A stretch of 64,000 nt of DNA, from positions 1 to 64,000 of the forward strand of contig JAFWBT010000029.1 in assembly GCA_017507005.1 (NCBI GenBank). The letters run 5' to 3'. The position numbers were made by a program, and so were the translations under genes. Positions 1-64,000 of this stretch are shown in pieces. The DNA is from Clostridia bacterium (GTDB lineage: Bacteria; Bacillota; Clostridia; Christensenellales; Borkfalkiaceae). The notes beneath the pieces were generated by a model, which had not been told where the DNA came from, did no database searches, and saw only the letters and a program-made list of their open reading frames with translations. Numbering within the stretch: position 1 is the first letter of the stretch; each line of letters begins with the position of its first letter.

Positions 1-167
1 ACTTTCAATTCTTCATACGCAGAAGTGATATAATCGGGGTGGAATTCTGCCAAAACGGCGTCTTTTTCTTCCGCCGTCATTCTTGCGTGAAGTTTTTCGA
101 TACGAGAAGCGCGGGTTGCTTCTACTTTTTTCATAGATTCAAGTTGTTCTTGAGTATAATGATACAT
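1..167 (-). CDS. Fumarate reductase/succinate dehydrogenase-type flavoprotein, N-terminus only (partial)
   Basis: Only the first 55 codons lie in the window; the gene runs off the left edge. The ATG at 167 has a strong AAGGAGG six bases upstream and starts 11 bases after the stop of the iron-sulfur subunit gene. The visible part begins MYHYTQEQLESMKKVEAT and contains RMTAEEKDAVLAEFHPDYI. This resembles, from memory, the leader that precedes the FAD domain in clostridial soluble fumarate reductase flavoproteins. No FAD motif is inside the window, so the call rests on this resemblance and on position after a FrdB/TfrB-like subunit in an operon with malate dehydrogenase and fumarase. If correct, it reduces fumarate to succinate in the cytoplasm. 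Confidence 0.6.
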   Translation of the reverse strand, partial: MYHYTQEQLESMKKVEATRASRIEKLHARMTAEEKDAVLAEFHPDYITSAYEELK

Positions 168-178
168 AGCGCGCCTCC

Positions 179-853
179 TTATTTCTCGATTTCTCTGTGA
201 TTATACAGATTCTTTTGTTCTTCCAAAGGCGTGTTCATAATCGCCTCCAAAGCCGCCTTGCAATCCCCTCTATCAATTTCCGCAACGCGGTTGATGAGGT
301 GTTCGGTCTTAGGCGCAAGATATTTACCCGTAAGACGTCTTGTCAACAAAGCCACCTGGGGATGGGAAATCCCTGCGGGACAACGGGACGAGCATACGCC
401 GCACATAACGCAGTCGAAGCTCTCTTCCGCCGCTTTTTCGTATTCGCCGCGCTGTGCGTATGCGATATACTGCATAACGTTAAGCTCTTGCGTACAGCTC
501 TTGGTGCATGCGTTACAACCAATACAGGAATAGATTTCGGGATACAGCTGCATCATAATTTGCTGCGTGGGCTTAATCTCGTTGATATCGTACACCTGCT
601 TTACGAGCGGGAAGAAAGGCAACGTCGCTACGTACATACCCTCTTCTACCTGCTGCTGACAAGCAAGGCAGGATTTGAGTTCTTGCTGACCGTGGATACG
701 ATAAATCGTCGCGCAAGCGCCACAGAAACCGTTTCTGCAACCGCAACCGCGAACAAGCTGATAGCCCGCATATTCCATAGCCTTCATAATCGTCAAGCTT
801 TCCGGCACTTGATAACGTTTACCGAAAAGATATACATTAACCATATTTTCCAT
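179..853 (-). CDS. Fumarate reductase iron-sulfur subunit (FrdB/SdhB/TfrB N-terminal type)
   Basis: A 224-residue electron-transfer subunit. A plant-type 2Fe-2S site is formed by Cys39, Cys44, Cys47 and Cys62. Two 4Fe-4S sites follow: Cys110/113/116/120 (CIGCNACTKSC) and Cys148/151/154/158 (CVMCGVCSSRCP). This is the succinate dehydrogenase/fumarate reductase B layout, with a second 4Fe-4S in place of a 3Fe-4S. Thiol:fumarate reductase TfrB continues into CCG (HdrB-like) domains, but this protein stops before them, and a separate hdrB lies earlier in the operon. GGAGAG six bases upstream supports the ATG at 853. The gene lies 12 bases after the FlxA-like gene. It probably passes electrons to the adjacent flavoprotein. 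No membrane anchor subunit is visible. Confidence 0.85.
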   Translation of the reverse strand: MENMVNVYLFGKRYQVPESLTIMKAMEYAGYQLVRGCGCRNGFCGACATIYRIHGQQELKSCLACQQQVEEGMYVATLPFFPLVKQVYDINEIKPTQQIMMQLYPEIYSCIGCNACTKSCTQELNVMQYIAYAQRGEYEKAAEESFDCVMCGVCSSRCPAGISHPQVALLTRRLTGKYLAPKTEHLINRVAEIDRGDCKAALEAIMNTPLEEQKNLYNHREIEK

Positions 854-865
854 TGTTTTCTCTCC

Positions 866-1693
866 TTAGTACTCGTCAGGAAGCTCGTCCAGCTCCGTCA
901 TGCGGAATACGGGACCGTCTTTACAAACGAATTTGTCGCCAACGTTACATCTGCCGCATTTACCAACGCCGCATTTCATACGAAGTTCCAGCGTCGTATA
1001 CACGCGCGATTTGTCAAAGCCAAGCTCTAACAGACCTTGCAAGGTAAATTTGATCATGATGGGAGGACCGCAAAGCACCGCCGTCATGTTAGGATCAAGC
1101 CCCAATTCCTTTACGTATGCAGGCACGAAACCAACGTGTCCGTCCCAACCGTCTTGAGGACGGTCGATCGTCAGATATACTTCCGTATTCGGCTCGTTCA
1201 CCCACTCGTTTTGAATTTCGTCGATATCCACGAGGTCGTCTTTACTTCTCGCGCCGTACACGATTACAACTTTGCCGTAATTTGCGCGATAATGACGCAC
1301 GTAATTGATAACGCTACGCAAAGGTGCAAGACCGATACCGCCTGCGATAAAGAGCAAATCTTTGCCCTTAAAATCCTCTTCCACGGGGAAATTTTTGCCG
1401 TAAGGGCCACGAACGGTAACCTGCGCGCCTACTTCCAACGCGTGCAACACTTCGGTAACGCAACCGCACTTTTTAATGGAAAATTCCATAAATTCTTCGT
1501 TCGTAGGCGACGAAGTGATAGAGAACATACATTCCCCAACGCCAGGAATCGAAACCATCGCGCACTGACCGGGCATATGCTGGAACAGTTTTTTGCCGTC
1601 CGTGCCAACGACGCGGAACGTCTTTACGTCGGGAGTATCTTTACGGATATCCGTTATAACGCCGACTTTGGGAATAAGAGTTTCATTAATCAT
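866..1693 (-). CDS. flxA: FAD/NAD(P)-binding oxidoreductase with C-terminal 2Fe-2S site (FlxA-like)
   Basis: 275 residues of the ferredoxin-NADP reductase superfamily, close to PyrK, AsrB, hydrogenase gamma and FlxA proteins. A flavin-binding barrel with GECMFSITSSP lies near residues 53-63. A nucleotide-binding motif, AGGIGLAPLRS, is at 117-127. Four cysteines at 241, 246, 249 and 257 (CGVGKCGRC...C) make a 2Fe-2S site. In FlxABCD-HdrABC complexes FlxA oxidises NADH and feeds electrons through iron-sulfur partners to HdrA. Here it sits in one operon with all the expected partners, so NADH entry to the Hdr complex is the likely role. AsrB-type sulfite reduction is less likely because no siroheme subunit is near. 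Confidence 0.82.
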   Translation of the reverse strand: MINETLIPKVGVITDIRKDTPDVKTFRVVGTDGKKLFQHMPGQCAMVSIPGVGECMFSITSSPTNEEFMEFSIKKCGCVTEVLHALEVGAQVTVRGPYGKNFPVEEDFKGKDLLFIAGGIGLAPLRSVINYVRHYRANYGKVVIVYGARSKDDLVDIDEIQNEWVNEPNTEVYLTIDRPQDGWDGHVGFVPAYVKELGLDPNMTAVLCGPPIMIKFTLQGLLELGFDKSRVYTTLELRMKCGVGKCGRCNVGDKFVCKDGPVFRMTELDELPDEY

Positions 1694-2726
1694 TGTCTTT
1701 TCCTCCCAACGTTTTAATTACTTTTACGATATTCAGGTTTTGAGGACACTTATTCACACAACGTCCACAACCTACGCAGGAATACAGACCGTCGTTCTGC
1801 GAAGGATAATACACCAGCTTGTGCATGAAACGCTGACGGAATCTCTGCATCTGCGTCGTACGGCTGTTGCCGTGCGCCATCAACGTGAAATCGGAATACA
1901 TGCAGGAATCCCAACAACGATAACGGATAACCCCTTCGTGCGTCTTAAAATCGCGAATATCAAAGCACTGACAGGTGGGACATACAAACGTGCAAGTACC
2001 GCAGCCAAGGCAAGCCTCGCTCATTTCTTCCCATTCCTTAGCCTCGAACAATTCATTGAGATTTTCAGGCTGGAATTTGCTAAGATCAAGATTAGAAAAC
2101 GGCAGTTTGTCGATAATAACCTTGGTAGCCTCTTTCTGCGCTTCCACTTCCTTTTCGCCGCCCTCTTCCAGCAAATCTTTCACGAGCGCGGTGAGCGCCT
2201 CACCCTTTTCGGTGTTTGCCTGCCAATAGAGGTATTCGTTATCCAGCCACGTCGTTACGTCGCCCTGCGGCGCTGTAGCGTCGATATCGAACACTCTACA
2301 GAAACAGCTTTCCTCGGGACGGGAACAAGCGAGTGTCACAATCGTGGTAGCGTTTCTTCTGTTCTGATAATAGGTGTCAATAGGCTCGGCAAGGAACACT
2401 TTATCCAACACCTCAATCGCCTTATAATCGCACGCTTTTACGCCGAACAAGACGAAAAGTTTGCCTTCTTCCACGTAATCGCGACGAACGTCAACGACCT
2501 CGATATTTTTGCCTTCCTGCTTGAATTTCATCATATTTTCCGTTTGCGGGAAGAACATATTTTTAGGGGATTTCACCGTTTTCAGCGTTTCCAAAGAAAC
2601 TTCTTTGCCTTCGCTCCATACGGCGTAGTTTACTTCCCCTGCCTTTTTAACGGGAATAAACAGCCCCATGCTTTCATTGATTTTTGCATAAAGTTCATTT
2701 AATCTTTCTTTTGCGATCTTCAACAT
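1686..2726 (-). CDS. 4Fe-4S dicluster protein, AsrA/hydrogenase-beta type (FlxB/FlxC-like)
   Basis: 346 residues. The N-terminal domain has SPKNMFFPQTENMMKF (53-68) and LFGVKACDYKAI (93-104), typical of anaerobic sulfite reductase subunit A and sulfhydrogenase beta proteins. Two clusters follow: Cys239/242/245/249 (CLGCGTCTFVCP) and Cys317/320/323/327 (CVGCGRCVNKCP). Between them is the CWDSCMYSDF block common to this family. The last codons overlap the start of the FlxA-like gene by 8 bases, and the start touches the stop of the upstream gene, which implies coupled translation. It probably relays electrons between the NADH-oxidising subunit and FlxD/HdrA. I cannot tell FlxB from FlxC by sequence, so no symbol is given. 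Confidence 0.75.
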   Translation of the reverse strand: MLKIAKERLNELYAKINESMGLFIPVKKAGEVNYAVWSEGKEVSLETLKTVKSPKNMFFPQTENMMKFKQEGKNIEVVDVRRDYVEEGKLFVLFGVKACDYKAIEVLDKVFLAEPIDTYYQNRRNATTIVTLACSRPEESCFCRVFDIDATAPQGDVTTWLDNEYLYWQANTEKGEALTALVKDLLEEGGEKEVEAQKEATKVIIDKLPFSNLDLSKFQPENLNELFEAKEWEEMSEACLGCGTCTFVCPTCQCFDIRDFKTHEGVIRYRCWDSCMYSDFTLMAHGNSRTTQMQRFRQRFMHKLVYYPSQNDGLYSCVGCGRCVNKCPQNLNIVKVIKTLGGKDND

Positions 2727-3706
2727 TATTTTGCCTCCCCGTTAAAAACGTCGTTCGGTTCGGTATCCCCTTCGGTGTAAGTCGTCAAAGGCGTCTTACC
2801 TTCCGATTCTTCCCCAGCCTGATATTCGCCGTAAAGCGTATCGATATCTTTGATGAACTTTCTGTTCAACAAATGCAAAGGAATATTTTGAGGACATACT
2901 CTCGAACATTCGCCACAGTCGGTACAACGTCCAGAAACGTGGAACGCACGGATGATATGGAACAACTGTTCTTCAAACTTGTCGTCGTTCGCTTTCGCCG
3001 CAATACCCGACGCGGGATTGTCAAATACGCATTTTACGCAAGAACAAGCGGGACATACGTTACGGCAAGCGTTACAACGAATACATTTGCTCAGTTGTTC
3101 ACGCCAGAACGCAAAACGTTCGTCTTCCGTCATCGCTTCAAGCTTTTCCACTTCTTCAAAACGGTTCACTTCGCGTTCGGGACGTTCGTGCAGAATAATC
3201 TCTTCGTCCTTTACCTGATGCGTTTTCGTGCAAACCGCACACTTGCTGAGCACAACGTCGGGCTTATACAGCGTTTCTACGCCATACGCCGTCGTCACTT
3301 TCACGTCCTTATCCACCACCTCTACGTCGGTGATAAAGGAAACGCCTTTCGCCTTCATCTTTTCTACGTCGAGCTTTGCAAGACACTCTACAGCAATCAC
3401 GTATACGTTTTCACGATTGATACGATGTTCTTTTACGAGCTGATTAAAGCTGTACGTATCGCAAGGCTTTAAGAATACAGCCGTCTTACCTTCCTTTTTC
3501 GCCATCTGAATAAGATATTTGGAAAGGTTCGCACCGCAGAACCAGTTGTAAACGAAGCCGTTTTCCATCTCTTCCACGCTCTCAAAGGATGCAGGAGCAG
3601 GGTCGTAACAAAATTCGCCTTTTTTCCAGCCGATTACGCGCGCCACTTCACCGCTTTGCAGCAATGCTTTTGCGCGTTCGAGCATTTTCAATTCAACGTC
3701 TTTCAT
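2726..3706 (-). CDS. 4Fe-4S dicluster protein with hydrogenase-beta (FrhB)-like N-terminus (FlxB/FlxC-like)
   Basis: 326 residues. The N-terminal half has FLKPCDTYSFNQLVKE near 78-93 and CAVC at 156-159, resembling F420-hydrogenase/dehydrogenase beta domains. The C-terminal half has Cys208/211/214/218 (CIRCNACRNVCP) followed by CSCVKC, then Cys261/264/267/271 (CTDCGECSRVCP). The last 50 residues are acidic and look flexible. It shares the stop/start junction at 2726 with the next gene and follows FlxD directly. In known FlxABCD modules two such iron-sulfur proteins link the NADH-oxidising subunit to FlxD and HdrA. That role fits here, although its electron partners are inferred from operon position only. 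Confidence 0.72.
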   Translation of the reverse strand: MKDVELKMLERAKALLQSGEVARVIGWKKGEFCYDPAPASFESVEEMENGFVYNWFCGANLSKYLIQMAKKEGKTAVFLKPCDTYSFNQLVKEHRINRENVYVIAVECLAKLDVEKMKAKGVSFITDVEVVDKDVKVTTAYGVETLYKPDVVLSKCAVCTKTHQVKDEEIILHERPEREVNRFEEVEKLEAMTEDERFAFWREQLSKCIRCNACRNVCPACSCVKCVFDNPASGIAAKANDDKFEEQLFHIIRAFHVSGRCTDCGECSRVCPQNIPLHLLNRKFIKDIDTLYGEYQAGEESEGKTPLTTYTEGDTEPNDVFNGEAK

Positions 3707-3707
3707 C

Positions 3708-4160
3708 TTATTCGCCCTCCTTCACTCTGAGGTCGGTAAGGCGTTTGTTTTCGCCAAGCTCCGCTACCTGTTTCACAAAATCGTTCATAACAGCCGAGAA
3801 ACGTGCGCCTTCTGCCGCCGATACCCATTCCAAACGGGTACGTTCTTTTTCGATACCCATATAGTTGAGGAAGCTATACAACAGCGCCATTCTTCTTCTC
3901 GTGTAATAGTTACCCGTAACGTAGTGGCAATCCCCGGGATGACAGCCGCAAAGAATAACGCCGTCAGCGCCCTGCTGGAACGCCTTTAATACGAACATAG
4001 GATTTACGCGGCACGAACAAGGCACGCGGATAATTTTTACGTTTGCGGGATACGTAAGACGGCTAGAACCTGCAAGGTCTGCGCCGGCATACGAACACCA
4101 GTTGCAACAAAAGGCAACGATGGTAGGCGTAAATTCTTTCTTTTCGGTTACTTCTTGCAT
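3708..4160 (-). CDS. flxD: FlxD/MvhD-type iron-sulfur subunit
   Basis: 150 residues from the ATG at 4160, chosen because GGAGGT lies nine bases upstream; a longer reading would start inside hdrA without a ribosome site. Cysteines at 18, 19, 22, 48, 50, 71, 73 and 78 (CCNWCSYAG, VPCSCRV, LCGCHPGDCHY) match MvhD. MvhD is the 2Fe-2S protein that hands electrons to HdrA in methanogen MvhADG-HdrABC and in bacterial FlxABCD-HdrABC. The gene overlaps the end of hdrA by 13 bases, so the pair is translationally coupled. No hydrogenase large or small subunit is present, so its donor is more likely the NADH-oxidising FlxA-like protein than hydrogen. Confidence 0.88.
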   Translation of the reverse strand: MQEVTEKKEFTPTIVAFCCNWCSYAGADLAGSSRLTYPANVKIIRVPCSCRVNPMFVLKAFQQGADGVILCGCHPGDCHYVTGNYYTRRRMALLYSFLNYMGIEKERTRLEWVSAAEGARFSAVMNDFVKQVAELGENKRLTDLRVKEGE

Positions 4161-6139
4161 ATTGCTTCTACCTCCGACATGATCTGTTTGGAGCTGAATC
4201 CTTTCAAATCCATTGCCCCCGAAGGACAGGTTACCGTACAAGCGCCGCAACCCTGACAAACGGCAGGATTTACGTTCGCTACGCGACGGATTTCCGTCTT
4301 ACCTCCGCCGATACGGAATTCCTTATCGACGTACGTGATCGCGCCGTATGCGCAAACGTTCGCGCATTGACTACAACCGTTACACATATTTTCATCAGGC
4401 ATTGCTACGCAAGGATTCGTCTTTAACTTGTCTTTTACAAGCAAACCGATTACCTTCGCCGCGCAAGCCGACGCCTGTGATACCGTTTCGGGAATATCCT
4501 TAGGGCCTTGACATACGCCTGCAAGATATACGCCTGCCGTAGGGCTTTCTACGGGACGGAGCTTTGCGTGCGATTCGGTGAGGAAGTTGTTCGTGTCAAT
4601 ACTTGCCGTCAACAACGTCGCCACTTTTCTAACGGAAGGTTCGGGTTCGATAGCTGCCGCCAAGACAACGAGGTCGGATTCAATCGTAATCTGTTCGTTG
4701 TCAATCAAGTTCGAGCCTTGCACCATCAATTTACCGTTTTCATTGTATACTTTGCCAACCATACCCTTGATATAGTTTACGCCGTACTGTTCCACCGCGC
4801 GGCGATAGAATTCGTCGTAGTTCTTACCAGGCGTACGTACGTCGATATAGAATACGTTCACCTGCGTATCAGGATATTTTTCACGAATCAACATTGCGTG
4901 CTTTGCCGTATACATACAGCAGATTTTCGAGCAATAAGGTTTGCCGCAACCGCTGGTATCACGCGAGCCTACGCATTGAATAAAGGTGATTACCTTCGGA
5001 TGTTCGTTATCGGAAGGACGGAGCAGCACGCCGTTGGAAGGACCTGCCGCGTTCATCAAACGTTCGAGTTCGAGCGAGGTGATAACGTCCTTATTATCGT
5101 TGTAGCCGTATTCGTTAAACGCGTCCAGCTCGATAGGTTTAAAGCCCGTCGCAACGACGATTGCGCCGTACTGACGTTCCACAAACGTATCTTTCTGTTC
5201 ATAGTCGATTGCGCCTACGCCGCAGAATTTCTGACAAATACCGCATTTACCCGTTTTGAGCTTGATACACTGTTCGGGGTCGATTACGGCAACGTTCGGG
5301 ATTGCCTGCGCGAAAGGAATATAGATGGCAGGACGATTGTTCAAACCCATATTGAACGTATTAAGCCCTTTCTTGGAAGGACATTTTTCCATACAGATTT
5401 TACAGCCCGTACATTTCGTTTCGTCAACGAATCTTGCCTTACGGCGAATCTTTACGCTGAAATTACCGACAAAGCCCTTTACGTCTTCCACTTCGGAATA
5501 GGACAAAATGTCGATTTTTTCGTGTTGCGCGCAGTCTACCATTTTCGGCGTGAGAATACAAGCGGAACAATCGAGCGTGGGGAACGTCTTATCAAGCTGC
5601 GCCATTCTGCCGCCGATAGTAGCGTTCTTTTCTACGATATCTACTTCAAAACCTGCGTCTGCAATATCCAGAGCCGCCTGAATACCTGCAATACCGCCAC
5701 CGATTACGAGCGCACGTTTGATAACGGGGCTTTCCCCTGCCTGCAACGGCGCGTTCAGTTTTACTTTTGCAATCGCCGTGCGAACGAGGATTACCGCTTT
5801 TTCCGTTGCTTCGTCCATATCCTTATGGATCCACGAGCAATGTTCACGGATGTTCGCAATTTCTACCATGTAGGGATTAAGCCCTGCTTCTTCCGCAGCT
5901 TTACGGAACGTAGCCTCGTGCATTCTAGGCGAACAAGCGCCGATTACGATACCCGTAAGATTATGTTCTTTGATTGCCTGTTTGATAAGCTGTTGGCCGT
6001 TTTCGGAGCACATATACTGATAGTTTTCGGAATATACGACGCCAGGTTCACTCTTAATCGTTTCCGCTACCTTTTTAACGTCTACCGTTGCCGCGATGTT
6101 GCTGCCGCACCAACAAATAAAAACACCTATTCTTTGCAT
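4148..6139 (-). CDS. hdrA: Heterodisulfide reductase subunit A (HdrA), electron-bifurcating flavoprotein
   Basis: 663 residues, full length for HdrA. The N-terminus has the usual IGVFICWCGSNIA. The FAD-binding GGGIAG is at 147-152. 4Fe-4S sites are visible at Cys243-Cys253 (CTGCKICMEKC) and near the C-terminus (CNGCSQCANVC and CQGCGACTVTC). A cysteine-rich middle section (CGKPYCSKICC) is also typical. In characterised complexes the HdrA flavin splits electron pairs between a low-potential acceptor (ferredoxin) and HdrB. The gene is followed by flxD with a 13-base overlap and preceded by hdrC after 60 bases. The physiological high-potential acceptor in this organism is not shown by the sequence. 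The operon context points to fumarate. Confidence 0.92.
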   Translation of the reverse strand: MQRIGVFICWCGSNIAATVDVKKVAETIKSEPGVVYSENYQYMCSENGQQLIKQAIKEHNLTGIVIGACSPRMHEATFRKAAEEAGLNPYMVEIANIREHCSWIHKDMDEATEKAVILVRTAIAKVKLNAPLQAGESPVIKRALVIGGGIAGIQAALDIADAGFEVDIVEKNATIGGRMAQLDKTFPTLDCSACILTPKMVDCAQHEKIDILSYSEVEDVKGFVGNFSVKIRRKARFVDETKCTGCKICMEKCPSKKGLNTFNMGLNNRPAIYIPFAQAIPNVAVIDPEQCIKLKTGKCGICQKFCGVGAIDYEQKDTFVERQYGAIVVATGFKPIELDAFNEYGYNDNKDVITSLELERLMNAAGPSNGVLLRPSDNEHPKVITFIQCVGSRDTSGCGKPYCSKICCMYTAKHAMLIREKYPDTQVNVFYIDVRTPGKNYDEFYRRAVEQYGVNYIKGMVGKVYNENGKLMVQGSNLIDNEQITIESDLVVLAAAIEPEPSVRKVATLLTASIDTNNFLTESHAKLRPVESPTAGVYLAGVCQGPKDIPETVSQASACAAKVIGLLVKDKLKTNPCVAMPDENMCNGCSQCANVCAYGAITYVDKEFRIGGGKTEIRRVANVNPAVCQGCGACTVTCPSGAMDLKGFSSKQIMSEVEAICKK

Positions 6140-6199
6140 ATTATTTACTCTCTTTCTTTAGAATTTCAATTTTTTTATGCCGTCCCTTGCGGGAAAAAG

Positions 6200-6586
6200 T
6201 TACTTGTTATATTTTCTGTACGCGCTGACGAGGAGCTGCTGAGGAATCAATTCGTCAACAATCGGCGGAATTTCTTCTGCCTTGATGCCGTTTTTACCCT
6301 GCATCCTCACCACCGTATCACGTACCGCTTCTACCACAGCCGCAGGCGCAACGCCACGAGGACAACGCTCTACGCAAGCCATACAAGAAAGACAATTCCA
6401 TATCGCTTCGCATTCCAAAAGCTCGTCTATCTTGCCGTTACAGAGCATAGAAACGAACTGGTGCGGCTTGATATCCATTTCCTTAAACGCAGGACAGCGT
6501 CCCGAACATTTGCCGCATTTCATACACTTTCTAACGTCCGTGCCGCTGAGTCTGTTCAAATTTTCAATGCGTTCTTCTTTCGTCAT
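6200..6586 (-). CDS. hdrC: Heterodisulfide reductase subunit C (HdrC), 4Fe-4S ferredoxin-like
   Basis: 128 residues with two classical 4Fe-4S sites: Cys21/24/27/31 (CMKCGKCSGRCP) and Cys65/68/71/75 (CLSCMACVERCP). Size and spacing match soluble HdrC, which carries electrons from HdrA to HdrB. There is no membrane segment, unlike HdrE-linked forms. The start ATG overlaps the hdrB stop as ATGA, indicating translational coupling. A GGGGGT lies upstream at a usable distance. Confidence is high because hdrB and hdrA flank it. Confidence 0.9.
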   Translation of the reverse strand: MTKEERIENLNRLSGTDVRKCMKCGKCSGRCPAFKEMDIKPHQFVSMLCNGKIDELLECEAIWNCLSCMACVERCPRGVAPAAVVEAVRDTVVRMQGKNGIKAEEIPPIVDELIPQQLLVSAYRKYNK

Positions 6587-7362
6587 GCTTTTACCCCCAA
6601 CGCTTCTGCGAGAAGCTCTGTGAAGTATTTGACGGGCAGGATACCGCCACCGTTTACCTGCAAATTATACAAACACAAGGGGCAAGCGGTGATCACTTCT
6701 TCCGCACCCTTTTCCTTTGCGCTCGCTAACACTTTTTCGCTCTTTTTCTTAGGCAGTTCGCTATTCTTGAGTGATACGTACGCGCCGCAACATTCGTTAC
6801 GGAAAGGATACACGACGGGCGTACCGCCAATCGCGCGGATGAAATCCTCGATAATCGTAGGATTTTCGGGGTTGTCAAACGCCATAACGCCGCTAGGACG
6901 CAGGAGCAGACAGCCGTAATACGCGCCGATTTTGCGGTTGATGGGATTTACCACCGCTTTTTTGATATTCTCAAAACCAACGACGTTTTTCAGCATTTCA
7001 AGGTAGTGGAGCACCTCCGTTTCCCCTTTATACGGTTCGTCGAGTTTGAGATAGTTGTTCGCGCGCGAGCAAATATCCTCGTTCGTTTTCATATCCTCGT
7101 TGGTACGCTTGATTACGTTATGACAAGCCGAGCACAGCGTCAACAGTTTACCGCCGTTATGCTTTGCGTAATCGAGCGCGCGCACCGCCGAAAGTTTCGT
7201 TGCGATTTCGTCCGTACCCATAGGATACACGGCGCCGCAACATTGCCAATTTTCGATTTCCTCCATTTCTACGCCCAGAGCTTTCGCGCAAAGACGAGCG
7301 GTATCGTCCAATTCTTTCGCTTTCGTTCTGAGCGTACAGCCGGGATAATAACTGATTTTCAT
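6583..7362 (-). CDS. hdrB: Heterodisulfide reductase subunit B (HdrB), two CCG domains
   Basis: 259 residues with both CCG domains intact: Cys9, Cys41-Cys42, Cys77 and Cys80 in the first; Cys151, Cys191-Cys192, Cys227 and Cys230 in the second. In methanogen HdrB these ligands bind two noncubane 4Fe-4S clusters that reduce the CoM-S-S-CoB disulfide. Bacteria like this one are not expected to use those coenzymes, so the true substrate or partner is unknown. It could be a protein disulfide (DsrC-like), a low-molecular-weight disulfide, or direct transfer to the fumarate reductase encoded in the same operon. It lies 34 bases after fumC. Confidence 0.9.
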   Translation of the reverse strand: MKISYYPGCTLRTKAKELDDTARLCAKALGVEMEEIENWQCCGAVYPMGTDEIATKLSAVRALDYAKHNGGKLLTLCSACHNVIKRTNEDMKTNEDICSRANNYLKLDEPYKGETEVLHYLEMLKNVVGFENIKKAVVNPINRKIGAYYGCLLLRPSGVMAFDNPENPTIIEDFIRAIGGTPVVYPFRNECCGAYVSLKNSELPKKKSEKVLASAKEKGAEEVITACPLCLYNLQVNGGGILPVKYFTELLAEALGVKA

Positions 7363-7396
7363 TTTTATACGCTACCTTTGTATTCGATTCGTTCGC

Positions 7397-8773
7397 TTAT
7401 TTCTGCGGATACGCCATTTCTTCGGGACGGAACACTTCGTCGAATTTTTCCGCCGTCAAGAAACCGAGCGCTACGCACGCTTCTTTGAGGGAAATGTTTT
7501 CTTTGTACGCTTTCTTTGCCGTCTTTGCCGCGTTCTCATAGCCGATATAAGGATTGAGCGCCGTTACCAACATCAACGAATTATACAGGTTGTGGTGCAT
7601 CTTTTCCTTATTCGCCTTGATACCCGTTACGCAATTCTTTTCAAACGACGTGATACCCGTTGCCAACAATCTTACCGACTGCAAGAAATTGTAGATAATC
7701 ACGGGCATAAATACGTTCAACTCGAAATTACCCTGCGACGCGCCCATACCAACGGCTACGTCGTTCGCCATTACCTGCACCGCTACCATCGTCATCGATT
7801 CGCACTGCGTAGGATTTACCTTACCCGGCATAATCGAAGAACCGGGTTCGTTTTCGGGAATAAAGATTTCCCCAAGCCCGTCACGAGGACCGCTCGCTAG
7901 CCAACGTACGTCGTTCGCAATCTTCATCAAGTTGCAAGCGAGCGCTTTCAAAGCGCCGTGTGCGAACACAAGCTCGTCTTTGGACGTCAACGCGTGGTAT
8001 TTATTTTCCGCCGTCACGAACGTCTTACCCGTCAATTCGGATACCTGCGCCGCTACTTCCTCCGCAAAGCCCTTAGGCGCGTTCAAGCCCGTGCCGACAG
8101 CCGTGCCGCCAAGCGCGAGTTCTTTAAGCCCAGGCAACGCGAGCGCAAGCTGCGCTTTCGTCTTTTCAATCATATTCGTCCAGCCGCTAATCTCCTGCGA
8201 GAATGCGATGGGAACAGCGTCCTGCAAATGTGTTCTGCCGCTCTTTACAATTCCCTCGTTTTCCGCTTCAAGACGTTTGAGGGTGGCAATCAACGTATCC
8301 ATTGCAGGGAATAAATCGTCCTCAATCGCTACGACAGCCGCAATATGCATTGCCGTAGGGAAGGTGTCGTTAGAGCTTTGGCTCTTATTGATGTCGTCGT
8401 TGGGGTGCAACAGCTTGCTACCAGCAATCTCGTTGCCGCGGTTTGCGATAACTTCGTTTGCGTTCATATTCGACTGCGTGCCACTACCCGTCTGCCATAC
8501 GACGAGCGGAAAATGTCCGTTCAGCTCGCCCGAAATCACCTCGTCGCAAGCCGCGCAAATAGCGTTTTTCTTTTCTTCGGGGAGCTTGCCAAGCTTACAG
8601 TTTGCAAGGGCAGCCGCCTTTTTCAAAATACCGAACGCGCGCGTGATTTCACGAGGCATAATTTCGCCGCCGATTTGGAAGTTTTGATAACTTCTCTGCG
8701 TCTGCGCCGCCCAATATCTATCCGCGGGGACTTGCATTTCCCCCATGGTGTCTTTTTCAATACGATATTCCAT
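7397..8773 (-). CDS. fumC: Fumarate hydratase, class II
   Basis: 458 residues, normal for the iron-independent class II enzyme that interconverts malate and fumarate. All three conserved regions are present: [10 protein letters not shown] (95-104), SGRTHLQDA (178-186, catalytic His182) and the signature [11 protein letters not shown] (311-321). GGAG lies nine bases before the ATG. Aspartase is the nearest alternative, but FumC is favoured by context: malate dehydrogenase is immediately upstream (19 bases) and fumarate reductase downstream, which gives an oxaloacetate-to-succinate route in one operon. An oxygen-tolerant FumC in an organism full of iron-sulfur enzymes is not unusual. Confidence 0.93.
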
Positions 8774-8792
8774 TTTTTCTCACTCCAATCCC

Positions 8793-9743
8793 TTAAATTT
8801 CGATTTGCGCAATAACGCCTTTCAATACTTCCGCGCTATGACGCATCTTTTCCAATTCGTCGTCGGAAAGCTTCGGCGTCAACGTCGTTACGATACCCTT
8901 ATTGCTGATAGCACAAAGCGTCGAGAGCGCAACGTCGGAAATGCCGTACTCGCCTTCAAGCACCGTCGAAACGGGCAAAATCGAATACGCGCTCGAATAA
9001 ATGCAGTTGATAATCTTGGTGACGCAAGCCGCAATGCCGTAGAACGTAGCGCCCTTGCCTGCGATAATCTGACCGCCCGATTTTTTAACGTATTCTTCCA
9101 CTTCTTCACGCGTATACGGCGTCACTTTTAATACGTCTTTATCCGTCAGTGTCTTTTCGTATTCACCAAGAGGAATACCCGAAATATCCGCCGTAGACCA
9201 AGCCACAAAGGAAGAATCGCCATGTTCACCCAAAACGTACGCGTGTACCTGCTGCTGATTTACCGAATACAATTCGGAAAGACGGGTACGCAAACGAATA
9301 CTATCCAACGTCGTACCCGTACCGATAACGCGGTTTTTAGGTACGCCCGTAATCTTGCAGAATACGTAGGTAAGAATATCTACGGGGTTTGCAACGAACA
9401 AATACAGCGCATCAGGCGCAGCCTTTACGATTTGCGGAGCAATGCTCTTCAAAATGTTGACGTTGATTTGCGTAAGGTCGATACGGGACTGACCAGGCTT
9501 TCTGCCTACGCCACTCGTCACAACGACGATATCCGAACCAACAGCGTCCTCGTACGTTCCGTAATAAATCTTTACAGGGGAAAGATAGGGCGTAGCCTGA
9601 CGGATATCCAACGCCTCGCCTTTTGCCTTTGCCTCGTTTACGTCGATGAGCACAATCTCTGCCACCGAACCCGTTGCCACCAACGTGTAAGCCACGGTAG
9701 CGCCTACCGAACCTGCGCCGATAATAGTAACTTTGTTTGTCAT
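8793..9743 (-). CDS. mdh: LDH-like malate dehydrogenase
   Basis: 316 residues of the NAD-dependent lactate/malate dehydrogenase family. The Rossmann motif GAGSVG is at 9-14, and Asp34 indicates NAD preference. The catalytic His is in GEHGDS, with LDSIRLR providing the Asp and Arg that act with it. Most of the protein looks like L-lactate dehydrogenase, but the substrate-discriminating loop reads GVGRKPGQSR, with Arg81 at the place of LDH Gln102. Arginine there is the classic determinant for oxaloacetate/malate. With fumC directly downstream, malate dehydrogenase is the better call. It is the first gene of the operon, with GGAGAGG before the ATG. Confidence 0.82.
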   Translation of the reverse strand: MTNKVTIIGAGSVGATVAYTLVATGSVAEIVLIDVNEAKAKGEALDIRQATPYLSPVKIYYGTYEDAVGSDIVVVTSGVGRKPGQSRIDLTQINVNILKSIAPQIVKAAPDALYLFVANPVDILTYVFCKITGVPKNRVIGTGTTLDSIRLRTRLSELYSVNQQQVHAYVLGEHGDSSFVAWSTADISGIPLGEYEKTLTDKDVLKVTPYTREEVEEYVKKSGGQIIAGKGATFYGIAACVTKIINCIYSSAYSILPVSTVLEGEYGISDVALSTLCAISNKGIVTTLTPKLSDDELEKMRHSAEVLKGVIAQIEI

Positions 9744-9814
9744 ATAGATTCCTCTCCGTTTAATGAATTTTTCGTATGTATACCCCTATTTTTAGCATAA
9801 AGGTTGGAGTGTTT

Positions 9815-9830
9815 TGGGCGTATACGCCCA
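9815..9830. promoter_or_regulatory. Candidate operator: 16-bp perfect palindrome
   Basis: TGGGCGTATACGCCCA is perfectly self-complementary and lies about 7 to 22 bases downstream of the expected transcription start of the mdh operon. A degenerate half copy, TATACCCCTA, follows at 9779-9788. The position suits a repressor or a dimeric redox or metabolite sensor. No known regulator consensus is recognised. Confidence 0.5.
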
Positions 9831-9843
9831 TTGATACGATTCT

Positions 9844-9872
9844 ATTATAACATAATTTTTTCTGAATCACAA
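9844..9872 (-). promoter_or_regulatory. Promoter of the mdh-fumC-hdr-flx-frd operon
   Basis: On the minus strand the -35 is TTGTGA (9867-9872) and the -10 is TATAAT (9844-9849), separated by 17 bases. Transcription should start near 9837, giving a leader of about 90 bases before mdh. The -35 resembles half of a Rex redox-repressor site, but the other half is missing. Confidence 0.7.
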
Positions 9873-9958
9873 ATACTTGAACCTTACTATATATAATTTT
9901 TAATCGCTAAATCGATAAATTTTTATCTTTTTACTGGCTTTTGCTAAATTTTTCCATA

Positions 9959-9992
9959 AAAAATCTGTGTGGCATTCACCGCACAGATTTTT
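9959..9992 (-). terminator. Rho-independent terminator after the coiled-coil membrane protein gene
   Basis: Nine-base arms AAATCTGTG and CACAGATTT (9961-9969 and 9982-9990), followed on the minus strand by a U-run. It begins a few bases after the stop codon at 9998. Confidence 0.8.
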
Positions 9993-9997
9993 TTCTT

Positions 9998-11272
9998 TTA
10001 TTTTATCCACAACCTTTGATTATACCGCAAATCGTTCAACAACGTTTCACTGCTTTGGTTTGCTTTTTCCAACAAAGCCTTATTTAATTCCGTCACCGAC
10101 AACTGTTCTTGTTGTAGCCGTACGATAGAGCCGCCAATCTCATTGATTGCGCTTGCCTGCACCTGCTGTATTCTTTGTCCTTCCTCTATCGAATACGCAA
10201 CGCGTTCCATCTTTTGCGACATCTCATTCAACTGTTTTCCTATCAGCGTAAAGCTCGCCTCCAAAGCCGTAGCCAAACGCATTGTTGCCGAATGCACACT
10301 AGACTGAATCGCTTGACTCGCAGCCGAAATTGCGTTCGTGATTTGGTCCGTTTGTTTTTGTTTATCCACGAGCTGCAACGCCTCTTTCAAATCGTCCGCG
10401 CGCCGTGTTTCCAGATAGAAAATCAACAGGTCGATATTTCCCCAATCGGCTTCTAAAATTAAACCCTCGTACGATTCTTTCAACGCGTTTTCCAACATCT
10501 TACTCTGCGCTACTACGGCGGTAATTTCCCCGTTCTTTTCTTCGGCTATCCTTACGTTTTTATTTTTTTGTTCCGCCAAGTTTTCTTCTGCCACTCGTAT
10601 TTTTTCTTTTATCTGACGAATATTCGCGTTGCAATTTTTCAAACAATCTTGCTCATCATCGAGATATTTTTTCTTAGTTCCTACATATTTACAACAAGCT
10701 CTTTCCAGCGCTTCAATTTCTTTTCTATATCTTTCGCTTTCTCCTTTAATCAATAACTTTTTACTTATCAACAACCCAATTATTGATGCAATAAATAAAA
10801 GCAAGCCCCCAATACATATGGGTTTCATATCTTCAAGAAAAGCTAAAAAACTCTCTCTCGGACTTTTCATTGTTTCTAATATTGACATACCCAAAAGAAG
10901 ATTTATTACTAACAAAATAATACTCGCTACACGAAAAAAAGTAACACTTAGAGAACCTTTTTTTAATAATCCTTTCTTATCCATCATTTTGTATTTTAAA
11001 TTTGTAACATTCTCATCTTTTTCTGCCCATTCTTCGGATATCTCTTTATCTATCTTCTTAATCCTGTCAACATATGCTTTGCGTAATCCCTCGCTCTTTT
11101 TTAGTTCTTCGTTGTAAGCATTTATTTCCATCTGCTTTTGTTTCGCTTCGTTTTCATTTAAAGCAATCACTTCTTCTTTTGCCCGAATTTCGTCTGTATA
11201 TCCAGAAATAACGGACAAACCGCCACGCAATGCATATAAATCTGCTACAATTTCATCTTTTGTTTTTGCCAT
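9998..11272 (-). CDS. Membrane-anchored coiled-coil protein of unknown function
   Basis: 424 residues from the ATG at 11272, preceded by AGGAGG at 11280-11285. A longer reading has no ribosome site. It begins MAKTKDEIVADLYALRGG. A charged coiled-coil of roughly 100 residues is followed by two membrane segments (FFRVASIILLVINLLLGMSI and PICIGGLLLFIASIIGLLIS) joined by a short polar loop. After these comes a second long coiled-coil rich in Lys, Glu and Gln, and a Gln/Ser-rich tail of methyl-accepting-like helices without a clear MCP hairpin motif. No catalytic motif is visible and I do not recognise a family. It is monocistronic: it has its own promoter, an unusual structured leader and its own terminator. 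Confidence 0.8.
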   Translation of the reverse strand: MAKTKDEIVADLYALRGGLSVISGYTDEIRAKEEVIALNENEAKQKQMEINAYNEELKKSEGLRKAYVDRIKKIDKEISEEWAEKDENVTNLKYKMMDKKGLLKKGSLSVTFFRVASIILLVINLLLGMSILETMKSPRESFLAFLEDMKPICIGGLLLFIASIIGLLISKKLLIKGESERYRKEIEALERACCKYVGTKKKYLDDEQDCLKNCNANIRQIKEKIRVAEENLAEQKNKNVRIAEEKNGEITAVVAQSKMLENALKESYEGLILEADWGNIDLLIFYLETRRADDLKEALQLVDKQKQTDQITNAISAASQAIQSSVHSATMRLATALEASFTLIGKQLNEMSQKMERVAYSIEEGQRIQQVQASAINEIGGSIVRLQQEQLSVTELNKALLEKANQSSETLLNDLRYNQRLWIK

Positions 11273-11291
11273 ATTAAAACCTCCTGCAAAT

Positions 11292-11324
11292 AAAAAAGTG
11301 TCGCTCCACAAAACGAAACGACAC
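11292..11324 (-). terminator. Terminator hairpin inside the leader (candidate attenuator)
   Basis: On the minus strand GTGTCG and CGACAC (11319-11324 and 11298-11303) pair and are followed by six U (11292-11297), only 19 bases before the start codon at 11272. A second GTGTCGC copy higher in the leader (11352-11358) could compete for CGACAC, so readthrough may be conditional. Confidence 0.6.
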
Positions 11325-11345
11325 CTGTAAAAATGTCCTTCTCGC

Positions 11346-11466
11346 TTTGCTGCGACACAATTGAATTAAACAACGATTCTTCGACGAAAGTTGTAACGCG
11401 AAAAGAATACACTCCTACCAAAGAAGTATATTTCGCCAAAAAATCTTTATTCAATTATGTCGCAAC
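11346..11466 (-). promoter_or_regulatory. Structured 5' leader with an 18-bp long-range stem
   Basis: Arms at about 11349-11370 and 11446-11466 pair over 18 consecutive positions, with two G-U pairs, enclosing about 75 bases. The structure starts at the expected transcription start (about 11463) and precedes the terminator hairpin at 11292-11324. No riboswitch class is recognised. Confidence 0.5.
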
Positions 11467-11469
11467 CTT

Positions 11470-11498
11470 ATTCTACCACTTAATTTCGCTTTTGTCAA
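11470..11498 (-). promoter_or_regulatory. Promoter of the coiled-coil membrane protein gene
   Basis: TTGACA (11493-11498), 17-base spacer, TAGAAT (11470-11475) on the minus strand. The predicted leader is about 190 bases long. Confidence 0.75.
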
Positions 11499-11513
11499 TC
11501 ATTTTTCCAAAAG

Positions 11514-11540
11514 AAAAAACCTCGCCGTAAAAGACGAGGC
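11514..11540 (-). terminator. Terminator after the DUF308-type gene
   Basis: CCTCG and CGAGG arms (11520-11524 and 11535-11539) with six U following on the minus strand. It lies about 30 bases after the stop at 11571. Confidence 0.7.
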
Positions 11541-11570
11541 TTTGTATTCTTATTTAATTCGTATTCCTAT

Positions 11571-12050
11571 TTACTCTTCGGAAAACGCGTTCGCAAGCAG
11601 CAAACCGCCTTCGACAATCGTCAAAATACCGCTAATAATTAACACCAAATCAATCAATTTGCCTTGATGGAACAACAGCATAATCCCGATAGCGATAAAC
11701 AGCGACGGCACGGCGTATTCGCATATCGTATGGAACAGAGTGTGACAGCGTACACGGTGTTTTATCTTGTCGTACAACATCAAAATCCCAACGACGAGCA
11801 GCACAGCCGCTACGATATACAACACCGCCGTCAGCACCGTCCAGCCGCATACGATAATCAGCACGCCGACTACCATTTTTATAATAGCAGGCGGCAACAT
11901 TTTATTCACGAGGTCGAGCACGCCAACGACGATAAGCGCAATCCCTGCCACCGTCATTAAAATACCGATAAAATCCCCTTTCAACGCAATCAGCAATACG
12001 CCGAACGCAATCGTCAACGCTGCCGAAATAATTCTTTCCGTTTTTTTCAT
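11571..12050 (-). CDS. DUF308/HdeD-like small integral membrane protein
   Basis: 159 residues, almost entirely hydrophobic, with about six membrane helices in a repeated two-helix pattern of glycine-rich segments (GVLLIALKGDFIGILMTVAGIALIVVGVLDL, then GVLIIVCGW...VLLVVGILML). This is the DUF308 (HdeD) layout. Some family members are linked to acid stress, but no biochemical role is established for clostridial forms. AGGAGA precedes the ATG. The 63-residue gene upstream ends 24 bases away, so the two are probably co-transcribed from the promoter at 12332-12360. Confidence 0.75.
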   Translation of the reverse strand: MKKTERIISAALTIAFGVLLIALKGDFIGILMTVAGIALIVVGVLDLVNKMLPPAIIKMVVGVLIIVCGWTVLTAVLYIVAAVLLVVGILMLYDKIKHRVRCHTLFHTICEYAVPSLFIAIGIMLLFHQGKLIDLVLIISGILTIVEGGLLLANAFSEE

Positions 12051-12074
12051 AATTCTCCTTTATTTTAAGGGCAA

Positions 12075-12266
12075 TCAATGGCGAGAAACTACCGCCACAC
12101 GCACGTAGCCCTTTTCAAAACGATTTAACGCCTTCGCGCAAGGATATTTCTCTTCCTTGTGGCATTTTACGCAAAAATCATACTTGCCACATCTATCCTG
12201 CCCTGCCAACATACTGTCATACCACTTAATCTTATCAAACTGCTCTTGACGCGCTTTAAAATCCAT
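12075..12266 (-). CDS. Small cysteine-rich protein, unknown function
   Basis: 63 residues with a strong AAGGAGG before the ATG and a good promoter, so it is likely real. Four cysteines lie in a compact block (CGKYDFCVKCHKEEKYPC), which could bind a metal ion such as zinc. The rest is polar, with no signal peptide or membrane segment. I do not recognise a named family. It appears to be the first gene of a two-gene transcript with the DUF308-type membrane protein. Confidence 0.65.
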   Translation of the reverse strand: MDFKARQEQFDKIKWYDSMLAGQDRCGKYDFCVKCHKEEKYPCAKALNRFEKGYVRVAVVSRH

Positions 12267-12331
12267 TGTCGTTCCTCCTTAGTATATGCAAAAAAGGTGA
12301 TTTCCGTCACTTTTTACTTCGTTCTATTCCT

Positions 12332-12360
12332 ATTATAACCAATTTCGACAAAATTTTCAA
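12332..12360 (-). promoter_or_regulatory. Promoter of the small cysteine protein and DUF308-type genes
   Basis: TTGAAA (12355-12360), 17-base spacer, TATAAT (12332-12337) on the minus strand. The short leader contains a small hairpin (GTGA...TCAC) followed by a U-run just before the ribosome site. Confidence 0.75.
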
Positions 12361-12419
12361 TAGTTTTACGTATTTTTCTTGGAGATTTTTTCTTTTTTCG
12401 ATAAAATACGGCTGCGATA

Positions 12420-12717
12420 GAAAAACCGCGACGAAACGCCGCGGTGTAATATTCGTTTTCTATATCCTATCAGTTATGCGCCTTTGCAACAGAGTTGCAA
12501 AGCGCTACTAACCGTTTTTTCTTGCGTATTTTCCGTCTTTCGTTTTTCCTCGTTGCGGCGTCTTTTCCGACTTCCGTATACGTTCCTATTCCGCGCGCGG
12601 CTTACCCCGTTATCGCGGAGCGTCGCAAAACGCAAAGACGTTTTTCCGTTTTTCCATAAGGATATATTGTATTATATGCCTTATTCGTGAAAAATAGTAC
12701 CCTATTTTCGTAAATTT
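12420..12717. other. Gene-free structured stretch between fruK and the small cysteine protein gene
   Basis: About 300 bases with no credible ORF but several strong hairpins. A nine-base stem with a TTT loop (ACCGCGGCG/CGTCGCGGT, 12426-12446) is followed by a U-run on the minus strand. A 12-base stem with one bulge (12479-12506) is followed by TTTTTT on the plus strand. TATAAT lies at 12671-12676 on the minus strand, but its -35 is poor. This could be a small RNA gene ending at the first hairpin, or simply terminators with repeat-derived DNA. Confidence 0.35.
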
Positions 12718-13641
12718 TTATATTCTGCTGACGTGGAGATTTGTCATCACTTCGTTGTATTTTTCTTTCGTGAAAGACACCTGCCCCAACGTCATTACCG
12801 TCGCTGTTCCAGCCGCCACGCCTGCACGTAAAATTTCAGGCAACGGCGCGCCTTGTTCTAATTTTATCGCAGCCGCAGCTACCATACCGTCCCCTGCGCC
12901 AACGGTAGAATTTACCGCCACGTTCATACTCTTGCAATAAAAGCTCTGCGAACCGTCGGTAATCACCGCGCCCTGCTTGCCCAAGGACAGCAATACGCGT
13001 TTTGCGCCGCGGTCTAACAGCTCGTAACAGCCCGACAGCATATCGTCTTTGTCTGCAATCCGTCTGCCCAACGTATTTTCCAGCTCGTCAAGATTCGGTT
13101 TTACAAGGTCGACACTCTCGTTCATAGCCGAAAACAAGCGCACGCCCTCGGCGTCCACAATCTTCAACGAACGGGAATCGACAGCGCGAGCAAGCTCGCC
13201 GTAATAGGTAGGCTCTACGCCGCGCGGCAAACCGCCCGACAGCACCGTAACGCCGCTACGAGCAGACAGCATCCGCACCATAGCCAGCATTTCGTTCATT
13301 TTCTCTTTACTTACTTCTTCGCCGACGTCGTTCACCTCCGTCAGCATAGAACGGTGGTCGATAAATTTATAATTTTCACGCACCCTGCCTTTATTCCACA
13401 CGAACGTAAAGGGTATCCCCTCTTTATCCAGCGCGTTTTCAAACATATAGCCGTTCTCATTATACATCATACCCGTCGCGTACGCCTCACAGCCCAAACG
13501 GCTGACACCAACGGCTACGTTAAGGGCTTTGCCACCCAAAGAAAGCGTTTTACTCTTGACGACGTTCGTCTTGCCGACGTTGAGCGCGTCAAGCTCTATC
13601 GTTACATCCAAACTCGGACTCATACATACGGTTAAAACCAT
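12718..13641 (-). CDS. fruK: 1-phosphofructokinase family sugar kinase (PfkB superfamily)
   Basis: 307 residues of the ribokinase/PfkB superfamily. The start MVLTVCMSPSLDVTIELDAL matches FruK/LacC proteins, and GGKALNVAVGVSRLG (37-51) is the sugar-binding region. VKPNLDELENTLGRR and the C-terminal GAGDGMVAA hold the ATP and catalytic aspartate site; this motif usually reads GAGDS, so Gly replaces Ser. It should phosphorylate fructose-1-phosphate, or tagatose-6-phosphate if LacC-like. No PTS fructose transporter or DeoR regulator is adjacent, so the substrate is not certain. It has its own promoter and a leader hairpin (13658-13690). Confidence 0.75.
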   Translation of the reverse strand: MVLTVCMSPSLDVTIELDALNVGKTNVVKSKTLSLGGKALNVAVGVSRLGCEAYATGMMYNENGYMFENALDKEGIPFTFVWNKGRVRENYKFIDHRSMLTEVNDVGEEVSKEKMNEMLAMVRMLSARSGVTVLSGGLPRGVEPTYYGELARAVDSRSLKIVDAEGVRLFSAMNESVDLVKPNLDELENTLGRRIADKDDMLSGCYELLDRGAKRVLLSLGKQGAVITDGSQSFYCKSMNVAVNSTVGAGDGMVAAAAIKLEQGAPLPEILRAGVAAGTATVMTLGQVSFTKEKYNEVMTNLHVSRI

Positions 13642-13657
13642 TTATCATTTTCCCTTG

Positions 13658-13690
13658 TCGGGCGCATTTCTTTATGCGTTTTCCCCGACC
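13658..13690 (-). promoter_or_regulatory. Hairpin in the fruK leader
   Basis: Outer arms GTCGGG/CCCGAC and inner arms CGCAT/ATGCG fold the region just after the transcription start. The ribosome site AAGGG follows directly, so the hairpin may influence translation. No known regulatory RNA class is recognised. Confidence 0.4.
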
Positions 13691-13696
13691 TTATAT

Positions 13697-13725
13697 ATTA
13701 TACAACATAGTGATAAAAATTTCAA
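13697..13725 (-). promoter_or_regulatory. Promoter of fruK
   Basis: TTGAAA (13720-13725), 17-base spacer, TATAAT (13697-13702) on the minus strand. Confidence 0.75.
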
Positions 13726-13785
13726 TAGCAAAATGAAATTTTCTCAATATTTTAACAAAATTTCCGTATCTTTCACAAATGCGTA

Positions 13786-13816
13786 GAAAAAGGTCGCCCT
13801 TTTAAAAGCGACCTTC
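13786..13816 (-). terminator. Terminator after pfkA
   Basis: Eight-base arms AAGGTCGC and GCGACCTT (13790-13797 and 13808-13815), with a short U-run on the minus strand, 27 bases after the pfkA stop. Confidence 0.75.
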
Positions 13817-13842
13817 GCATTTTTCTTTCGTTACGTTAAAAA

Positions 13843-14805
13843 TTACATAGAAATCATCTGCAACGTTTCGTACAGTTCGTGATTAAACTGTTTCTTCATA
13901 GAAACGGCTTCGATGATATCCATATCGATAATCTTGTTATCGCGAATACCAACAACGCGGTTGCCAATGCCTTCGTTGAGCAAACGAACGGCTTTGTTAC
14001 CAAACTGCGCCGCGAGCATTCTATCCGCCATAGAGGGCGAACCGCCACGCTGTACGTGACCGATACATGTAGGACGTACCGAGTACGGCGTTACCGCTTG
14101 CAGCTGCTTTGCAAACTGGTCTGCGCTCATAACGCCTTCTGCAATGACGATAATATTCGAGTGCTTGCCGCTCGCTCTCGAACGGTTGATACGCATTACA
14201 ATTTCGTCCATATCGAATTTAATTTCGGGAACGACGATAATTTCCGCGCCCGACGCAATACCGCTATACAACGCAATATCACCGCAATGTCTGCCCATTA
14301 CTTCCACAACGGAAACACGTTCGTGCGACGTCATAGTGTCACGGAGCTTGTTGATGATATCCAAGCAGGTGTTTACAGCTGTATCAAAACCGAGCGTATA
14401 ATCGGTGTACTCCAAGTCGTTATCAATCGTACCGGGGATACCTATCGTAGGCACGCCGTATTCTTCGGATAAAATCTTTGCACCACGGAACGAACCGTCG
14501 CCGCCGATTACGACAAGACCTTCAATCCCGTTCTTTTCGAGCGTCGCAACCGCCTGTTTCTGACCGTCTTTCGTCATCATTTCCAAGCATCTTGCCGTTC
14601 TTAATTTCGTACCGCCGCACTGCACGATATTGGAAACGCTACGCATTTCCATCGGCGTCACCGCATCTTCAATCAAGCCAGCATAACCGCGCTCGATACC
14701 GTACACTTCCATACCGTAATATATACCCGAACGAACGACCGCGCGAATCGCCGCGTTCATACCGGGCGCATCGCCGCCACTCGTCAACAAACCAATGCGT
14801 TTCAT
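13843..14805 (-). CDS. pfkA: ATP-dependent 6-phosphofructokinase
   Basis: 320 residues, the standard bacterial PfkA length. It has the ATP loop TSGGDAPGMNAAIR at the N-terminus, GGDGSFRGA near residue 100, and the catalytic GTIDNDLEYTDYTLGFDTA with its proton-accepting aspartate. MGRHCGDIA contributes to the fructose-6-phosphate site. The residues after the second GGDGS are those of ATP-using rather than pyrophosphate-using enzymes. It catalyses the committed glycolytic step in the cytoplasm. It has its own promoter, so it is probably transcribed apart from dnaE, although dnaE followed by pfkA is a common order in Bacillota. Confidence 0.95.
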   Translation of the reverse strand: MKRIGLLTSGGDAPGMNAAIRAVVRSGIYYGMEVYGIERGYAGLIEDAVTPMEMRSVSNIVQCGGTKLRTARCLEMMTKDGQKQAVATLEKNGIEGLVVIGGDGSFRGAKILSEEYGVPTIGIPGTIDNDLEYTDYTLGFDTAVNTCLDIINKLRDTMTSHERVSVVEVMGRHCGDIALYSGIASGAEIIVVPEIKFDMDEIVMRINRSRASGKHSNIIVIAEGVMSADQFAKQLQAVTPYSVRPTCIGHVQRGGSPSMADRMLAAQFGNKAVRLLNEGIGNRVVGIRDNKIIDMDIIEAVSMKKQFNHELYETLQMISM

Positions 14806-14917
14806 ATTCTTCTTTACCTCTTCTCGTTAATTCTCTTGTTTATTTACGCGTCGCTAAACGATTTCCCTCGCTACTGCTCGCCTATCTTTAAACATCTACC
14901 TGTCGTCAAACATATAT

Positions 14918-14945
14918 ATTATAGCAAATCTTTTAAAAAAAACAA
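14918..14945 (-). promoter_or_regulatory. Promoter of pfkA
   Basis: TTGTTT (14940-14945), 16-base spacer, TATAAT (14918-14923) on the minus strand. The leader is about 105 bases. Confidence 0.6.
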
Positions 14946-14971
14946 ATCTTTTTCAGCGCTTTTTTTAATTT

Positions 14972-17900
14972 TCATACAAGTTTTATGCAATTTTCGGGCA
15001 AAAAGCTAGCAAGCTCCGCCATCAAGCCGCGATTGGGGCTTACTTTCTGCGAGCAAAGCATTTTTTTGCCGTCTTTTACAAACCACACCGTCGTTTCGCC
15101 TACGTAGAAAGAAAGCGTTTCTAACAGTTCTTCTATATCCTCGTCTTCGAGCGAGGAAACGTTGAGCCACAGTTTCTTTTCCGCGTCGCTCTTTGCTTCG
15201 CGCACGAGTGGAGGCGTCGGCTCGCGGTCGGCGTGGCGATTTTCGTACACGTCGCTAGCATACGCCGTTTTTTGCGTTTGCGGCGCGGGCGCAGCCGCTG
15301 GCTCGTCCAAAGAAAACTCCGTCATCTTATCCACGATAATTACGGGCAATTTTTCGTCTTCAATGCTCAGTTTTCCCGACAGCGAAACGACTTTGTCCGC
15401 AATCAGGAAATTACGGATACGATCGTATATTTTCGGAAAACATACGCACTCGATCGAGCCGTACAAATCTTCCACCGTAACGAACGCCATAAACGAGCCT
15501 GAACGCGTTTTCAGTTTTTTAAACGCTGAAATCATACCGCCCATCGTCACTTGCTGTCCGTCGGCGATTTCCGTATACGATTTTTCGCCCGTTTCCTCGT
15601 TTTCGGTATAATCGTTTAACATAGAACAGTTGAACGTTCTGTCCTTGAAATAGGGCAAGAATTTTTCAAAGGGATGTCCGCTGACGTACACGCCGAGTAC
15701 GGATTTTTCCTTCGACAGCTTTTCCATTGTTTCAAATTCGGGAATATCGGGATAGCGGATATCGATACTCTGTTCTTCCAAAATACTGCCAAACAGCGAG
15801 ATTTGCGCGCCTGCTTTTTGTTTTTCCATAGCGCTGACGCGCGTAAATACTTCTTCGTAAACAGCCGCCACCTGCGCGCGATTATACCCAAAGCAATCGA
15901 ACGCACCGGCATACACCAAGCTCTCTACAATACGTTTGTTGATATATTTCGCGCAACGCATAGCAAAATCGGCAAAATCCTTAAACAAGCCGTGTTCGTT
16001 ACGTTCACGAATAACCGCCGCAATCGCTTCTTGACCAACGCCGCGGAGCGCGCCAAGACCAATACGCAGTCCGTTCCCCTCCACCCAGAAAATATCCTTG
16101 GATTTATTGATATCGGGCGGCAAAACGTCGATATTTTTTTCCTTCATATACATAATATATTTGGAAACTTCGTCGCTCTTGTCAATACGGTCGTTCAAAA
16201 TACCCGCAAGGAATTCTTTGGGATAGAAATATTTCAAATACGCCGTGCGGTACGCAACGACAGCGTACGCTGCCGCGTGCGATTTATTGAACGCGTAAGA
16301 AGCAAAGCTCTCCATATCCCCGAAAATCTTTGCCGCCACTTCCGCAGGAATCCCCTTGGAAACACAGCCCGTAATCCCTTCGTCGGGCGCGCCGTAAATG
16401 AATTTGTCCTTTTGCTCCATCAGCTCTTTCTTTTTCTTCTTCGCCATAGCGCGGCGTACGAGGTCGGCTTGGCCGTAGGTGTACCCTGCGAGCTGTTGGA
16501 ATATCTGCATTACCTGCTCTTGATAAACGATAACGCCGTACGAATTTTTCAAAATCGGTTCCAGATAAGGCGTATCGTAAACGATATCTTCGGGGTGATG
16601 CTTGTTATGGATATACGTCGGGATGAAATCCATAGGTCCGGGACGATAGAGTGAAATACCTGCGATAAGATCTTCCAAACAGTTCGGTTGCAGGTCTTTC
16701 ATGAATTTTTTCATGCCGCCTTGTTCAAGCTGGAACACCGCGTCCGTATCCCCGGACGAGATGAGCTGATACGCCTCGGGAACGTCTACGCCGAGCGCGT
16801 GGAAATCTATGTCTATTCCCTTGCCCTCTTTGATATATTCGAGGGTGTTTTGTATATCCGTCAACGTCGTGAGGGCGAGGAAGTCCATCTTCAACATCCC
16901 GACTGCCTCTACCTCTTTCATATCGAATTGCGTTACGATATCTTCGCCGTTTCTAGCCAGCGGCACGTTATCGGACAGCACTTTGTTACAGATAACGACA
17001 CCTGCCGCGTGTTCAGACGTGTTCTTGGGCATACCTTCCAGCTTCAAGCCCATGTCGATAACGCGGTGCAAGTCTGCGTTCGTTTCGTATACTTCGATAA
17101 ATTCAGAATTCTTCTTTTGTTTTTGTTCTGCGAGCTTTTTCGCAATCTCCCCTCGCTTATCTTCGGGAAGTTCGGGATCGGCAAGCTGCTTTTCCAGTTT
17201 GGGTATTTTTAACCCCAACAATTCACCGATAGTCGATTTACCGTCCATCAGCTTTGCCACCTTATCCGTTTCCGAATAAGGAACGCCCATAACACGCCCT
17301 ACGTCCTTGATAACGGCGCGCGAAGCCAACGTACCGAACGTGACGATTTGCGCTACGTTTTCAGGATGATATTTTTCACGTACGTATTCAATCGTTTCGT
17401 GTCTTCTCTTGGTGCAAAAATCCACGTCGAAGTCGGGCATGGAAACACGGTCAGGATTCAAGAAACGCTCGAAAATTAGGTCATATTTCAAAGGATCGAC
17501 GTCGGTGATACCGATAGAATACGCAACGATACTGCCTACACCCGAGCCACGTCCCGGCCCTACGGGTATCCCGTGTAAACGCGACCAGTTAATATAGTCC
17601 CATACAATCAAGAAATAATCGGCAAAGCCCATGGAAATGATAATTCCCAGCTCGTATTCCGCTCTTTCTTTAATCGTCTGCGTAATTTCGGGGTAACGCT
17701 TTGGCAAGCCCTCCCACGTCAAGCGCGTGAGATAATCGGGCGAAGTAGAACCGTCGTCCGGCTTGTATAAAGGAATCAGCGAAGTGTCACGGATAGGATC
17801 GCCCTTGGGCGTAATATCGAAAACAGGCTCTTCCACCTTATCCGCAATAACGCGCGTATTCGAGATAGCCTCGGGTACGTAATGGAACAGCTCTAACATT

Positions 17901-18637
17901 TCGTCGCCCGATTTCATATAAAATTCGTGCGTGTCGAATTTCATACGCTTGGGATCGGCGAGCGTTTTTTTCGTCTGAATACACAACAATACGTCGTGCG
18001 CTTCCCAGTCCTCTTTTTCGATATAATGTACGTCGTTCGTCGCAACGAGCTGAATATCCAGCTCCCGCGCGATTTGAATCAGCTCGGGAATTACCTGTTT
18101 TTCCTCCGCAATACCGTGGTCTTGCAGCTCGATATAGAAATCCTCGCCAAAGATTTCTTTCATTTCAGCCGCCCACTTTTTCGCGCCCTCGTAATCCCCC
18201 TGCATCAACAGCTGCGGCATTCTGCCTGCCAAACACGCCGAAAGACAAATGACGCCCTCGCGGTGCTGTTTGATATACTCGTAGCTGATACGGGGTTTGC
18301 CATAAAAACCGTCGATATAGGAAAGAGAATCGAGCTTTACGATATTTTTATAGCCCGTTTTATTTTTTGCAAGCAAAACGATATGCTCCGTCTTCGTACC
18401 GGGGCGTTTATCGAAATGATCGTCCGTTGCGTACAGTTCGCAACCGATAATGTATTTAATGCCTTTTTTAACGCATTCCTCCGCAAAATACAAGGAAGCG
18501 TACATATTCCCGTGATCGGTCACAGCGCAGGCGTTGATGTTATTTTTCACCAAATAATCAATCAGGTCGTCCACCTTTGCCGCGCCGTCCAAAAGGCTGT
18601 ATTCCGTGTGTAAATGCAAATGTACAAAATCCGTCAT
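14972..18637 (-). CDS. dnaE: DNA polymerase III subunit alpha (DnaE)
   Basis: 1221 residues. The N-terminal PHP domain (HLHTEYSLLDGAAKV and TDHGNMYASL) keeps its metal-binding pattern. The catalytic palm includes PDFDVDFC and GPGRGSGVGSIVAYSIGI. An OB-fold (VTMGGMISAFKKLKTRSGSFMAFVTVEDLYGSIECVCFP) lies near 1010-1050, followed by a poorly conserved tail. The layout is DnaE rather than PolC because there is no inserted exonuclease domain. It follows whiA after 41 bases and is the last gene of the murB-php-whiA-dnaE string. In Bacillota DnaE works beside PolC at the fork. Confidence 0.96.
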   Translation of the reverse strand: MTDFVHLHLHTEYSLLDGAAKVDDLIDYLVKNNINACAVTDHGNMYASLYFAEECVKKGIKYIIGCELYATDDHFDKRPGTKTEHIVLLAKNKTGYKNIVKLDSLSYIDGFYGKPRISYEYIKQHREGVICLSACLAGRMPQLLMQGDYEGAKKWAAEMKEIFGEDFYIELQDHGIAEEKQVIPELIQIARELDIQLVATNDVHYIEKEDWEAHDVLLCIQTKKTLADPKRMKFDTHEFYMKSGDEMLELFHYVPEAISNTRVIADKVEEPVFDITPKGDPIRDTSLIPLYKPDDGSTSPDYLTRLTWEGLPKRYPEITQTIKERAEYELGIIISMGFADYFLIVWDYINWSRLHGIPVGPGRGSGVGSIVAYSIGITDVDPLKYDLIFERFLNPDRVSMPDFDVDFCTKRRHETIEYVREKYHPENVAQIVTFGTLASRAVIKDVGRVMGVPYSETDKVAKLMDGKSTIGELLGLKIPKLEKQLADPELPEDKRGEIAKKLAEQKQKKNSEFIEVYETNADLHRVIDMGLKLEGMPKNTSEHAAGVVICNKVLSDNVPLARNGEDIVTQFDMKEVEAVGMLKMDFLALTTLTDIQNTLEYIKEGKGIDIDFHALGVDVPEAYQLISSGDTDAVFQLEQGGMKKFMKDLQPNCLEDLIAGISLYRPGPMDFIPTYIHNKHHPEDIVYDTPYLEPILKNSYGVIVYQEQVMQIFQQLAGYTYGQADLVRRAMAKKKKKELMEQKDKFIYGAPDEGITGCVSKGIPAEVAAKIFGDMESFASYAFNKSHAAAYAVVAYRTAYLKYFYPKEFLAGILNDRIDKSDEVSKYIMYMKEKNIDVLPPDINKSKDIFWVEGNGLRIGLGALRGVGQEAIAAVIRERNEHGLFKDFADFAMRCAKYINKRIVESLVYAGAFDCFGYNRAQVAAVYEEVFTRVSAMEKQKAGAQISLFGSILEEQSIDIRYPDIPEFETMEKLSKEKSVLGVYVSGHPFEKFLPYFKDRTFNCSMLNDYTENEETGEKSYTEIADGQQVTMGGMISAFKKLKTRSGSFMAFVTVEDLYGSIECVCFPKIYDRIRNFLIADKVVSLSGKLSIEDEKLPVIIVDKMTEFSLDEPAAAPAPQTQKTAYASDVYENRHADREPTPPLVREAKSDAEKKLWLNVSSLEDEDIEELLETLSFYVGETTVWFVKDGKKMLCSQKVSPNRGLMAELASFLPENCIKLV

Positions 18638-18678
18638 AGTTCTTCCGTTCTTCTCGTTTCTCTTATTTTTCTCGTTCT

Positions 18679-19653
18679 TTATTCGTCCGTTTTCTTGTTC
18701 TTATCCGATTCGATATGCTCTGCCATTTCCAACAGCCGACGCATACGGTGATTTAGACAACTCTTGCTCACCTTTAAATAATCGGCAAGCTCTTGCATAG
18801 ACATCAAGCGGTGTTCAATGCGCGCCTTTGCCAACCTTTGCAGTTCTTCACTCAAATCGTTCAATTCGCCCTTTTCTATCAATTTTTGAATCGCCACCAC
18901 TTGTTTTACAGAAGCAATCGCCGCCTTATCCGCATTGCTCGCCAAACAGTTTTGCGCGCGATTGTTCCGATTCGCCTCGTCGCGTTTTTCGACGAGCTGT
19001 GAAAATTTCCGCAACGAATTTTCCGCACCCACAATGGCGAGAAAATCGGAAATCATCTCCTTGCTCTTGATATATACCACGCTCGTTTCCTTACGCTCGG
19101 TGAGCTTTGCAATGAGTTCAAATTCGTCAAGCAACGCGCAAAAATCCCGCGCGAGTTTTCTTTGCGGAAATACGATTTCCAAATGATAGCCCGTCTTTGC
19201 GCCGTCCCCAGGCAGGGTACAGCTACCACCGCCCAAAAACGCGCCCTGTATATAGGCGATTTTGCGCGATTCCGTGCCGATTAGCGACGCGGCAATCCCC
19301 TCGCGAAAATCCCCCGAACGCTTTAACAAGCCCAAAGCCTGCAACGCTTCGCTTGCACGCGAGGCAGGACATTGTAACAAAAGCTTATCCCTACCGCTCA
19401 TTTTATCCATTGTTGCGTGCGAAATAAACAATTCAAAACCCAGCGTTTCGGAAAAAACACTCATAAAAAATTCCGCGACGTTTTCCGTTTCGCTGACGAG
19501 GAAAAAATTAGGCGAGCCGTCCGTAACGCCGAAATTACCGCTCGTGCGGACGAACGCGGACAAACCCGATTTTTTCTCGGCTGCGCCGCGTTGTTCGTCG
19601 TCGCCCAATCCGCGACTGATAATTTCCTTTTTTACGTCCGTCGTAAAGCTCAT
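18679..19653 (-). CDS. whiA: DNA-binding regulator WhiA
   Basis: 324 residues. It starts with the family opening MSFTTDVKKEIISRGLGDDEQ and GLSAFVRTSGNFG. The middle is a LAGLIDADG-homing-endonuclease-like fold (AYIQGAFLGGGSCTLPGDGAKTGYHLEIVF) without nuclease residues. The C-terminal helix-turn-helix reads RLMSMQELADYLKVSKSCLNHRMRRLLEMAE. WhiA affects cell division and chromosome segregation in Bacillota. Its usual neighbours rapZ and yvcK are absent here; the gene instead follows the php gene after 24 bases. Confidence 0.95.
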   Translation of the reverse strand: MSFTTDVKKEIISRGLGDDEQRGAAEKKSGLSAFVRTSGNFGVTDGSPNFFLVSETENVAEFFMSVFSETLGFELFISHATMDKMSGRDKLLLQCPASRASEALQALGLLKRSGDFREGIAASLIGTESRKIAYIQGAFLGGGSCTLPGDGAKTGYHLEIVFPQRKLARDFCALLDEFELIAKLTERKETSVVYIKSKEMISDFLAIVGAENSLRKFSQLVEKRDEANRNNRAQNCLASNADKAAIASVKQVVAIQKLIEKGELNDLSEELQRLAKARIEHRLMSMQELADYLKVSKSCLNHRMRRLLEMAEHIESDKNKKTDE

Positions 19654-19677
19654 AGTTTCCTCTCTGTTTTTGGTATT

Positions 19678-20460
19678 TTAAAGGTGTTTTTTAAAATCCG
19701 CAAAGCGGAACGTGGGCAGTCGCCCGTCGATATTGTCTATCCTATCCAAAGGAAAGCCTATTCTCGACAGCTGTTCTTCCACGATTTTCTTATCCCCGAT
19801 ACGCGAAGCTACGTGCGCGTCCGAATCGACGATAAACCGCGCCTGCGTTTTTTGTACGATTTCGTTCAATTCGTCGTCGGATAAATGGAGTTTTTTTGAA
19901 TTCAGCTCGATATACGTGCCGTAATCGGCGGCGCATTTCGCCACCTCTAACGCGTTTGCAGGGCTACCGAAATTGAGATGCGTTATCACGTCGATAGGAT
20001 TGTTTTTTATCGTGTTGATATATGCACGCGTGTTCATTTGCACCAGCTTTTCCGAGGGCTGCTTTTTGCGCTTTTCCTGTATTAAATTCCCGCCGCCGTA
20101 ACGAATAAAATCGGAAAACGTGCTATACCAAATGAATACGTGTTTTCCGCAAAGGTATAAATCGAAATTTTCATAATCACTTTCTTTTAAATCCGCACCG
20201 CCCTCGACGCCACGGATATTCGATTCAATCCCCACCAAAACGTCAATACCGCATTTTTTCGCCGCCGCTTTACAATCCGCTACGTACGCCGACGTTTGCC
20301 GACGCCGAATCCCAAACGCTACGTGCGAATACCCGTGGTCGGTAATGCCGATTTGTTTCAGCCCTTGCTCCTTTGCCGCTATCACGTTTTCTTCCACCGT
20401 GTTTTTGCCGTGGGAATACGGCGTATGTGTATGATAATCACCCGTTAAAATCAATGTCAT
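19678..20460 (-). CDS. PHP-domain phosphoesterase
   Basis: 260 residues of the polymerase-and-histidinol-phosphatase fold. Metal-binding motifs are GDYHTHTPYSHG, TDHGYSHVAFG, VGIESNI, a HLNFG histidine and the C-terminal IVDSDAHVASRIGD. This is the YcdX-like single-domain form found beside murB and whiA in many Clostridia. Its in vivo substrate is not established; histidinol phosphatase is unlikely because no his genes are near. AGGAGATA precedes the ATG. The gene starts 12 bases after murB and is probably in the same transcript. Confidence 0.82.
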   Translation of the reverse strand: MTLILTGDYHTHTPYSHGKNTVEENVIAAKEQGLKQIGITDHGYSHVAFGIRRRQTSAYVADCKAAAKKCGIDVLVGIESNIRGVEGGADLKESDYENFDLYLCGKHVFIWYSTFSDFIRYGGGNLIQEKRKKQPSEKLVQMNTRAYINTIKNNPIDVITHLNFGSPANALEVAKCAADYGTYIELNSKKLHLSDDELNEIVQKTQARFIVDSDAHVASRIGDKKIVEEQLSRIGFPLDRIDNIDGRLPTFRFADFKKHL

Positions 20461-20472
20461 TATCTCCTTTTT

Positions 20473-21366
20473 TTACGTAAGATAGCGTATTTCTTCTTCT
20501 AACGCTATTTTGTACTGCGCCTGCACCGTGTTCTTTATAAACGTAATCAGGTTCTTTATTTCCTTAGCCGATGCGTTGCCGTCGTTGATAATAAAATTCG
20601 CGTGTATATCCGACACTCTCGCGCCACCGATACGCATACCCTTTAAGCCTGCCTTTTCTATCAGCTCGCCTGCCGAATATCCGATAGGATTTTTAAATAC
20701 GCAACCCATACTCTTGCCTTTGGGCAAATGCGCGCGCCTATCTCGATATTTTTTTATTTCGTCGTCAATCGTTTGTATATCGGTGGTACGCAGCCGCAAC
20801 GTCGCCCCTAAAATCACGTCGCCGTTATGCATAAAAACACTATTTTTATAGGCATATTCGCACTCGGCGTTGGACAAAATACACACTTTGCCATCCCGCC
20901 ACACCGTCACGCTGTCCACAATCTCCGCAATATATCTTCCGTTTACGCCTGCGTTCATATACAGCGCGCCGCCTATCGTGCAAGGTATGCCCTCTAAAAA
21001 TTCCGCGCCGCTCTTTCGCGTGTCACAACAAAAGCGTAAAAACGCACCGCTCGCCATACCAGCCTCGACGAATACGTTAGTACTCCTCTGCGAATCCGCC
21101 TGTGCGCCCGAAAATTTCTTCGTGCAAACTACCGCTTTTTCTATTCCCTCATCAGGCGGCAATACGTTGGTCATATTCCCCACAACGAGAAATTGTTGGC
21201 TGTCTTTGCGGAATTTTGATAACAAATCCACCATTTCCTGTAGGCTGGACGGATAAAACGCTATCCTTGCGCAGCCGCCGCAACCGATTGAGCTGTGCTT
21301 CGACATATCAAACGGCCGCTCGTACGTAAATTTTTCGTAGCCGAAATACGATTTCGTATCCAACAA
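20473..21366 (-). CDS. murB: UDP-N-acetylmuramate dehydrogenase (MurB)
   Basis: About 297 residues if translation starts at the TTG at 21366, which has AGAGGTG at good spacing. A frame open to a TTG at 21444 would give 323 residues but lacks a good ribosome site, so the start is unsettled. MurB reduces UDP-GlcNAc-enolpyruvate to UDP-MurNAc in the cytoplasm, using FAD and NADPH. The FAD region KHSSIGCGGCARIAFYPSS, EFLEGIPCTIGGALYMNAG and C-terminal EEEIRYL fit the family. Two positions are unusual: the GxGxN loop reads GNMTN, and the proton-donor serine of GSxFKNP is Cys (GCVFKNP). First gene of the murB-php-whiA-dnaE string. Confidence 0.88.
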   Translation of the reverse strand: MLDTKSYFGYEKFTYERPFDMSKHSSIGCGGCARIAFYPSSLQEMVDLLSKFRKDSQQFLVVGNMTNVLPPDEGIEKAVVCTKKFSGAQADSQRSTNVFVEAGMASGAFLRFCCDTRKSGAEFLEGIPCTIGGALYMNAGVNGRYIAEIVDSVTVWRDGKVCILSNAECEYAYKNSVFMHNGDVILGATLRLRTTDIQTIDDEIKKYRDRRAHLPKGKSMGCVFKNPIGYSAGELIEKAGLKGMRIGGARVSDIHANFIINDGNASAKEIKNLITFIKNTVQAQYKIALEEEIRYLT

Positions 21367-21496
21367 ATTATTCACCTCTATTGTACCATATTTTTTTTCT
21401 TTTTGAAAGTGTTTCAATCCTGCTTTCTCAAAAAATTTTTTCAATCGCCTATACGTTGCTGTTTTTAGTGTATGCGATTTTTATTTTTACTATGAT

Positions 21497-21532
21497 AAAA
21501 AGGGCTTGGGCGGCAAACGTCCAAGTCCTTTT
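21497..21532 (-). terminator. Terminator after nagA
   Basis: Arms at 21499-21511 and 21518-21530 (GGGCTTGGGCG and CGTCCAAGTCC), with a U-run on the minus strand. Pairing is perfect only with G-U on the plus-strand transcript; the minus-strand version has two A-C mismatches. Confidence 0.55.
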
Positions 21533-21560
21533 AATAAGAGGAAATAATGTGTAGTCTTGA

Positions 21561-22709
21561 TTAAGCTTTGTAGATAATTTCGCCGCCACGAACGGTGAGC
21601 AAAACGTCGTAGTTGGAATTCAACACCGTGAAATCGGCGCGCTTGCCAACCTTGATGCTACCTGCTTCGTTATCGATTTTCAACGTCTTTGCAGGGTTAA
21701 TCGTAGCGTAGTCCACCGCTTTCGTGAACGGTACACCCACTTTTTCTACAATATTTTGAATCGCGCGGTTCATACGCAAAACGCTACCTGCCAGCGTACC
21801 GTCGGCAAGACGAGCCTCGCCGTTCTTTACGTATACCGTTTGACCGCCGAGTTCGCTAACGCCGTCGGGAATACCCTTTGCGCGCATAGCATCAGTGATG
21901 AGCGTCAGCTTGTCGTCAGGCTTGTTCTTTACGAGCAACTGCATAGCAGGCACGGAAACGTGAATCGTGTCTGCAATCAATTCACAGTTCAACTCGTCAA
22001 TGAGCATTGCGCTGCCCACCGTACCGATTTCGCGGTGATGGAGCGCCGTCTGCGCGTTGTACGTATGCGTAACGTTGCTAGCGCCAACGGAAACCGCCTT
22101 TGCGATTTCAGCATACTTTGCGCCCGTATGCCCGATAGAGGATACGACGCCAATTTCCGTCAAATGACGGATAAATTCTTCCGCGCCCTCCACTTCGGGA
22201 GCAAGCGATACGATACGAATAGAGTTGCCGCTCGCCGCGTTATAGGCGTCAAACGCCGCGATATCGGGAGCTTTTACGTATTCAAGGGGCTGTGCGCCTT
22301 TGTGCGCCGCCGCAATGAACGGGCCTTCCAAATGCACGCCCACAACGCGCGCACCTTCTTTGGAATCCGCCTCCTTATATGTCTTTACCGCCTGCAAAGC
22401 TTTCGTGATATTTTCAGGGCTTTGCGTCATCGTCGTTACGAGGAAAGACGTCGTGCCTTCTGCGGCAATCGTCTTTGCGATAATCGCAATATCTTCCACC
22501 GTACCGTCCATACCGTCGCTACCGCCAGCGCCGTGGATATGCTCATCGATAAAGCCGGGCAATACGATTGCATCGTCGGGTAGCTCGATTACTTCTGCGT
22601 TTTTATCAGCGCAACGGGAGATTTTTTCGATTTTTTCATCGAAAACTACCGTACATTTTTTCAAACCTTCGCCGTCTACGTAGACGGTTGCATTTTTAAA
22701 ACTCTTCAT
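21561..22709 (-). CDS. nagA: N-acetylglucosamine-6-phosphate deacetylase
   Basis: 382 residues of the amidohydrolase superfamily, normal length. Metal and substrate residues are in GFIDEHIHGAGG, GVHLEGPFI, SSIGHTGA, VTHTYNAQTALHHRE and LITDAMRAKG, which is the NagA pattern. It deacetylates GlcNAc-6-phosphate to glucosamine-6-phosphate for wall-sugar recycling or catabolism. The ROK-like gene lies 42 bases upstream in the same transcript. No nagB is in the window. Confidence 0.93.
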   Translation of the reverse strand: MKSFKNATVYVDGEGLKKCTVVFDEKIEKISRCADKNAEVIELPDDAIVLPGFIDEHIHGAGGSDGMDGTVEDIAIIAKTIAAEGTTSFLVTTMTQSPENITKALQAVKTYKEADSKEGARVVGVHLEGPFIAAAHKGAQPLEYVKAPDIAAFDAYNAASGNSIRIVSLAPEVEGAEEFIRHLTEIGVVSSIGHTGAKYAEIAKAVSVGASNVTHTYNAQTALHHREIGTVGSAMLIDELNCELIADTIHVSVPAMQLLVKNKPDDKLTLITDAMRAKGIPDGVSELGGQTVYVKNGEARLADGTLAGSVLRMNRAIQNIVEKVGVPFTKAVDYATINPAKTLKIDNEAGSIKVGKRADFTVLNSNYDVLLTVRGGEIIYKA

Positions 22710-22751
22710 TTGTATTATTCCTTATTCGTTTTCACGCGTTTTGCTATTGTC

Positions 22752-24134
22752 TTAGTCGATATTAGCAGGCAAGGACGCCGCTGCGATACTCTGACCTACA
22801 CGACGGCTGTTTTCGTCGGGCAGACCGATATCAAGCGTTGCAAATTCGGGATATTCTTCCGCCAATACCTGCTTGCAGGTAGCCAAAATGGTATCACCGC
22901 CTTTGCCGCCCATTACACGGCCAAGCAACAACATATGTTTGATATCGTAGAATTTTGCATAGAAAGGAATCGTATGCGCAAGGTATACGCCGATATCCTC
23001 GTAAATTTGCTGCGCGAGCGCATCGCCCTTTTCCATAAGCGCCTGAATTTCTTTAAGCTTTTGCGCGGGCGTAAGACCTTCTGCGAATTTGTAGCCGCCA
23101 GCCTCTGCCAGCTTAATAACGGCGTCTTGCGAGAAATATTTACAGCCAACACCAAAATCCCCACTCCATTCGTCCTGCATAGCACCTTCGTTGAAATCTA
23201 CGGGCGCGAACGCAAGCTCGGACAGCCAGCCGTTAATACCACCGTTGAGATTGATATAGCCAACCGCTTCACTCGTACCCATAGCGATACCGAGCACACC
23301 GTTGTCTTCCAAATCGATAGCACCAGCAAGCGCCGTTACGTCGCCGTCGTTAGCAACTTCCAAAGGAATCTTTTTGCCGAGTTCTTTTTCCATATCTTTC
23401 GCTACGTTGATATACATCTGCTTGATATAATCGCCGTGGATAGATTTGTCTACTTTGTAGAACAAGGACGCTACCATAATCTTGTTATCTACGTAAACGC
23501 CTGCGGACGAAACGCCGATTGCGTCAACGGTAGGCATCTTGGACGCCGCCGTTCTCATAGCCGTCAAAATTTCATTATAATGATAGGTGGGATCCGTCGT
23601 CGTCTTGGGATTCCAAACAACTTCTTCACTATACACCACTTCGCCGTCGATAACCGCGCTCACCTTTCTATCGCTGCCGCCTGCGTCAAAACCGATACGG
23701 CAACCCTTCAAATACCCACCAACGCGGATAGACGCGTTCTTCTGTTCGGGAATTTGGTCTGCTTCCAACCATTCCACTTCAAAAGGTCTTTCATAAACGC
23801 CGCTCATAAACTCCACGTCGAACACGCGGATACCTTCCATCGTGTATGCTTTTTTCAAATATTCATAAATAGACTTGCTACCCGCAACGGAAATCTTAAA
23901 GCCGCCAACAACCCAAAGAATCGTCTTTGCGATACGTTCCGCGATACGGAAATTCAGCGCGTCGTTTACACCGTCAGCCAGCGCGTCGTATTTGTATACG
24001 TAGTTATAACCGTTGGTGCGTTCTGCAACGATAGTAACGCCAACGGGCTTACCGCTCTTTTTTACTTCCGCGTCAAAATCGTTGAGCGCCTTAATCATGG
24101 GGCAAAAATTCTTGTCTAAAACAGGCATTTTCAT
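22752..24134 (-). CDS. ROK-like sugar kinase homologue lacking the zinc motif
   Basis: 460 residues. After an N-terminal extension of about 145 residues comes a ROK-type actin-like ATPase fold: RIGFDAGGSDRKVSAVIDGEVV (phosphate 1), DAIGVSSAGVYVDNKI, PLEVANDGDVTALAGA (catalytic Asp) and GVLGIAMGTSEAVGYI. The usual ROK zinc motif CxCGxxGCxE is missing; the region reads EWSGDFGVGCKYFSQDA. Length and extension are greater than ordinary glucokinases. Co-transcription with nagA suggests an amino-sugar substrate, such as GlcNAc, or a regulatory role, but this is inference. AGGAG precedes the ATG. Confidence 0.65.
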   Translation of the reverse strand: MKMPVLDKNFCPMIKALNDFDAEVKKSGKPVGVTIVAERTNGYNYVYKYDALADGVNDALNFRIAERIAKTILWVVGGFKISVAGSKSIYEYLKKAYTMEGIRVFDVEFMSGVYERPFEVEWLEADQIPEQKNASIRVGGYLKGCRIGFDAGGSDRKVSAVIDGEVVYSEEVVWNPKTTTDPTYHYNEILTAMRTAASKMPTVDAIGVSSAGVYVDNKIMVASLFYKVDKSIHGDYIKQMYINVAKDMEKELGKKIPLEVANDGDVTALAGAIDLEDNGVLGIAMGTSEAVGYINLNGGINGWLSELAFAPVDFNEGAMQDEWSGDFGVGCKYFSQDAVIKLAEAGGYKFAEGLTPAQKLKEIQALMEKGDALAQQIYEDIGVYLAHTIPFYAKFYDIKHMLLLGRVMGGKGGDTILATCKQVLAEEYPEFATLDIGLPDENSRRVGQSIAAASLPANID

Positions 24135-24187
24135 AAAAAAATTATCTCCTCTTCGTATAATGATTTATTATATAAATCTTCACATAC

Positions 24188-24216
24188 ATTATAACGGCTT
24201 TGCACTAAGAAAACAA
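24188..24216 (-). promoter_or_regulatory. Promoter of the ROK-like gene and nagA
   Basis: TTGTTT (24211-24216), 17-base spacer, TATAAT (24188-24193) on the minus strand. The leader is about 45 bases and ends in AGGAG. Confidence 0.7.
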
Positions 24217-24276
24217 TAGAAAATCTTTCACGGTTTTTTGGTATTCTTTCGCGAAATTTTTTGCGAATTTTTATGT

Positions 24277-24308
24277 AAAAAACGGGGCTGTTTTTCAGCC
24301 CCGTTTTT
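24277..24308 (-). terminator. Terminator between the dipeptidase and ROK transcripts
   Basis: A strong hairpin with CGGGGCTG/CAGCCCCG arms flanked by A5 and T5 tracts, so it may work in both directions. It lies beyond the repeats that follow the dipeptidase stop. Confidence 0.8.
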
Positions 24309-24334
24309 CGTATTTTAATTATTGCCGTATTTTT

Positions 24335-24367
24335 CCACGAGATTGCCGCGCTTCGCTCGCAATGACC
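24335..24367. repeat. Dispersed palindromic repeat of the 'CERSAAI' type
   Basis: The stretch contains GATTGCCGCGC and GCTCGCAATGAC, an imperfect palindrome. The same word is scattered between genes in many unrelated bacteria and often gives spurious translations containing HCERSAAI. It lies between the terminator at 24277-24308 and the hairpin array at 24387-24472. Only one copy is in the window. Confidence 0.6.
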
Positions 24368-24386
24368 GTATAAAACCCAGCCACAA

Positions 24387-24472
24387 CTTTTGGGCAACGC
24401 CCAAAAACTTCACTGCGCCAACGGCGCAACTTCACGTTTTGCAAAAAACAATTCACGCCGTAGGCAATTTCA
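24387..24472. repeat. Tandem array of mini-hairpins separated by a TTCAC linker
   Basis: Four consecutive units each hold a small hairpin and end in (A/T)TTCAC: TTTGGGC/GCCCAAA (24389-24406), TGCGCC/GGCGCA (24414-24428), GTTTTGC/GCAAAA-type (24436-24449) and GCC/GGC (24457-24465). Hairpin sequences differ while the linker stays the same. The last linker supplies the stop codon of the dipeptidase gene (24470-24472). Spacing and lack of a conserved repeat rule out CRISPR. Confidence 0.65.
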
Positions 24473-25456
24473 CTTCCCCATATTCTCCTTGAACACGCGC
24501 AGGGCGTTGCGATAGGCTATCTTTTCTATCTCGCCATCGCTAAACCCAGCCCGCTCGAACGCCTGCAATAAAAGCGGTAATTTCGATGCGTTGCACAGCT
24601 CGATATCCGTAGAAATCCCGTCAAAATCACTGCCCAAGGCAATATGCTCTACCCCGATTAGTTTTTTGATATGTTTCACATGCTTGATAACGTATTCTAT
24701 CGTGCGCTTGCCTTTTTCTTCGTCCTCGCATAAAAAGCCCTTGGCGTAATTCATACCCACGACGCCGCCGTTTTTCGCCAAAAGCGACAGCATTTCGTCC
24801 GTCATATTCCGTACGTTACGGCATACGGCGCGAGCGTTGGAATGCGACGCCATTATCGGACGTTTGCTCGTCTTTAACACGTCAAAAAAGCCTTTATCGG
24901 ACAAATGGGACACGTCCGCCACTATGCCAAGTCGGTTCATTTCTTCCACGAGAGAAAAACCAAACTCCGTCAACCCTTTTTCCGTTTCGGGAGTGAGCAT
25001 ATCGGGCTTTTCACCGCGCACGAAATCACGATAATTCGGATACCCTACGGCGTTGGGGAAATTCCACGTCAAGCCGATCATTCGCACCCCTTTATCGTAC
25101 GCTTTTTGTACGTTAGCTAGCTCCTTTCTAAGCGGCGTAGCGTCCTCCATTGTCAACAGCGCGGATATCTTCCCTGCCTTGGCGTTCTTTTCAAAATCTT
25201 CATACGCGTACACGGGGCGCAGGCAATCACTATTGTCTATCCCTTCGTAATATGCGTCTATTATCTCGTCGAACGCTTTTTCAGGCTCGGACGTGTCGGC
25301 AGGCACGTACGCTGCAAAACATTGCGCGAAATAGCCGCCTTTTTGCAGCTTTTCCTCGTCTATTTGCAAACAAGACTGTCTTAAATCAAGCGGCTGGTTC
25401 GTACGTTTTGATTTCCATATCTGCCATATGGTATCACAATGCAAATCAAATATCAT
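24470..25456 (-). CDS. Membrane dipeptidase family (peptidase M19)
   Basis: 328 residues of the M19 renal-dipeptidase family, zinc enzymes that cleave dipeptides and can accept D-residues. Motifs are FDLHCDT (metal His and Asp), MEDATPLR (bridging Glu), IGLTWN, DVSHLSDK, SHSNARAV and GSDFDGI. No signal peptide is seen, so it should be cytoplasmic. Its start follows the phosphoglucomutase stop by six bases without a clear ribosome site, which suggests coupling. The stop codon belongs to the hairpin array downstream, so the end of the gene may have been reset by repeat insertion. Confidence 0.88.
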   Translation of the reverse strand: MIFDLHCDTIWQIWKSKRTNQPLDLRQSCLQIDEEKLQKGGYFAQCFAAYVPADTSEPEKAFDEIIDAYYEGIDNSDCLRPVYAYEDFEKNAKAGKISALLTMEDATPLRKELANVQKAYDKGVRMIGLTWNFPNAVGYPNYRDFVRGEKPDMLTPETEKGLTEFGFSLVEEMNRLGIVADVSHLSDKGFFDVLKTSKRPIMASHSNARAVCRNVRNMTDEMLSLLAKNGGVVGMNYAKGFLCEDEEKGKRTIEYVIKHVKHIKKLIGVEHIALGSDFDGISTDIELCNASKLPLLLQAFERAGFSDGEIEKIAYRNALRVFKENMGK

Positions 25457-25462
25457 ATTATA

Positions 25463-27181
25463 TTACGCTTTTGCTTTTTCCAACAATTCGTTTACAGCGG
25501 CTTTCATTTCTTCTAATTTTGCGTTCGCCGCCGCTTCGTCCTTTGCCTTTAACGAATAGTAAATCTTCAACTTCGGTTCGGTGCCGCTAGGGCGTACGCA
25601 AACGAACGAACCGCCGTCCAGTTCGTAATACACGCAGTTGCATTTCGGGATATCCATTTCCGTCACCGCGCCGTCAGCCGCCGTACGTTTTGCCGCGCTG
25701 TAATCGCGAACAGCGTTCACTTTTACGCCTGCAATTTCCGCTACTTTCAGCGTTTTCAGACCGTCCACGACGCCGTTCATTTCTTTCATCGCGTTCAAAC
25801 CCGAATACTGCACGGAAATATTCTTATCCAAAACATAGCCGTATTTTGCGTAAATTTCCTGCAATCTGCCGTACACGCTCTTGCCGATATAGGTGTAATA
25901 GCACACCATTTCCGCGCAAAGCATAGACGCTACCACAGCGTCCTTATCCCTTGCGTGCGTGCCGCGAAGATAGCCGCAGGATTCCTCAAAACCAAACACG
26001 TACGTATGCTTGTTGTCTTTTTCCCATTGTTTGATTTTTTCACCGATAAATTTGAAACCAACGGGCGTTTCGTACAAAGCTACGCCGTAATCGTCACACA
26101 GCGCCTTTGCCATACCCGTCGTAACGAAGGATTTTACCACCGCCGCATTGCTAGGCATCGTCTTATCCTCCGACAAGCGCGTAAGGATATAATCAAGCAA
26201 CAAAATCCCTACCTGATTGCCCGAAAGCGCTACAAATTCCCCTTTGTCATCTTTGAGCGCAACGCCAAGACGGTCGGCATCGGGGTCTGTACCAAACACG
26301 ACGTCCGCATTGATTTTATTCGCAAGCTCAATACCCATAGAAAGGGTTTCTTTAAACTCGGGATTAGGCACTTTTACCGTCGAAAATTCGGTGTCTTTCG
26401 TTGCCTGCGACTCTACCACCGTGGTGTTGATCCCGAGCTGTTTCAAAATCGTCGTAACGGGTACGTAACCGCTACCGTGTACGGGTGTATAGACGAGTTT
26501 GAGATCGGCGCCGCATTTTTCCACCGCTTCTTTGGACAGCGTGAGTTTGGAAAGCTCCGCGATATAATCCTTATCAAGCTGTTTGGAAACGGGCGTAATC
26601 AACGGACTGTTTTCGTCTGCCGATACGGAGAGATAATCCTCAATCGTATTGATGTACGACACCACTTTTTCGGTGTCCTCGGGGGACATCTGCGCGCCGT
26701 CTGCGCCGTATACTTTATAGCCGTTATATTCTTTGGGATTATGGCTGGCGGTAATCATAATACCGGCAATCGTATTCAAATACCGCACCGCGTAGGAGAG
26801 CATAGGTACGGGATGTACGTCGTCGAAAAGGTACGCCTTGATGCCGTTCTTTGCCAAAACGCCTGCGGAAACACGCGCAAATTCCTGCGATTTTCTTCTC
26901 GTATCGAACGAAATTACGACGCCGCGTTCCATTTCCGCTCCACCAAGGCTCTTAATCCACTCCGCAAGACCTTGCGTTGCGCGCATAACGGTGTAAATAT
27001 TCATCATATTCTTCCCGTAGCCGATAATGCCGCGCATACCTGCCGTACCAAATTCTAATTCACCGCCAAAACGGTATTCTTTTTCCTTTTCGTCCGTCGC
27101 AATCTTTGCGAGTTCTGCTCTGCCCTCTCCGCAAAGTCTTGAATCGTTGAGCCATTCGTTATACGTTTTGTTGTAATCCAT
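25463..27181 (-). CDS. pgm: Phosphoglucomutase/phosphomannomutase
   Basis: 572 residues from the ATG at 27181, chosen because GGAG lies nine bases upstream; a start 15 bases earlier would overlap that ribosome site. The opening MDYNKTYNEWL is typical of clostridial Pgm. Motifs are the phosphoserine loop TASHNPKEYNGYKVYGADGAQM, the Mg site FGTDPDADRLG, the sugar loop GFEESCGYL and the phosphate-binding RPSGTEPKLKIY near the C-terminus. It interconverts hexose 1- and 6-phosphates, linking glycolysis to nucleotide-sugar synthesis. It lies after the lipoprotein array and before the dipeptidase. Confidence 0.93.
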   Translation of the reverse strand: MDYNKTYNEWLNDSRLCGEGRAELAKIATDEKEKEYRFGGELEFGTAGMRGIIGYGKNMMNIYTVMRATQGLAEWIKSLGGAEMERGVVISFDTRRKSQEFARVSAGVLAKNGIKAYLFDDVHPVPMLSYAVRYLNTIAGIMITASHNPKEYNGYKVYGADGAQMSPEDTEKVVSYINTIEDYLSVSADENSPLITPVSKQLDKDYIAELSKLTLSKEAVEKCGADLKLVYTPVHGSGYVPVTTILKQLGINTTVVESQATKDTEFSTVKVPNPEFKETLSMGIELANKINADVVFGTDPDADRLGVALKDDKGEFVALSGNQVGILLLDYILTRLSEDKTMPSNAAVVKSFVTTGMAKALCDDYGVALYETPVGFKFIGEKIKQWEKDNKHTYVFGFEESCGYLRGTHARDKDAVVASMLCAEMVCYYTYIGKSVYGRLQEIYAKYGYVLDKNISVQYSGLNAMKEMNGVVDGLKTLKVAEIAGVKVNAVRDYSAAKRTAADGAVTEMDIPKCNCVYYELDGGSFVCVRPSGTEPKLKIYYSLKAKDEAAANAKLEEMKAAVNELLEKAKA

Positions 27182-27283
27182 AATCCATTTCTCCATTTTT
27201 TATTTTAATTGATATATTTTTATGCTTAAAACCTATTTAAAAAGATTTAAAAAGAGCGAAAATTACTTACCTTTGATAAGTTC

Positions 27284-27811
27284 TTAATCGATTTTTATTT
27301 CTGTTTCAAAATATTGCGCTGCAACGAACAAAGCGACTGATCTTAACGATTCAAAGCCCGTTTGCATATCTTGCCATTTTCCCTTTTTATCGTAACAGCT
27401 TGCGTGACCGAGTGCTTTGCCGTCCACGTAGCCCCACGTAAACACCGTAAACGATCCGTCCTTGCAAGTGATCCGTATGCCTTGACCTGACGGCGAATCG
27501 CTTATATATTTCCCATGAAACGCCTGCACTTCAAAAAATTTAGATACAAATTCTTCGTGATATTCGGGCGATAGCGTTTCTATCACCGTACATTTATCCT
27601 CGTCAAAAGAGGGATTTTTGTTAAAGCCAAAAAAGCTCGTCCATACATTACCACGCTTTGCCTTCGTATTTTCGTATTCGATTAGCTCGATGGTCTGCAC
27701 TCTGCCTTCATAATATTTCGCCGTCGTATAATCGTCGTCACAGCCAGCCAACACAAAGGAAAAACAGCATACGAGCAAAAATACGATAATATTTTTCAGT
27801 ATTTTTTTCAT
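27284..27811 (-). CDS. Lipoprotein, fourth member of a tandem paralogue family
   Basis: 175 residues from the ATG at 27811 (AAGGAGA upstream; it starts 13 bases after the previous gene ends). The signal peptide MKKILKNIIVFLLVCCFSFVLAGC ends in a LAGC lipobox. The mature part shares a scaffold with its three upstream neighbours: VQTIELIEYEN near the start, CTVIETL, PSGQGIRITCKDGSFTVFTWGYVDG in the middle, a CYDKKGK turn and VALFVAAQYFETEI at the end. It is closest to the second gene (28386-28889). It should be anchored to the outer face of the membrane. Function unknown. Confidence 0.8.
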   Translation of the reverse strand: MKKILKNIIVFLLVCCFSFVLAGCDDDYTTAKYYEGRVQTIELIEYENTKAKRGNVWTSFFGFNKNPSFDEDKCTVIETLSPEYHEEFVSKFFEVQAFHGKYISDSPSGQGIRITCKDGSFTVFTWGYVDGKALGHASCYDKKGKWQDMQTGFESLRSVALFVAAQYFETEIKID

Positions 27812-27824
27812 CCGCCTTCTCCTT

Positions 27825-28373
27825 TTACGGCTCACCGTATTGTAACGCACGTACCTGTACGATATCGCCAAAATAATTCTCCGCTATCGTTACGTAATAG
27901 AGCAAAGAACAATCTACCGTTTCTTCCAAGATCTTATTGTTGGCATTATAATCGGTTATTTTCGTATAATACGTTTTCGTATCTTTATTCAACGCTTCAT
28001 AACACCACGAAACGATAAAATACGAGCCGTCGTCATAGAGAATACGAAAACCTTGATCGTAAGGCAGAGCATAACTACTGTAAGCATACTGCGGATACAG
28101 TTCCACCGTCACGCCGCTAAGATCGGCACCAAACTCGTCCACCTCGGCGGCACTTAAAGTTCCTTTCACCGCAAAATCTATTCTTTGAACGGTGACAATC
28201 TCCCCATCAGTACTATCCGTTTCCCCAACACGTTCGAGTAGCTGAATGGAAACAATCTCTTTTGTTCCGTGATTATATTGATAATACGTCGGGTCATTGT
28301 CCGTACAACCGAAAAGGAATAAAAACGCGAAGACAACCGCGAACGTTATCGCTATCTTTTTCAATGTTTTCAT
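27825..28373 (-). CDS. Lipoprotein, third member of the tandem paralogue family
   Basis: 182 residues with signal peptide MKKIAITFAVVFAFLFLFGC-like ending in the LFGC lipobox (preceded by MKTLK). Family blocks are diverged but present: EIVSIQLLERVGETD, QGFRILYDDGSYFIVSWCYE and LLYYVTIAENYFGDIVQV. GGAG precedes the ATG, and the gene starts 12 bases after its neighbour. It is the most divergent of the four; the CTVIETL block is replaced by VTVQRIDFAVKGTL. Function unknown. Confidence 0.78.
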   Translation of the reverse strand: MKTLKKIAITFAVVFAFLFLFGCTDNDPTYYQYNHGTKEIVSIQLLERVGETDSTDGEIVTVQRIDFAVKGTLSAAEVDEFGADLSGVTVELYPQYAYSSYALPYDQGFRILYDDGSYFIVSWCYEALNKDTKTYYTKITDYNANNKILEETVDCSLLYYVTIAENYFGDIVQVRALQYGEP

Positions 28374-28385
28374 CGCATTTTCTCC

Positions 28386-28889
28386 TTACTGTTCTATTTT
28401 CGTTTGAAAATAATTGGCGCTTATCACCAAATAAACCTTAGGGGAAAAGCCAAATCCCGCCTCCGTTGGCTTGCCGTTTTTATCGTAAAAGCACGCGTAA
28501 ATTTTATATTCTTTCCACGTACAAACAAAAAAACTATCATTCGCCAACGTAATACGCACGCCTTGTCCCGACGGCGCATTTTTCTCCGCGGTGTGTTTCG
28601 TATATTCTTGATCGAACTCAAACAGAAAGGCGTCTATGTCCTCTTCGGGTAAAGTTTCTATCACCGTGCAATATTCTTGCTGAAAATCCCTGTCGTCTTT
28701 TTTATTCCAAAAAAACCTGAACGGGCGTTTTCCGATATCGGGATCGTCGTATTCAATGAGTTCAATCTTCACTACGCGATCCCTAGAATAATCGTAACTA
28801 AAATAGAACATTGCCGGCGTACAAGCAGAACAAAGCAATAACATTGCCATAAGAACGAAAAGGATATATTTCTTCATTCTTGCTTTCAT
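28386..28889 (-). CDS. Lipoprotein, second member of the tandem paralogue family
   Basis: 167 residues. The signal peptide ends in CSAC. Shared blocks are RVVKIELIEYDDPD, YCTVIETLPEE, APSGQGVRITLANDSFFVCTWKEY, ACFYDKNGKP and VYLVISANYFQTKIEQ. Its ATG overlaps the stop of the first gene as ATGA, with AGGAGG eight bases upstream, so translation is coupled. The close match to the fourth gene suggests duplication within the array. Function unknown. Confidence 0.8.
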   Translation of the reverse strand: MKARMKKYILFVLMAMLLLCSACTPAMFYFSYDYSRDRVVKIELIEYDDPDIGKRPFRFFWNKKDDRDFQQEYCTVIETLPEEDIDAFLFEFDQEYTKHTAEKNAPSGQGVRITLANDSFFVCTWKEYKIYACFYDKNGKPTEAGFGFSPKVYLVISANYFQTKIEQ

Positions 28890-29449
28890 GACGTTACCTC
28901 CTCGTTTTCACCCGCAACAACGATCCTTGCATCGAAATAGTTTGCCGCCACAAACATATAATGATTATACTTGCCGTCTAATGCATACGCGCGCATCAAA
29001 TCCCCGTTTTCGTCAAATTCTGCAATACTGCCATACGCCCTATTCAGCTCCTTACCCCAACTCATTAAAAAGAAAGAGCCGTCAGCATAGGAAACCCGAA
29101 CACACTGCCTTAAAGGACGATATTCATCTTCATACGTATCTTCATACGTATGAAGATACGTTGTTTTGTATTCCTCTTGTTGCTTTAAATCGGTAACGTA
29201 ATCGTCTAACCACTCGTCCTCCAAGCTTTCTACGAGCTGAAAATAGCGATTTTTAATGCAAATCGCCTCCTGAGGCATATCTTCGCTTTCCAATCCGTCT
29301 TTCGTGCAATATTGTAACAGTTCGACGGCGACGACCTGTTTTTCACCGTCGTCATAGCGATAGAAATATTCGTTTAAACAACCGCCACTACAAATAACAA
29401 CGATCGCCGTTAGCAGAATAATAAAAAGCTTTTTTGTTACACCCTTCAT
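28886..29449 (-). CDS. Lipoprotein, first member of the tandem paralogue family
   Basis: 187 residues. The signal peptide is MKGVTKKLFIILLTAIVVICSGGC, with SGGC as lipobox. Shared blocks are QVVAVELLQYCTKDG, CVRVSYADGSFFLMSWGKEL, FDENGDLM and HYMFVAANYFDARIVV. An acidic insert with tandem HTYEDTYEDEYR is encoded by a 12-bp direct repeat beside an 18-bp palindrome (29127-29156). It is the promoter-proximal gene, read from a consensus promoter with a leader of about 18 bases. Function unknown. Confidence 0.8.
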   Translation of the reverse strand: MKGVTKKLFIILLTAIVVICSGGCLNEYFYRYDDGEKQVVAVELLQYCTKDGLESEDMPQEAICIKNRYFQLVESLEDEWLDDYVTDLKQQEEYKTTYLHTYEDTYEDEYRPLRQCVRVSYADGSFFLMSWGKELNRAYGSIAEFDENGDLMRAYALDGKYNHYMFVAANYFDARIVVAGENEEVTS

Positions 29450-29473
29450 CTCAAATTTTCCCCATTTTCTTTT

Positions 29474-29502
29474 ATTATAGCACCCGAGGTAAAAAATGTC
29501 AA
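29474..29502 (-). promoter_or_regulatory. Consensus promoter of the lipoprotein array
   Basis: TTGACA (29497-29502), 17-base spacer, TATAAT (29474-29479) on the minus strand, an exact sigma-A consensus. Strong constitutive expression is expected. Confidence 0.85.
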
Positions 29503-29511
29503 TATGCCTAT

Positions 29512-29546
29512 TAAAAAACTCCCTCGAAAAACGAGAGAGTTTTTTG
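29512..29546 (-). terminator. Terminator of the citrate synthase-aconitase-IDH operon
   Basis: ACTC(C)CTCG and CGAG(A)GAGT arms with flanking A6/T6 tracts, just after the isocitrate dehydrogenase stop at 29553. Confidence 0.8.
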
Positions 29547-29552
29547 TCTTTA

Positions 29553-30728
29553 TTACAGTTTTTGTAAGGTTTCCATTACGTAATCGCCAAATTGGTCGCA
29601 TGTCGCGCCCGTATCTCTGCCCGTGATGACGTATTTCTTTTCTTCAAAAGAACAGATATCCAACGCGCGTTCTAATTTGTCCGCTCTATCCTGCAAGCCG
29701 ATATGCGACAACAGCATTACGCAAGCGCGGAGCATAGAACAAGGATCTGCATATTTGCCTCTGCCTTCCGTAATCATACGGGGCGCACTGCCGTGGATTG
29801 CCTCGAACATAGCGTATTTTTTACCGATATTCGCACACCCTGCCGTGCCTACGCCGCCTTGGAATTCCGCCGCTTCGTCGGAGATGATATCGCCGTACAA
29901 ATTCGGCAACAGCAACACTTTGAAATCCTTTCTGCGCTTTTTGTCTACGAGCTTTGCCGTCATAATGTCCGCATACCACTCGTCCGTGATAATGTCGGGA
30001 TACATATCGCCTACCTTATGGCAATCTTCCAAGAAATTGCCGTCCGTCGTCTTAATAACGTTCGCTTTCGTGACGAGGGACACTCTGTTCAGCCCGTTCT
30101 TATGCGCGTAATCGTACGCAAGACGCGCAATACGGTCAGAGCCTTGTTTCGTCGTCACCGTAAAGTCCACAGCCAAATCATCCGTTACGTTAAAGCCCGA
30201 CGAGCCGACTGCATAGCCACCTTCGGTATTTTCACGGAAAATCGTCCAGTTGATACCCTCTTCGGGCACTTTTACAGGACGGATATTTGCAAACAAATCG
30301 AGTGCCTTTCGCATAGCAACGTTTGCCGATTCGATATTCGGCATACCGCTACCCTTTTGCGGCGTCGTCGTAGGACCTTTGAGAATAATATGGCAAGCTT
30401 TCAGCTCTGCCATGACGTCGTCGGGGATAGCCTTGCCTTTTTCAATACGGTTTTCAATGGTAAGCCCCTCGATATCTTTGAACTCCACCTTGCCTTTTTC
30501 CACGAGGTCGGCAAGGATAAATTCCAGTACGCGTCTTGCCTGCGCGGAAATAATCGGACCGATACCGTCGCCGCCGCAAACGCCGATTTTGATACAATCA
30601 AGCGTTTCGTAATCCACGAAATCGCCTTGCGCTTTCATATCCTCTACTCGCGTGAGCTGCTGTTCTAAGATTTTTCTAAATTTTTCACACGCAACGTCAA
30701 GCTGCGCTCTGTATTCTTCCTTTTCCAT
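29553..30728 (-). CDS. Isocitrate dehydrogenase (isocitrate/isopropylmalate dehydrogenase family)
   Basis: 391 residues of the beta-decarboxylating dehydrogenase family. It has GDGIGPIISAQARRVLE (nucleotide entry), RENTEGGYAVGSSG (substrate loop), the metal site TDEWYADIMTAKLV and LPNLYGDIISDEAAEFQGGVG, and HGSAPRMITEGRGKYADP near the cofactor site. Operon context with citrate synthase and aconitase argues for isocitrate to 2-oxoglutarate rather than isopropylmalate. Coenzyme choice (NAD or NADP) cannot be fixed from the sequence alone. AGGAG precedes the ATG. It lies 49 bases after aconitase. Confidence 0.87.
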   Translation of the reverse strand: MEKEEYRAQLDVACEKFRKILEQQLTRVEDMKAQGDFVDYETLDCIKIGVCGGDGIGPIISAQARRVLEFILADLVEKGKVEFKDIEGLTIENRIEKGKAIPDDVMAELKACHIILKGPTTTPQKGSGMPNIESANVAMRKALDLFANIRPVKVPEEGINWTIFRENTEGGYAVGSSGFNVTDDLAVDFTVTTKQGSDRIARLAYDYAHKNGLNRVSLVTKANVIKTTDGNFLEDCHKVGDMYPDIITDEWYADIMTAKLVDKKRRKDFKVLLLPNLYGDIISDEAAEFQGGVGTAGCANIGKKYAMFEAIHGSAPRMITEGRGKYADPCSMLRACVMLLSHIGLQDRADKLERALDICSFEEKKYVITGRDTGATCDQFGDYVMETLQKL

Positions 30729-30777
30729 CGGTATATATCTCCTATTTTTTCTCTTTTTATCGAAACGTATCTTTTAA

Positions 30778-32709
30778 TTATTTTTGATTTTTCGTGTAAT
30801 TCAAGCAACCGCCTGCGAGCAACATTTCACGCTGACGAGCGGACAAATTCAAGCACAGCTTTGCCGTTTTTCCGTTCGTTTTATTGACGAGCGTTGCGCT
30901 GTTTTCACCTGCCACCGCCGCTGCAAAGCCCTCGATTGCGATTTCATCACCCTCGGCAAAATTCTCGTAATCGTCCGCATTTTCCAACGTCATAGGCACA
31001 ATACCGAAGTTGATAAGGTTTGCCACGTGGATACGCGCAAAGCTCTTCGCTATCACCGCCTTGATACCGAGATACAACGGCACGAGCGCCGCGTGTTCTC
31101 TCGACGAGCCTTGGCCGTAGTTTGCACCGCCTAAAATCACGCCGCCACCTTTCGCCTTTGCGCGCTGAGGGAAGTCTTTATCGCATACCGTAAAACAGAA
31201 CTCCGACAGTTTCGGCACGTTGGAACGATAAGGCAATACTTTCGTACCTGCTGGCATAATATGGTCGGTCGTGATGTCGTCGCCCACTTTCAAAACAAGC
31301 TCGCATTGCAAATCCTTTGCAGGCGCTTTGCCCACGGGGATAGGCTTGATATTCGGACCTCTTTCGACGGTGATTTCGTCCATCTTTTCCGCCGCAATCG
31401 GCATTTCAATTAAATTATCGTTGATTTTAAACGCGCTGGGCATTTCCACTTTGGGCGCAACACCGAGCGTCGTCGGGTCGGTAAACGTGCCCGTGATAGC
31501 CGACGCAGCCGCCGTTTCGGGCGATACGAGATACACCTGTGCATCCGCCGTCCCGCTACGCGCAAGGAAGTTTCGATTGAACGTACGCAAGCTCACCCCT
31601 GCCGATTTGGGCGAAAAGCCCATACCGATACAAGGCCCGCAAGCGCATTCCAAAATACGCGCACCCGCGCTGATGAGGTCTGCCAAAGCGCCGCATTCCG
31701 CCAACATTGTGTATACCTGTTTCGAGCCGGGAGAAATGGACAAACTCACGTCGGGGTGCACCGTCTTGCCTTTGAGCATTGCCGCCACCGTCAACATATC
31801 GGAAAGCGAAGAATTTGTACAAGAACCGATACATACCTGATTGATTTTCATACCCGACAGTTCCGACACAGCCTTTACGTTATCGGGGCTGTGCGGACAA
31901 GCCGCCAACGGTTTCAAAGCTGACAAATCCACCGTGTATTCTGCGTCGAATTTCGCGTCGGCATCCGAAGAAAGCTCTATCCAGTCCTCTTCGCGCCCCT
32001 CTGCTTTTAAGAAGGCTTTCGTCACTTCGTCGGACGGGAAAATCGAGCTCGTTGCGCCGAGCTCCGCGCCCATATTCGTAATCGTTGCGCGTTGAGGTAC
32101 GGACAGTGTTTTTACGCCCTCACCCGAATATTCGACGATAGCACCGACACCGCCCTTGACACCAAGGATACGAAGCACCTCTAAAATGACGTCTTTTGCG
32201 CCAACGTAATCGGACAACGCGCCGACAAGATTGATTTTAATCATTTTCGGCATCGTGATATAATAGGTGCCGCCACCCATAGCCACCGCTACGTCCAAGC
32301 CGCCTGCGCCCATACCGAGCATACCGATACCGCCTGCCGTCGGCGTGTGGCTATCCGAGCCAATCAGCGTTTTCCCGGGACGAGAAAACCGCTCTAAATG
32401 TACCTGATGACAAATCCCGTTGCCGGGGCGAGAAAAGCGTATGCCGTGTTTCTTCGTCACTGTTTGGATATAGCGGTGATCGTCCGCGTTTTCAAAGCCT
32501 GCCTGCAACGTATTATGGTCGATATAAGCAACGGAAAGCTCCGTCTTTACCCTATCGATGCCCATCGCCTCGAATTGCAAATACGCCATTGTACCCGTAG
32601 CGTCCTGCGTCAGCGTTTGGTCGATTTTTAAGCCGATTTCTTTGCCTACGACCATTTCACCGCAAACGAGGTGATTTTTAATTATTTTTTGCGCTATCGT
32701 ATAACCCAT
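30778..32709 (-). CDS. Aconitate hydratase
   Basis: 643 residues, the shorter aconitase form common in Clostridia. The [4Fe-4S] cysteines are in IGSCTNSSLSD and in CACGPCIGMG. Other markers are IGSDSHTPTAGGIGMLGMGAGG, GGANYGQGSSREHAALVPLYLG (swivel domain) and GTKVLPYRSN. It should interconvert citrate and isocitrate. The position between Re-citrate synthase and isocitrate dehydrogenase separates it from homoaconitase or isopropylmalate isomerase, which usually have a separate small subunit. Confidence 0.92.
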   Translation of the reverse strand: MGYTIAQKIIKNHLVCGEMVVGKEIGLKIDQTLTQDATGTMAYLQFEAMGIDRVKTELSVAYIDHNTLQAGFENADDHRYIQTVTKKHGIRFSRPGNGICHQVHLERFSRPGKTLIGSDSHTPTAGGIGMLGMGAGGLDVAVAMGGGTYYITMPKMIKINLVGALSDYVGAKDVILEVLRILGVKGGVGAIVEYSGEGVKTLSVPQRATITNMGAELGATSSIFPSDEVTKAFLKAEGREEDWIELSSDADAKFDAEYTVDLSALKPLAACPHSPDNVKAVSELSGMKINQVCIGSCTNSSLSDMLTVAAMLKGKTVHPDVSLSISPGSKQVYTMLAECGALADLISAGARILECACGPCIGMGFSPKSAGVSLRTFNRNFLARSGTADAQVYLVSPETAAASAITGTFTDPTTLGVAPKVEMPSAFKINDNLIEMPIAAEKMDEITVERGPNIKPIPVGKAPAKDLQCELVLKVGDDITTDHIMPAGTKVLPYRSNVPKLSEFCFTVCDKDFPQRAKAKGGGVILGGANYGQGSSREHAALVPLYLGIKAVIAKSFARIHVANLINFGIVPMTLENADDYENFAEGDEIAIEGFAAAVAGENSATLVNKTNGKTAKLCLNLSARQREMLLAGGCLNYTKNQK

Positions 32710-32747
32710 TTTTCTATCCTCTTTCTATATTCTTCCCTATGCGTACG

Positions 32748-34130
32748 TTACAGCTTCAACGTGCTACGTTCGTCTTTCGCCGTTTCTTTTACGAGCGCAT
32801 CCAGCTCGTCCTCGCCCATAACCGTCGTTCTGCCGTCCGCGTACAAGCCGTCGATTTTCGCTTTCAATTCCTGCACCAACCAATCGTGTTTGGTCACGTA
32901 TTTTTCGACCGGCAGCTTGTAATGCTTGTTCACCCAATACGCAATCCCTGCCAAGCCCGAAGTGTTGGAAATAGATACTTCCGCAGGACGGTTCAAGATT
33001 TTTTCCGTATCAAAAATATTATAAATTTCCGCATCTTTCATCATACCGTCGGCGTGAATCCCTGCACGCGTAAGATTGAACGCGCTACCCACAAACGGCG
33101 TCATCGGCGGAATATCGTAACCGAGTTCTTTTTCAAAATATTCAGCAATCTCCGTAATCGCCGTCGTATCCATACCGTCCAGCGTACCCCTAAGCGACGC
33201 GTATTGCATTACCATTGCTTCCAAAGGCACGTTCCCCGTACGCTCGCCGATACCAAGGAGCGAACAGTTTACACCGCTCGCGCCGAACAACCACGCGCTC
33301 ACCGCGTTCGCTACGCCCATATAGAAATCGTTATGACCGTGCCATTCCAGCATTTCCGAGGTAACGTCCGAATAATGGTGCAAGCCGTAAACAAGCCCGG
33401 GCACGCTACGAGGGGGCGCTGCACCCGCAAACGGTACTCCATAGCCCATCGTATCGCACATACGAATTTTAACGGGTACGTTCGCCTCGCGAGAAAGCTC
33501 TACCAAAGCGTTGACAAAAGGTACGACGAAACCGTACAAATCTGCCCTCGTCAAGTCTTCCAAATGACAGCGCGGCGAAATGCCCGCCTCAAACGCCTGC
33601 TTTACGACGCCAAGGTAATGATCGAACGCCTGCTTTCTCGTCATATTCAGCTTTTTGAAAATATGATAATCGGAACAGCTAACGAGAATACCCGTCTCCT
33701 TAATCCCGATATCGTGTACCAGCTCAAAGTCCTCTTTCTTCGCACGTATCCACGTCGTAATTTCGGGGAATTTATAGCCCAGAGCCATACATTGTTCGAG
33801 TGCTTCTCTGTCCTTTTTCGTGTATACGAAAAATTCACTCTGACGAATAATCCCTTTCGGACCGCCAAGACGGGCAATCAGCTTGTAAATATCCACAATC
33901 TGTTTCGTCGTATACGGCGCGCGCGATTGCTGACCGTCACGGAACGTCGTGTCCGTAATCCAAATTTCTTTGGGCATATTCATCGGCACACGGCGGTGGT
34001 TGAACGACGTCTTGGGAATTTCGTCGTACGGGTATATGTCGCGGAACAAATTCGCGTTCGCAACGTCTTGTAGCTCGTACTTGTACTGATCCTGCTCTAA
34101 CAGGTTGCTCATAGGGTTAAATTCTACCAT
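32748..34130 (-). CDS. Re-citrate synthase (HMG-lyase/homocitrate synthase-like)
   Basis: 460 residues of the DRE-TIM barrel superfamily: DTTFRDGQQSRAPYT (metal and base), GGPKGIIRQSEFFVYTKKDREAL, ISPRCHLEDLTRADLYGF, RMCDTMGYGVPFAGAAPPRSVP, LEWHGHNDFYMGVANA and LGIGERTGNVPLEAMV. The first two and GYGVPFAGAA distinguish Re-citrate synthase, known from Clostridium kluyveri and Syntrophus, from isopropylmalate and homocitrate synthases. It condenses acetyl-CoA with oxaloacetate to citrate with opposite stereochemistry to ordinary citrate synthase. First gene of the operon, with GAGGAAAG before the ATG and a consensus promoter. No ordinary (Si) citrate synthase is in the window. Confidence 0.87.
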   Translation of the reverse strand: MVEFNPMSNLLEQDQYKYELQDVANANLFRDIYPYDEIPKTSFNHRRVPMNMPKEIWITDTTFRDGQQSRAPYTTKQIVDIYKLIARLGGPKGIIRQSEFFVYTKKDREALEQCMALGYKFPEITTWIRAKKEDFELVHDIGIKETGILVSCSDYHIFKKLNMTRKQAFDHYLGVVKQAFEAGISPRCHLEDLTRADLYGFVVPFVNALVELSREANVPVKIRMCDTMGYGVPFAGAAPPRSVPGLVYGLHHYSDVTSEMLEWHGHNDFYMGVANAVSAWLFGASGVNCSLLGIGERTGNVPLEAMVMQYASLRGTLDGMDTTAITEIAEYFEKELGYDIPPMTPFVGSAFNLTRAGIHADGMMKDAEIYNIFDTEKILNRPAEVSISNTSGLAGIAYWVNKHYKLPVEKYVTKHDWLVQELKAKIDGLYADGRTTVMGEDELDALVKETAKDERSTLKL

Positions 34131-34195
34131 ATTCTTTCCTCTTTTTTGACATTTTATTTTTTCGATTAAACCATTGTGTTTTATTCAATAAATCG

Positions 34196-34224
34196 ATTAT
34201 ACATAAAAAATATGAAGTTGTCAA
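34196..34224 (-). promoter_or_regulatory. Consensus promoter of the citrate operon
   Basis: TTGACA (34219-34224), 17-base spacer, TATAAT (34196-34201) on the minus strand. The leader is about 60 bases without obvious structure. Confidence 0.85.
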
Positions 34225-34313
34225 GGATTTGAAGGGCAAAATTGATTTTCTTCTTCAAAAATAAGCAATTTTTTTATGTTTTATCTCTTGTGTTTGTTAC
34301 GTTTTGCAAAAAA

Positions 34314-34342
34314 TTGCGTCCGTCAAGAAACACTTAACGGAC
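34314..34342 (-). terminator. Terminator after the SDR gene
   Basis: An 11-bp stem with one G-U (CGTCCGTTAAG/CTTGACGGACG on the minus strand), followed by CAATTTTTTG. It lies nine bases after the SDR stop. Confidence 0.75.
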
Positions 34343-34350
34343 GTTCGGTA

Positions 34351-35160
34351 TTAAAAGGCGTCTTTGGATATTTTACTCCAACGCTTTGCGATAAAACGCA
34401 GTCGCCACGAGGTAGGCAGCCAAGCCGTCGATACGCGCATAACTTTGTTCCAAAACCCCACCACTACCTTGCGTTTGTTTTTCGCGACGGCGTTTAAGGA
34501 CGCGCGCGCCACCGATTGAGGAGATTTTGCGGCGAGCCTGCCCCACAAGCCTTGCCCTTGGATTTGTTCTTTCACGTCCTCGCGCGTGGGCATTGCCCCA
34601 GGCAATATCGCCGTGACAAATACGCCCTTGCCTTTCATTTCCTCACGCAGAGCCGTCGAAAAGGACGTCAATGCGCCTTTCGTTGCGCTGTATATTGCAA
34701 AATACGGCATAGGATAGATACCCGATACGCTGGAAATATTGACGATATGCAATTTTTTCGCTTTGTTTTCTATCGCAAAACGGCAGGTGGATACAGCCGC
34801 TTCGAAATTGACGCGCGTCTGAAACGCTATCTTTTCCTGCGTATATTCCATCAAGCCCTTTTGTATATCCGCCCCTGCAACGTTGACGAGAAGAGAAATT
34901 TTCAATCCGTCCCTTTCTATCCCTGCATACAGGCTCTTTCTATCGTCTAACGAGGACAAATCCGCTGCGTATACACGAATATCCAGCGCGGAATATTTTG
35001 CTTGCGTTTCCGCTTTTAACACGCGTAATTTTTCCTCACTGCGCCCCGTTAAAATCAAATCGTAGCCACGCTCTGCCGTCTCGAAAACGAACGCCTTGCC
35101 CAAGCCGCCCGTTGCGCCCGTAATCAGTGCGTAGCCTTTTTTTTCTGACGTTGCGTTCAT
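34351..35160 (-). CDS. Short-chain dehydrogenase/reductase
   Basis: 269 residues from the ATG at 35160 (AAGGCGGTG upstream; an earlier start would lie inside the preceding gene). Classical SDR marks are ALITGATGGLGKAF (cofactor), DLILTGRSEEKL, NVAGADIQ, the catalytic serine in VNISSVSGIYPMPYFAIYSATKGAL with YxxxK, and ILPGAMPT. The Arg of TGRSEEKL after beta-2 favours NADP(H). The C-terminal 40 residues are basic and hydrophobic (WNKVMRVSTAWLPTSWRLRFIAKRW), as in SDRs that lie against membranes. Substrate unknown. Last gene of a three-gene transcript with the PLP protein and the papain-fold protein. Confidence 0.85.
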   Translation of the reverse strand: MNATSEKKGYALITGATGGLGKAFVFETAERGYDLILTGRSEEKLRVLKAETQAKYSALDIRVYAADLSSLDDRKSLYAGIERDGLKISLLVNVAGADIQKGLMEYTQEKIAFQTRVNFEAAVSTCRFAIENKAKKLHIVNISSVSGIYPMPYFAIYSATKGALTSFSTALREEMKGKGVFVTAILPGAMPTREDVKEQIQGQGLWGRLAAKSPQSVARASLNAVAKNKRKVVVGFWNKVMRVSTAWLPTSWRLRFIAKRWSKISKDAF

Positions 35161-35164
35161 ATCT

Positions 35165-36121
35165 TTACACCGCCTTTCCCCAAGGTTTTTCCAAATCAAA
35201 GCCGTACGCTTGTACCACCTCTACGTGCTTAGATAAAACCATATCCTGCGGCTTTACGATTGCGCCGCCGTTGGAATCGAGGTCTAATCCAAACCGCTTA
35301 TACGCATACCAAACGAGATGGGCGCATTGCGAGCGTTTGATTCTCTTTGCGTTATATTTTTCGTAGAAAATACCGATTGTAAAACGGTATGGTATCCCCA
35401 ACAAATTTTGCTTGGCGTAGGATACGATTTCTTGTTTTTTCTCGTCGTCCAAGTTCGGGCGCACGATAAGAAAATTCGCCAAATTTGAAAAGGTGTCAAT
35501 GGAATTAAATTCACTGTCCACACCAGGGCCTATCGACTCTACCAAAATTCCGCCCGCACCGTCCACGATAAGCGCGGCGTGACCGTAACGCAGCCACGAA
35601 ACGCGCGTCGTTGCCGATACGATAATGTCGCCGTCCCGCACGAACGCCATGGGCGCGTGACCGTCTATTTCTTCTAAATACGTAAACGGATTAAAACGAT
35701 GGCTCGTCACCTTTTGCTTTTTGAATAGGAAATTTTGTATTTGTAAAATACGCTGCGTACCCGCCTCCGAACGCATATCGTCTATTGCGAGCCGCGTCAA
35801 GCCCGTCTGCCAATACAGCGTGTCGTAATCTTCGTCGGTAAGCTCCGTCTTTTCTAAAATGGGAAGAATATTTATCTTTTCATAATCGGGTGTCCAATGC
35901 TCCCACGAGTATTGCGTATACCATACCCCGATTTGTAAAAATAACAACACCGCCGCAACTAGCACCGCAAACGAACAAAGAACGATTTTCCAACGTTTAC
36001 GTTTTATTGTCGCCTTATCTAGCGTCGCTTTATTTACCGCCGCGCTCTCTTCATTTTCTATGTTTTCGTCAGGTTTTTCCGCCTTATCTGCGGCGTTTTC
36101 TTGCTCGTTAGTTCGTTCCAT
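35165..36121 (-). CDS. Membrane-anchored permuted papain-fold (YiiX/NlpC-P60-like) enzyme
   Basis: 318 residues from the ATG at 36121. An acidic N-terminal 40 residues precede one membrane helix (KIVLCSFAVLVAAVLLFLQIGVWY), then an outer domain. The catalytic His appears first in GDIIVSATTRVSWLRYGHAALIVDG and the Cys later in RSQCAHLVWYAYKRFGLD. That order defines circularly permuted NlpC/P60-like amidases such as YiiX. Such enzymes act on cell-wall peptides or lipids; the substrate here is unknown. It overlaps the end of the PLP-protein gene by 14 bases and is followed by the SDR gene. No sortase or SH3b targeting domain is present. Confidence 0.75.
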   Translation of the reverse strand: MERTNEQENAADKAEKPDENIENEESAAVNKATLDKATIKRKRWKIVLCSFAVLVAAVLLFLQIGVWYTQYSWEHWTPDYEKINILPILEKTELTDEDYDTLYWQTGLTRLAIDDMRSEAGTQRILQIQNFLFKKQKVTSHRFNPFTYLEEIDGHAPMAFVRDGDIIVSATTRVSWLRYGHAALIVDGAGGILVESIGPGVDSEFNSIDTFSNLANFLIVRPNLDDEKKQEIVSYAKQNLLGIPYRFTIGIFYEKYNAKRIKRSQCAHLVWYAYKRFGLDLDSNGGAIVKPQDMVLSKHVEVVQAYGFDLEKPWGKAV

Positions 36122-36785
36122 AGTTCCTCGCCCCGAAAATGGTAGAGCCAACACGGATTACGTTGCTGCCCTCTTCCACACACAAAGCGTAATCGCCGCT
36201 CATACCCATAGATAAATATGCAACCTCTGACGATTGCGTTTTTGCCCAGTCGTACAAACGACGCATTTTTTGCACCAACGAGCGAAGCAGGCTCTCATCG
36301 TCCGATTCGGGCAGCATTGCCATAAAGCCTTTCACTTTCAATCCCGCCGTCGCGTTCAAACGCAAAAACACCTCTTTCGCCTCGTCGTACGTATAGCCGC
36401 CCTTGCTCTCCTCCGCGCCGATATTGATTTGGATTAAGATATTAGAAACCAACCCTGCGTTTTGTGAACGTTTCGCTAGCTCTGCCGCCAATTCTTCCCT
36501 ATCGCACGAGTGATACAAATCAATCTTGCCCAGAAGATATTTAATCTTATTCGTCTGCAAATGCCCGATAAAATGGCGAGGACAAGGCAACAACGCCTCG
36601 TTTTTATCACGAAACTCCTGCGGTTTGTTTTCAGCCACGGCATCCACGCCTGCCTCTATCGCCTCGTTAATCGCCTCAGCCGTTTGCGTTTTCGTCGCCG
36701 CCACGAGCAACACTTTCTCCCCATAGCCGTTCCCTTTCGCTATCTCTTCCTTTATCGCTTGCACTCTTTTCGTAATCTCGCCCAC
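36108..36785 (-). CDS. YggS-family pyridoxal-phosphate homeostasis protein
   Basis: 225 residues from the GTG at 36785, which has CGAGGTGG five bases upstream. A TTG further up (36848) is actually the -35 box of the promoter, so it cannot be the start. The fold is the alanine racemase N-terminal barrel: LLVAATKTQ with the PLP lysine, AVAENKPQEF, HFIGHLQTNKIKYLL, HSCDRE, LIQINIGAEESKGGY, MAMLPE, LSMGMSGDYALCVEEGSNVIRVGSTIFG. YggS proteins bind PLP and balance vitamin B6 and amino-acid pools without known catalysis. It is usually found near sepF/ftsZ in Bacillota; here it heads a different small operon. Confidence 0.9.
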   Translation of the reverse strand: MGEITKRVQAIKEEIAKGNGYGEKVLLVAATKTQTAEAINEAIEAGVDAVAENKPQEFRDKNEALLPCPRHFIGHLQTNKIKYLLGKIDLYHSCDREELAAELAKRSQNAGLVSNILIQINIGAEESKGGYTYDEAKEVFLRLNATAGLKVKGFMAMLPESDDESLLRSLVQKMRRLYDWAKTQSSEVAYLSMGMSGDYALCVEEGSNVIRVGSTIFGARNYGTN

Positions 36786-36819
36786 GCGCGCCACCTCGTT
36801 TCTTTTTTGATACTTTTTC

Positions 36820-36848
36820 AGTATACTCCTTTTTCTTCGTTTTGTCAA
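36820..36848 (-). promoter_or_regulatory. Promoter of the yggS-type operon
   Basis: TTGACA (36843-36848), 17-base spacer, TATACT (36820-36825) on the minus strand. It fixes the gene start downstream of 36813. Confidence 0.8.
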
Positions 36849-36915
36849 CTACTCCCTCGCCGTCCGTGTAAAACAAAAAACTTTCTCTTTTTTTGAATTT
36901 TTTTGCTCCATTTAC

Positions 36916-36944
36916 TTGCATTTTTAAATCAATGGCGTTATAAT
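36916..36944 (+). promoter_or_regulatory. Promoter of the LysR-type regulator
   Basis: TTGCAT (36916-36921), 17-base spacer, TATAAT (36939-36944) on the plus strand. The leader to the ATG is about 36 bases. Confidence 0.75.
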
Positions 36945-36986
36945 AAAAACAATAGATAAATTCGATAAGGGCAATCGGTTTCTTTA

Positions 36987-37847
36987 ATGAATACAGAAGA
37001 ACTTAAAACATTTATATTTTTATCGAAAGTAAAGAACTTCACGCTGGCGGCAGAACAGCTGTACATAGCGCAATCGACGGTGACGAACCGCATTAGCGAG
37101 CTGGAAAAAGAAGTGGGTAAAAAGCTGTTTTCCAGAGGAGCGAAAACGGTGACGCTGACGGAAGCAGGCGAGATTTTCTTGCGGTATGCCGAGCGTATTC
37201 TCGAGCTGCAAAATACGTCCATTGAGGAAATGAACGCGCTGTCTAGCCACAGCCGTAAATTTTCTATCGGTGCCATCAACGCTTCTTACGAGACGTACGT
37301 TAAGCCGCTCGTGGACGAGTGTTTGAAAAATAACGCAATCACCTCTATCAAAGTGATGCTTGGTCACTCGCTCGATTTGATTCAGCTGTTGCAGGATAAT
37401 ATGCTGGATATGGTATTCTCCGCAATTCCTTTAAAGCGTGCCGGCTATGCCTGCGACGTTTACGATACCGACCGCGTTGCGCTCGTTTGTCAAAAGGGTA
37501 AAAACGAATACCCCAACGGCATTACGAAAGCACAGCTGTGTAAAATCCCCTATCTTATGTGCGATCTTACGCTGAGCGAAGCGGGCTTGTTTATCCGTTC
37601 GCTCTTCCCTAAGAATCATATTTTCCGTTTGGACGTAGACAACTCGTCCAAGCTCCTGCCCTATCTTGAAAACGGCTTGGGCTATTCCTTTATGCCTTAC
37701 AAGTTGGTAAAGGAAAAGCTGGAAAGCGGTGTTTTGGAAGAAGTGTCTTTGAAAGATTTCACGGCGCCCAACGTCACCACCTATCTTTTGTATAGACAAA
37801 ATTACGATATTTCCCGTTTCTTGGAAAACCGTTTCGACAGAGAATAA
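36987..37847 (+). CDS. LysR-family transcriptional regulator
   Basis: 286 residues. The N-terminal winged helix MNTEELKTFIFLSKVKNFTLAAEQLYIAQSTVTNRISELEKEVGKKLFSR is a textbook LysR domain, followed by the LTEAGEIFLRYAERIL linker helix and a two-lobed periplasmic-binding-like effector domain. LysR proteins usually control a divergent neighbour, and the operon starting with the yggS-type gene is divergent with promoters about 70 bases apart, so that is the first target to consider. Only AAGGG about 18 bases upstream could be the ribosome site, so translation may be weak. Effector unknown. Confidence 0.9.
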   Translation: MNTEELKTFIFLSKVKNFTLAAEQLYIAQSTVTNRISELEKEVGKKLFSRGAKTVTLTEAGEIFLRYAERILELQNTSIEEMNALSSHSRKFSIGAINASYETYVKPLVDECLKNNAITSIKVMLGHSLDLIQLLQDNMLDMVFSAIPLKRAGYACDVYDTDRVALVCQKGKNEYPNGITKAQLCKIPYLMCDLTLSEAGLFIRSLFPKNHIFRLDVDNSSKLLPYLENGLGYSFMPYKLVKEKLESGVLEEVSLKDFTAPNVTTYLLYRQNYDISRFLENRFDRE

Positions 37848-37861
37848 GCATACGTATAAAA

Positions 37862-37900
37862 AAATTACAGCCGACCTTTTTGGAGGTACGGCTGTTTTTT
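37862..37900. terminator. Bidirectional terminator between the LysR and GNAT genes
   Basis: ACAGCCG and CGGCTGT arms (37867-37873 and 37889-37895) with T6 on the plus side and an A/T-rich flank on the minus side, between convergent genes. Confidence 0.8.
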
Positions 37901-37932
37901 ATGCTCATTTATTCTTTTATATCGCTTTGAAT

Positions 37933-39054
37933 TTATAAAGTCTTGATATACGAACGACGGCGTTTGTGGTGGATACAATCAAAATGTTTCCACACCGCTT
38001 GGATATTCGTATTGGATTCAAGATTGAGGTTGGTTTCCAAATACTGTACGTTTTCATCCGAAAGCATTTCTTGCAGCACCGTCATAATAAACGCGCTCAA
38101 GCCCGACTTACGGTATTTCGGCAAAATGCCAACTAAACCCAAATCGATAGTATCAGGCTTCTTCACGGCGCGAAGCAAACGCACCAAACAAGCAGGCGTC
38201 AATCTGCCACCGCTCTTTTGTAACGCTTTGCCAATCCCTGGCAGACAAAGCCCGAACGCCACAACGTTTTCGTCCTCGTCGCATACGACCATAATGTATT
38301 TTCTATTGAGAATCAGATTAAACTGATCGACCATCTGTTTCTTCATTTCCATCGTGAACGGCACCGTACCGTAGAGGTCTTTATAACACTCATCGATACA
38401 TTTGAAAATACCGTCGCCGTATTTCTTGATGAACGCGCCTTTTTTCATATTTTCGCCGCCGATATGCAAATGGTTGCGTTCCATAGCGCGATTTACTAAT
38501 TTTTGCAGGCGGTCGTCCTCTTTGAGCATTGCAAACAAGCGAGATTCCACCCAATCGACGTCTTTTACGTAGCCGCAACCCTCAATCAGCGCACCGTAAT
38601 AGGGATAGTTGTACTGTTCTTCAAAGGTGGACAGATACTCAAAGCCCTCAATCAGCAAACCCTCGCGTTCAAGGTCGCTATACCCCAAAGGCCCGACGAT
38701 TTCTTGCATTTTATTCGCGCGCCCCCAATCCTCCACCGCATTAAACAGTGCCGTTGCCACTTCTTGGTCTTCTTCGCAATCAAAACGGGTAAAACGCACC
38801 TGCTTCGTGGCGTGGATTTCGTTGTACTGATTTTGTATAATCCCTTGAATACGCCCGACGGTTTTGCCGTCCTTTTGCGCGATATAGAAAACGGATTTAC
38901 ACGTTTTATTGTAGATGTTTTTATCCGTAAACAAATTCTTTTCGTCACCGTAAAGAGGCGGCACGAAATAGGGATTTCCCTTATACATACGCAAGGGATA
39001 TTCGATAAATTCTTTTTGCAGTTTTTTCGTCGTTGCTTCGATAATTTGTATCAT
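37933..39054 (-). CDS. GNAT-fold N-acetyltransferase-like protein
   Basis: 373 residues, about twice the usual GNAT size. The N-terminal half has FIEYPLRMYKGNPYFVPPLYGDEKNLF and KTVGRIQGIIQNQYNE (a GNAT beta strand), then VGPLGYSDLEREGLLIEGFEYLSTFEEQYNYPYY. The C-terminal half has YIMVVCDEDENVVAFGLCLPGIG and DLGLVGILPKYRKSGLSAFI, where an acetyl-CoA loop would lie. I know such two-domain proteins only as uncharacterised clostridial GNAT proteins. Substrate unknown. It is monocistronic, with its own promoter. Confidence 0.72.
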   Translation of the reverse strand: MIQIIEATTKKLQKEFIEYPLRMYKGNPYFVPPLYGDEKNLFTDKNIYNKTCKSVFYIAQKDGKTVGRIQGIIQNQYNEIHATKQVRFTRFDCEEDQEVATALFNAVEDWGRANKMQEIVGPLGYSDLEREGLLIEGFEYLSTFEEQYNYPYYGALIEGCGYVKDVDWVESRLFAMLKEDDRLQKLVNRAMERNHLHIGGENMKKGAFIKKYGDGIFKCIDECYKDLYGTVPFTMEMKKQMVDQFNLILNRKYIMVVCDEDENVVAFGLCLPGIGKALQKSGGRLTPACLVRLLRAVKKPDTIDLGLVGILPKYRKSGLSAFIMTVLQEMLSDENVQYLETNLNLESNTNIQAVWKHFDCIHHKRRRSYIKTL

Positions 39055-39096
39055 AAACGATAGTTCCTTTACGCAAAACGATTTTTTTCGACATAT

Positions 39097-39125
39097 ATTT
39101 TACCACTTTTTACGATTTTAGTCAA
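39097..39125 (-). promoter_or_regulatory. Promoter of the GNAT-fold gene
   Basis: TTGACT (39120-39125), 17-base spacer, TAAAAT (39097-39102) on the minus strand. Confidence 0.75.
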
Positions 39126-39145
39126 GTATCTTTCACTTTTTTGTT

Positions 39146-39182
39146 AAAAAAAAGACAGGCTGTAAAAAACCTGTCCTTTTTT
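39146..39182 (-). terminator. Terminator after the GH115-like gene
   Basis: GACAGG and CCTGTC arms (39154-39159 and 39170-39175) with long A and T tracts on the outer sides, right after the stop at 39191. Confidence 0.75.
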
Positions 39183-39190
39183 AATTGTAT

Positions 39191-41164
39191 TTATTTATAT
39201 TCGGGCGTTTGTCCAAGCAACCGTCTGCTATCGTACAGCCGTTGTTTTACGTCCATTTTCAGCTCGCCGCGATACCAATGCTCGAAATCACCATACTCGG
39301 CGCATTTGCGTAAGGAAAGATATTCCTCCAAGCTCTCGCACGCCTTATCTAACGTCGAGCGCATATTCTCGTTGTCGTTGCTATCGTAATAGCTTTTCGC
39401 CTCGTACACGCCAACAAACCAGCGATAAAGATGCGCTAACGTCTGTGCGTAAAGCCACCATTTACATTGCACGTGCCGCCGTAATCCGTCTCTAAGCCCC
39501 TCGCTCCATTTCTCCAAATCGTTCGCTATCTTTTCATACTTTGGAGCGGCTTTTTTTAATACTTCGTACATTTTTTCGTACAATTCCGTCGGAAATTTAG
39601 CGCGAAAATAATGGAGCATATCCCTGCCACGCGCCAAAATTAAACCGTCTTTTACGATAAAATTCTTGACGTTGGGGCTTATTTCTTCGTAATCGTAATT
39701 GAAATAATTTGCGTGTACGTATTGCAAATCTTTCGTTTCCAAATACGGCATTTCGTCAAAATACGCCTTAACGAACGACTCGGCTTTCGTTGCTTCGTCG
39801 CCAAAGACAGCGCAATATTCCTCTAAATATTTAGCTTTGGTAAACGCGTCGAAATTCCACAGCATTTCCGCGTAGGCTTGCATTTCAAACACAAATTCGC
39901 GGACGTTGGAAACGTTTAATATGAAATACGCATCGTCGCCTTTTTCTTTGGCTCTTTTAATATTATAATACAGCTTGTCCAGCCCCGTTTGCGGCGCAAG
40001 GTGCGGCCCGATATCATAATATTGCACGTGATAATAAATGCCGTATTGCAAATTATTCAAACGCGGTACGCGGTCGTAATCCTTGCCGTACATTTGGTTT
40101 GGTCCGTTGTCGGAAAAGATAACGATTGTGTCCTTATCCAAATCCAAAACGCCCTTTTCCATCAGCGTCGAGCCTTCCATCCATAGCGTCGAGGAAAAAT
40201 ATTTCGCTCTGCCGTTCGTCGCCGCCTTAACGATTTCCTTTTGCTCTTTTATGGCGTTGCTTATATATGCACCGTACGTTTTCAGCTCCGCTTCCGTCGG
40301 CGTATCTTCTTCCCATACAGGTCTATCTGCCTTACCGCGCAAACCCACCTGCCAAACAACGTTCTCGTATTCCGCCCATTTTTCAGCGTAATATTTCCAG
40401 CCCTCTATCAGTGTTTCAGGCTCGTTAATGTAGGAATAGCTGCCCTCTTTTTGAAATTTTTTACAATAATTTTCAAAGGTAAAATGCGACAAACCAAGCG
40501 GCTCTATATGGTGTTGCGACAGAAAAATACCACGCCGCGCAACACAATCGGCAATCGCTTTTTCAGGCGGATTGTCAATATCCAAAAAAGACGCGGGAAT
40601 TATCAGATTTATCTTTAATCTAAGCGCCGTTTCCACCACTTTTTCTATGGCAGCCACACTCACCGTTATTCCGTAAAACGTATAATCGATACGGCGTATA
40701 CCGCCACCCGTTTTCCAGCCCGTAAGCAAATCTTCGTCGTTGATAAAAATACCACGAAAGCCTACTTTTTGCGGCTTTTCCTTGATATGGATTTCACCGA
40801 TTTCCAAGGCGTCGCGTTTTTCAATTTCTAAATCGTCAAACAAATAACAAGGCGACACGCCGAGTATTTTCTCGCTGAACGTATAAATCCCCCACAGCGT
40901 TCCCAAATAACCGTTTGCCGATATTTTTATTTTCGCGCCGTCGCACGTAATAGAAAATCCCTCGTTTTGCAGGGGATCCGAATCGGCTTGATTTTCCTCA
41001 ATTATGATGCAATGCTCCGTTGCTTCCGCCACAAGCGTGGGCAACTCCGTCAAACGGCTCACCCTTAAAAAGTCTTTTCTTAAATCCTCCACCGCCAAAC
41101 GGACGTAGGGATTGCTATTTTTTAAGCATACGTCAACACAACGATTTTCTTGAAAAAGGAACAT
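39191..41164 (-). CDS. Glycoside hydrolase, GH115 (alpha-glucuronidase)-like
   Basis: 657 residues from the ATG at 41164 (AAGGAGA upstream). The N-terminal domain (GFSITCDGAKIKISANGYLGTLWGIYTFSEKILGVSPCYLFDD) resembles the entry domain of GH115 and GH67 enzymes. The barrel follows: VGFRGIFINDEDLLTGW, LRLKINLIIPASFLDIDNPPEKAIADCVARRGIFLSQHHIEPLGLS, and VVWQVGLRGKADRPVW. GH115 enzymes remove glucuronic acid from xylan; many are larger and secreted, whereas this one has no signal peptide and lacks extra C-terminal domains. It probably acts on imported oligosaccharides. Exact activity is uncertain and no transporter genes are adjacent. Confidence 0.68.
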   Translation of the reverse strand: MFLFQENRCVDVCLKNSNPYVRLAVEDLRKDFLRVSRLTELPTLVAEATEHCIIIEENQADSDPLQNEGFSITCDGAKIKISANGYLGTLWGIYTFSEKILGVSPCYLFDDLEIEKRDALEIGEIHIKEKPQKVGFRGIFINDEDLLTGWKTGGGIRRIDYTFYGITVSVAAIEKVVETALRLKINLIIPASFLDIDNPPEKAIADCVARRGIFLSQHHIEPLGLSHFTFENYCKKFQKEGSYSYINEPETLIEGWKYYAEKWAEYENVVWQVGLRGKADRPVWEEDTPTEAELKTYGAYISNAIKEQKEIVKAATNGRAKYFSSTLWMEGSTLMEKGVLDLDKDTIVIFSDNGPNQMYGKDYDRVPRLNNLQYGIYYHVQYYDIGPHLAPQTGLDKLYYNIKRAKEKGDDAYFILNVSNVREFVFEMQAYAEMLWNFDAFTKAKYLEEYCAVFGDEATKAESFVKAYFDEMPYLETKDLQYVHANYFNYDYEEISPNVKNFIVKDGLILARGRDMLHYFRAKFPTELYEKMYEVLKKAAPKYEKIANDLEKWSEGLRDGLRRHVQCKWWLYAQTLAHLYRWFVGVYEAKSYYDSNDNENMRSTLDKACESLEEYLSLRKCAEYGDFEHWYRGELKMDVKQRLYDSRRLLGQTPEYK

Positions 41165-41194
41165 ACTTTTTCTCCTTGTATTCGCTATACTTTT

Positions 41195-41200
41195 ATTATA
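41195..41200 (-). promoter_or_regulatory. Probable -10 box of the GH115-like gene
   Basis: TATAAT on the minus strand, about 30 bases before the ATG, but the -35 region (TAGATT at 17-base spacing) is poor, so activation by a regulator is possible. Confidence 0.45.
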
Positions 41201-41206
41201 CAACAT

Positions 41207-41440
41207 ATTTATTAAAAAATCTATAACAAATTCGATAAAAATATATGCTTTTCGATTATTTTTTGATTTTCATTGGCGATAGTTGTTGTGATAATATCCT
41301 TTAACCTGTTTTTTCAAGCGAACCGCTGTTAATTCAGCGGTTCTCTCGATTAGCATAACAAAAAATACGGACGGCAAAAGCCATCCGTATTTTTTTGGTG
41401 GAGCGAGTTAAACGTAAGTTGAACCAATTATTATAATAGC
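41207..41440. other. Gene-free spacer with two hairpins
   Basis: It holds the terminator at 41360-41396 and a nine-base perfect hairpin (GAACCGCTG/CAGCGGTTC, about 41319-41342) without a U-run on the minus strand. No ORF or known RNA is seen. Confidence 0.5.
41360..41396 (-). terminator. Terminator after the small three-helix membrane protein
   Basis: A long stem AAAATACGGA(C)GGC/GCC(A)TCCGTATTTT with a four-base loop and T7, downstream of the stop at 41441. Confidence 0.8.
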
Positions 41441-41722
41441 CTAAATAGCAAGCACTACTGTGATTAAACCCATAATAAAAACCAAAATTGCTATAAATAA
41501 GGAAAATAAGTAAATCTTTTTTATTAGTGGTGTCTTTTTTAGAGAGCGATAAATCAAACTATAGATTATTATGCCAAATATAGCGTTACCAATAAAGAAT
41601 AGTCCTTGCGTTAAAGAATAAAGTGGTATTCTTTGCATTAAGAGAAGAGGAACATCAATACTAGCACACAATAATAAACCTACTAATAATGTAATAAAAA
41701 ACAATTTTTTGTTTTGGATCAT
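41441..41722 (-). CDS. Small integral membrane protein, unknown
   Basis: 93 residues with three predicted membrane helices: LFFITLLVGLLLCASIDVPLLL, GLFFIGNAIFGIIIYSLIY and IYLFSLFIAILVFIMGLITVVLAI. A good AAGGAGAG precedes the ATG and a terminator follows, so it is likely real. It is markedly richer in A and T than its neighbours and lies between a hairpin array/tRNA gene and a terminator, a place where acquired genes often sit. No family recognised. Confidence 0.65.
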   Translation of the reverse strand: MIQNKKLFFITLLVGLLLCASIDVPLLLMQRIPLYSLTQGLFFIGNAIFGIIIYSLIYRSLKKTPLIKKIYLFSLFIAILVFIMGLITVVLAI

Positions 41723-41770
41723 TGATATGCTCTCCTTAGTGAATTTTTTTATAAAATAATCCTATCAAAA

Positions 41771-41880
41771 AATCACAACTGCAGTTGTGTATGTAATCAA
41801 GCCGAAGCGGATAATTACATACACAGCAAGTTGTGATTACATACGCCTGCGGCGATTACATGCCAAGCCTTTCGGCTTGG
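41771..41880. repeat. Second mini-hairpin array, with an ATTACAT linker
   Basis: A chain of small hairpins: CACAACTGCAGTTGTG (perfect 16-bp palindrome, 41774-41789), CCG/CGG (41802-41810), CACA/TGTG (41822-41835), CGCC/GGCG (41844-41854) and CCAAGCC/GGCTTGG (41863-41880). They are separated by ATTACAT, with one copy inverted as ATGTAAT next to the first hairpin. The design matches the TTCAC array at 24387-24472 but with another linker. Confidence 0.65.
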
Positions 41881-41882
41881 AT

Positions 41883-41917
41883 AAAAACTAAAACGCCCAA
41901 AAGGCGTTTTAGTTTTT
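41883..41917 (-). terminator. Terminator after tRNA-Ala
   Basis: A 15-base stem AAAAACTAAAACGCC/GGCGTTTTAGTTTTT that starts two bases after the encoded CCA end. Confidence 0.85.
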
Positions 41918-41918
41918 G

Positions 41919-41994
41919 TGGTGGAGCTAAGCGGATTCGAACCGCTGGCCTCCTCGTTGCGAACGAGGCGCTCTACCAACTGAGCCATAACCCC
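41919..41994 (-). tRNA. tRNA-Ala, anticodon CGC
   Basis: The minus-strand 76-mer folds as a full cloverleaf. The acceptor stem GGGGTTA/TAGCTCC carries the G3-U70 pair that marks alanine tRNAs. The D arm is GCTC...GAGC. The anticodon loop TTCGCAA (stem CCTCG/CGAGG) gives CGC, and the T arm contains GGTTCGAATCC. CCA is encoded. A consensus promoter lies just upstream and a terminator directly downstream. Confidence 0.95.
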
Positions 41995-42007
41995 TTAAGT
42001 GATTTTT

Positions 42008-42036
42008 ATTATATACCTTTTCACTCCCTTTGTCAA
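42008..42036 (-). promoter_or_regulatory. Consensus promoter of tRNA-Ala
   Basis: TTGACA (42031-42036), 17-base spacer, TATAAT (42008-42013) on the minus strand; the expected start is about seven bases before the mature 5' end. Confidence 0.85.
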
Positions 42037-42076
42037 CGCTTTTTTTATATTTTTCTCAAAAAAAATCTCGTTCATC

Positions 42077-42109
42077 AAAAAAAGCACGCTTTGGATCGCG
42101 TGCTTTTTT
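42077..42109 (-). terminator. Terminator after the FNT channel gene
   Basis: AAAAAAGCACGC/GCGTGCTTTTTT arms around an eight-base loop, 15 bases after the stop at 42125. Confidence 0.85.
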
Positions 42110-42124
42110 CTTTCTTATATTATT

Positions 42125-42832
42125 TTATTTTTCTTGTTCTTTTTCCGTTTCCGTCTTATTCGACCATATACGGAACAGCGAGAGTATCGGCAAAATAACG
42201 CCGCCGAGGATATTGCCCACCACGCACACCAAAATATACGCCACGCCTTTCCCCGAAAAACCGTAGAAGAACAAATACAACGTATTTGCTACGGAGTGAT
42301 CGAAGCCGCAGAACGCAAAAACGATAATCGGGAACATAACCCCTACCGTAGTAGACAGTCCCTTTCGGGGCGCGTAATTCACCGCGCCGATAGAAAGTGT
42401 AATCAAGAATCCGCAAAGGATAGACGAACACAACGCTTTTATCTCCCACAAATCGGCGTTTATTTTCGCGTCCATCATTTCAAACGCGATTTTATCCACT
42501 TTGTCACACAAAGGCGAATAAAACACGAGCATTGCCGCAAACAGAACGCCAAGCATATTCCAAAGGAAACAAACGGGCAATTTCCAAAAATTTTTCGCGC
42601 CCATTTCAGGAATATCCGAAATCAAGCCCGTAAACAGCTTCATTTCAAACATAACGATTGCCAAAATACCCAACGAGAACATCATCGAGCCAATCAGTTT
42701 TCCCCACGCGCCGTAGATGTTTTGTGCGAGCAGAAACGCCGTACCACCGACGCCTATCATTATCCCCGAACAAAACGACATTAAACAAAACGAAACGACT
42801 TGTGCTTTCGTTAATTTTTCAAATTGTTTCAT
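42125..42832 (-). CDS. Formate/nitrite transporter family channel
   Basis: 235 residues, shorter than FocA (about 285), with six membrane helices. The family signature near the fifth helix reads FCGFDHSVANTLYLF, which keeps the pore histidine. The FNT opening KAQVVSFCLMSFCSGIMIGVGGTAFLL and MFEMKLFTGLI are also present. FNT proteins move formate, nitrite, hydrosulfide or acetate; for a fermenter, formate export is a reasonable guess, but the sequence does not settle it. No pflB or nitrite gene is adjacent. AGGGTAGG precedes the ATG. Confidence 0.82.
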   Translation of the reverse strand: MKQFEKLTKAQVVSFCLMSFCSGIMIGVGGTAFLLAQNIYGAWGKLIGSMMFSLGILAIVMFEMKLFTGLISDIPEMGAKNFWKLPVCFLWNMLGVLFAAMLVFYSPLCDKVDKIAFEMMDAKINADLWEIKALCSSILCGFLITLSIGAVNYAPRKGLSTTVGVMFPIIVFAFCGFDHSVANTLYLFFYGFSGKGVAYILVCVVGNILGGVILPILSLFRIWSNKTETEKEQEK

Positions 42833-42876
42833 AAACCTACCCTGAACTAATCGTGATAAAACGTATTTCTATACTA

Positions 42877-42905
42877 ATTATAATGCAAAGTCACGAAAAA
42901 ATCAA
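42877..42905 (-). promoter_or_regulatory. Promoter of the FNT channel gene
   Basis: TTGATT (42900-42905), 17-base spacer, TATAAT (42877-42882) on the minus strand. Confidence 0.75.
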
Positions 42906-42953
42906 GCCTTATACGGAATTTTTATGAAATAAACCGCAAAACTCACTCTTCGT

Positions 42954-44450
42954 TTACTCTTCCAAAAACTGATTGACCACGAGCGTTTCTTCTTGCGCGT
43001 CCCCTGCTGTTTCCGCTTTCGCCGCCTCTATTTTCAACGTTTTGAAGAACATAAACGTGAACGGCAACGCAAAGAAGAACGCGAGGAAATCGGACAACGA
43101 CTGACAGCTCTGCACCCCCAACAGCTTGAATATTCTCGGCATAATTAACACCGCAGGAATATAGAACAAGCCCTGACGAGAAATGGACAACAGCGAGGCG
43201 ATTGCCTTATTCCCTACCACCTGATAGGTAAGCCCTATCATAAAGTTCGTAGGCAATAGCGGCATACAAATACATTGCAACCTTAACGCGAGCAAACCGA
43301 TTTTTGTAGCGTCCTTTGACAGCTCGAACACTTCCATCAGTTGCGGCGCGACAATGGCGCAACATACCGCAAACACTGTCATAACCGCCGTTGAAAACCC
43401 GAGCGTGAACAAATACGCCGAGCGAACGCGATCGAAACGTTTTGCGCTGTAATTATAGCCCAAAACAGGCTGATAGCCCTGCCCAACACCCAAGGAAATG
43501 GAGAAGGCGAGCATAAATACTTTTTGCACGACGCCGAGCGCTGCCTGCGCCGCGTCACCGCCCTTTTCACCGTACGCTTCCACGCCGTATTGGAACGCGG
43601 CGTTGTTCAAGAACACTGTGCAAAGGCTGGCAAGGACTTGTCTGCAAAAGGACGGAAAGCCCGTGGCAATGATATCGCCGTATACGGAGAAAGTTCTCGA
43701 TACCGATTTTAAACGCAATCGCACGACGGTCTTGCCTGATAAAAACATAATCGTAAGGATAATAAAACTAATGATTTGGCTGGCAGCCGTTGCGATTGCC
43801 GCGCCCTCGATACCCATACCTGCCGTAAAAATGAGCAACGGGTCCAACGAGACGTTCACGACTGCGCCAACGACAAGCCCTATCATAGAAAGCACCGCTT
43901 TGCCCTCCGCGCGGAGTACGTTGTTCAGCACGAACGACATACACATAAACGGCGCGGCTATGAGGATATACGTGCCATAGTCTTTGGAATAGCGCAACAC
44001 GTCTGCCGTACGCGAGCCAAATAATTTCAGCATAGGCGTTATGAATATCAGCCCGAATATCATAATAAACAATCCGCTCACCAGCGCAATAGCAAGCGCC
44101 GACGACGCCGTTTTATCCGCGCCCTCTCTATCTCGCTTGCCTAGCAGTCTTGAAACGATACTGCCGCTGCCCATACCGAACGTAAAGCCTATCGCCTGAA
44201 TAATGGACATCAAGGCAAGCAGATTGCTCGCGGCTGCCGTAATGGAATCGTTGCCGATTTTGGATACGAAAAAGGTATCCGCCAAATTATATAACGACGT
44301 GACCATCATAGAAAGCGTCGTAGGGATTCCCAAACCGATAATTAAACGCGCCATAGGCGTTTTCGTCATTTTTTCAAACTGTTTTTTCTCTCTTTCCGCT
44401 ACCGCGGCTTCTTCGTCTATTAAATTTTCTTTCGTTCTTTTTTCTTTCAT
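42954..44450 (-). CDS. MATE-family multidrug/cation antiporter
   Basis: 498 residues with about twelve membrane helices in two related halves. The first half begins MARLIIGLGIPTTLSMMVTSLYNLADTFFVSKIGNDSITA, and the second has TGFPSFCRQVLASLCTVFLNN and GVGQGYQPVLGYNYSAKRFDR, both typical MATE blocks. Members expel drugs or metabolites using Na+ or H+ gradients. The N-terminal 27 residues are charged and cytoplasmic. The promoter lies so close to the ATG at 44450 that the transcript would have only two or three leader bases. A later ATG at residue 28 is the alternative start. Confidence 0.88.
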   Translation of the reverse strand: MKEKRTKENLIDEEAAVAEREKKQFEKMTKTPMARLIIGLGIPTTLSMMVTSLYNLADTFFVSKIGNDSITAAASNLLALMSIIQAIGFTFGMGSGSIVSRLLGKRDREGADKTASSALAIALVSGLFIMIFGLIFITPMLKLFGSRTADVLRYSKDYGTYILIAAPFMCMSFVLNNVLRAEGKAVLSMIGLVVGAVVNVSLDPLLIFTAGMGIEGAAIATAASQIISFIILTIMFLSGKTVVRLRLKSVSRTFSVYGDIIATGFPSFCRQVLASLCTVFLNNAAFQYGVEAYGEKGGDAAQAALGVVQKVFMLAFSISLGVGQGYQPVLGYNYSAKRFDRVRSAYLFTLGFSTAVMTVFAVCCAIVAPQLMEVFELSKDATKIGLLALRLQCICMPLLPTNFMIGLTYQVVGNKAIASLLSISRQGLFYIPAVLIMPRIFKLLGVQSCQSLSDFLAFFFALPFTFMFFKTLKIEAAKAETAGDAQEETLVVNQFLEE

Positions 44451-44458
44451 ACCTATCT

Positions 44459-44487
44459 ATTATACCGCTTTGTTTTTTAATTTGCAA
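44459..44487 (-). promoter_or_regulatory. Promoter of the MATE gene, nearly leaderless
   Basis: TTGCAA (44482-44487), 17-base spacer, TATAAT (44459-44464) on the minus strand; only eight bases separate the -10 from the ATG. Confidence 0.65.
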
Positions 44488-44570
44488 CCGCCACAACGCT
44501 TTTTCTCGAAAGTTTTTTGTGAAATTTTTTCATCGTTTTCATTTTCTATCGCGCTCCTTTCCTTTTCTTC

Positions 44571-44599
44571 TTGCTTTTTTCCTAAAAGCGTGTTATAAT
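44571..44599 (+). promoter_or_regulatory. Promoter of the PH-like membrane protein gene, leaderless
   Basis: TTGCTT (44571-44576), 17-base spacer, TATAAT (44594-44599) on the plus strand; the expected start is at the A of the ATG at 44606. Confidence 0.65.
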
Positions 44600-44605
44600 A
44601 AAGCT

Positions 44606-45085
44606 ATGAAAAACGACCTTAAAAATACGAAAACCTATAAAATTGTGTTTACGAAAACGGTGATTTGCCTTGCTATCGCCGTGCTCGCGCTGTGTATTGC
44701 GAGTATTGGTTTTAGCCTGTATCAGCTGATACACTTTGGCGTTGGCGGCTTTACCGACTATTTGAAATATCCCTTTTTAATGCTTATCAGCGTCTTTTGT
44801 ATAGCCCTCGTCATCTCTATTCTTGTCAAATCACAATATATCGTCACCGAGCGTGATTTGATATCGCAATATGGGTTTATCAAGAGTAAATTCGACGTTA
44901 AAAAGATAAATTCTATTCTCCTTGACACGGACACGAACAAGCTGACCTTATCTTTTGACGACCAGTATTGCGTTTTGTCCGTTGACAATCAATGGACGGA
45001 AGAACTCGTGCGCGCGCTGTTGAAAATCAACCCGCAAATTGACTATTCTTTCACTATGTCCACCAAAAACGACGAGGAAAAATAA
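44606..45085 (+). CDS. Two-helix membrane protein with a bacterial PH-like domain
   Basis: 159 residues from the ATG at 44606. Two membrane helices (TVICLAIAVLALCIASIGFSLYQLI and YPFLMLISVFCIALVISILV) are followed by a cytoplasmic beta-rich domain: YIVTERDLISQYGFIKSKFDVKKINSILLDTDTNKLTLSFDDQYCVLSV. This pattern (ligand-like strand, Y-G, then K-I-I or K-I-N) is that of bacterial PH-domain membrane proteins of unknown function. There is no ribosome site, and the -10 box lies six bases before the ATG, so the message is probably leaderless. It is convergent with the V-ATPase operon. Confidence 0.72.
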   Translation: MKNDLKNTKTYKIVFTKTVICLAIAVLALCIASIGFSLYQLIHFGVGGFTDYLKYPFLMLISVFCIALVISILVKSQYIVTERDLISQYGFIKSKFDVKKINSILLDTDTNKLTLSFDDQYCVLSVDNQWTEELVRALLKINPQIDYSFTMSTKNDEEK

Positions 45086-45115
45086 ATACTATCCTTACAG
45101 TAAAAACGTATACGG

Positions 45116-45148
45116 AAAACCGAGCCTTTTCATAAGGCTCGGTTTTAT
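45116..45148. terminator. Bidirectional terminator between the PH-like gene and the V-ATPase operon
   Basis: AAAACCGAGCC/GGCTCGGTTTT arms (45117-45127 and 45136-45146) between convergent genes. Confidence 0.85.
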
Positions 45149-45149
45149 T

Positions 45150-45770
45150 TTACGCTTTGCTCTTTACTTTCATAAGACGAACGACAGCCGCGCGTTCGTT
45201 TTCGTCCAGTTTGTCTTTGATATATTTAATCGTTTCTTCCAGCTGCGGAATCATAACGTATTCCAGCGCATTGACACGGCGTTTGTTGCGCTCGATTTCT
45301 TCCGCTAACATACGCACCGTCTTTTCCGACTGCGCCAAAGCGACCATTTTCGGCAACAATTCCGACGCCTTTTGCACGGAATAGTCTGCCTCGCTCGTGA
45401 TTTCCGAATACGCGTACGGCAAGCCCTCGGCGCGCTTTGTACGCACCAGCTCCACTTTCGGTACGTCCACGCCCATTACGCTCTCCGTTTCGCATTCTGC
45501 CTGCACGGCGACGGACGGCATAGAAAACGCCGTTTCCGCCTCGAACGAGGGCGTTATCGAACGCGCGATAGAAAACTGTTTTAATACGTCGGAAAGCTCC
45601 GATTCCACCTCTTCGCGTAAAACCTTCGTTTCACGTAAAATCACGGTGAATCGGCGAATCATTTCGTCCGATTTATCTTTTAACAATTTGTGTCCGCGCA
45701 CCGCCGTAGAAAGCCTTGCTTTCAGCTTTTTCAGCTCCATACGGGTGGGGTTTACGTTCAGCCTTGCCAT
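45150..45770 (-). CDS. V-type ATP synthase subunit D
   Basis: 206 residues, mostly two long helices: MARLNVNPTRMELKKLKARLSTAVRGHKLLKDKSDEMIRRF at the start and KTVRMLAEEIERNKRRVNALEYVMIPQLEETIKYIKDKLDENERAAVVRLMKVK at the end, the standard D-subunit pattern. D forms the central rotor shaft inside the A3B3 head. AGGAGTG precedes the ATG, and the gene follows subunit B by 12 bases. It is the last gene of the operon. Confidence 0.95.
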   Translation of the reverse strand: MARLNVNPTRMELKKLKARLSTAVRGHKLLKDKSDEMIRRFTVILRETKVLREEVESELSDVLKQFSIARSITPSFEAETAFSMPSVAVQAECETESVMGVDVPKVELVRTKRAEGLPYAYSEITSEADYSVQKASELLPKMVALAQSEKTVRMLAEEIERNKRRVNALEYVMIPQLEETIKYIKDKLDENERAAVVRLMKVKSKA

Positions 45771-45782
45771 GAGTCACTCCTG

Positions 45783-47153
45783 TTATTCTGCCATATATTT
45801 ATCTATATATTCTTTACGGATACGTTTCAATTCGCTCTTGGGTAATATCTTCAACAGTTTCCAACCCAAATCCAGCGTTTCTTCTATCTTTCTATCCTTT
45901 TCAAAGCCCTGATTGACGTATTCTTTTTCAAAAGCTTCGGCAAATTTTGCGTACAGTTTATCTACGTCGGAAAGCGCCGCCTCACCTAAGATAGCCGACA
46001 GTTCTTTCGCCTCTTTACCTCGCGCATATGCCGCGAACAGCTGGTTCATAGTGTCTGCGTGGTCTTCACGAGTCTTTTCCCTGCCGATACCTTTATCCTT
46101 CAATCGGGACAACGACGGCAACACGTCAACGGGTGGATTGATGCCTTTTTTATACAAATCACGAGAAAGAATAATCTGCCCTTCTGTGATATATCCCGTA
46201 AGGTCGGGAATAGGATGCGTCTTATCGTCTTCGGGCATCGTCAAGATAGGAATTTGCGTGATAGAACCCTCTTTACCGCGAATACGGCCTGCTCTTTCAT
46301 ACAAGCTCGCAAGGTCGGTGTATAAATAGCCGGGATAGCCACGTCTACCGGGCACTTCACGGCGCGCCGCCGACACTTCACGCAACGCTTCTGCGTAGTT
46401 GGTGATGTCCGTCATAATAACGAGCACGTGCATACCCTTTTCAAACGCCAAATATTCCGCGCAGGTAAGCGCCATACGAGGCGTGGAAATACGTTCTACG
46501 GCAGGGTCGTTTGCGAGGTTGGTAAAGAGTACCGTTCTTTCAATCGCGCCCGTTTTCTTGAAATCGTCTACGAAATACTGCGCTTCTTCAAACGTGATAC
46601 CAATCGCCGCAAACACAACGGCGAATTTACAATCGCCACTGCGTACCTTTGCCTGACGGGCAATCTGCGCGGCAAGCTCTGCGTGCGGCAAACCGCTCAT
46701 AGAAAATACGGGCAATTTTTGACCTCGAACGAGCGTATTCAAGCCGTCAATGGCGGAAATACCCGTCTGAATAAATTCGTTGGGATAATCACGCGCCGCA
46801 GGGTTAATCGGCTCGCCGTTGATATCCATTTTCTTTTCGGGGATAATGGGCGCGCCGCCGTCACGGGGATTGCCCATACCGTCGAACACTCTGCCTAACA
46901 TATCCTCGGACACCGCAAGCTCTTGCGCGTGCCCTAAAAAGCGCGCTCTCGCGCCTGCAATTTGCAAGCCTTGCGAGTTTTCAAACAACTGCACCACCGC
47001 TTTGTCGCGGTTGATTTCCAGCACTTTACCGCGACGGATTTCGCCGTTCGTATTGACGATATCGACAAGCTCGTTATACGTAACGCCCTCGACGCCCTCG
47101 ACAATCATCAGAGGCCCTACGACTTCGCGAATCGTTTTATATTCCTTAAACAT
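45783..47153 (-). CDS. V-type ATP synthase subunit B
   Basis: 456 residues from the ATG at 47153, which has AAGGAGGT seven bases upstream; an upstream TTG in frame overlaps that site and is rejected. The start overlaps the end of subunit A by eight bases. B is the non-catalytic head subunit: it lacks a full P-loop ([17 protein letters not shown] in that place) but keeps [23 protein letters not shown] and the C-terminal helical domain. It sits at alternating positions with subunit A. Confidence 0.95.
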
Positions 47154-48912
47154 CGTCGCTACCTCCTTCCGCAACGGCTTTCAGCTCCGTTGTCATGGTC
47201 TTGAATATCTCGTCAAACTGCTCGATATTTTCTTCTTCGATATATTTTGCTCTACCTATCATTTCCTTGCAAGAACAAGCCAAAATATCGTCCAAATCAG
47301 CATAGTTTGCAATCGCCTCGCCTGCGAGCGCGTTAAATTCGTAAATGAGTTTGAGCATTAAAAACTGTTTTTGCATAGACGTGAACGTATCGACGTCGTG
47401 GAAAGCGTTTTGGTGCAAATAGTCTTCACGGACGATTTTCGCCGTTTCCATCGTCAGTCTATCCTTGGACGAAAGCGCGTCCATACCCACAAGACGCACG
47501 ATTTCGTCGAGCGCCGCTTCCTCTTGCAAAATCGTCATAACGAACTGGCGGTATTTAAAGAAATCCGCGCTGACGTTGCCGTCGTACCATTCTTTCATTT
47601 TATCTGCGTACAGCGAATAGCTAATTAACCAATCGATTGCAGGGAAATGCCGCTTGTATGCAAGGGAAGAACTCAACCCCCAGAACACCTTTACGATACG
47701 AAGGGTTGCCTGCGAAACAGGCTCAGACAAGTCGCCGCCAGGAGGCGATACCGCGCCGATTGCCGTTACCGAACCAACGCGATTTTCACTGCCGAGCAAG
47801 CGCACGATACCTGCGCGTTCGTAAAATTCTGCCAAACGGGAAGAAAGGTATGCGGGATACCCTTCATCGCCGGGCATTTCTTCCAAACGACCGCTCATTT
47901 CACGCAGAGCCTCTGCCCAACGGGAAGTGGAGTCTGCCATAATCGCCACGCTATATCCCATATCACGGAAATATTCCGCAATGGTGATACCCGTATAAAT
48001 GGACGCTTCACGCGCCGCCACGGGCATATCCGAGGTGTTGGCAATCAGCACCGTTCTCTTCATCAAAGGTTCGCCCGTTTTCGGGTCTTTTAATTCAGGG
48101 AACTCGTTCAAAACGTCCGTCATTTCGTTGCCGCGTTCGCCGCAACCAACGTAGACGATAATATCCGCGTCCGCCCATTTTGCGAGCTGATGCTGTACGA
48201 CCGTTTTACCACTACCGAAAGGACCAGGTACAGCCGCTACGCCGCCCTTTGCTATGGGGAACAGCGTATCGATAACGCGTTGTCCCGTTACCATAGGCAT
48301 ACTCGGCGACAGCTTTTCTGCGTACGGTCTGCCTTTACGGACGGGCCATTTACGGAGCATACATACGTCCTTTTGCCCTTCTGCCGTCTGCAACGTCGCC
48401 ACCGTTTCTTCTATCGTATACTCACCCTCGGAAATAGACAGCACTCTGCCGCCCATGCCGTTGGGCACGAGTATTCTGTGTACGACGATTTCCGTTTCCT
48501 GCACCGTACCCAGCGTATCCCCTTCCTGCACCGTATCGCCAACGGACACGCAGGGCTGGAAATGCCATTTCTTTTCACGGTCGAGATTGTTGACGGAAAC
48601 GCCACGGGAAATACGGTCGCCATATTTAAAATACAGCGTCGTCAAGGGACGTTGAATACCGTCGAAAATACCCGTAATCAAGCCGGGCGCAAGCTCCGCA
48701 GAAAGCGGTTCGCCCGTGGAATATACGTCCTCGCCCGGGCCTAACCCCGACGTTTCTTCGTATACCTGAATAGACGCCTTGTCTCCCCTAAGCTCGATAA
48801 TTTCACCTATCAAGCCTTTATCGGAAACACGCACGACGTCGTAAAGCTTTGCGTCCGCCATGCCTTCCGCTATAATCAAAGGTCCGGAAATTTTTACTGT
48901 CTTACCTGCCAT
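47146..48912 (-). CDS. V-type ATP synthase catalytic subunit A
   Basis: 588 residues. The Walker A motif GPFGSGKT is at 230-237, followed by [13 protein letters not shown], the Walker B strand [39 protein letters not shown], and the non-homologous insert around residues 110-190 that marks V-type rather than F-type subunits. It hydrolyses or makes ATP. The ATG follows subunit F by 21 bases. Confidence 0.97.
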
Positions 48913-48933
48913 TTATTTATCCTCACTATATCG

Positions 48934-49251
48934 TCAATCGTTGTGGAATAAGATATCCACGCCGAGCGCACGCTCCATTGCCATTTTTAATACTTCTATG
49001 CCGTAGCCCTCGCTATTCCCCGAAGGAATACTCACCACCACGGGATAAGGTTCTTCGTCAAAACGTTTCAAAAACTCCGTCAGAGGTTTTGCCAAGTCTT
49101 CTGTTAAAAATATCACCTGATATTCCTTGGCTATCTTTCTCAACGTTTCACGCGCTTTCTTTTCATCCTCGGCAGGAAACGTCGCTAACCCTGCCGCTTT
49201 AAACACCATAATCTCGTCGCCATTCCCGACGATTGCCATCTTACCCGTCAT
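48934..49251 (-). CDS. V-type ATP synthase subunit F
   Basis: 105 residues with the small alpha/beta Rossmann-like fold of subunit F: KMAIVGNGDEIMVFKAAGLATF at the start and PYPVVVSIPSGNSEGYGIEVLKMAMERALGVDI at the end. It binds the central shaft subunit D. GGAGG lies before the ATG. It is placed between subunits C and A as in Enterococcus-type operons. Confidence 0.92.
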   Translation of the reverse strand: MTGKMAIVGNGDEIMVFKAAGLATFPAEDEKKARETLRKIAKEYQVIFLTEDLAKPLTEFLKRFDEEPYPVVVSIPSGNSEGYGIEVLKMAMERALGVDILFHND

Positions 49252-49266
49252 ATCGCACCTCCGTCC

Positions 49267-50244
49267 TTACCATGCCCGAAGGCGATTTTTCACGTCGTGT
49301 TCGCTAAGCCCCGCTAAAAGACATACGAACACAATCCGCACGTTCGCGCTCTCCGCTCGGCGGCGGTATACGTAATATAAAAACGGCTCGCTCTTTTCTA
49401 ATTCGTATTTACGCTCGGCGAAAAACGCCGTTTCGTAGCCGTCGCGAATTTTTTCCGCTTCCGTCGGTGGCAAGCCTTTTTCCTTTGCGGCATAGCATTT
49501 TTCCACGAACGCCTTATACGGCGTCTTGGCAAAAGCGTTCTCGGCTTTTTCCGTGTTCTCGTCAAAAAGCAGAGCTAAGCTTTTCTTGGAAACGCTGCCT
49601 ACGGGCAGATATTTTTCCTCTGCCTCCTCCGCCGACGTCGCACGAAATGCAATCAATATATTCGTCATATCCGCTTTGGCTTGTAAGAGCTTTTTCAAAT
49701 CCTTACGTTTTTTAGACAACGTCCAAAGATACTTATACAAAGCCCCTTCAAAAATCTCGCCTACTTTCGCGCCGTTTTCGTTTTCTTTGAGATATTCCGT
49801 CGCTTCTTCGCATGCCGCGCCAAGCGCCGCGTTTTGCTCTTTTATCGGCGCGAAATCACCGCTTGCTACGCACGCGGAAAGCGTTTCCACCAAAACAAGC
49901 CCTGCGGGCGACAACATACGCGTTGCGTCCGTTTGCAAATACGCCGCTTTTATCAACGCTTTTGCGTTATGAAAATCGCGCGGGGCGAGCAAATACGCCT
50001 TTTCGATTTCCGACGGCGCGTACTCGCGAATAAATTCGTCGAGCTTTGCCTCCTCCGCCGCAACGAGCTTTTCATAATCGTAGACGTCGGTCGCCGTTTC
50101 CGCGCCACCGCCAAAACCGCTTTCTAATAGCGCGCGAAAAGCCTCCTCTGCGCTAAGCTCGCAAAGGCGCGATATTTTCTCTTTTAAGAGATATTTTTCT
50201 CGCGTGGCAATCACGCCGTTCGTGTATCCTACGTCTAATGCCAT
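49267..50244 (-). CDS. V-type ATP synthase subunit C
   Basis: 325 residues from the ATG at 50244 (GGAG six bases upstream); an in-frame TTG 12 bases earlier overlaps that ribosome site. The all-helical protein has YTNGVIATREKYLLKEKISRLCEL near the start and the repeated helical blocks of subunit C. It forms the socket between the rotor shaft and the membrane ring. Conservation is lower than for A and B, so the call also leans on its place between E and F. Confidence 0.9.
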   Translation of the reverse strand: MALDVGYTNGVIATREKYLLKEKISRLCELSAEEAFRALLESGFGGGAETATDVYDYEKLVAAEEAKLDEFIREYAPSEIEKAYLLAPRDFHNAKALIKAAYLQTDATRMLSPAGLVLVETLSACVASGDFAPIKEQNAALGAACEEATEYLKENENGAKVGEIFEGALYKYLWTLSKKRKDLKKLLQAKADMTNILIAFRATSAEEAEEKYLPVGSVSKKSLALLFDENTEKAENAFAKTPYKAFVEKCYAAKEKGLPPTEAEKIRDGYETAFFAERKYELEKSEPFLYYVYRRRAESANVRIVFVCLLAGLSEHDVKNRLRAW

Positions 50245-50259
50245 GTTTTTCTCCAAAGA

Positions 50260-50829
50260 TTATTTAAATAATTCTCTCGCTAAATCAGCCTGATTTTCTT
50301 CTCTATCCGCTTCGAGCAGCGCGCCGTACGAAAGGTCTTTATCCGATTTCTCGCCTTTAAGACGCATACCACCGTCAAGAGGCAACGATTCTGCCGCAAT
50401 ACGGAGATTTTTCGCCTTTATAATCGGCAACGCCGCCGCTTCCGTTTTATAGGCAAAATTTTCCGCGAAATAGATTTCGTCGCCGCTTTCTGCGTATTTT
50501 TCAAGCAACGTTCCCACCAATTTCAAAGCGTCCTCTTTACCAAGGCTCTGCAAACGACCAAGCGCCATTTTATACACCGAATCGATTACCTTACGCTTTT
50601 CACCTAACGTCAGCTTTGCGCTGTCTAATCTTGCCGCCGCGGCTCTCTTTTCCAGAATACTCTCACGCTGTGCTTTCACGTCCGCTTCCGTTTGGCGTCT
50701 GCCTGCTTCGGCGCACGCGGAAGCGTCGGCAAGAATCTTTGCCGCCTGCGTTTCCGCTTTTTCCACCGTCACCTGCGCCTCTGCGGCTGCGTCGGAAAGT
50801 ATTCTTTCCACTACCTGTTGCGTTCCCAT
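50260..50829 (-). CDS. V-type ATP synthase subunit E (peripheral stalk)
   Basis: 189 residues. The N-terminal 90 form a charged Ala/Glu-rich helix (ILSDAAAEAQVTVEKAETQAAKILADASACAEAGRRQTEADVKAQRESILEKRAAAARLDSAKLTLGEKRKVID), followed by a small globular domain. This is the stator subunit E pattern. It should pair with the helix-rich subunit encoded first in the operon (53368-53691). AAGGACGAG precedes the ATG. Confidence 0.9.
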   Translation of the reverse strand: MGTQQVVERILSDAAAEAQVTVEKAETQAAKILADASACAEAGRRQTEADVKAQRESILEKRAAAARLDSAKLTLGEKRKVIDSVYKMALGRLQSLGKEDALKLVGTLLEKYAESGDEIYFAENFAYKTEAAALPIIKAKNLRIAAESLPLDGGMRLKGEKSDKDLSYGALLEADREENQADLARELFK

Positions 50830-50839
50830 ACTCTCGTCC

Positions 50840-51283
50840 TTAGATTTGACCTACGAGCATAATCGAGATAATCAAGCCCAAAATTGCGTAGAACTCGATC
50901 ATACCGGGATAAACGATCAATTTACCCGACAAAGATTCCTGCTTGCCTACTGCGTAAATACAGTTTGCTGCCGATTTACCCTGAAAAATACCCGATACAA
51001 GACCGGAGATTGCCATAGGCAATACTGCGCCTACCATAGCCCAACCGAGCGCGGTGGGCATACCTTGCGTAATCGCGCCCGACGCGATAATACCGATGAT
51101 GAAACCGTAAATACCCTGCGTTGCGGGAAGCAACACGAGGACCATGACTTTACCGAACTTTTTCGGCTCTTCGCTAAGAACGCCGGCCGCTGCCGTACTC
51201 GTCTTATAAAGACCGATACAAGAACCGATACCGCAAAGCAAAACGCAAAGCGCAATACCAATCATAGCAATAGTGTAACCCAT
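50840..51283 (-). CDS. V-type ATP synthase subunit K (c-ring, Na+-binding type)
   Basis: 147 residues, four membrane helices as two fused hairpins. The ion site of the well-studied Enterococcus hirae NtpK (Leu61, Thr64, Gln65, Gln110, Glu139) is matched at Leu52, Thr55, Gln56, Gln101 and Glu130 with one constant offset of nine. This supports sodium rather than proton coupling. GGAGG lies before the ATG. The upstream gap of 94 bases contains a weak hairpin that may tune the high c-subunit output. Confidence 0.95.
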   Translation of the reverse strand: MGYTIAMIGIALCVLLCGIGSCIGLYKTSTAAAGVLSEEPKKFGKVMVLVLLPATQGIYGFIIGIIASGAITQGMPTALGWAMVGAVLPMAISGLVSGIFQGKSAANCIYAVGKQESLSGKLIVYPGMIEFYAILGLIISIMLVGQI

Positions 51284-51377
51284 AATAAAAATCCTCCGAT
51301 TTTCTTTTTTTCTTCTTTAATTATATTTATATAAAAATTACTTATATAAAAACGACGATTTTAGATGACAGCCGTTT

Positions 51378-53381
51378 TTATTTTGACGTTGTTTGAGGCG
51401 TTTTTTCGCGAACGAGATAAACGTATTTTTGTTGAGAGCCGAGCGGCGTAAACAGCTCGCCCTCCCCCTCAAAGAATCTGCCGTAGAACTCTACGTATTG
51501 CAATCTTGCGTCGTGGATATACGCGCCGAGCAGGTTCATTACGAGATTGAAACCATGCCCGATGATTAACAGCACTACGCCGAGCGCTATCAATGCGATA
51601 TTGCCGCTTAAAACGAATTGACCGCTATACGTTGCGATAATCTGCGCGATAACCGCGCCCGAGAGCATCAAGCCGTACAAACGTGCGTAGCTGAGGATAT
51701 CCGAGGCGTAATTGATAACGCCGTACGCCGCGCCAAAACCCTTGGTGAATTTACCAAAGAATTTTTCCTTTCTACCCGCCGTCAGCATCGCAAGCAGCAG
51801 TGTTACCCCTGCCATAATCCCGCCGATTGTGCCAAGCAGAGGTACGTTCGCCTCGTCTACAAAGCCGACGATGGCAAGCCCTACGCCGACGGAGAACAAC
51901 GCCCAAATCACGCCGTCGCAAATGCCGTCTACGATATTCCCTCTGCGCCATTCTTGTATCGCTTTGCAAAGATACCCGACGAACAGCTGGAACACGCCTA
52001 TTACCATACTGATAATTAGTACGCTAGGCACGGAAATTCCCGCTATAGACCACATATCGTTTTGTGGATCGGGCATAATCGTATTTTCTTTTCCAAGCGC
52101 CGCAAAGCCGAAGAACGAATTGAACAGCGCACCCCAGAAAATAGCGAACAAGCCACCGACGGCAAACGCGCCTGCCAAACGGGACATTCCGCTCGGTTTT
52201 GCGCGGTTTTTCCACCATAAATAGCCGCCAACTGCCGCCATTAAAAGTCCGTAGCCTGCATCCCCGATAATAAAGCCCATAAAAAGGCTATAAAAGAAGG
52301 ACATAATCGCGTTGGGGTCAAATTCACGATAATGCGGCGTGGAATAGGTGTTCGTAATCGATTCAAAATTCGATACCACGCTGTTATTCCTCAATAACGT
52401 AGGAGGTGTTTCCTCCTCCGTTGGCTCGGAAAACTCCATATACACCGCACCCGACACCGCGCGCAGTTCGTTTTGAACGATTTCTTCCGCGCCTTCGGGT
52501 ACGTACGCCTGCAATAAAAACGTACGCTCGGTAGCGCGTAATTTATCCGATACTTTTTCTTTTTCCAAGGCGAACGAGAGGTGGTCGCAATACGTCTTTA
52601 AAGGCCGAATTTCCTCTTTCAACGCGTACATGCCTGCCTCATTTTGCTCTAACGCCGCCTGCAAGCAGCTTTCCTTTTCTTGCAGCTGACGGTAGATTTC
52701 AGCGCCCGTTTCCGTCCGTTCATAAGAGCAATCTACAAACCCGAACGCCGATAAAATAGAGTCCACTTCACTCGCCGCCGAGCGGTGGGCAACGACATGA
52801 AGCAGCAGCTCGTCCGTCGTCGTATTTATTATTTGATAGGCGCAAAGCTCTATTTCCGAAAGCGCCGTACAAAGTCCGTCTTTTACGGATATGGGCGCAA
52901 CGCCTATCCTGCCTTTCGTGTGCAAGGTATCTTTAAAATCTGCAAACGGACGGTCGATAATCGAATATATCTTCGCCTGTTCCCGTTTTTTGGATATTTT
53001 GGACAGCTCGCCTTTGCACTCGTTCCGCTCGTCTACCAACGCGTTGATTTTTTTCACCAACCCGTCCATTTCATCTTTTTTGTCTTTTATGGAAATAAAT
53101 TCACCGTAGGATACGTCAAAGCCGTCCTTTAACAGCTCGGATTTCTCCCCTTTCTCCTTTTGCGTTTGCTCCACTGACGAGCAAAGCGCCTCTAAGGCGG
53201 TTTCTACGGAAACAAAATATCCGTTGATATCGTCCGTATCCACCGTTGGAATCACGGTGTTTTCCGTATCCGCATGCGTCGTAACCTCTACCGCATTCGT
53301 GCGCTGTAACGCATCGAGAATAGCGTCCTTGTCATAGGACATCGCGATGAGGTTTAGCCTGCGCATTTTAACTATTGCCAC
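51378..53381 (-). CDS. V-type ATP synthase subunit I (membrane stator, a-subunit)
   Basis: 667 residues, starting at a GTG with GGGAGG seven bases upstream. The N-terminal 340 residues are soluble and coiled-coil rich, and about seven membrane helices follow (from FDPNAIMSFFYSLFMGFIIGDAGYGLLMAAVGGYLWW). The C-terminal helices include SYARLYGLMLSGAVIAQIIAT and GHGFNLVMNLLGAYIHDARLQYVEFYGRFFEGEG, the conserved ion-path region with its essential arginine. It overlaps the preceding small stalk gene by 14 bases, so translation is coupled. Confidence 0.95.
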   Translation of the reverse strand: MAIVKMRRLNLIAMSYDKDAILDALQRTNAVEVTTHADTENTVIPTVDTDDINGYFVSVETALEALCSSVEQTQKEKGEKSELLKDGFDVSYGEFISIKDKKDEMDGLVKKINALVDERNECKGELSKISKKREQAKIYSIIDRPFADFKDTLHTKGRIGVAPISVKDGLCTALSEIELCAYQIINTTTDELLLHVVAHRSAASEVDSILSAFGFVDCSYERTETGAEIYRQLQEKESCLQAALEQNEAGMYALKEEIRPLKTYCDHLSFALEKEKVSDKLRATERTFLLQAYVPEGAEEIVQNELRAVSGAVYMEFSEPTEEETPPTLLRNNSVVSNFESITNTYSTPHYREFDPNAIMSFFYSLFMGFIIGDAGYGLLMAAVGGYLWWKNRAKPSGMSRLAGAFAVGGLFAIFWGALFNSFFGFAALGKENTIMPDPQNDMWSIAGISVPSVLIISMVIGVFQLFVGYLCKAIQEWRRGNIVDGICDGVIWALFSVGVGLAIVGFVDEANVPLLGTIGGIMAGVTLLLAMLTAGRKEKFFGKFTKGFGAAYGVINYASDILSYARLYGLMLSGAVIAQIIATYSGQFVLSGNIALIALGVVLLIIGHGFNLVMNLLGAYIHDARLQYVEFYGRFFEGEGELFTPLGSQQKYVYLVREKTPQTTSK

Positions 53382-53691
53382 CGGTTATCCTCCCCACGAT
53401 TTTATTTACGGAAGTTTCCGAACCAGCCAATACTTTCGCGCAATACTCCCGCGCTTCGCGTTCTTTTGCATTGAGCGTCGCCGCATAGGCATTTTCCGCA
53501 TCGCTATGCGCTGCTTTCAGCTGCGAATCACGATACGCCTTACATACCTCTAATGAAGATTGTTTCAGCCTTGCCGCCTGCGTTTCCGCATCGGAAAGGA
53601 TATTCGCCGCGCGCTCGTTTGCCGCACGTTTCATCTCGGCAGCCTGTGCCTCCGCATCCGTGATTGATTTGATAATTTCTTCCGTCATCAT
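53368..53691 (-). CDS. V-type ATP synthase peripheral stalk subunit (G/H-type)
   Basis: 107 residues, almost a single helix rich in Ala, Glu, Lys and Arg (MMTEEIIKSITDAEAQAAEMKRAANERAANILSDAETQAARLKQSS). It is the E-partner (G or NtpF-type) stalk subunit and the first gene of the operon. Two adjacent ATGs at 53691 and 53688 are possible; the second has slightly better spacing to GAGG. A consensus promoter lies upstream. Confidence 0.85.
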   Translation of the reverse strand: MMTEEIIKSITDAEAQAAEMKRAANERAANILSDAETQAARLKQSSLEVCKAYRDSQLKAAHSDAENAYAATLNAKEREAREYCAKVLAGSETSVNKIVGRITGGNS

Positions 53692-53798
53692 TGCCTCTTT
53701 GACAAATTTTTTCGTCTTTTTTTACAATTTATTATGTGGATATTTCAGACTGTTTACGCATAAAATCGCCAAATTTCGCTTATATCCCTGCAATATAC

Positions 53799-53827
53799 AT
53801 TATATCACCAAACCTCTTTTTTGTCAA
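53799..53827 (-). promoter_or_regulatory. Consensus promoter of the V-ATPase operon
   Basis: TTGACA (53822-53827), 17-base spacer, TATAAT (53799-53804) on the minus strand. The leader is about 100 bases. Confidence 0.85.
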
Positions 53828-53894
53828 TATCCATTTAGAAAATTTTTCCACTTCTTTTTTAATTCGACTTTTCCTCTTTACAATGAGCAAAAAG

Positions 53895-53930
53895 AAAACC
53901 TCAGCTGCTTGCGTGCAGCCGAGGTTTTTT
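53895..53930 (-). terminator. Terminator after the PrsA-like lipoprotein gene
   Basis: An AACCTC(A)GCTGC/GCAGC(C)GAGGTT stem with flanking A and T tracts, 17 bases after the stop at 53948. Confidence 0.85.
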
Positions 53931-53947
53931 CGGTGTGATTTTATAGT

Positions 53948-56092
53948 TTATTGCTGATCCATTTCCAACAAATCTTTATAGGTGTCCTTGAACAATTCCA
54001 CACTCCTGTCGTTGTTGTACTTGTTCAATACAGAACTCTGTACTTCGGACGAGTGCGTCGTAGCCGTCGTCGACTTCAAAGATTCGTAGAAGAGATTGGA
54101 GAACGTACCTTCGATTTCTTTTTCAGCAGGGTTGTAGCCGCCGTATACGTCTTCTGCGTCGTATACGAAGGATACGTAGATGATATGCCAGCCATAGTCC
54201 GTGCCGCAAACAACGTACGTACCAACGCCTTTCTTAATAGCATACTGCGCTGCGTATTCAAATTCGGGAACGTAACTCGTCTTATAAGGCGATACAACGT
54301 AGCCCATATACGTGTTCAAGCAACCCGTATCCGTGCTGTATGCGAACATCAATTCGTTCACTGCGGAAAGCGCTGCATACGCGTCGTTCTTCACGCCGTT
54401 CTTTTCTGCATTGAAGAAGTCTGCTGCGTTCGTGTTAGAAAGCGTTACCGCGCCTTCATAATACATAAACTTGCTGTAATCCACTTTGCCATCTGCGGTG
54501 TAATATTCGCCGTCGTTGTACGCTGCAAGCTTTCCACCTTTTACGTTCGCGCCAGATACGTAGCCAACGTAGCTTTCCATTTCCGTCATGAATTCATCGA
54601 TATCGAGCTTGTTTGCTTCAAACGTCCATTCGTGACCGTCTTTCGTAGCAACGCCGTTGTAAGGATACATACCTGCGTACTGTCTCAAAGCTTCGTACTG
54701 CTGCGTTTTCTTCATATTGTTTTCGAAGAAGAGATAGTTCGTTTCGTTGCCTGCAACGTTAGCGTTCTTATAATAGTCGCCCGTAGCTTCAAATGCTTTG
54801 TTTGCATGGTCGTGACCGTCAAACCAATCCTGACGAAGGTCTTTTGCCTTAACGTTTGCAAGGATGTTCTTACGCGCAAGGAAGAGGTCTTTTTCCGACA
54901 AACCCTTGTTCTTTGCTGCCGAATATTCCTGATTTTGGCTAGCAGAGAAAGGAAGCAAGATGTTGTAAACAAAGCCGTAACCTTCTTCGCCGTACAATAC
55001 GAACGAATCGTCGGATACGCTACCGATTGCCGTTTCAAACGCCGATGCGTCTTCGTTGTACGAATCGCCCTGAGCGTTCTGCAATTCCGTATATTTATTC
55101 GATACGTATTCGTCGGTAAGACCAGCTACTGCCGATTCTTGAAGATCGTCGTAATATTTATTGATCAACGACTGACCTAAAACGTTTGCCAATTCAACGT
55201 AGTAATAATCGAGGTCGGTAACAACGGACGTATTTTCGTTGTCTTTAACGAGGTTGTAATCTTGCAAGTTTGCAAGGAACGCGTTGTACGCTTTCTTTCT
55301 CGTTGCCGTCGTCGAACCTTCAATCTTTTCGTACGTACCGCAATCGCTTTCGTTGTTGCGGCCCGTGTAGATATCATAATCAAGCGCGGGAACTTCGTCG
55401 TCCGTCTGAGGATAATAGTCCTCTTTCGCGGTGTCTACACCCGTAGGCGTCGTACGCTCGGAAGCGTGGTCGTGTTCTTCATCCGAAGCCGTTACGTAAG
55501 AGGTTTCGATAGAATCCAACGAACCGTTAATCGACTGTTTGAGGCTGTATTCCGCAAAGTTGTAATCGTCCATTTCTTCGCCGTTTTCGGTGAGGAAATA
55601 TTTGAGCGTCAACACTTTCTTCATAAGCGCCTTTCTATCAGCGTCAGCGGATTCGTCGAGGTTTGCCTCTACGTACGCTTCACATTCGGAAATGTTCGCG
55701 CCGTTTTCTTCTGCCAAATAGTATGCCACAGCGTACTGTGTCATAATCTTCTGCTGTACAAGCGTCGTCATCAACATATTGAAGGTGTCTTCAGCCGAAT
55801 AACCATAGCTCTGCATATACGTCATACCAACGCTAAGGAAATACGCAACCAACTCGCTCTTGTAAATATCTTTCGCCAACCAACCGTCGGAGATGAGCGC
55901 AGCCACGTCGTCTGCGTACTGACTGTACGTTTCGTCGTTTTCAAGGCTATCCGAAATGTCCACCGTAGCAACGATTTGATTGAGATCCTTTTCGCTGTCG
56001 GTCGTAATAAAGTTACATCCTGTGCTGCCGACGGTGAGAGCGAGCCCTAAGAGCAACGCCGCCGTCTTTTTAACTGTGTTTTTTGTGTTCAT
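53948..56092 (-). CDS. Large lipoprotein with divergent PrsA/SurA-type foldase features
   Basis: 714 residues. The signal peptide MNTKNTVKKTAALLLGLALTVGSTGC ends in a lipobox (STGC). An N-terminal helical region (SELVAYFLSVGMTYMQSYGYSAEDTFNMLMTTLVQQKIM) resembles the SurA/PrsA chaperone domain. Near the C-terminus, FEYAAQYAIKKGVGTYVVCGTDYGWHIIYVSFVYDAEDVYGG looks like the end of a parvulin domain. The middle 350 residues are acidic, rich in Tyr, Asn and Asp, and unassigned. Its place beside mfd and pth is where many Clostridia carry a peptidylprolyl isomerase gene. It is about twice the length of PrsA, so catalytic activity is uncertain. Own promoter and terminator. Confidence 0.7.
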   Translation of the reverse strand: MNTKNTVKKTAALLLGLALTVGSTGCNFITTDSEKDLNQIVATVDISDSLENDETYSQYADDVAALISDGWLAKDIYKSELVAYFLSVGMTYMQSYGYSAEDTFNMLMTTLVQQKIMTQYAVAYYLAEENGANISECEAYVEANLDESADADRKALMKKVLTLKYFLTENGEEMDDYNFAEYSLKQSINGSLDSIETSYVTASDEEHDHASERTTPTGVDTAKEDYYPQTDDEVPALDYDIYTGRNNESDCGTYEKIEGSTTATRKKAYNAFLANLQDYNLVKDNENTSVVTDLDYYYVELANVLGQSLINKYYDDLQESAVAGLTDEYVSNKYTELQNAQGDSYNEDASAFETAIGSVSDDSFVLYGEEGYGFVYNILLPFSASQNQEYSAAKNKGLSEKDLFLARKNILANVKAKDLRQDWFDGHDHANKAFEATGDYYKNANVAGNETNYLFFENNMKKTQQYEALRQYAGMYPYNGVATKDGHEWTFEANKLDIDEFMTEMESYVGYVSGANVKGGKLAAYNDGEYYTADGKVDYSKFMYYEGAVTLSNTNAADFFNAEKNGVKNDAYAALSAVNELMFAYSTDTGCLNTYMGYVVSPYKTSYVPEFEYAAQYAIKKGVGTYVVCGTDYGWHIIYVSFVYDAEDVYGGYNPAEKEIEGTFSNLFYESLKSTTATTHSSEVQSSVLNKYNNDRSVELFKDTYKDLLEMDQQ

Positions 56093-56177
56093 AAAATCGC
56101 TCCGATTTTTTATCCTGTCATTTTGCTATATTCGTACAAAGGACATTTCGCCCCTTATACTAATATACCACTTATCT

Positions 56178-56206
56178 ATTATAACCGATTTTTTTATAAA
56201 GTGCAA
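56178..56206 (-). promoter_or_regulatory. Promoter of the PrsA-like lipoprotein gene
   Basis: TTGCAC (56201-56206), 17-base spacer, TATAAT (56178-56183) on the minus strand. The leader is about 80 bases. Confidence 0.75.
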
Positions 56207-56216
56207 ACGTTTTTGC

Positions 56217-59200
56217 TTATAAACTTGCGAAAGTTGACGCAAATTTTAAAAATTTTGTCATTTCCGCCATCAATATCGTCGTTTCTTGTTTGCCAAAGAA
56301 CTCTATCACGGGCGCTTCGGACATATTTAAACGCACCATTTCGTGAAATTTGTCCATCGCCGCCAAGATACGCTTGTCACCGATAGAATCCAACGAGGGA
56401 AATTCAAGCGAGCCAACGCCCTTGATAACGGTTATCTTTTTAACGTTGAATTTTGCCGCATAACTCTTCAACACGGCGATTACGAGCAGATTTTCCACCG
56501 CTCTTGGCAGTTGCCCGTACGTATCCCGTAAGGACGTATACACACGCTGATAATCGGCAACCGTCGAGATTTCCGCAATCTGTTTATACGAATCCAACCT
56601 GCCTGCGGACGATTCGATATATTTCTCGGAAATGTAGGCGTTCGCGCGGATATCCAGCTCTGCCACCGTTTGGCTTTCGCCCGTCAATTCCTCTTTCAAC
56701 AGCTTTGAATACAGCTCGTACCCAACCCGATCCATATGCCCGTGTTGTTCCGCGCCGAGTATATTCCCTGCGCCGCGAATTTCCAAATCGCGCATAGCAA
56801 GCTTGTATCCCGAACCGAGTTCGGTAAATTCCATAATCGCCTTTAAACGCGCGGCGGCGTTCTCCGACATAACCTTTTCAGCCTTGTACGTGAAATATGC
56901 GTGCGCGAGCCGCGTTCCGCGCCCCACTCTGCCGCGGAGCTGATACAACTGCGAAATCCCAAGCCTATCGCTATCGACCACAATCAGCGTGTTTGCATTA
57001 GGCAAATCGATACCGTTTTCAATAATCGTCGTCGTGATGAGTACGTTGGATTTACCGCTGTAAAAATTGAGCACGGCGTTTTCGAGCGTGGTCTTTTCCA
57101 TTCTGCCGTGCGCGACGGAAATAGTCGCCTCGGGCAATATTTGTTTGATTTTCGCCGCAAAGGTGAAAATACTCTCTACTTTATTATATAAAATAAACAC
57201 CTGACCGTCACGGGACAGCTCTCGAATACACGCGTCGCGAATCAGCGTTTCCGTTTCTTCCACAACGTACGTTTGCACAGGCAAACGCTGGGAAGGCGGC
57301 GTTTGAATCGTCGAAATATCGCGAATCCCCGACAAGGACATATGCAACGTCCTAGGAATAGGCGTCGCTGTCATCGTAAGACAATCGATATCCTTACGCA
57401 TATTCTTGATTTTCTCTTTATGCTCTACGCCAAAACGCTGTTCCTCGTCCAAGACAAGCAATCCAAGATTTTTAAATTTAACGTCGGCGGATAAAAGGCG
57501 GTGCGTACCCACGACAAGGTCGATAGTTCCGTCCTCCAAACCCTTTAAAATAGCCGTCTGTTCCTTGGGCGTATTAAACCGATTGAGCATAGCAACGCGC
57601 ACGCCAAACGCCGAAAAACGCTCGCTTGCCGTGTTGTAATGCTGACTGCACAACACGGTACTAGGACACATCAAAGCCGCTTGTTTTCCAGCCAACGCGC
57701 ACAGATAAATGGCGCGGAACGCCACTTCCGTTTTGCCAAAACCTACGTCGCCGCAAAGCAGACGATCCATCACCTTATCCGAACACATATCCGCCTTGAT
57801 TTCCGCCACCGAACAAGCTTGGTCGGGCGTGAGTTCGTGGTGGAACGCATCCTCAAATTCCTGCATAAACACGGCGTTTTCAGGGAACGCGTAGCCCTTA
57901 TTTTCCGCGCGCTCTGCGTATAATTTCTTTAAATCGAACGCCAGCGTTTTTAAAGACGCCTTAACGCGCGCCTTTACCCTTTCAAATTCCGCGCCGCCGA
58001 TACGGCTGAGCGCAGGATTCGCCTCCCCGACGTATTTGGACAGTACGTCCATACTCTCCGCCGGTACGTAAAGCATATCCCCGTCTTTATAGGCAAGCGC
58101 GATATACTCTTTCGTGCCGTCCGTCGTTTCGATTTTTTTCATACCGACGGCTTTGCCGATACCGTGCGTTTCGTGTACGACGTAATCGCCCACCTCGGGC
58201 GCGGAGAACATATCGCCGCGTTTGCGACGGATACGCTTGGTATCGGGCGCTTTGGTATACAAATCCCCCGTACCAATTACCGCAAGCTTACACTCGTGCA
58301 AAACAAAGCCCTTATCCAAACGGTCGTCTATAATGCTGACGCCGTTAAAATCGGCAAGCGTATCAGGCAATTTCACCGTGGAAATATAGTCCTCGGAAAG
58401 CTGTTCGCTCATCTTGACGGAACGCGCGTTTTCGCCACAATACAGCATAACGCGATAGCCGCCGCGCAACCAGTTTCTTATATCGGTCAACAACGCCTGC
58501 ACGCCGTTGAGATATTTCGTCGTCGGCGTTGCCGTAAAATTGTATATTTTAAGCGGTTGAAAAAAGAACGGATTGCCCGTGAACGTTTGAAAAACTGCCC
58601 GACGAATAAGAGATATTTTCTCTAAAAAATCTTCCTTATCTACGTACTGCCGCAGACTAAAATCAAAGGCTTCGCCGCCCGTTTGCAAACGGTGAAAACG
58701 TTCTTCGTGTTCTTTATAGAGCGCGTTGAATTTATCCCACAACGCTTTGCCCTCGTCGAAAATAACGACGGTATCTTTGGGCAACACCGAGAAAAAATCG
58801 GTGGAATTTTTAAGCAGGGGCAATAAAAACGCATTGCTTTGCGATTCGTCCGCTTGTAATTCGTCAGCAATATCACGGGCGCGGGTGTACGATTCGGACG
58901 TCTTAAATTTTTTCAGTCCGTTTTGCAACGCCGCGTGGATAATAGGACGGTCTTCCTCACACGCGTATACGTCGGTTGCGGAAAGAATCGTCGCCTCTTT
59001 CACGCCTGCCAAACGTTCCCCCGTCGTAATATCGTACGGCTTTATCTTCTCCACCGTATCCCCGAAAAAGTCGATACGAACGGGATTGTCGAGGTTGATA
59101 GGATAAATATCCAAAATATCGCCACGGAGCGCGAATACGCCCTTGGTTTCCACCTCAAAAGCGCGCGTATACCCCATCTGCGTCAGTTGCGCGGGAATAG

Positions 59201-59624
59201 ACGAAAAATCGTATTCCTCTTCTTCTTTTAAAACGAGCGCAGGCAATTTTTTAGGGAATAATTGTATCAGCGCGTCAATCTCTGCCGTCACGACGTCACA
59301 GCCGTTTTGCAATGCATACACGCCGTTCAAACGTCTAAACAGCGAGTCCTTGGAAAGAGCTTTCCGATAGAGCAACACTTCATCTTTCGCCGCCAGCACT
59401 TCCGTGCGCTTTCCCGAAAGCGCCGCGATATTATCCGCCGCTTTTTTTGCGGAAATCCCGTCCGCCGTTACGTACACGACGGGATAGGGTGTCATACCCG
59501 CCAAAAGGTATTTCAAAGGCTCGGAAACGCCGAAAACCGCCGTGGGCGTACCCCGGCGGATGTCTTCTGCGTAGGAAAGATACTCTTCCCCTATTTCTTT
59601 AAAATCGAAAAAATTACGTTTCAT
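56217..59624 (-). CDS. mfd: Transcription-repair coupling factor Mfd
   Basis: 1135 residues. The domains are in the normal order: UvrB-homology region, RNA-polymerase-interacting domain (MFSAPEVGDYVVHETHGIGKAVGMKKIETTDGTKEYIALAYKDGDMLYVPAES), RecG-like helicase motor (Walker A GDVGFGKTEVAFRA, DEEQRFGVEHKE, TATPIPRTLHMSL, QLRGRVGRG) and a C-terminal regulatory domain. Mfd removes stalled RNA polymerase and recruits UvrA. AAGGAC precedes the ATG; it lies 50 bases after pth. Confidence 0.97.
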   Translation of the reverse strand: MKRNFFDFKEIGEEYLSYAEDIRRGTPTAVFGVSEPLKYLLAGMTPYPVVYVTADGISAKKAADNIAALSGKRTEVLAAKDEVLLYRKALSKDSLFRRLNGVYALQNGCDVVTAEIDALIQLFPKKLPALVLKEEEEYDFSSIPAQLTQMGYTRAFEVETKGVFALRGDILDIYPINLDNPVRIDFFGDTVEKIKPYDITTGERLAGVKEATILSATDVYACEEDRPIIHAALQNGLKKFKTSESYTRARDIADELQADESQSNAFLLPLLKNSTDFFSVLPKDTVVIFDEGKALWDKFNALYKEHEERFHRLQTGGEAFDFSLRQYVDKEDFLEKISLIRRAVFQTFTGNPFFFQPLKIYNFTATPTTKYLNGVQALLTDIRNWLRGGYRVMLYCGENARSVKMSEQLSEDYISTVKLPDTLADFNGVSIIDDRLDKGFVLHECKLAVIGTGDLYTKAPDTKRIRRKRGDMFSAPEVGDYVVHETHGIGKAVGMKKIETTDGTKEYIALAYKDGDMLYVPAESMDVLSKYVGEANPALSRIGGAEFERVKARVKASLKTLAFDLKKLYAERAENKGYAFPENAVFMQEFEDAFHHELTPDQACSVAEIKADMCSDKVMDRLLCGDVGFGKTEVAFRAIYLCALAGKQAALMCPSTVLCSQHYNTASERFSAFGVRVAMLNRFNTPKEQTAILKGLEDGTIDLVVGTHRLLSADVKFKNLGLLVLDEEQRFGVEHKEKIKNMRKDIDCLTMTATPIPRTLHMSLSGIRDISTIQTPPSQRLPVQTYVVEETETLIRDACIRELSRDGQVFILYNKVESIFTFAAKIKQILPEATISVAHGRMEKTTLENAVLNFYSGKSNVLITTTIIENGIDLPNANTLIVVDSDRLGISQLYQLRGRVGRGTRLAHAYFTYKAEKVMSENAAARLKAIMEFTELGSGYKLAMRDLEIRGAGNILGAEQHGHMDRVGYELYSKLLKEELTGESQTVAELDIRANAYISEKYIESSAGRLDSYKQIAEISTVADYQRVYTSLRDTYGQLPRAVENLLVIAVLKSYAAKFNVKKITVIKGVGSLEFPSLDSIGDKRILAAMDKFHEMVRLNMSEAPVIEFFGKQETTILMAEMTKFLKFASTFASL

Positions 59625-59674
59625 TTTTTCGTCCTTTTACCCCTTTTTAGCGGTGTTGTAACGTTTTTAGCCGT

Positions 59675-60235
59675 TTAGTTATATTTGCACATCACCTTTT
59701 CAATGTCCAAACCCTTGGCAAACTCCGCCGCCGCTTCGCCTGCCTTATGACAAGCGGAGGCAAACAGCTCGTAATCCTCTTTCTTCACCTCGGCGAGCAC
59801 GTAATTGATAATGGGAATATTTACTTCCTCGTCACGAATACCGATACGGATACGGGCAAAATCTTTCAAGCCCGTTTCCCCGATAATGCTACGCATCCCG
59901 TTATGCGTGCCTGCGCTACCGTTGGCGCGGATACGCACCTTGCCCTTAGGCAAATCGTAATCGTCGTAAATTACCAAAAGATTCTCCTGCGTTATCTTAT
60001 ATTTGGACATAAGCTGTTTTACTGCTCTGCCCGAATTGTTCATATACGTCAGAGGACGGGCGATAATGATTTTCTCGCCGCCTGCGTACGCCTCGGCTAT
60101 CATGGCTTCGCATTCTTTTTTCTTGAATTTTGCGCCTAAGATTTCCGCTACGTCGCCCACTGCGATATAGCCCATATTATGAAAGGTCTTTTCGTATTGT
60201 TTGTCTGGATTACCCAGCCCCACGATAAGATACAT
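59675..60235 (-). CDS. pth: Peptidyl-tRNA hydrolase
   Basis: 186 residues from the ATG at 60235, with AAGGAAAAAG upstream; a longer in-frame start overlaps the terminator hairpin of prs. The family pattern is clear: MYLIVGLGNPDKQYEKTFHNMGY with the catalytic His, RPLTYMNNSGRAV, LVIYDDYDLPKGKVRIRANGSAGTHNGMRSI, and FARIRIGI. It recycles peptidyl-tRNAs. It is followed by mfd, the common pth-mfd order in Bacillota. Confidence 0.96.
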   Translation of the reverse strand: MYLIVGLGNPDKQYEKTFHNMGYIAVGDVAEILGAKFKKKECEAMIAEAYAGGEKIIIARPLTYMNNSGRAVKQLMSKYKITQENLLVIYDDYDLPKGKVRIRANGSAGTHNGMRSIIGETGLKDFARIRIGIRDEEVNIPIINYVLAEVKKEDYELFASACHKAGEAAAEFAKGLDIEKVMCKYN

Positions 60236-60265
60236 ATTCTTTTTCCTTATATGTTTTTTGACGCG

Positions 60266-60297
60266 AAAAGCCACCGCAATCCGCGGCGGCCTTTTTT
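60266..60297 (-). terminator. Terminator between prs and pth
   Basis: GCCGCCGC and GCGGTGGC arms with a GGATT loop on the minus strand, with one G-U pair. A short U-run follows on the minus strand and six T on the plus strand. Confidence 0.65.
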
Positions 60298-60319
60298 CGC
60301 TTTCGTTTTTTTGTAATGA

Positions 60320-61264
60320 TTAGTCGTACAGCTTGGACATAGGCTTGTCGAGGTATACGTTCTCGATTGCAGCCGCAAAAATATCCGCTACCGACAGCAC
60401 CTCGAATTTATCCGAGTGCTTTTCTTCGGGAAGATGAATCGTATCGAGCATTACAAGCTTGGTAATAGCCGAGTTGTTCAATCTCTCGATTGCAGGGCCA
60501 CTAAGTACTGCGTGCGTACAGCCTGCGTAGATTTCCGTTGCGCCTGCGTCTTTGATAGCCTGCGCGCCTTGGCACAACGTACCTGCCGTATCGATCATAT
60601 CGTCGATCATAAGACATCTCTTACCGTCAACGTCACCGATAATGCTCATAACTTCCATAACGTTTGCCTTGGGACGGCGCTTATCGATAATCGCAAGAGG
60701 CACGCCGAATTTTTCAGCGACCTTTCTCGAACGCTTTACGCTACCGAGGTCGGGCGCAACGACAACGTCGATATTGCCCTGTTTTGCGAAATGATTATAC
60801 AGCGTAGGGCCACCGAGCAGGTTGTCTACGGGAATATCAAAGAAACCTTGAATTTGTTCAGCGTGAAGATCCATCGTCAAAACGCGGTCTGCGCCAGCTT
60901 CCGTCAAAAGGTTAGCCACAAGCTTTGCCGTGATGGGATCGCGCGAACGAGCCTTTCTGTCCTGACGAGCATAGCCAAAATACGGCACAACTGCCGTGAT
61001 ACGACCAGCCGACGCGCGCTTTGCCGCGTCAATCATAATGAGAAGCTCCATCAGATTATCGTTTACAGGCGAACAGGTAGACTGAATAATAAACACGTCT
61101 CTACCGCGGACCGTTTCCGCAATGTGGACGTTGATTTCGCCATCGGAGAACGTGCTGACCTCGATTTCACCCAGCTCGGTATTGAGCTTTTTAGCGATCG
61201 CTTGCGCCAGCTCGCGATTGGAGTTACCGGAAAACAACTTGATTTCATTACCGTGAGTTATCAT
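60320..61264 (-). CDS. prs: Ribose-phosphate pyrophosphokinase
   Basis: 314 residues, standard length. It has [13 protein letters not shown] at the start, [27 protein letters not shown], the ATP loop [42 protein letters not shown] and the PRPP signature [15 protein letters not shown]. It makes PRPP for nucleotide, histidine and tryptophan synthesis. AAGGA precedes the ATG. Its leader is about 150 bases and contains a possible 23-codon ORF. Confidence 0.96.
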
Positions 61265-61276
61265 GTGTAACCATCC

Positions 61277-61348
61277 TTATTTTTTTATCCGTTTTCGTTT
61301 TGCTTTTCCGCAACCGTACGGACTTTTTTCCATTGTAGTAGTTCTCAT
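61277..61348 (-). CDS. Possible 23-residue leader ORF before prs
   Basis: An open frame reading MRTTTMEKSPYGCGKAKRKR plus IKK ends 12 bases before the prs start. It is very basic and lacks a clear ribosome site, so it may be chance. If translated, it could couple to prs. Confidence 0.2.
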   Translation of the reverse strand: MRTTTMEKSPYGCGKAKRKRIKK

Positions 61349-61419
61349 CGAAACGCTATTATCGTTCGTTTTTTCTCCCCTACGCTCGTAAAATATCCTC
61401 TTACGCGCTTATCAATATT

Positions 61420-61448
61420 ATAATACCCTTTTATAAAAATTAAGTCAA
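61420..61448 (-). promoter_or_regulatory. Promoter of prs
   Basis: TTGACT (61443-61448), 17-base spacer, TATTAT (61420-61425) on the minus strand; an overlapping TATAAT at 20-base spacing is less likely. Confidence 0.7.
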
Positions 61449-61489
61449 CTAAATGAACCCTATTTTTCCATTTTCTTTTAAGAGAAAAT

Positions 61490-62044
61490 TTATTCGTTCT
61501 CCCCTTTCTCGCTCTCGGCGGTTTCCATTTCGCCTTGCGCTAACGTTTCCAGTTCCCGTTTTTTGCGTTCTTTTTCCTCTTTTTGTTTTTGGCGCATAGA
61601 GGTAAAAAACTCCGTCAACAGCCCCGAACACTCCTCTTCCAACACCCCGCCGACAACCGTCGTTTTGTGGTTTAAAAGGTTGGCATCGGCAAGCTCTGCC
61701 GTGAGCGATCTGCCCTTTTGCTCATATGCGCCGAAAAAGATTTTATCCACACGCGCGTTCAGGCTTGCGCCCATACACATAGGGCAAGGCTCTAACGTCA
61801 CGTACAGCTCGCACCCCTCGGGCAACCGCCACGAGTGGAATTTTTTACAAGCCCTATCAATCACCATCATTTCCGCGTGCGCCGACGCAAGCTGTAATTT
61901 TGCGCGACGGTTGTAGCCGCGCGACACCACTTTGTCCTCAAAAACGACGACTGCGCCGATAGGCACTTCCCCCTCGGATAAGCCTTTTTTCGCTGAACGT
62001 ATCGCCGCGCGCATAAATTTTTCTTCTCTCGTTAATCTTTTCAT
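61490..62044 (-). CDS. tadA: tRNA adenosine(34) deaminase
   Basis: 184 residues. The zinc and catalytic site is SAHAEMMVIDRA (His and Glu) with LEPCPMCMGASLNARVDKIFFGA (PCxxC). RAAIRSAKKGLSEGEVPIGAVVV is also typical. It converts adenosine to inosine at the wobble base of tRNA-Arg. A highly charged tail of about 35 residues (KEEKERKKRELETLAQGEMETAESEKGENE) extends beyond the usual end. The ATG overlaps the stop of the peptidase gene as ATGA. Confidence 0.93.
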   Translation of the reverse strand: MKRLTREEKFMRAAIRSAKKGLSEGEVPIGAVVVFEDKVVSRGYNRRAKLQLASAHAEMMVIDRACKKFHSWRLPEGCELYVTLEPCPMCMGASLNARVDKIFFGAYEQKGRSLTAELADANLLNHKTTVVGGVLEEECSGLLTEFFTSMRQKQKEEKERKKRELETLAQGEMETAESEKGENE

Positions 62045-62868
62045 AGTCTATTTTCAATCTCTCCCGACAAAACGTACAAGGCGTTGAGATTATGCGCTAA
62101 AACGTTTTGCCAACCGTCCTTACTTACAATAGGATGGGAAAAACGTTCTGCGCCTGCCTCTATCGTAAACGCAGGGATTGCCCATTTTTTAATACACCAA
62201 TCTTTATAGCCGCCGACACTGCCCTTGGCTTGCGCCAACGAATACCCCGTCGCCCGCGCTAGCGATTCCGCTAGCCGTCTATCCCGTTCAAGCGCAGCTG
62301 GCGATTGATGAAACTGCCAATAAATCTCCTCGCCCTTGGTATGATAGCTCACCGTATAATCGGGGCGAATTTGTTCGGTAAATTCTTTCAAAGCCAACGC
62401 TTCTAGCTCGGAAAACGGCTCGTTACCGATATAATTTTCCGCGCCTGCAAAACGCACGTTTTTTACGCCGTTTCCCCAATCCGCGTCAAAATTGACGTTA
62501 AGATCGACACCTCGTCCGTTTGCTTTCCACAGCGAAAACGGCTTGTCTTTATGAATACTCTTTAAGAACGCCGCCGCCCGTTCGTCCGTTACGCTGTCCA
62601 GACCTTTTTCCGAGAGCAACGCCCCGTCGGGATTGACGAGCGGTACAAACCAACAGCTGCCTTTTTTTATACCCTTTTTATACTGTTCTATCGCCAGCCG
62701 AGCCGTAATAAATTCTCTGCCGTGTATGGCGTACTGCGCTATCCCTACGGGCGCTCCGTCGCCCACTTTAACAGCGAACAGCTTGCGCCCAAACAGGCTG
62801 TTGCCAATAATTCTTTTTTCTGCGTTTACTCCGTCGTAAAAATCTGCAATTCTTTTATAAATATCCAC
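62041..62868 (-). CDS. Peptidase M14 family zinc carboxypeptidase
   Basis: 275 residues from a GTG at 62868; no convincing ribosome site is seen, so the start is tentative. M14 landmarks are IHGREF (zinc His and Glu), KKGSCWFVPLVNPDGALL, RGVDLNVNFD (substrate Arg region), VSYHTKGEEIYW (third zinc ligand) and FTIEAGAE (catalytic Glu). Such bacterial enzymes often trim gamma-D-Glu-meso-DAP bonds of wall peptides. There is no signal peptide, so a cytoplasmic recycling role is likely. Coupled to tadA by an ATGA overlap. Confidence 0.83.
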   Translation of the reverse strand: MDIYKRIADFYDGVNAEKRIIGNSLFGRKLFAVKVGDGAPVGIAQYAIHGREFITARLAIEQYKKGIKKGSCWFVPLVNPDGALLSEKGLDSVTDERAAAFLKSIHKDKPFSLWKANGRGVDLNVNFDADWGNGVKNVRFAGAENYIGNEPFSELEALALKEFTEQIRPDYTVSYHTKGEEIYWQFHQSPAALERDRRLAESLARATGYSLAQAKGSVGGYKDWCIKKWAIPAFTIEAGAERFSHPIVSKDGWQNVLAHNLNALYVLSGEIENRL

Positions 62869-62918
62869 GCCATAGTATACGCTTTTTCGCCGTATTTTTG
62901 TCCACCGCTACGATAATT

Positions 62919-63356
62919 TTATTTATGATAGGTCGCCCCTGCGTTTATCATAAAAGCGCGATACACCTGCTCGGCTAAAATCACGCGCATCAATTGATGC
63001 GGAAAAGTCATATCCGAAAAGGATAGACGATAATCCGCCGTATTTTTCACTCTATCCGCAAGTCCGCAAGACGAGCCGATAACGAACGTAACGTCCTTGC
63101 CCTCGTCCGTCAAGCGTTGCAATTTCACCGCGAGCTTTTCACTGGATAATTTTTCGCCCTCTACGGCAAGCGCGATAACGTAGCCTTTTACGTTCCGTAA
63201 AATATCGTCCGCTTCCGCCTCGGGATTTGCACCCTCGGGCAGTTCTTTAATCTCCACCTTGGCAAAGCGTGACAAGCGTTTGACGTATTCCGCCACCGCC
63301 TCGCGATAAAAGCTTTCTTTAATTTTCCCAACGACTACGAAATAGATTTTTTGCAT
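62919..63356 (-). CDS. rlmH: 23S rRNA (pseudouridine-1915-N3) methyltransferase RlmH
   Basis: 145 residues, slightly under the usual 155-159. It opens MQKIYFVVVGKIKESFYREAVAEYVKRLSRFAKVEI and closes with the SPOUT knot: VTFVIGSSCGLADRVKNTADYRLSFSDMTFPHQLMRVILAEQVYRAFMINAGATYHK. The final YHK is invariant. It methylates pseudouridine 1915 of 23S rRNA using S-adenosylmethionine. It follows the CPBP protease gene by three bases. Confidence 0.96.
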   Translation of the reverse strand: MQKIYFVVVGKIKESFYREAVAEYVKRLSRFAKVEIKELPEGANPEAEADDILRNVKGYVIALAVEGEKLSSEKLAVKLQRLTDEGKDVTFVIGSSCGLADRVKNTADYRLSFSDMTFPHQLMRVILAEQVYRAFMINAGATYHK

Positions 63357-63359
63357 ACG

Positions 63360-64000
63360 TTAAAACCCTGAAATTAAATTCGTGCACCACGTCAAGACGC
63401 ACAAAATAATACCGACAGCCGCGGCGAAAAAGAAATTTTTGCGCCCTGCTTTGCGTTCCGATTCCTCTTTCATAGGCGCGAGCGTGTTCTTTTCAAAAAA
63501 GATAAGATACACGAGCGCGAGCGCAAGACACACCGCCGATATAGCGAACACAATCCACGTAGCAACGCCCGTAATGGCAACGCCGCACGCCTCGAAAATA
63601 ACGATAACGGCGTTATTGATAAAGTGGGAAACCATCGTAGGCAACACGCTACCCGAACGAATCGCCATCAGCGCAAACGCCGCGCCACAGCAAAACTGAT
63701 ACACCGTTTGTTCGGGACTACGATGATACAGCGCGAATAACGCACCGCTTAACAGTATCGCGCCCGTCGTACCAAAACAGCGCATACCTTTTAAGAGCAG
63801 ACCTCTAAACACCGTTTCTTCCAACACGGCAGGCAACAACGCCACCACCAGCAACACGCCGACGATTTTTATGCCGTCCGTCGAGGGAATAGATACCGCC
63901 TGTATTTTATATCCCAAACGCTGTAACAGCTGTAAAAACCAAGTGTTTACCTGCGAAAGACTAAGTAAACCGATTTGCAATACTACGGCGATTACAAAAT
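63360..64000 (-). CDS. CPBP-family intramembrane protease (partial, 5' end beyond the window)
   Basis: At least 212 residues; the frame stays open to the right edge, so the true start is outside. Conserved CPBP sites are EETVFRGLLLKGM (EExxxR), FALYHRSPEQTVYQF (FxxxH) and HFINNAVIVIFE (HxxxN). At least five membrane helices are visible. Relatives process CAAX prenyl proteins or bacteriocin-related peptides; the bacterial substrate is usually unknown. A basic segment (KEESERKAGRKNF) precedes the last helix. Three bases separate it from rlmH. Confidence 0.85.
   Translation of the reverse strand, partial: FVIAVVLQIGLLSLSQVNTWFLQLLQRLGYKIQAVSIPSTDGIKIVGVLLVVALLPAVLEETVFRGLLLKGMRCFGTTGAILLSGALFALYHRSPEQTVYQFCCGAAFALMAIRSGSVLPTMVSHFINNAVIVIFEACGVAITGVATWIVFAISAVCLALALVYLIFFEKNTLAPMKEESERKAGRKNFFFAAAVGIILCVLTWCTNLISGF

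Follow-up and report, generated by a model that had tools for sequence, protein, structure and literature searches.

Gene content and layout of the operon

The window, a stretch of 64,000 nucleotides from contig JAFWBT010000029.1 of a Borkfalkiaceae genome (Clostridia, Christensenellales), carries eleven closely packed genes on its minus strand between positions 1 and 9743, in the order mdh, fumC, hdrB, hdrC, hdrA, flxD, flxC, flxB, flxA, frdB and the start of frdA (Table 1). The first-pass annotation had described this string, and all of its genes were recovered in that order, with distances between neighbours of -19 to +60 bases across the eleven genes. The overlap of hdrA and flxD is 13 rather than 19 bases if flxD begins at its likelier ATG. 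The contig (G000:C19) ends at position 1, and frdA is thus truncated after 55 codons; 54 of these 55 residues are identical in the complete frdA of a relative, L032. The promoter that had been proposed exists as a site about 100 bases ahead of mdh. Across bases 1-12000, however, matches of this kind do not exceed the chance expectation (18 observed, 16.4 +/- 4.3 expected).

Table 1. Features of the operon, with positions in the window and the basis of each assignment.
Feature	Position	Strand	Basis or remark
mdh, LDH/MDH-family enzyme	8793..9743	-	called malate dehydrogenase from Arg preceding KPG motif
fumC, class II fumarate hydratase	7397..8773	-	TIGR00979, 727.7 bits (cut-off 664.75)
hdrB	6583..7362	-	two cysteine-rich (CCG) motifs, ten conserved cysteines
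hdrC	6200..6586	-	two 4Fe-4S motifs
hdrA	4148..6139	-	FAD and several 4Fe-4S motifs
flxD (MvhD type)	3708..4160	-	FlpD PF02662, 189 bits; ATG at 4160
flxC, 4Fe-4S protein	2726..3706	-	sequence models and motifs
flxB, HydB/AsrA-like 4Fe-4S protein	1686..2726	-	Fer4_22
flxA, NAD(P)H/FAD oxidoreductase, HydG/AsrB/PyrK-like	866..1693	-	9nez_C, 192.7 bits
frdB, remote SdhB relative	179..853	-	one 2Fe-2S and two 4Fe-4S motifs, no CCG domain
frdA, first 55 codons	1..167	-	cut by contig end; complete in relatives
promoter-like site	9844..9872	-	TTGTGA-17-TATAAT, TG before second hexamer; consensus match only

The products of mdh and fumC are likely the two enzymes that make fumarate. Malate is the likely substrate of Mdh, an assignment based on the Arg before the KPG motif, which we take to mark malate dehydrogenases in this family. 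The higher score of Mdh with the L-lactate dehydrogenase model (TIGR01771, 337 bits, cut-off 303.55) than with the malate dehydrogenase model (NF004863, 283.3 bits, cut-off 283) counts against it.

All nine genes from hdrB to frdA were present at 94 of the 150 loci examined (89 of them distinct); the remaining loci were cut by contig ends, broken, or without some of the nine. Because the set recurs at so many loci, it is not a chance neighbourhood. Conservation was counted over these 94 loci, five of which repeat another, in alignments of 95 rows that also hold the protein of the window; for FrdA, the extra row is the reference protein of L031, so that this locus counts twice.

HdrA, HdrB and HdrC of the window all have their cluster ligands, and FlxA (NADH/FAD), FlxB, FlxC and FlxD, whose genes adjoin the hdr genes, were assigned by family models and gene order. 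HdrA is a near full-length relative of the methanogen HdrA structure 5odc_A (696.6 bits, residues 3-660). Nearly all of its motif cysteines, among them the eight in the ferredoxin-type region at the C-terminus, are conserved in the 95 rows, and Lys413, which aligns with Lys409 in 5odc_A, is present in every row. An apparent 823-residue HdrC-HdrA fusion at locus L119 is a mere extension of the reading frame overlapping hdrC.

FrdB scored 34.3 bits with the SdhB model, under the cut-off of 88, and its AlphaFold model (mean pLDDT 53) was too poor for use. Complete FrdA proteins of the family have 534-539 residues. The substrate residues H320, T336/E337, R361, H433 and R467, which lie beyond the end of the truncated frdA in the window, are conserved among the relatives, each in 94 or 95 of the 95 rows. 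These columns correspond to His232, Thr244/Glu245, Arg287, His355 and Arg390 of E. coli FrdA. The nearest fold is 1kf6 FrdA, as judged from an AlphaFold model of moderate confidence (mean pLDDT 69). By the active-site residues of FrdA in the relatives, FrdAB is likely a fumarate reductase. The C-terminal SDH domain PF02910 is absent from FrdA of the relatives, and the column of the covalent-FAD histidine, which we take to be a mark of succinate-oxidising enzymes, holds Asn in 93 of 95 rows. Few of the best 120 database relatives of FrdA are named, as 'FAD-dependent oxidoreductase' or 'FAD-binding protein', and one as a succinate dehydrogenase/fumarate reductase subunit; with such generic names, surveys of fumarate reduction may overlook this family. 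No relative was found in 44 stretches of viral contigs, and the tree was built without L048 and L118, in which FrdA is short.

Co-occurrence of Hdr-Flx and FrdAB genes

The first reading had called for a comparison of hdrA and frdB neighbourhoods in related genomes, and the outcome favoured it. Among 151 genomes of the family, a close FrdB was found in 52, every one of them with HdrA, and HdrA in 55; in each of the three HdrA genomes without FrdB the HdrA contig stops inside the same operon. In the 103 good-quality genomes, HdrA and FrdB occurred in an identical set of 32. Across 297 genomes of the order, FrdA was found in 37, HdrA in 38 and both in 36. The reductase thus accompanied HdrA in 52/55 genomes of the family sample and 36/38 of the order sample. 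Of the five exceptions, four are explained by a contig end inside the operon and the fifth is a distant HdrA. The three mismatches in the order are contig ends (G000 and G313) and the distant HdrA (G379), and besides G000 the unmatched close cases (G015, G091, G125 and G313) are all contig ends. These gene counts support a near one-to-one pairing of close HdrA with FrdAB across genomes.

Synteny held in 20/20 family loci fetched (out of 52), and flxA adjoined frdB in 24/24 order loci fetched (out of 37). Among the best 80 of 475 named loci, a selection that is hence biased to this clade, flxA was found at 71 of the 72 with at least 1.5 kb upstream. At one locus, L236, FrdA of this type had no Hdr or Flx gene within 10 kb upstream. 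Outside the order, where 26 phylum loci were fetched from 39 matches, 16 had no Hdr gene, three had HdrBC alone, six had HdrABC without FlxA and one had the full Hdr-Flx set. Since FrdAB outside the order mostly occurs without Hdr, it may be able to take electrons from another source. Four of the Hdr-less phylum loci have genes nearby for malic enzyme (two loci), class I fumarase, pyruvate carboxylase or succinyl-CoA ligase, which counts in favour of the fumarate reductase reading.

Membrane anchor, quinone and ferredoxin outlets

The window's genome and all good-quality carriers of both samples, 60 out of 87 carriers, were searched for partner functions. The first-pass annotation had seen no anchor or quinone gene and had pointed beyond the left edge as the place to look. 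In the relatives, the gene after frdA encodes an AspT/YidE-type permease (5/5 tested by Pfam), and the Sdh cytochrome anchor PF01127 was over its cut-off in none of the 60 carriers, with two sub-threshold matches, one in the window's own genome (18.5 bits) and one in G058 (17.2 bits). A membrane-anchored reductase was rejected on these two results. UbiA was not found in 58 of the 60 carriers and was present in two, so that the claim stood for the Sdh-type anchor and, with these two exceptions, for the quinone gene UbiA.

An [FeFe] hydrogenase was found in 59/60 carriers, and that of the window's genome is of the trimeric NADH-dependent type. Rnf was found in none of 12 genomes tested from the genus, of which the window's genome is only 71% complete, and an antiporter-type ion pump in none of 12; 35 of the 60 carriers had neither. 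Rnf-based energy conservation accordingly found no support in the genus. The further proposal, that a gain in ferredoxin stands in for respiratory energy conservation, is unsupported there because no Rnf and no antiporter-type pump was found in the 12 genomes.

Electron flow, rival readings and known systems

The best reading of the operon, in which we place moderate confidence, is that soluble FlxABCD-HdrABC and FrdAB form a bifurcating NADH:ferredoxin:fumarate complex. Such a complex would take electrons from two NADH. One pair would go to ferredoxin; the other would travel by way of HdrB and FrdB to FrdA, where succinate is predicted to form from fumarate, and this fumarate would be supplied from oxaloacetate by Mdh and FumC. 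We infer that NADH is the donor, that bifurcation takes place at the HdrA flavin, that HdrB passes electrons directly to FrdB with no thiol carrier between them, and that succinate is the product. Against this reading stand locus L236, the phylum loci without Hdr and the remote kinship of FrdB with SdhB. The thermodynamic feasibility claimed earlier was borne out on paper: the coupled reaction was computed, for standard conditions, at -48.8 kJ/mol with ferredoxin at -420 mV or -33.4 kJ/mol at -500 mV. Because the genus yielded no Rnf and no antiporter-type pump, reduced ferredoxin together with NADH would probably feed the trimeric [FeFe] hydrogenase. The benefit would then lie in balancing redox and releasing H2, not in an ion gradient.

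Fumarate reductase is usually regarded as a hydrogen sink. A wider proposal, which we put forward only tentatively and rather doubt, is that order-wide in these Clostridia Hdr-Flx is a dedicated quinone-free fumarate machine, with HdrB passing electrons straight to FrdB and Rnf-less genera supplying the ferredoxin to an NADH-dependent [FeFe] hydrogenase, so that fumarate reduction would drive H2 release from NADH (3 NADH + fumarate -> succinate + 2 H2, about -32 kJ/mol), a hydrogen-releasing role for this enzyme. Should a complex of the bifurcating kind exist, many uncultured gut Clostridia would form succinate with neither membrane nor quinone and would obtain low-potential electrons from it, and the modelling of succinate and H2 yields in these organisms would change.

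The possibility was considered that the complex is a non-bifurcating soluble NADH:fumarate reductase in which HdrA and Flx are a mere electron wire to FrdAB and ferredoxin is uninvolved. NADH-driven fumarate reduction alone is strongly exergonic (-68.1 kJ/mol), and the 35 carriers without Rnf or antiporter-type pumps would lack these means of using ferredoxin. However, the conservation of the HdrA cysteines and of Lys413 argues against a simple wire, a module this large would be an expensive one, and we consider this reading unlikely. A soluble thiol/disulfide carrier, such as the methanogen heterodisulfide or DsrC, could instead link HdrB to FrdAB without contact between them. The CCG cluster motifs of HdrB reduce a disulfide in methanogens and both are kept here, but DsrC, the one thiol carrier searched for, was found in 0/60 carriers and FrdB has no TfrB-like CCG domain able to accept thiol electrons, which makes such a carrier improbable.

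FrdAB might act on another substrate, being for instance an L-aspartate oxidase or some other enoate reductase, but the chance of this appears slight. FrdA scores nearly as well with the L-aspartate oxidase model (TIGR00551, 280.7 bits) as with the SDH/FRD model (TIGR01812, 285.6 bits), but both scores are below cut-off. Moreover, fumC and a likely mdh lie in the same operon, and C4-dicarboxylate genes occur at several loci elsewhere. The column of Glu121 of NadB is Gly in 95/95 rows; L-aspartate oxidase was rejected on this column and the missed cut-off. Least probable of all, in our judgement, is operation in reverse, with succinate and reduced ferredoxin oxidised to make NADH: such enzymes are reversible in principle, but this direction would cost about 33-49 kJ/mol under standard conditions, and the covalent-FAD histidine is replaced by Asn in nearly all rows.

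The preferred bifurcating complex resembles several known systems in part. All seven subunit types of the Desulfovibrio vulgaris FlxABCD-HdrABC (Ramos et al. 2015) are found here. In that organism the acceptor side is reportedly discussed as DsrC or thiols, whereas none of the 60 carriers gave a DsrC hit and the linked partner is FrdAB. A 2014 study by Meyer and colleagues is said, by its title, to link endogenous fumarate reduction in Desulfovibrio alaskensis G20 with Hdr-Flox and Rnf; Rnf, by contrast, was not found in the window's genus. FrdA resembles that of E. coli FrdABCD in fold and active site, but the present system differs: no Sdh-type anchor was detected, FrdA lacks both the covalent-FAD histidine and the C-terminal SDH domain, and FrdB has two 4Fe-4S motifs.

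In methanogen TfrAB, HdrB-like clusters feed a fumarate reductase. TfrA is the best NCBIfam model for FrdA of L031 (356.2 bits), yet below its cut-off of 718, and FrdB here is without the C-terminal CCG domain PF02754, with a separate HdrB protein instead; thiol:fumarate reductase was rejected on these two grounds. In tubeworm symbionts and Thioflavicoccus, tfrAB occurs with flxABCD-hdrABC in rTCA gene clusters and a direct complex has been proposed (PMC6315080). As described there, that reductase is of the TfrAB type and korABCD is interspersed, whereas the present operon has no kor genes and its FrdB no CCG domain. Expression of tfrAB in Endoriftia did not track the rest of the cluster (PMC11636981).

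The bifurcation scheme itself is not new, being already in print for Pseudoclostridium thermosuccinogenes, a cultured bacterium in which CRISPRi is available (PMC9044749). In the work on its 'succinate operon' (PMC7282089), fumarate hydratase and fumarate reductase are combined with a possible succinate transporter and a Flx-Hdr complex, the locus tags of which are consistent with seven genes; ferredoxin-coupled fumarate reduction is proposed, and the bifurcation proposal is credited to a 2019 preprint of Koendjbiharie and van Kranenburg. The same text reports that the operon rose about 4-fold at low CO2, not significantly for all subunits, that added H2 almost abolished succinate in an older study cited there, and that Na2S, added to lower the redox potential, acted in the opposite direction to H2. 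The low-CO2 rise and the H2 effect would count for bifurcation, the non-significant subunits and the Na2S effect against it; the scheme is apparently still hypothetical. Compared by described gene content, with the transporter and full frdA here taken from relatives, both operons share fumarase, Flx-Hdr, two reductase genes and a transporter, while here mdh stands at the head, as it does in 8/8 fetched loci of the genus. The gene set is much more widespread than the single P. thermosuccinogenes case. The operon was also found in the named strains [Clostridium] asparagiforme DSM 15981 and Blautia glucerasea MSK.21.93, in which the proposal is directly testable.

The operon in the window and in related genomes

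The eleven-gene operon described in the first-pass annotation was confirmed in full: mdh, fumC, hdrB, hdrC, hdrA, flxD, flxC, flxB, flxA, frdB and the start of frdA follow one another with small or negative intergenic gaps. The promoter-like pattern before mdh is present, yet its frequency in the region is not above chance. A terminator-like long palindromic stem stands between the operon and the upstream gene, a placement that agrees with an operon start at mdh. The window takes in bases 1-64000 of a 66431-base contig (G000:C19, G000 being the window's own genome), and the genome comprises 1.56 Mb with a completeness estimate of 71%.

Features of the window and of two further loci
Feature	Location	Strand	Remark
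Operon, mdh to frdA start	9743-1	minus	eleven genes
Promoter-like site	9844-9872
Palindromic stem	9958-9993	plus (as listed)	15 pairs
437-aa protein	9998-11311	minus	no Pfam match at E 1e-10
Isocitrate dehydrogenase, aconitase, homocitrate-synthase-like genes	29553-34130	minus	model matches
V-type ATPase genes (subunits B, A, I)	45783-53381	minus
714-aa protein	53948-56092	minus	no Pfam match at E 1e-10
HdrA-like ORF, G379:C25	L243 8278-10707		809 aa
Three-gene [FeFe] hydrogenase, G000:C10	L052:1602-5755

Because the window's left edge is the contig end, the loci of 20 of the 52 family carriers were fetched. The order hdrB-hdrC-hdrA-flxD-flxC-flxB-flxA-frdB was kept in all 20, and frdA, encoding 534-539 aa, came next in 19, the remaining locus being a contig end. 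fumC was present in 18 and mdh in 12 of these loci, and both genes in all eight from the window's own genus. The search for a membrane anchor beyond the left edge, read in these relatives, led instead to an AspT/YidE-type permease after frdA in all five loci tested (Pfam); a relative of it was found in 48 of the 80 named loci (the best 80 of 475). The permease recalls the last gene of the P. thermosuccinogenes operon, a hypothetical protein described, in the accessible portion of PMC7282089, as potentially a succinic acid transporter. Many of the relatives come from gut samples, according to their record titles.

Elsewhere in the window, the aconitase match (966 bits) was over its cut-off and the isocitrate dehydrogenase and homocitrate-synthase-like matches were below theirs. 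Judged by sequence, the homocitrate-synthase-like protein may be a Re-citrate synthase, and this oxidative arm beside the reductive mdh-fumC-frd arm perhaps makes up a split TCA cycle.

Genomic association of Hdr-Flx with FrdAB

Within the order, Hdr-Flx and FrdAB belong together, and comparison of hdrA and frd neighbourhoods bore out the proposed linkage across family and order. In the family sample (151 genomes), FrdB at least 73% identical was found in 52 genomes and HdrA in 55, all 52 having both. The three HdrA-only genomes (G015, G091, G125) show no frdB because their contigs of 3147, 9000 and 5131 bases, ending in flxC, hdrA and flxB, stop before its expected position. Among the 103 good-quality family genomes, HdrA and FrdB occurred in the same 32. 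In the order sample (297 genomes), FrdA was found in 37, HdrA in 38 and both in 36; the mismatches were G000, where frdA is cut, G313, with a 5360-base contig carrying frdA-frdB-flxA-flxB and ending in flxC, and G379, whose HdrA is just 43-45% identical. The latter is a distant HdrA-like ORF from the same order as the window, and the other operon genes were not found beside it within the 15.3 kb fetched. Furthermore, of the 37 order loci 24 were fetched, and in every one flxA directly preceded frdB; hdrA was present in 21, the other three being cut by contig ends.

Among the named loci (best 80 of 475), 72 extend 1.5 kb or more beyond frdA on its upstream side, and flxA was present in 71 of them; 57 extend 7.5 kb or more, and hdrA was present in 56. 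The sole exception in both cases was L236. This Ruminococcaceae UBA5295 locus carries FrdAB of this clade with no Hdr or Flx gene within 10 kb upstream, and partner loss is possible. Records titled Synergistaceae (L218) and Treponema (L174) carry the operon including mdh, and in L174 fumC too; either horizontal transfer or a binning error would account for them.

The wider phylum counts against an exclusive pairing. The same FrdA family was found in 38 of 398 sampled genomes, at 39 places. Of the 26 loci fetched (L129-L154), one had full Hdr-Flx, six HdrABC without FlxA and three HdrBC only; no Hdr gene was seen nearby in 16, some contigs being short upstream (e.g. L133, L153). On a 78-row tree, the Hdr-Flx label required 7 changes versus a mean of 24.5 in shuffles, although near-copies also cluster; FrdAB partners therefore follow clades and have been exchanged. 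Ten neighbour proteins were tested from nine of these phylum loci. Six agree with fumarate/succinate as the substrate pair: two malic enzymes, a pyruvate carboxylase, a class I fumarase, a succinyl-CoA ligase beta and an aspartase adjoining an HdrABC set; the others were a BCCT transporter, an RtcB-like protein, an HdrA-like protein and one without a match. Very long HdrA-like proteins lie beside frdAB in other phylum families (L147, 1489 aa; L132, 1070 aa).

The reductase and the Hdr-Flx module

FrdA of the relatives has a FAD_binding_2 domain and about 90 extra N-terminal residues; Succ_DH_flav_C was not found by domain search. Its best NCBIfam match, methanogen TfrA, was well under cut-off, and E. 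coli FrdA (1kf6) ranked top in Foldseek with a moderate-confidence model as query. In an alignment with E. coli FrdA and NadB, for which residue numbers and roles were taken as general background, all substrate residues were present, Gly stood at the column of the NadB glutamate and Asn at that of the E. coli covalent-FAD histidine. Of 95 rows, one a reference and the rest from 94 loci of which 89 are distinct, 94 or 95 kept each substrate residue, and the histidine column held Asn in 93 and His in 2. FrdB has motifs for one 2Fe-2S and two 4Fe-4S clusters, conserved in nearly all rows, and is distantly related to SdhB. HdrA aligned across residues 3-660 to solved HdrA 5odc_A, which is from a bifurcating enzyme; the ten cysteines of HdrB's two CCG motifs were conserved in 95 of 95 rows, and FlxA was similar to the sulfhydrogenase I gamma subunit.

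Probable electron sinks and proposed bifurcation

Genes for possible electron acceptors and carriers were searched for in 60 genomes bearing the operon, all but one of good quality, and controls behaved as expected (with PF01127, for instance, those from E. coli and B. subtilis). No Sdh cytochrome was over cut-off (PF01127, 0 of 60), in keeping with the anchorless reductase first proposed; the search covered PF01127 for anchors and UbiA for quinone genes, and, these being draft genomes searched with single models, absence here and below is not proof. UbiA was found in two of the 60 genomes. DsrC was found in 0 of 60, NQR2/RnfD in 25 and Proton_antipo_M in 3, these three also being Rnf-positive. 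[FeFe] hydrogenase was present in 59, G008 being the one without.

The idea that the ferredoxin gain serves energy conservation is unsupported in the window's genus, where Rnf and the antiporter family were each found in 0 of 12 genomes. The window's genome encodes a three-gene [FeFe] hydrogenase. With the model for the NADH-dependent group A6, its large subunit scored 842 bits (cut-off 765); the two genes next to it encode a NuoF-like and a HoxE-like protein, each below its cut-off. Given this hydrogenase, and with neither Rnf nor an antiporter-type pump found in the 12 genomes, reduced ferredoxin in this genus more likely ends in H2. The same genome, with its V-type ATPase genes, yielded no Rnf, antiporter-type pump or UbiA.

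Ferredoxin and H2 potentials were taken as general background. Those of NAD and fumarate were taken from the accessible part of PMC5861303. With standard values, 2 NADH + ferredoxin + fumarate gives -48.8 kJ/mol (ferredoxin at -420 mV) or -33.4 kJ/mol (-500 mV), and 3 NADH + fumarate to succinate + 2 H2 gives -31.8 kJ/mol.

A bifurcating NADH:ferredoxin:fumarate complex is plausible, and the co-occurrence of Hdr-Flx and FrdAB strengthens this central proposal. Meyer et al. (2014) reportedly tied fumarate reduction to Hdr-Flox and Rnf in D. alaskensis. No report of a purified bifurcating fumarate reductase, or of this operon in gut Clostridia, was found in searches of an open-access collection, and the available portions of PMC12578642, PMC6037941, PMC6776011, PMC9044749 and PMC13014828 do not describe the operon. 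The concept of bifurcating fumarate reduction is already proposed in print. In the sections available, PMC6315080 and PMC11636981 discuss tfrAB with Hdr-Flx in symbionts, and PMC7282089 cites a preprint that proposes bifurcation, names a 'succinate operon' in P. thermosuccinogenes and reports it approximately 4-fold up at low CO2, not significantly for all subunits.
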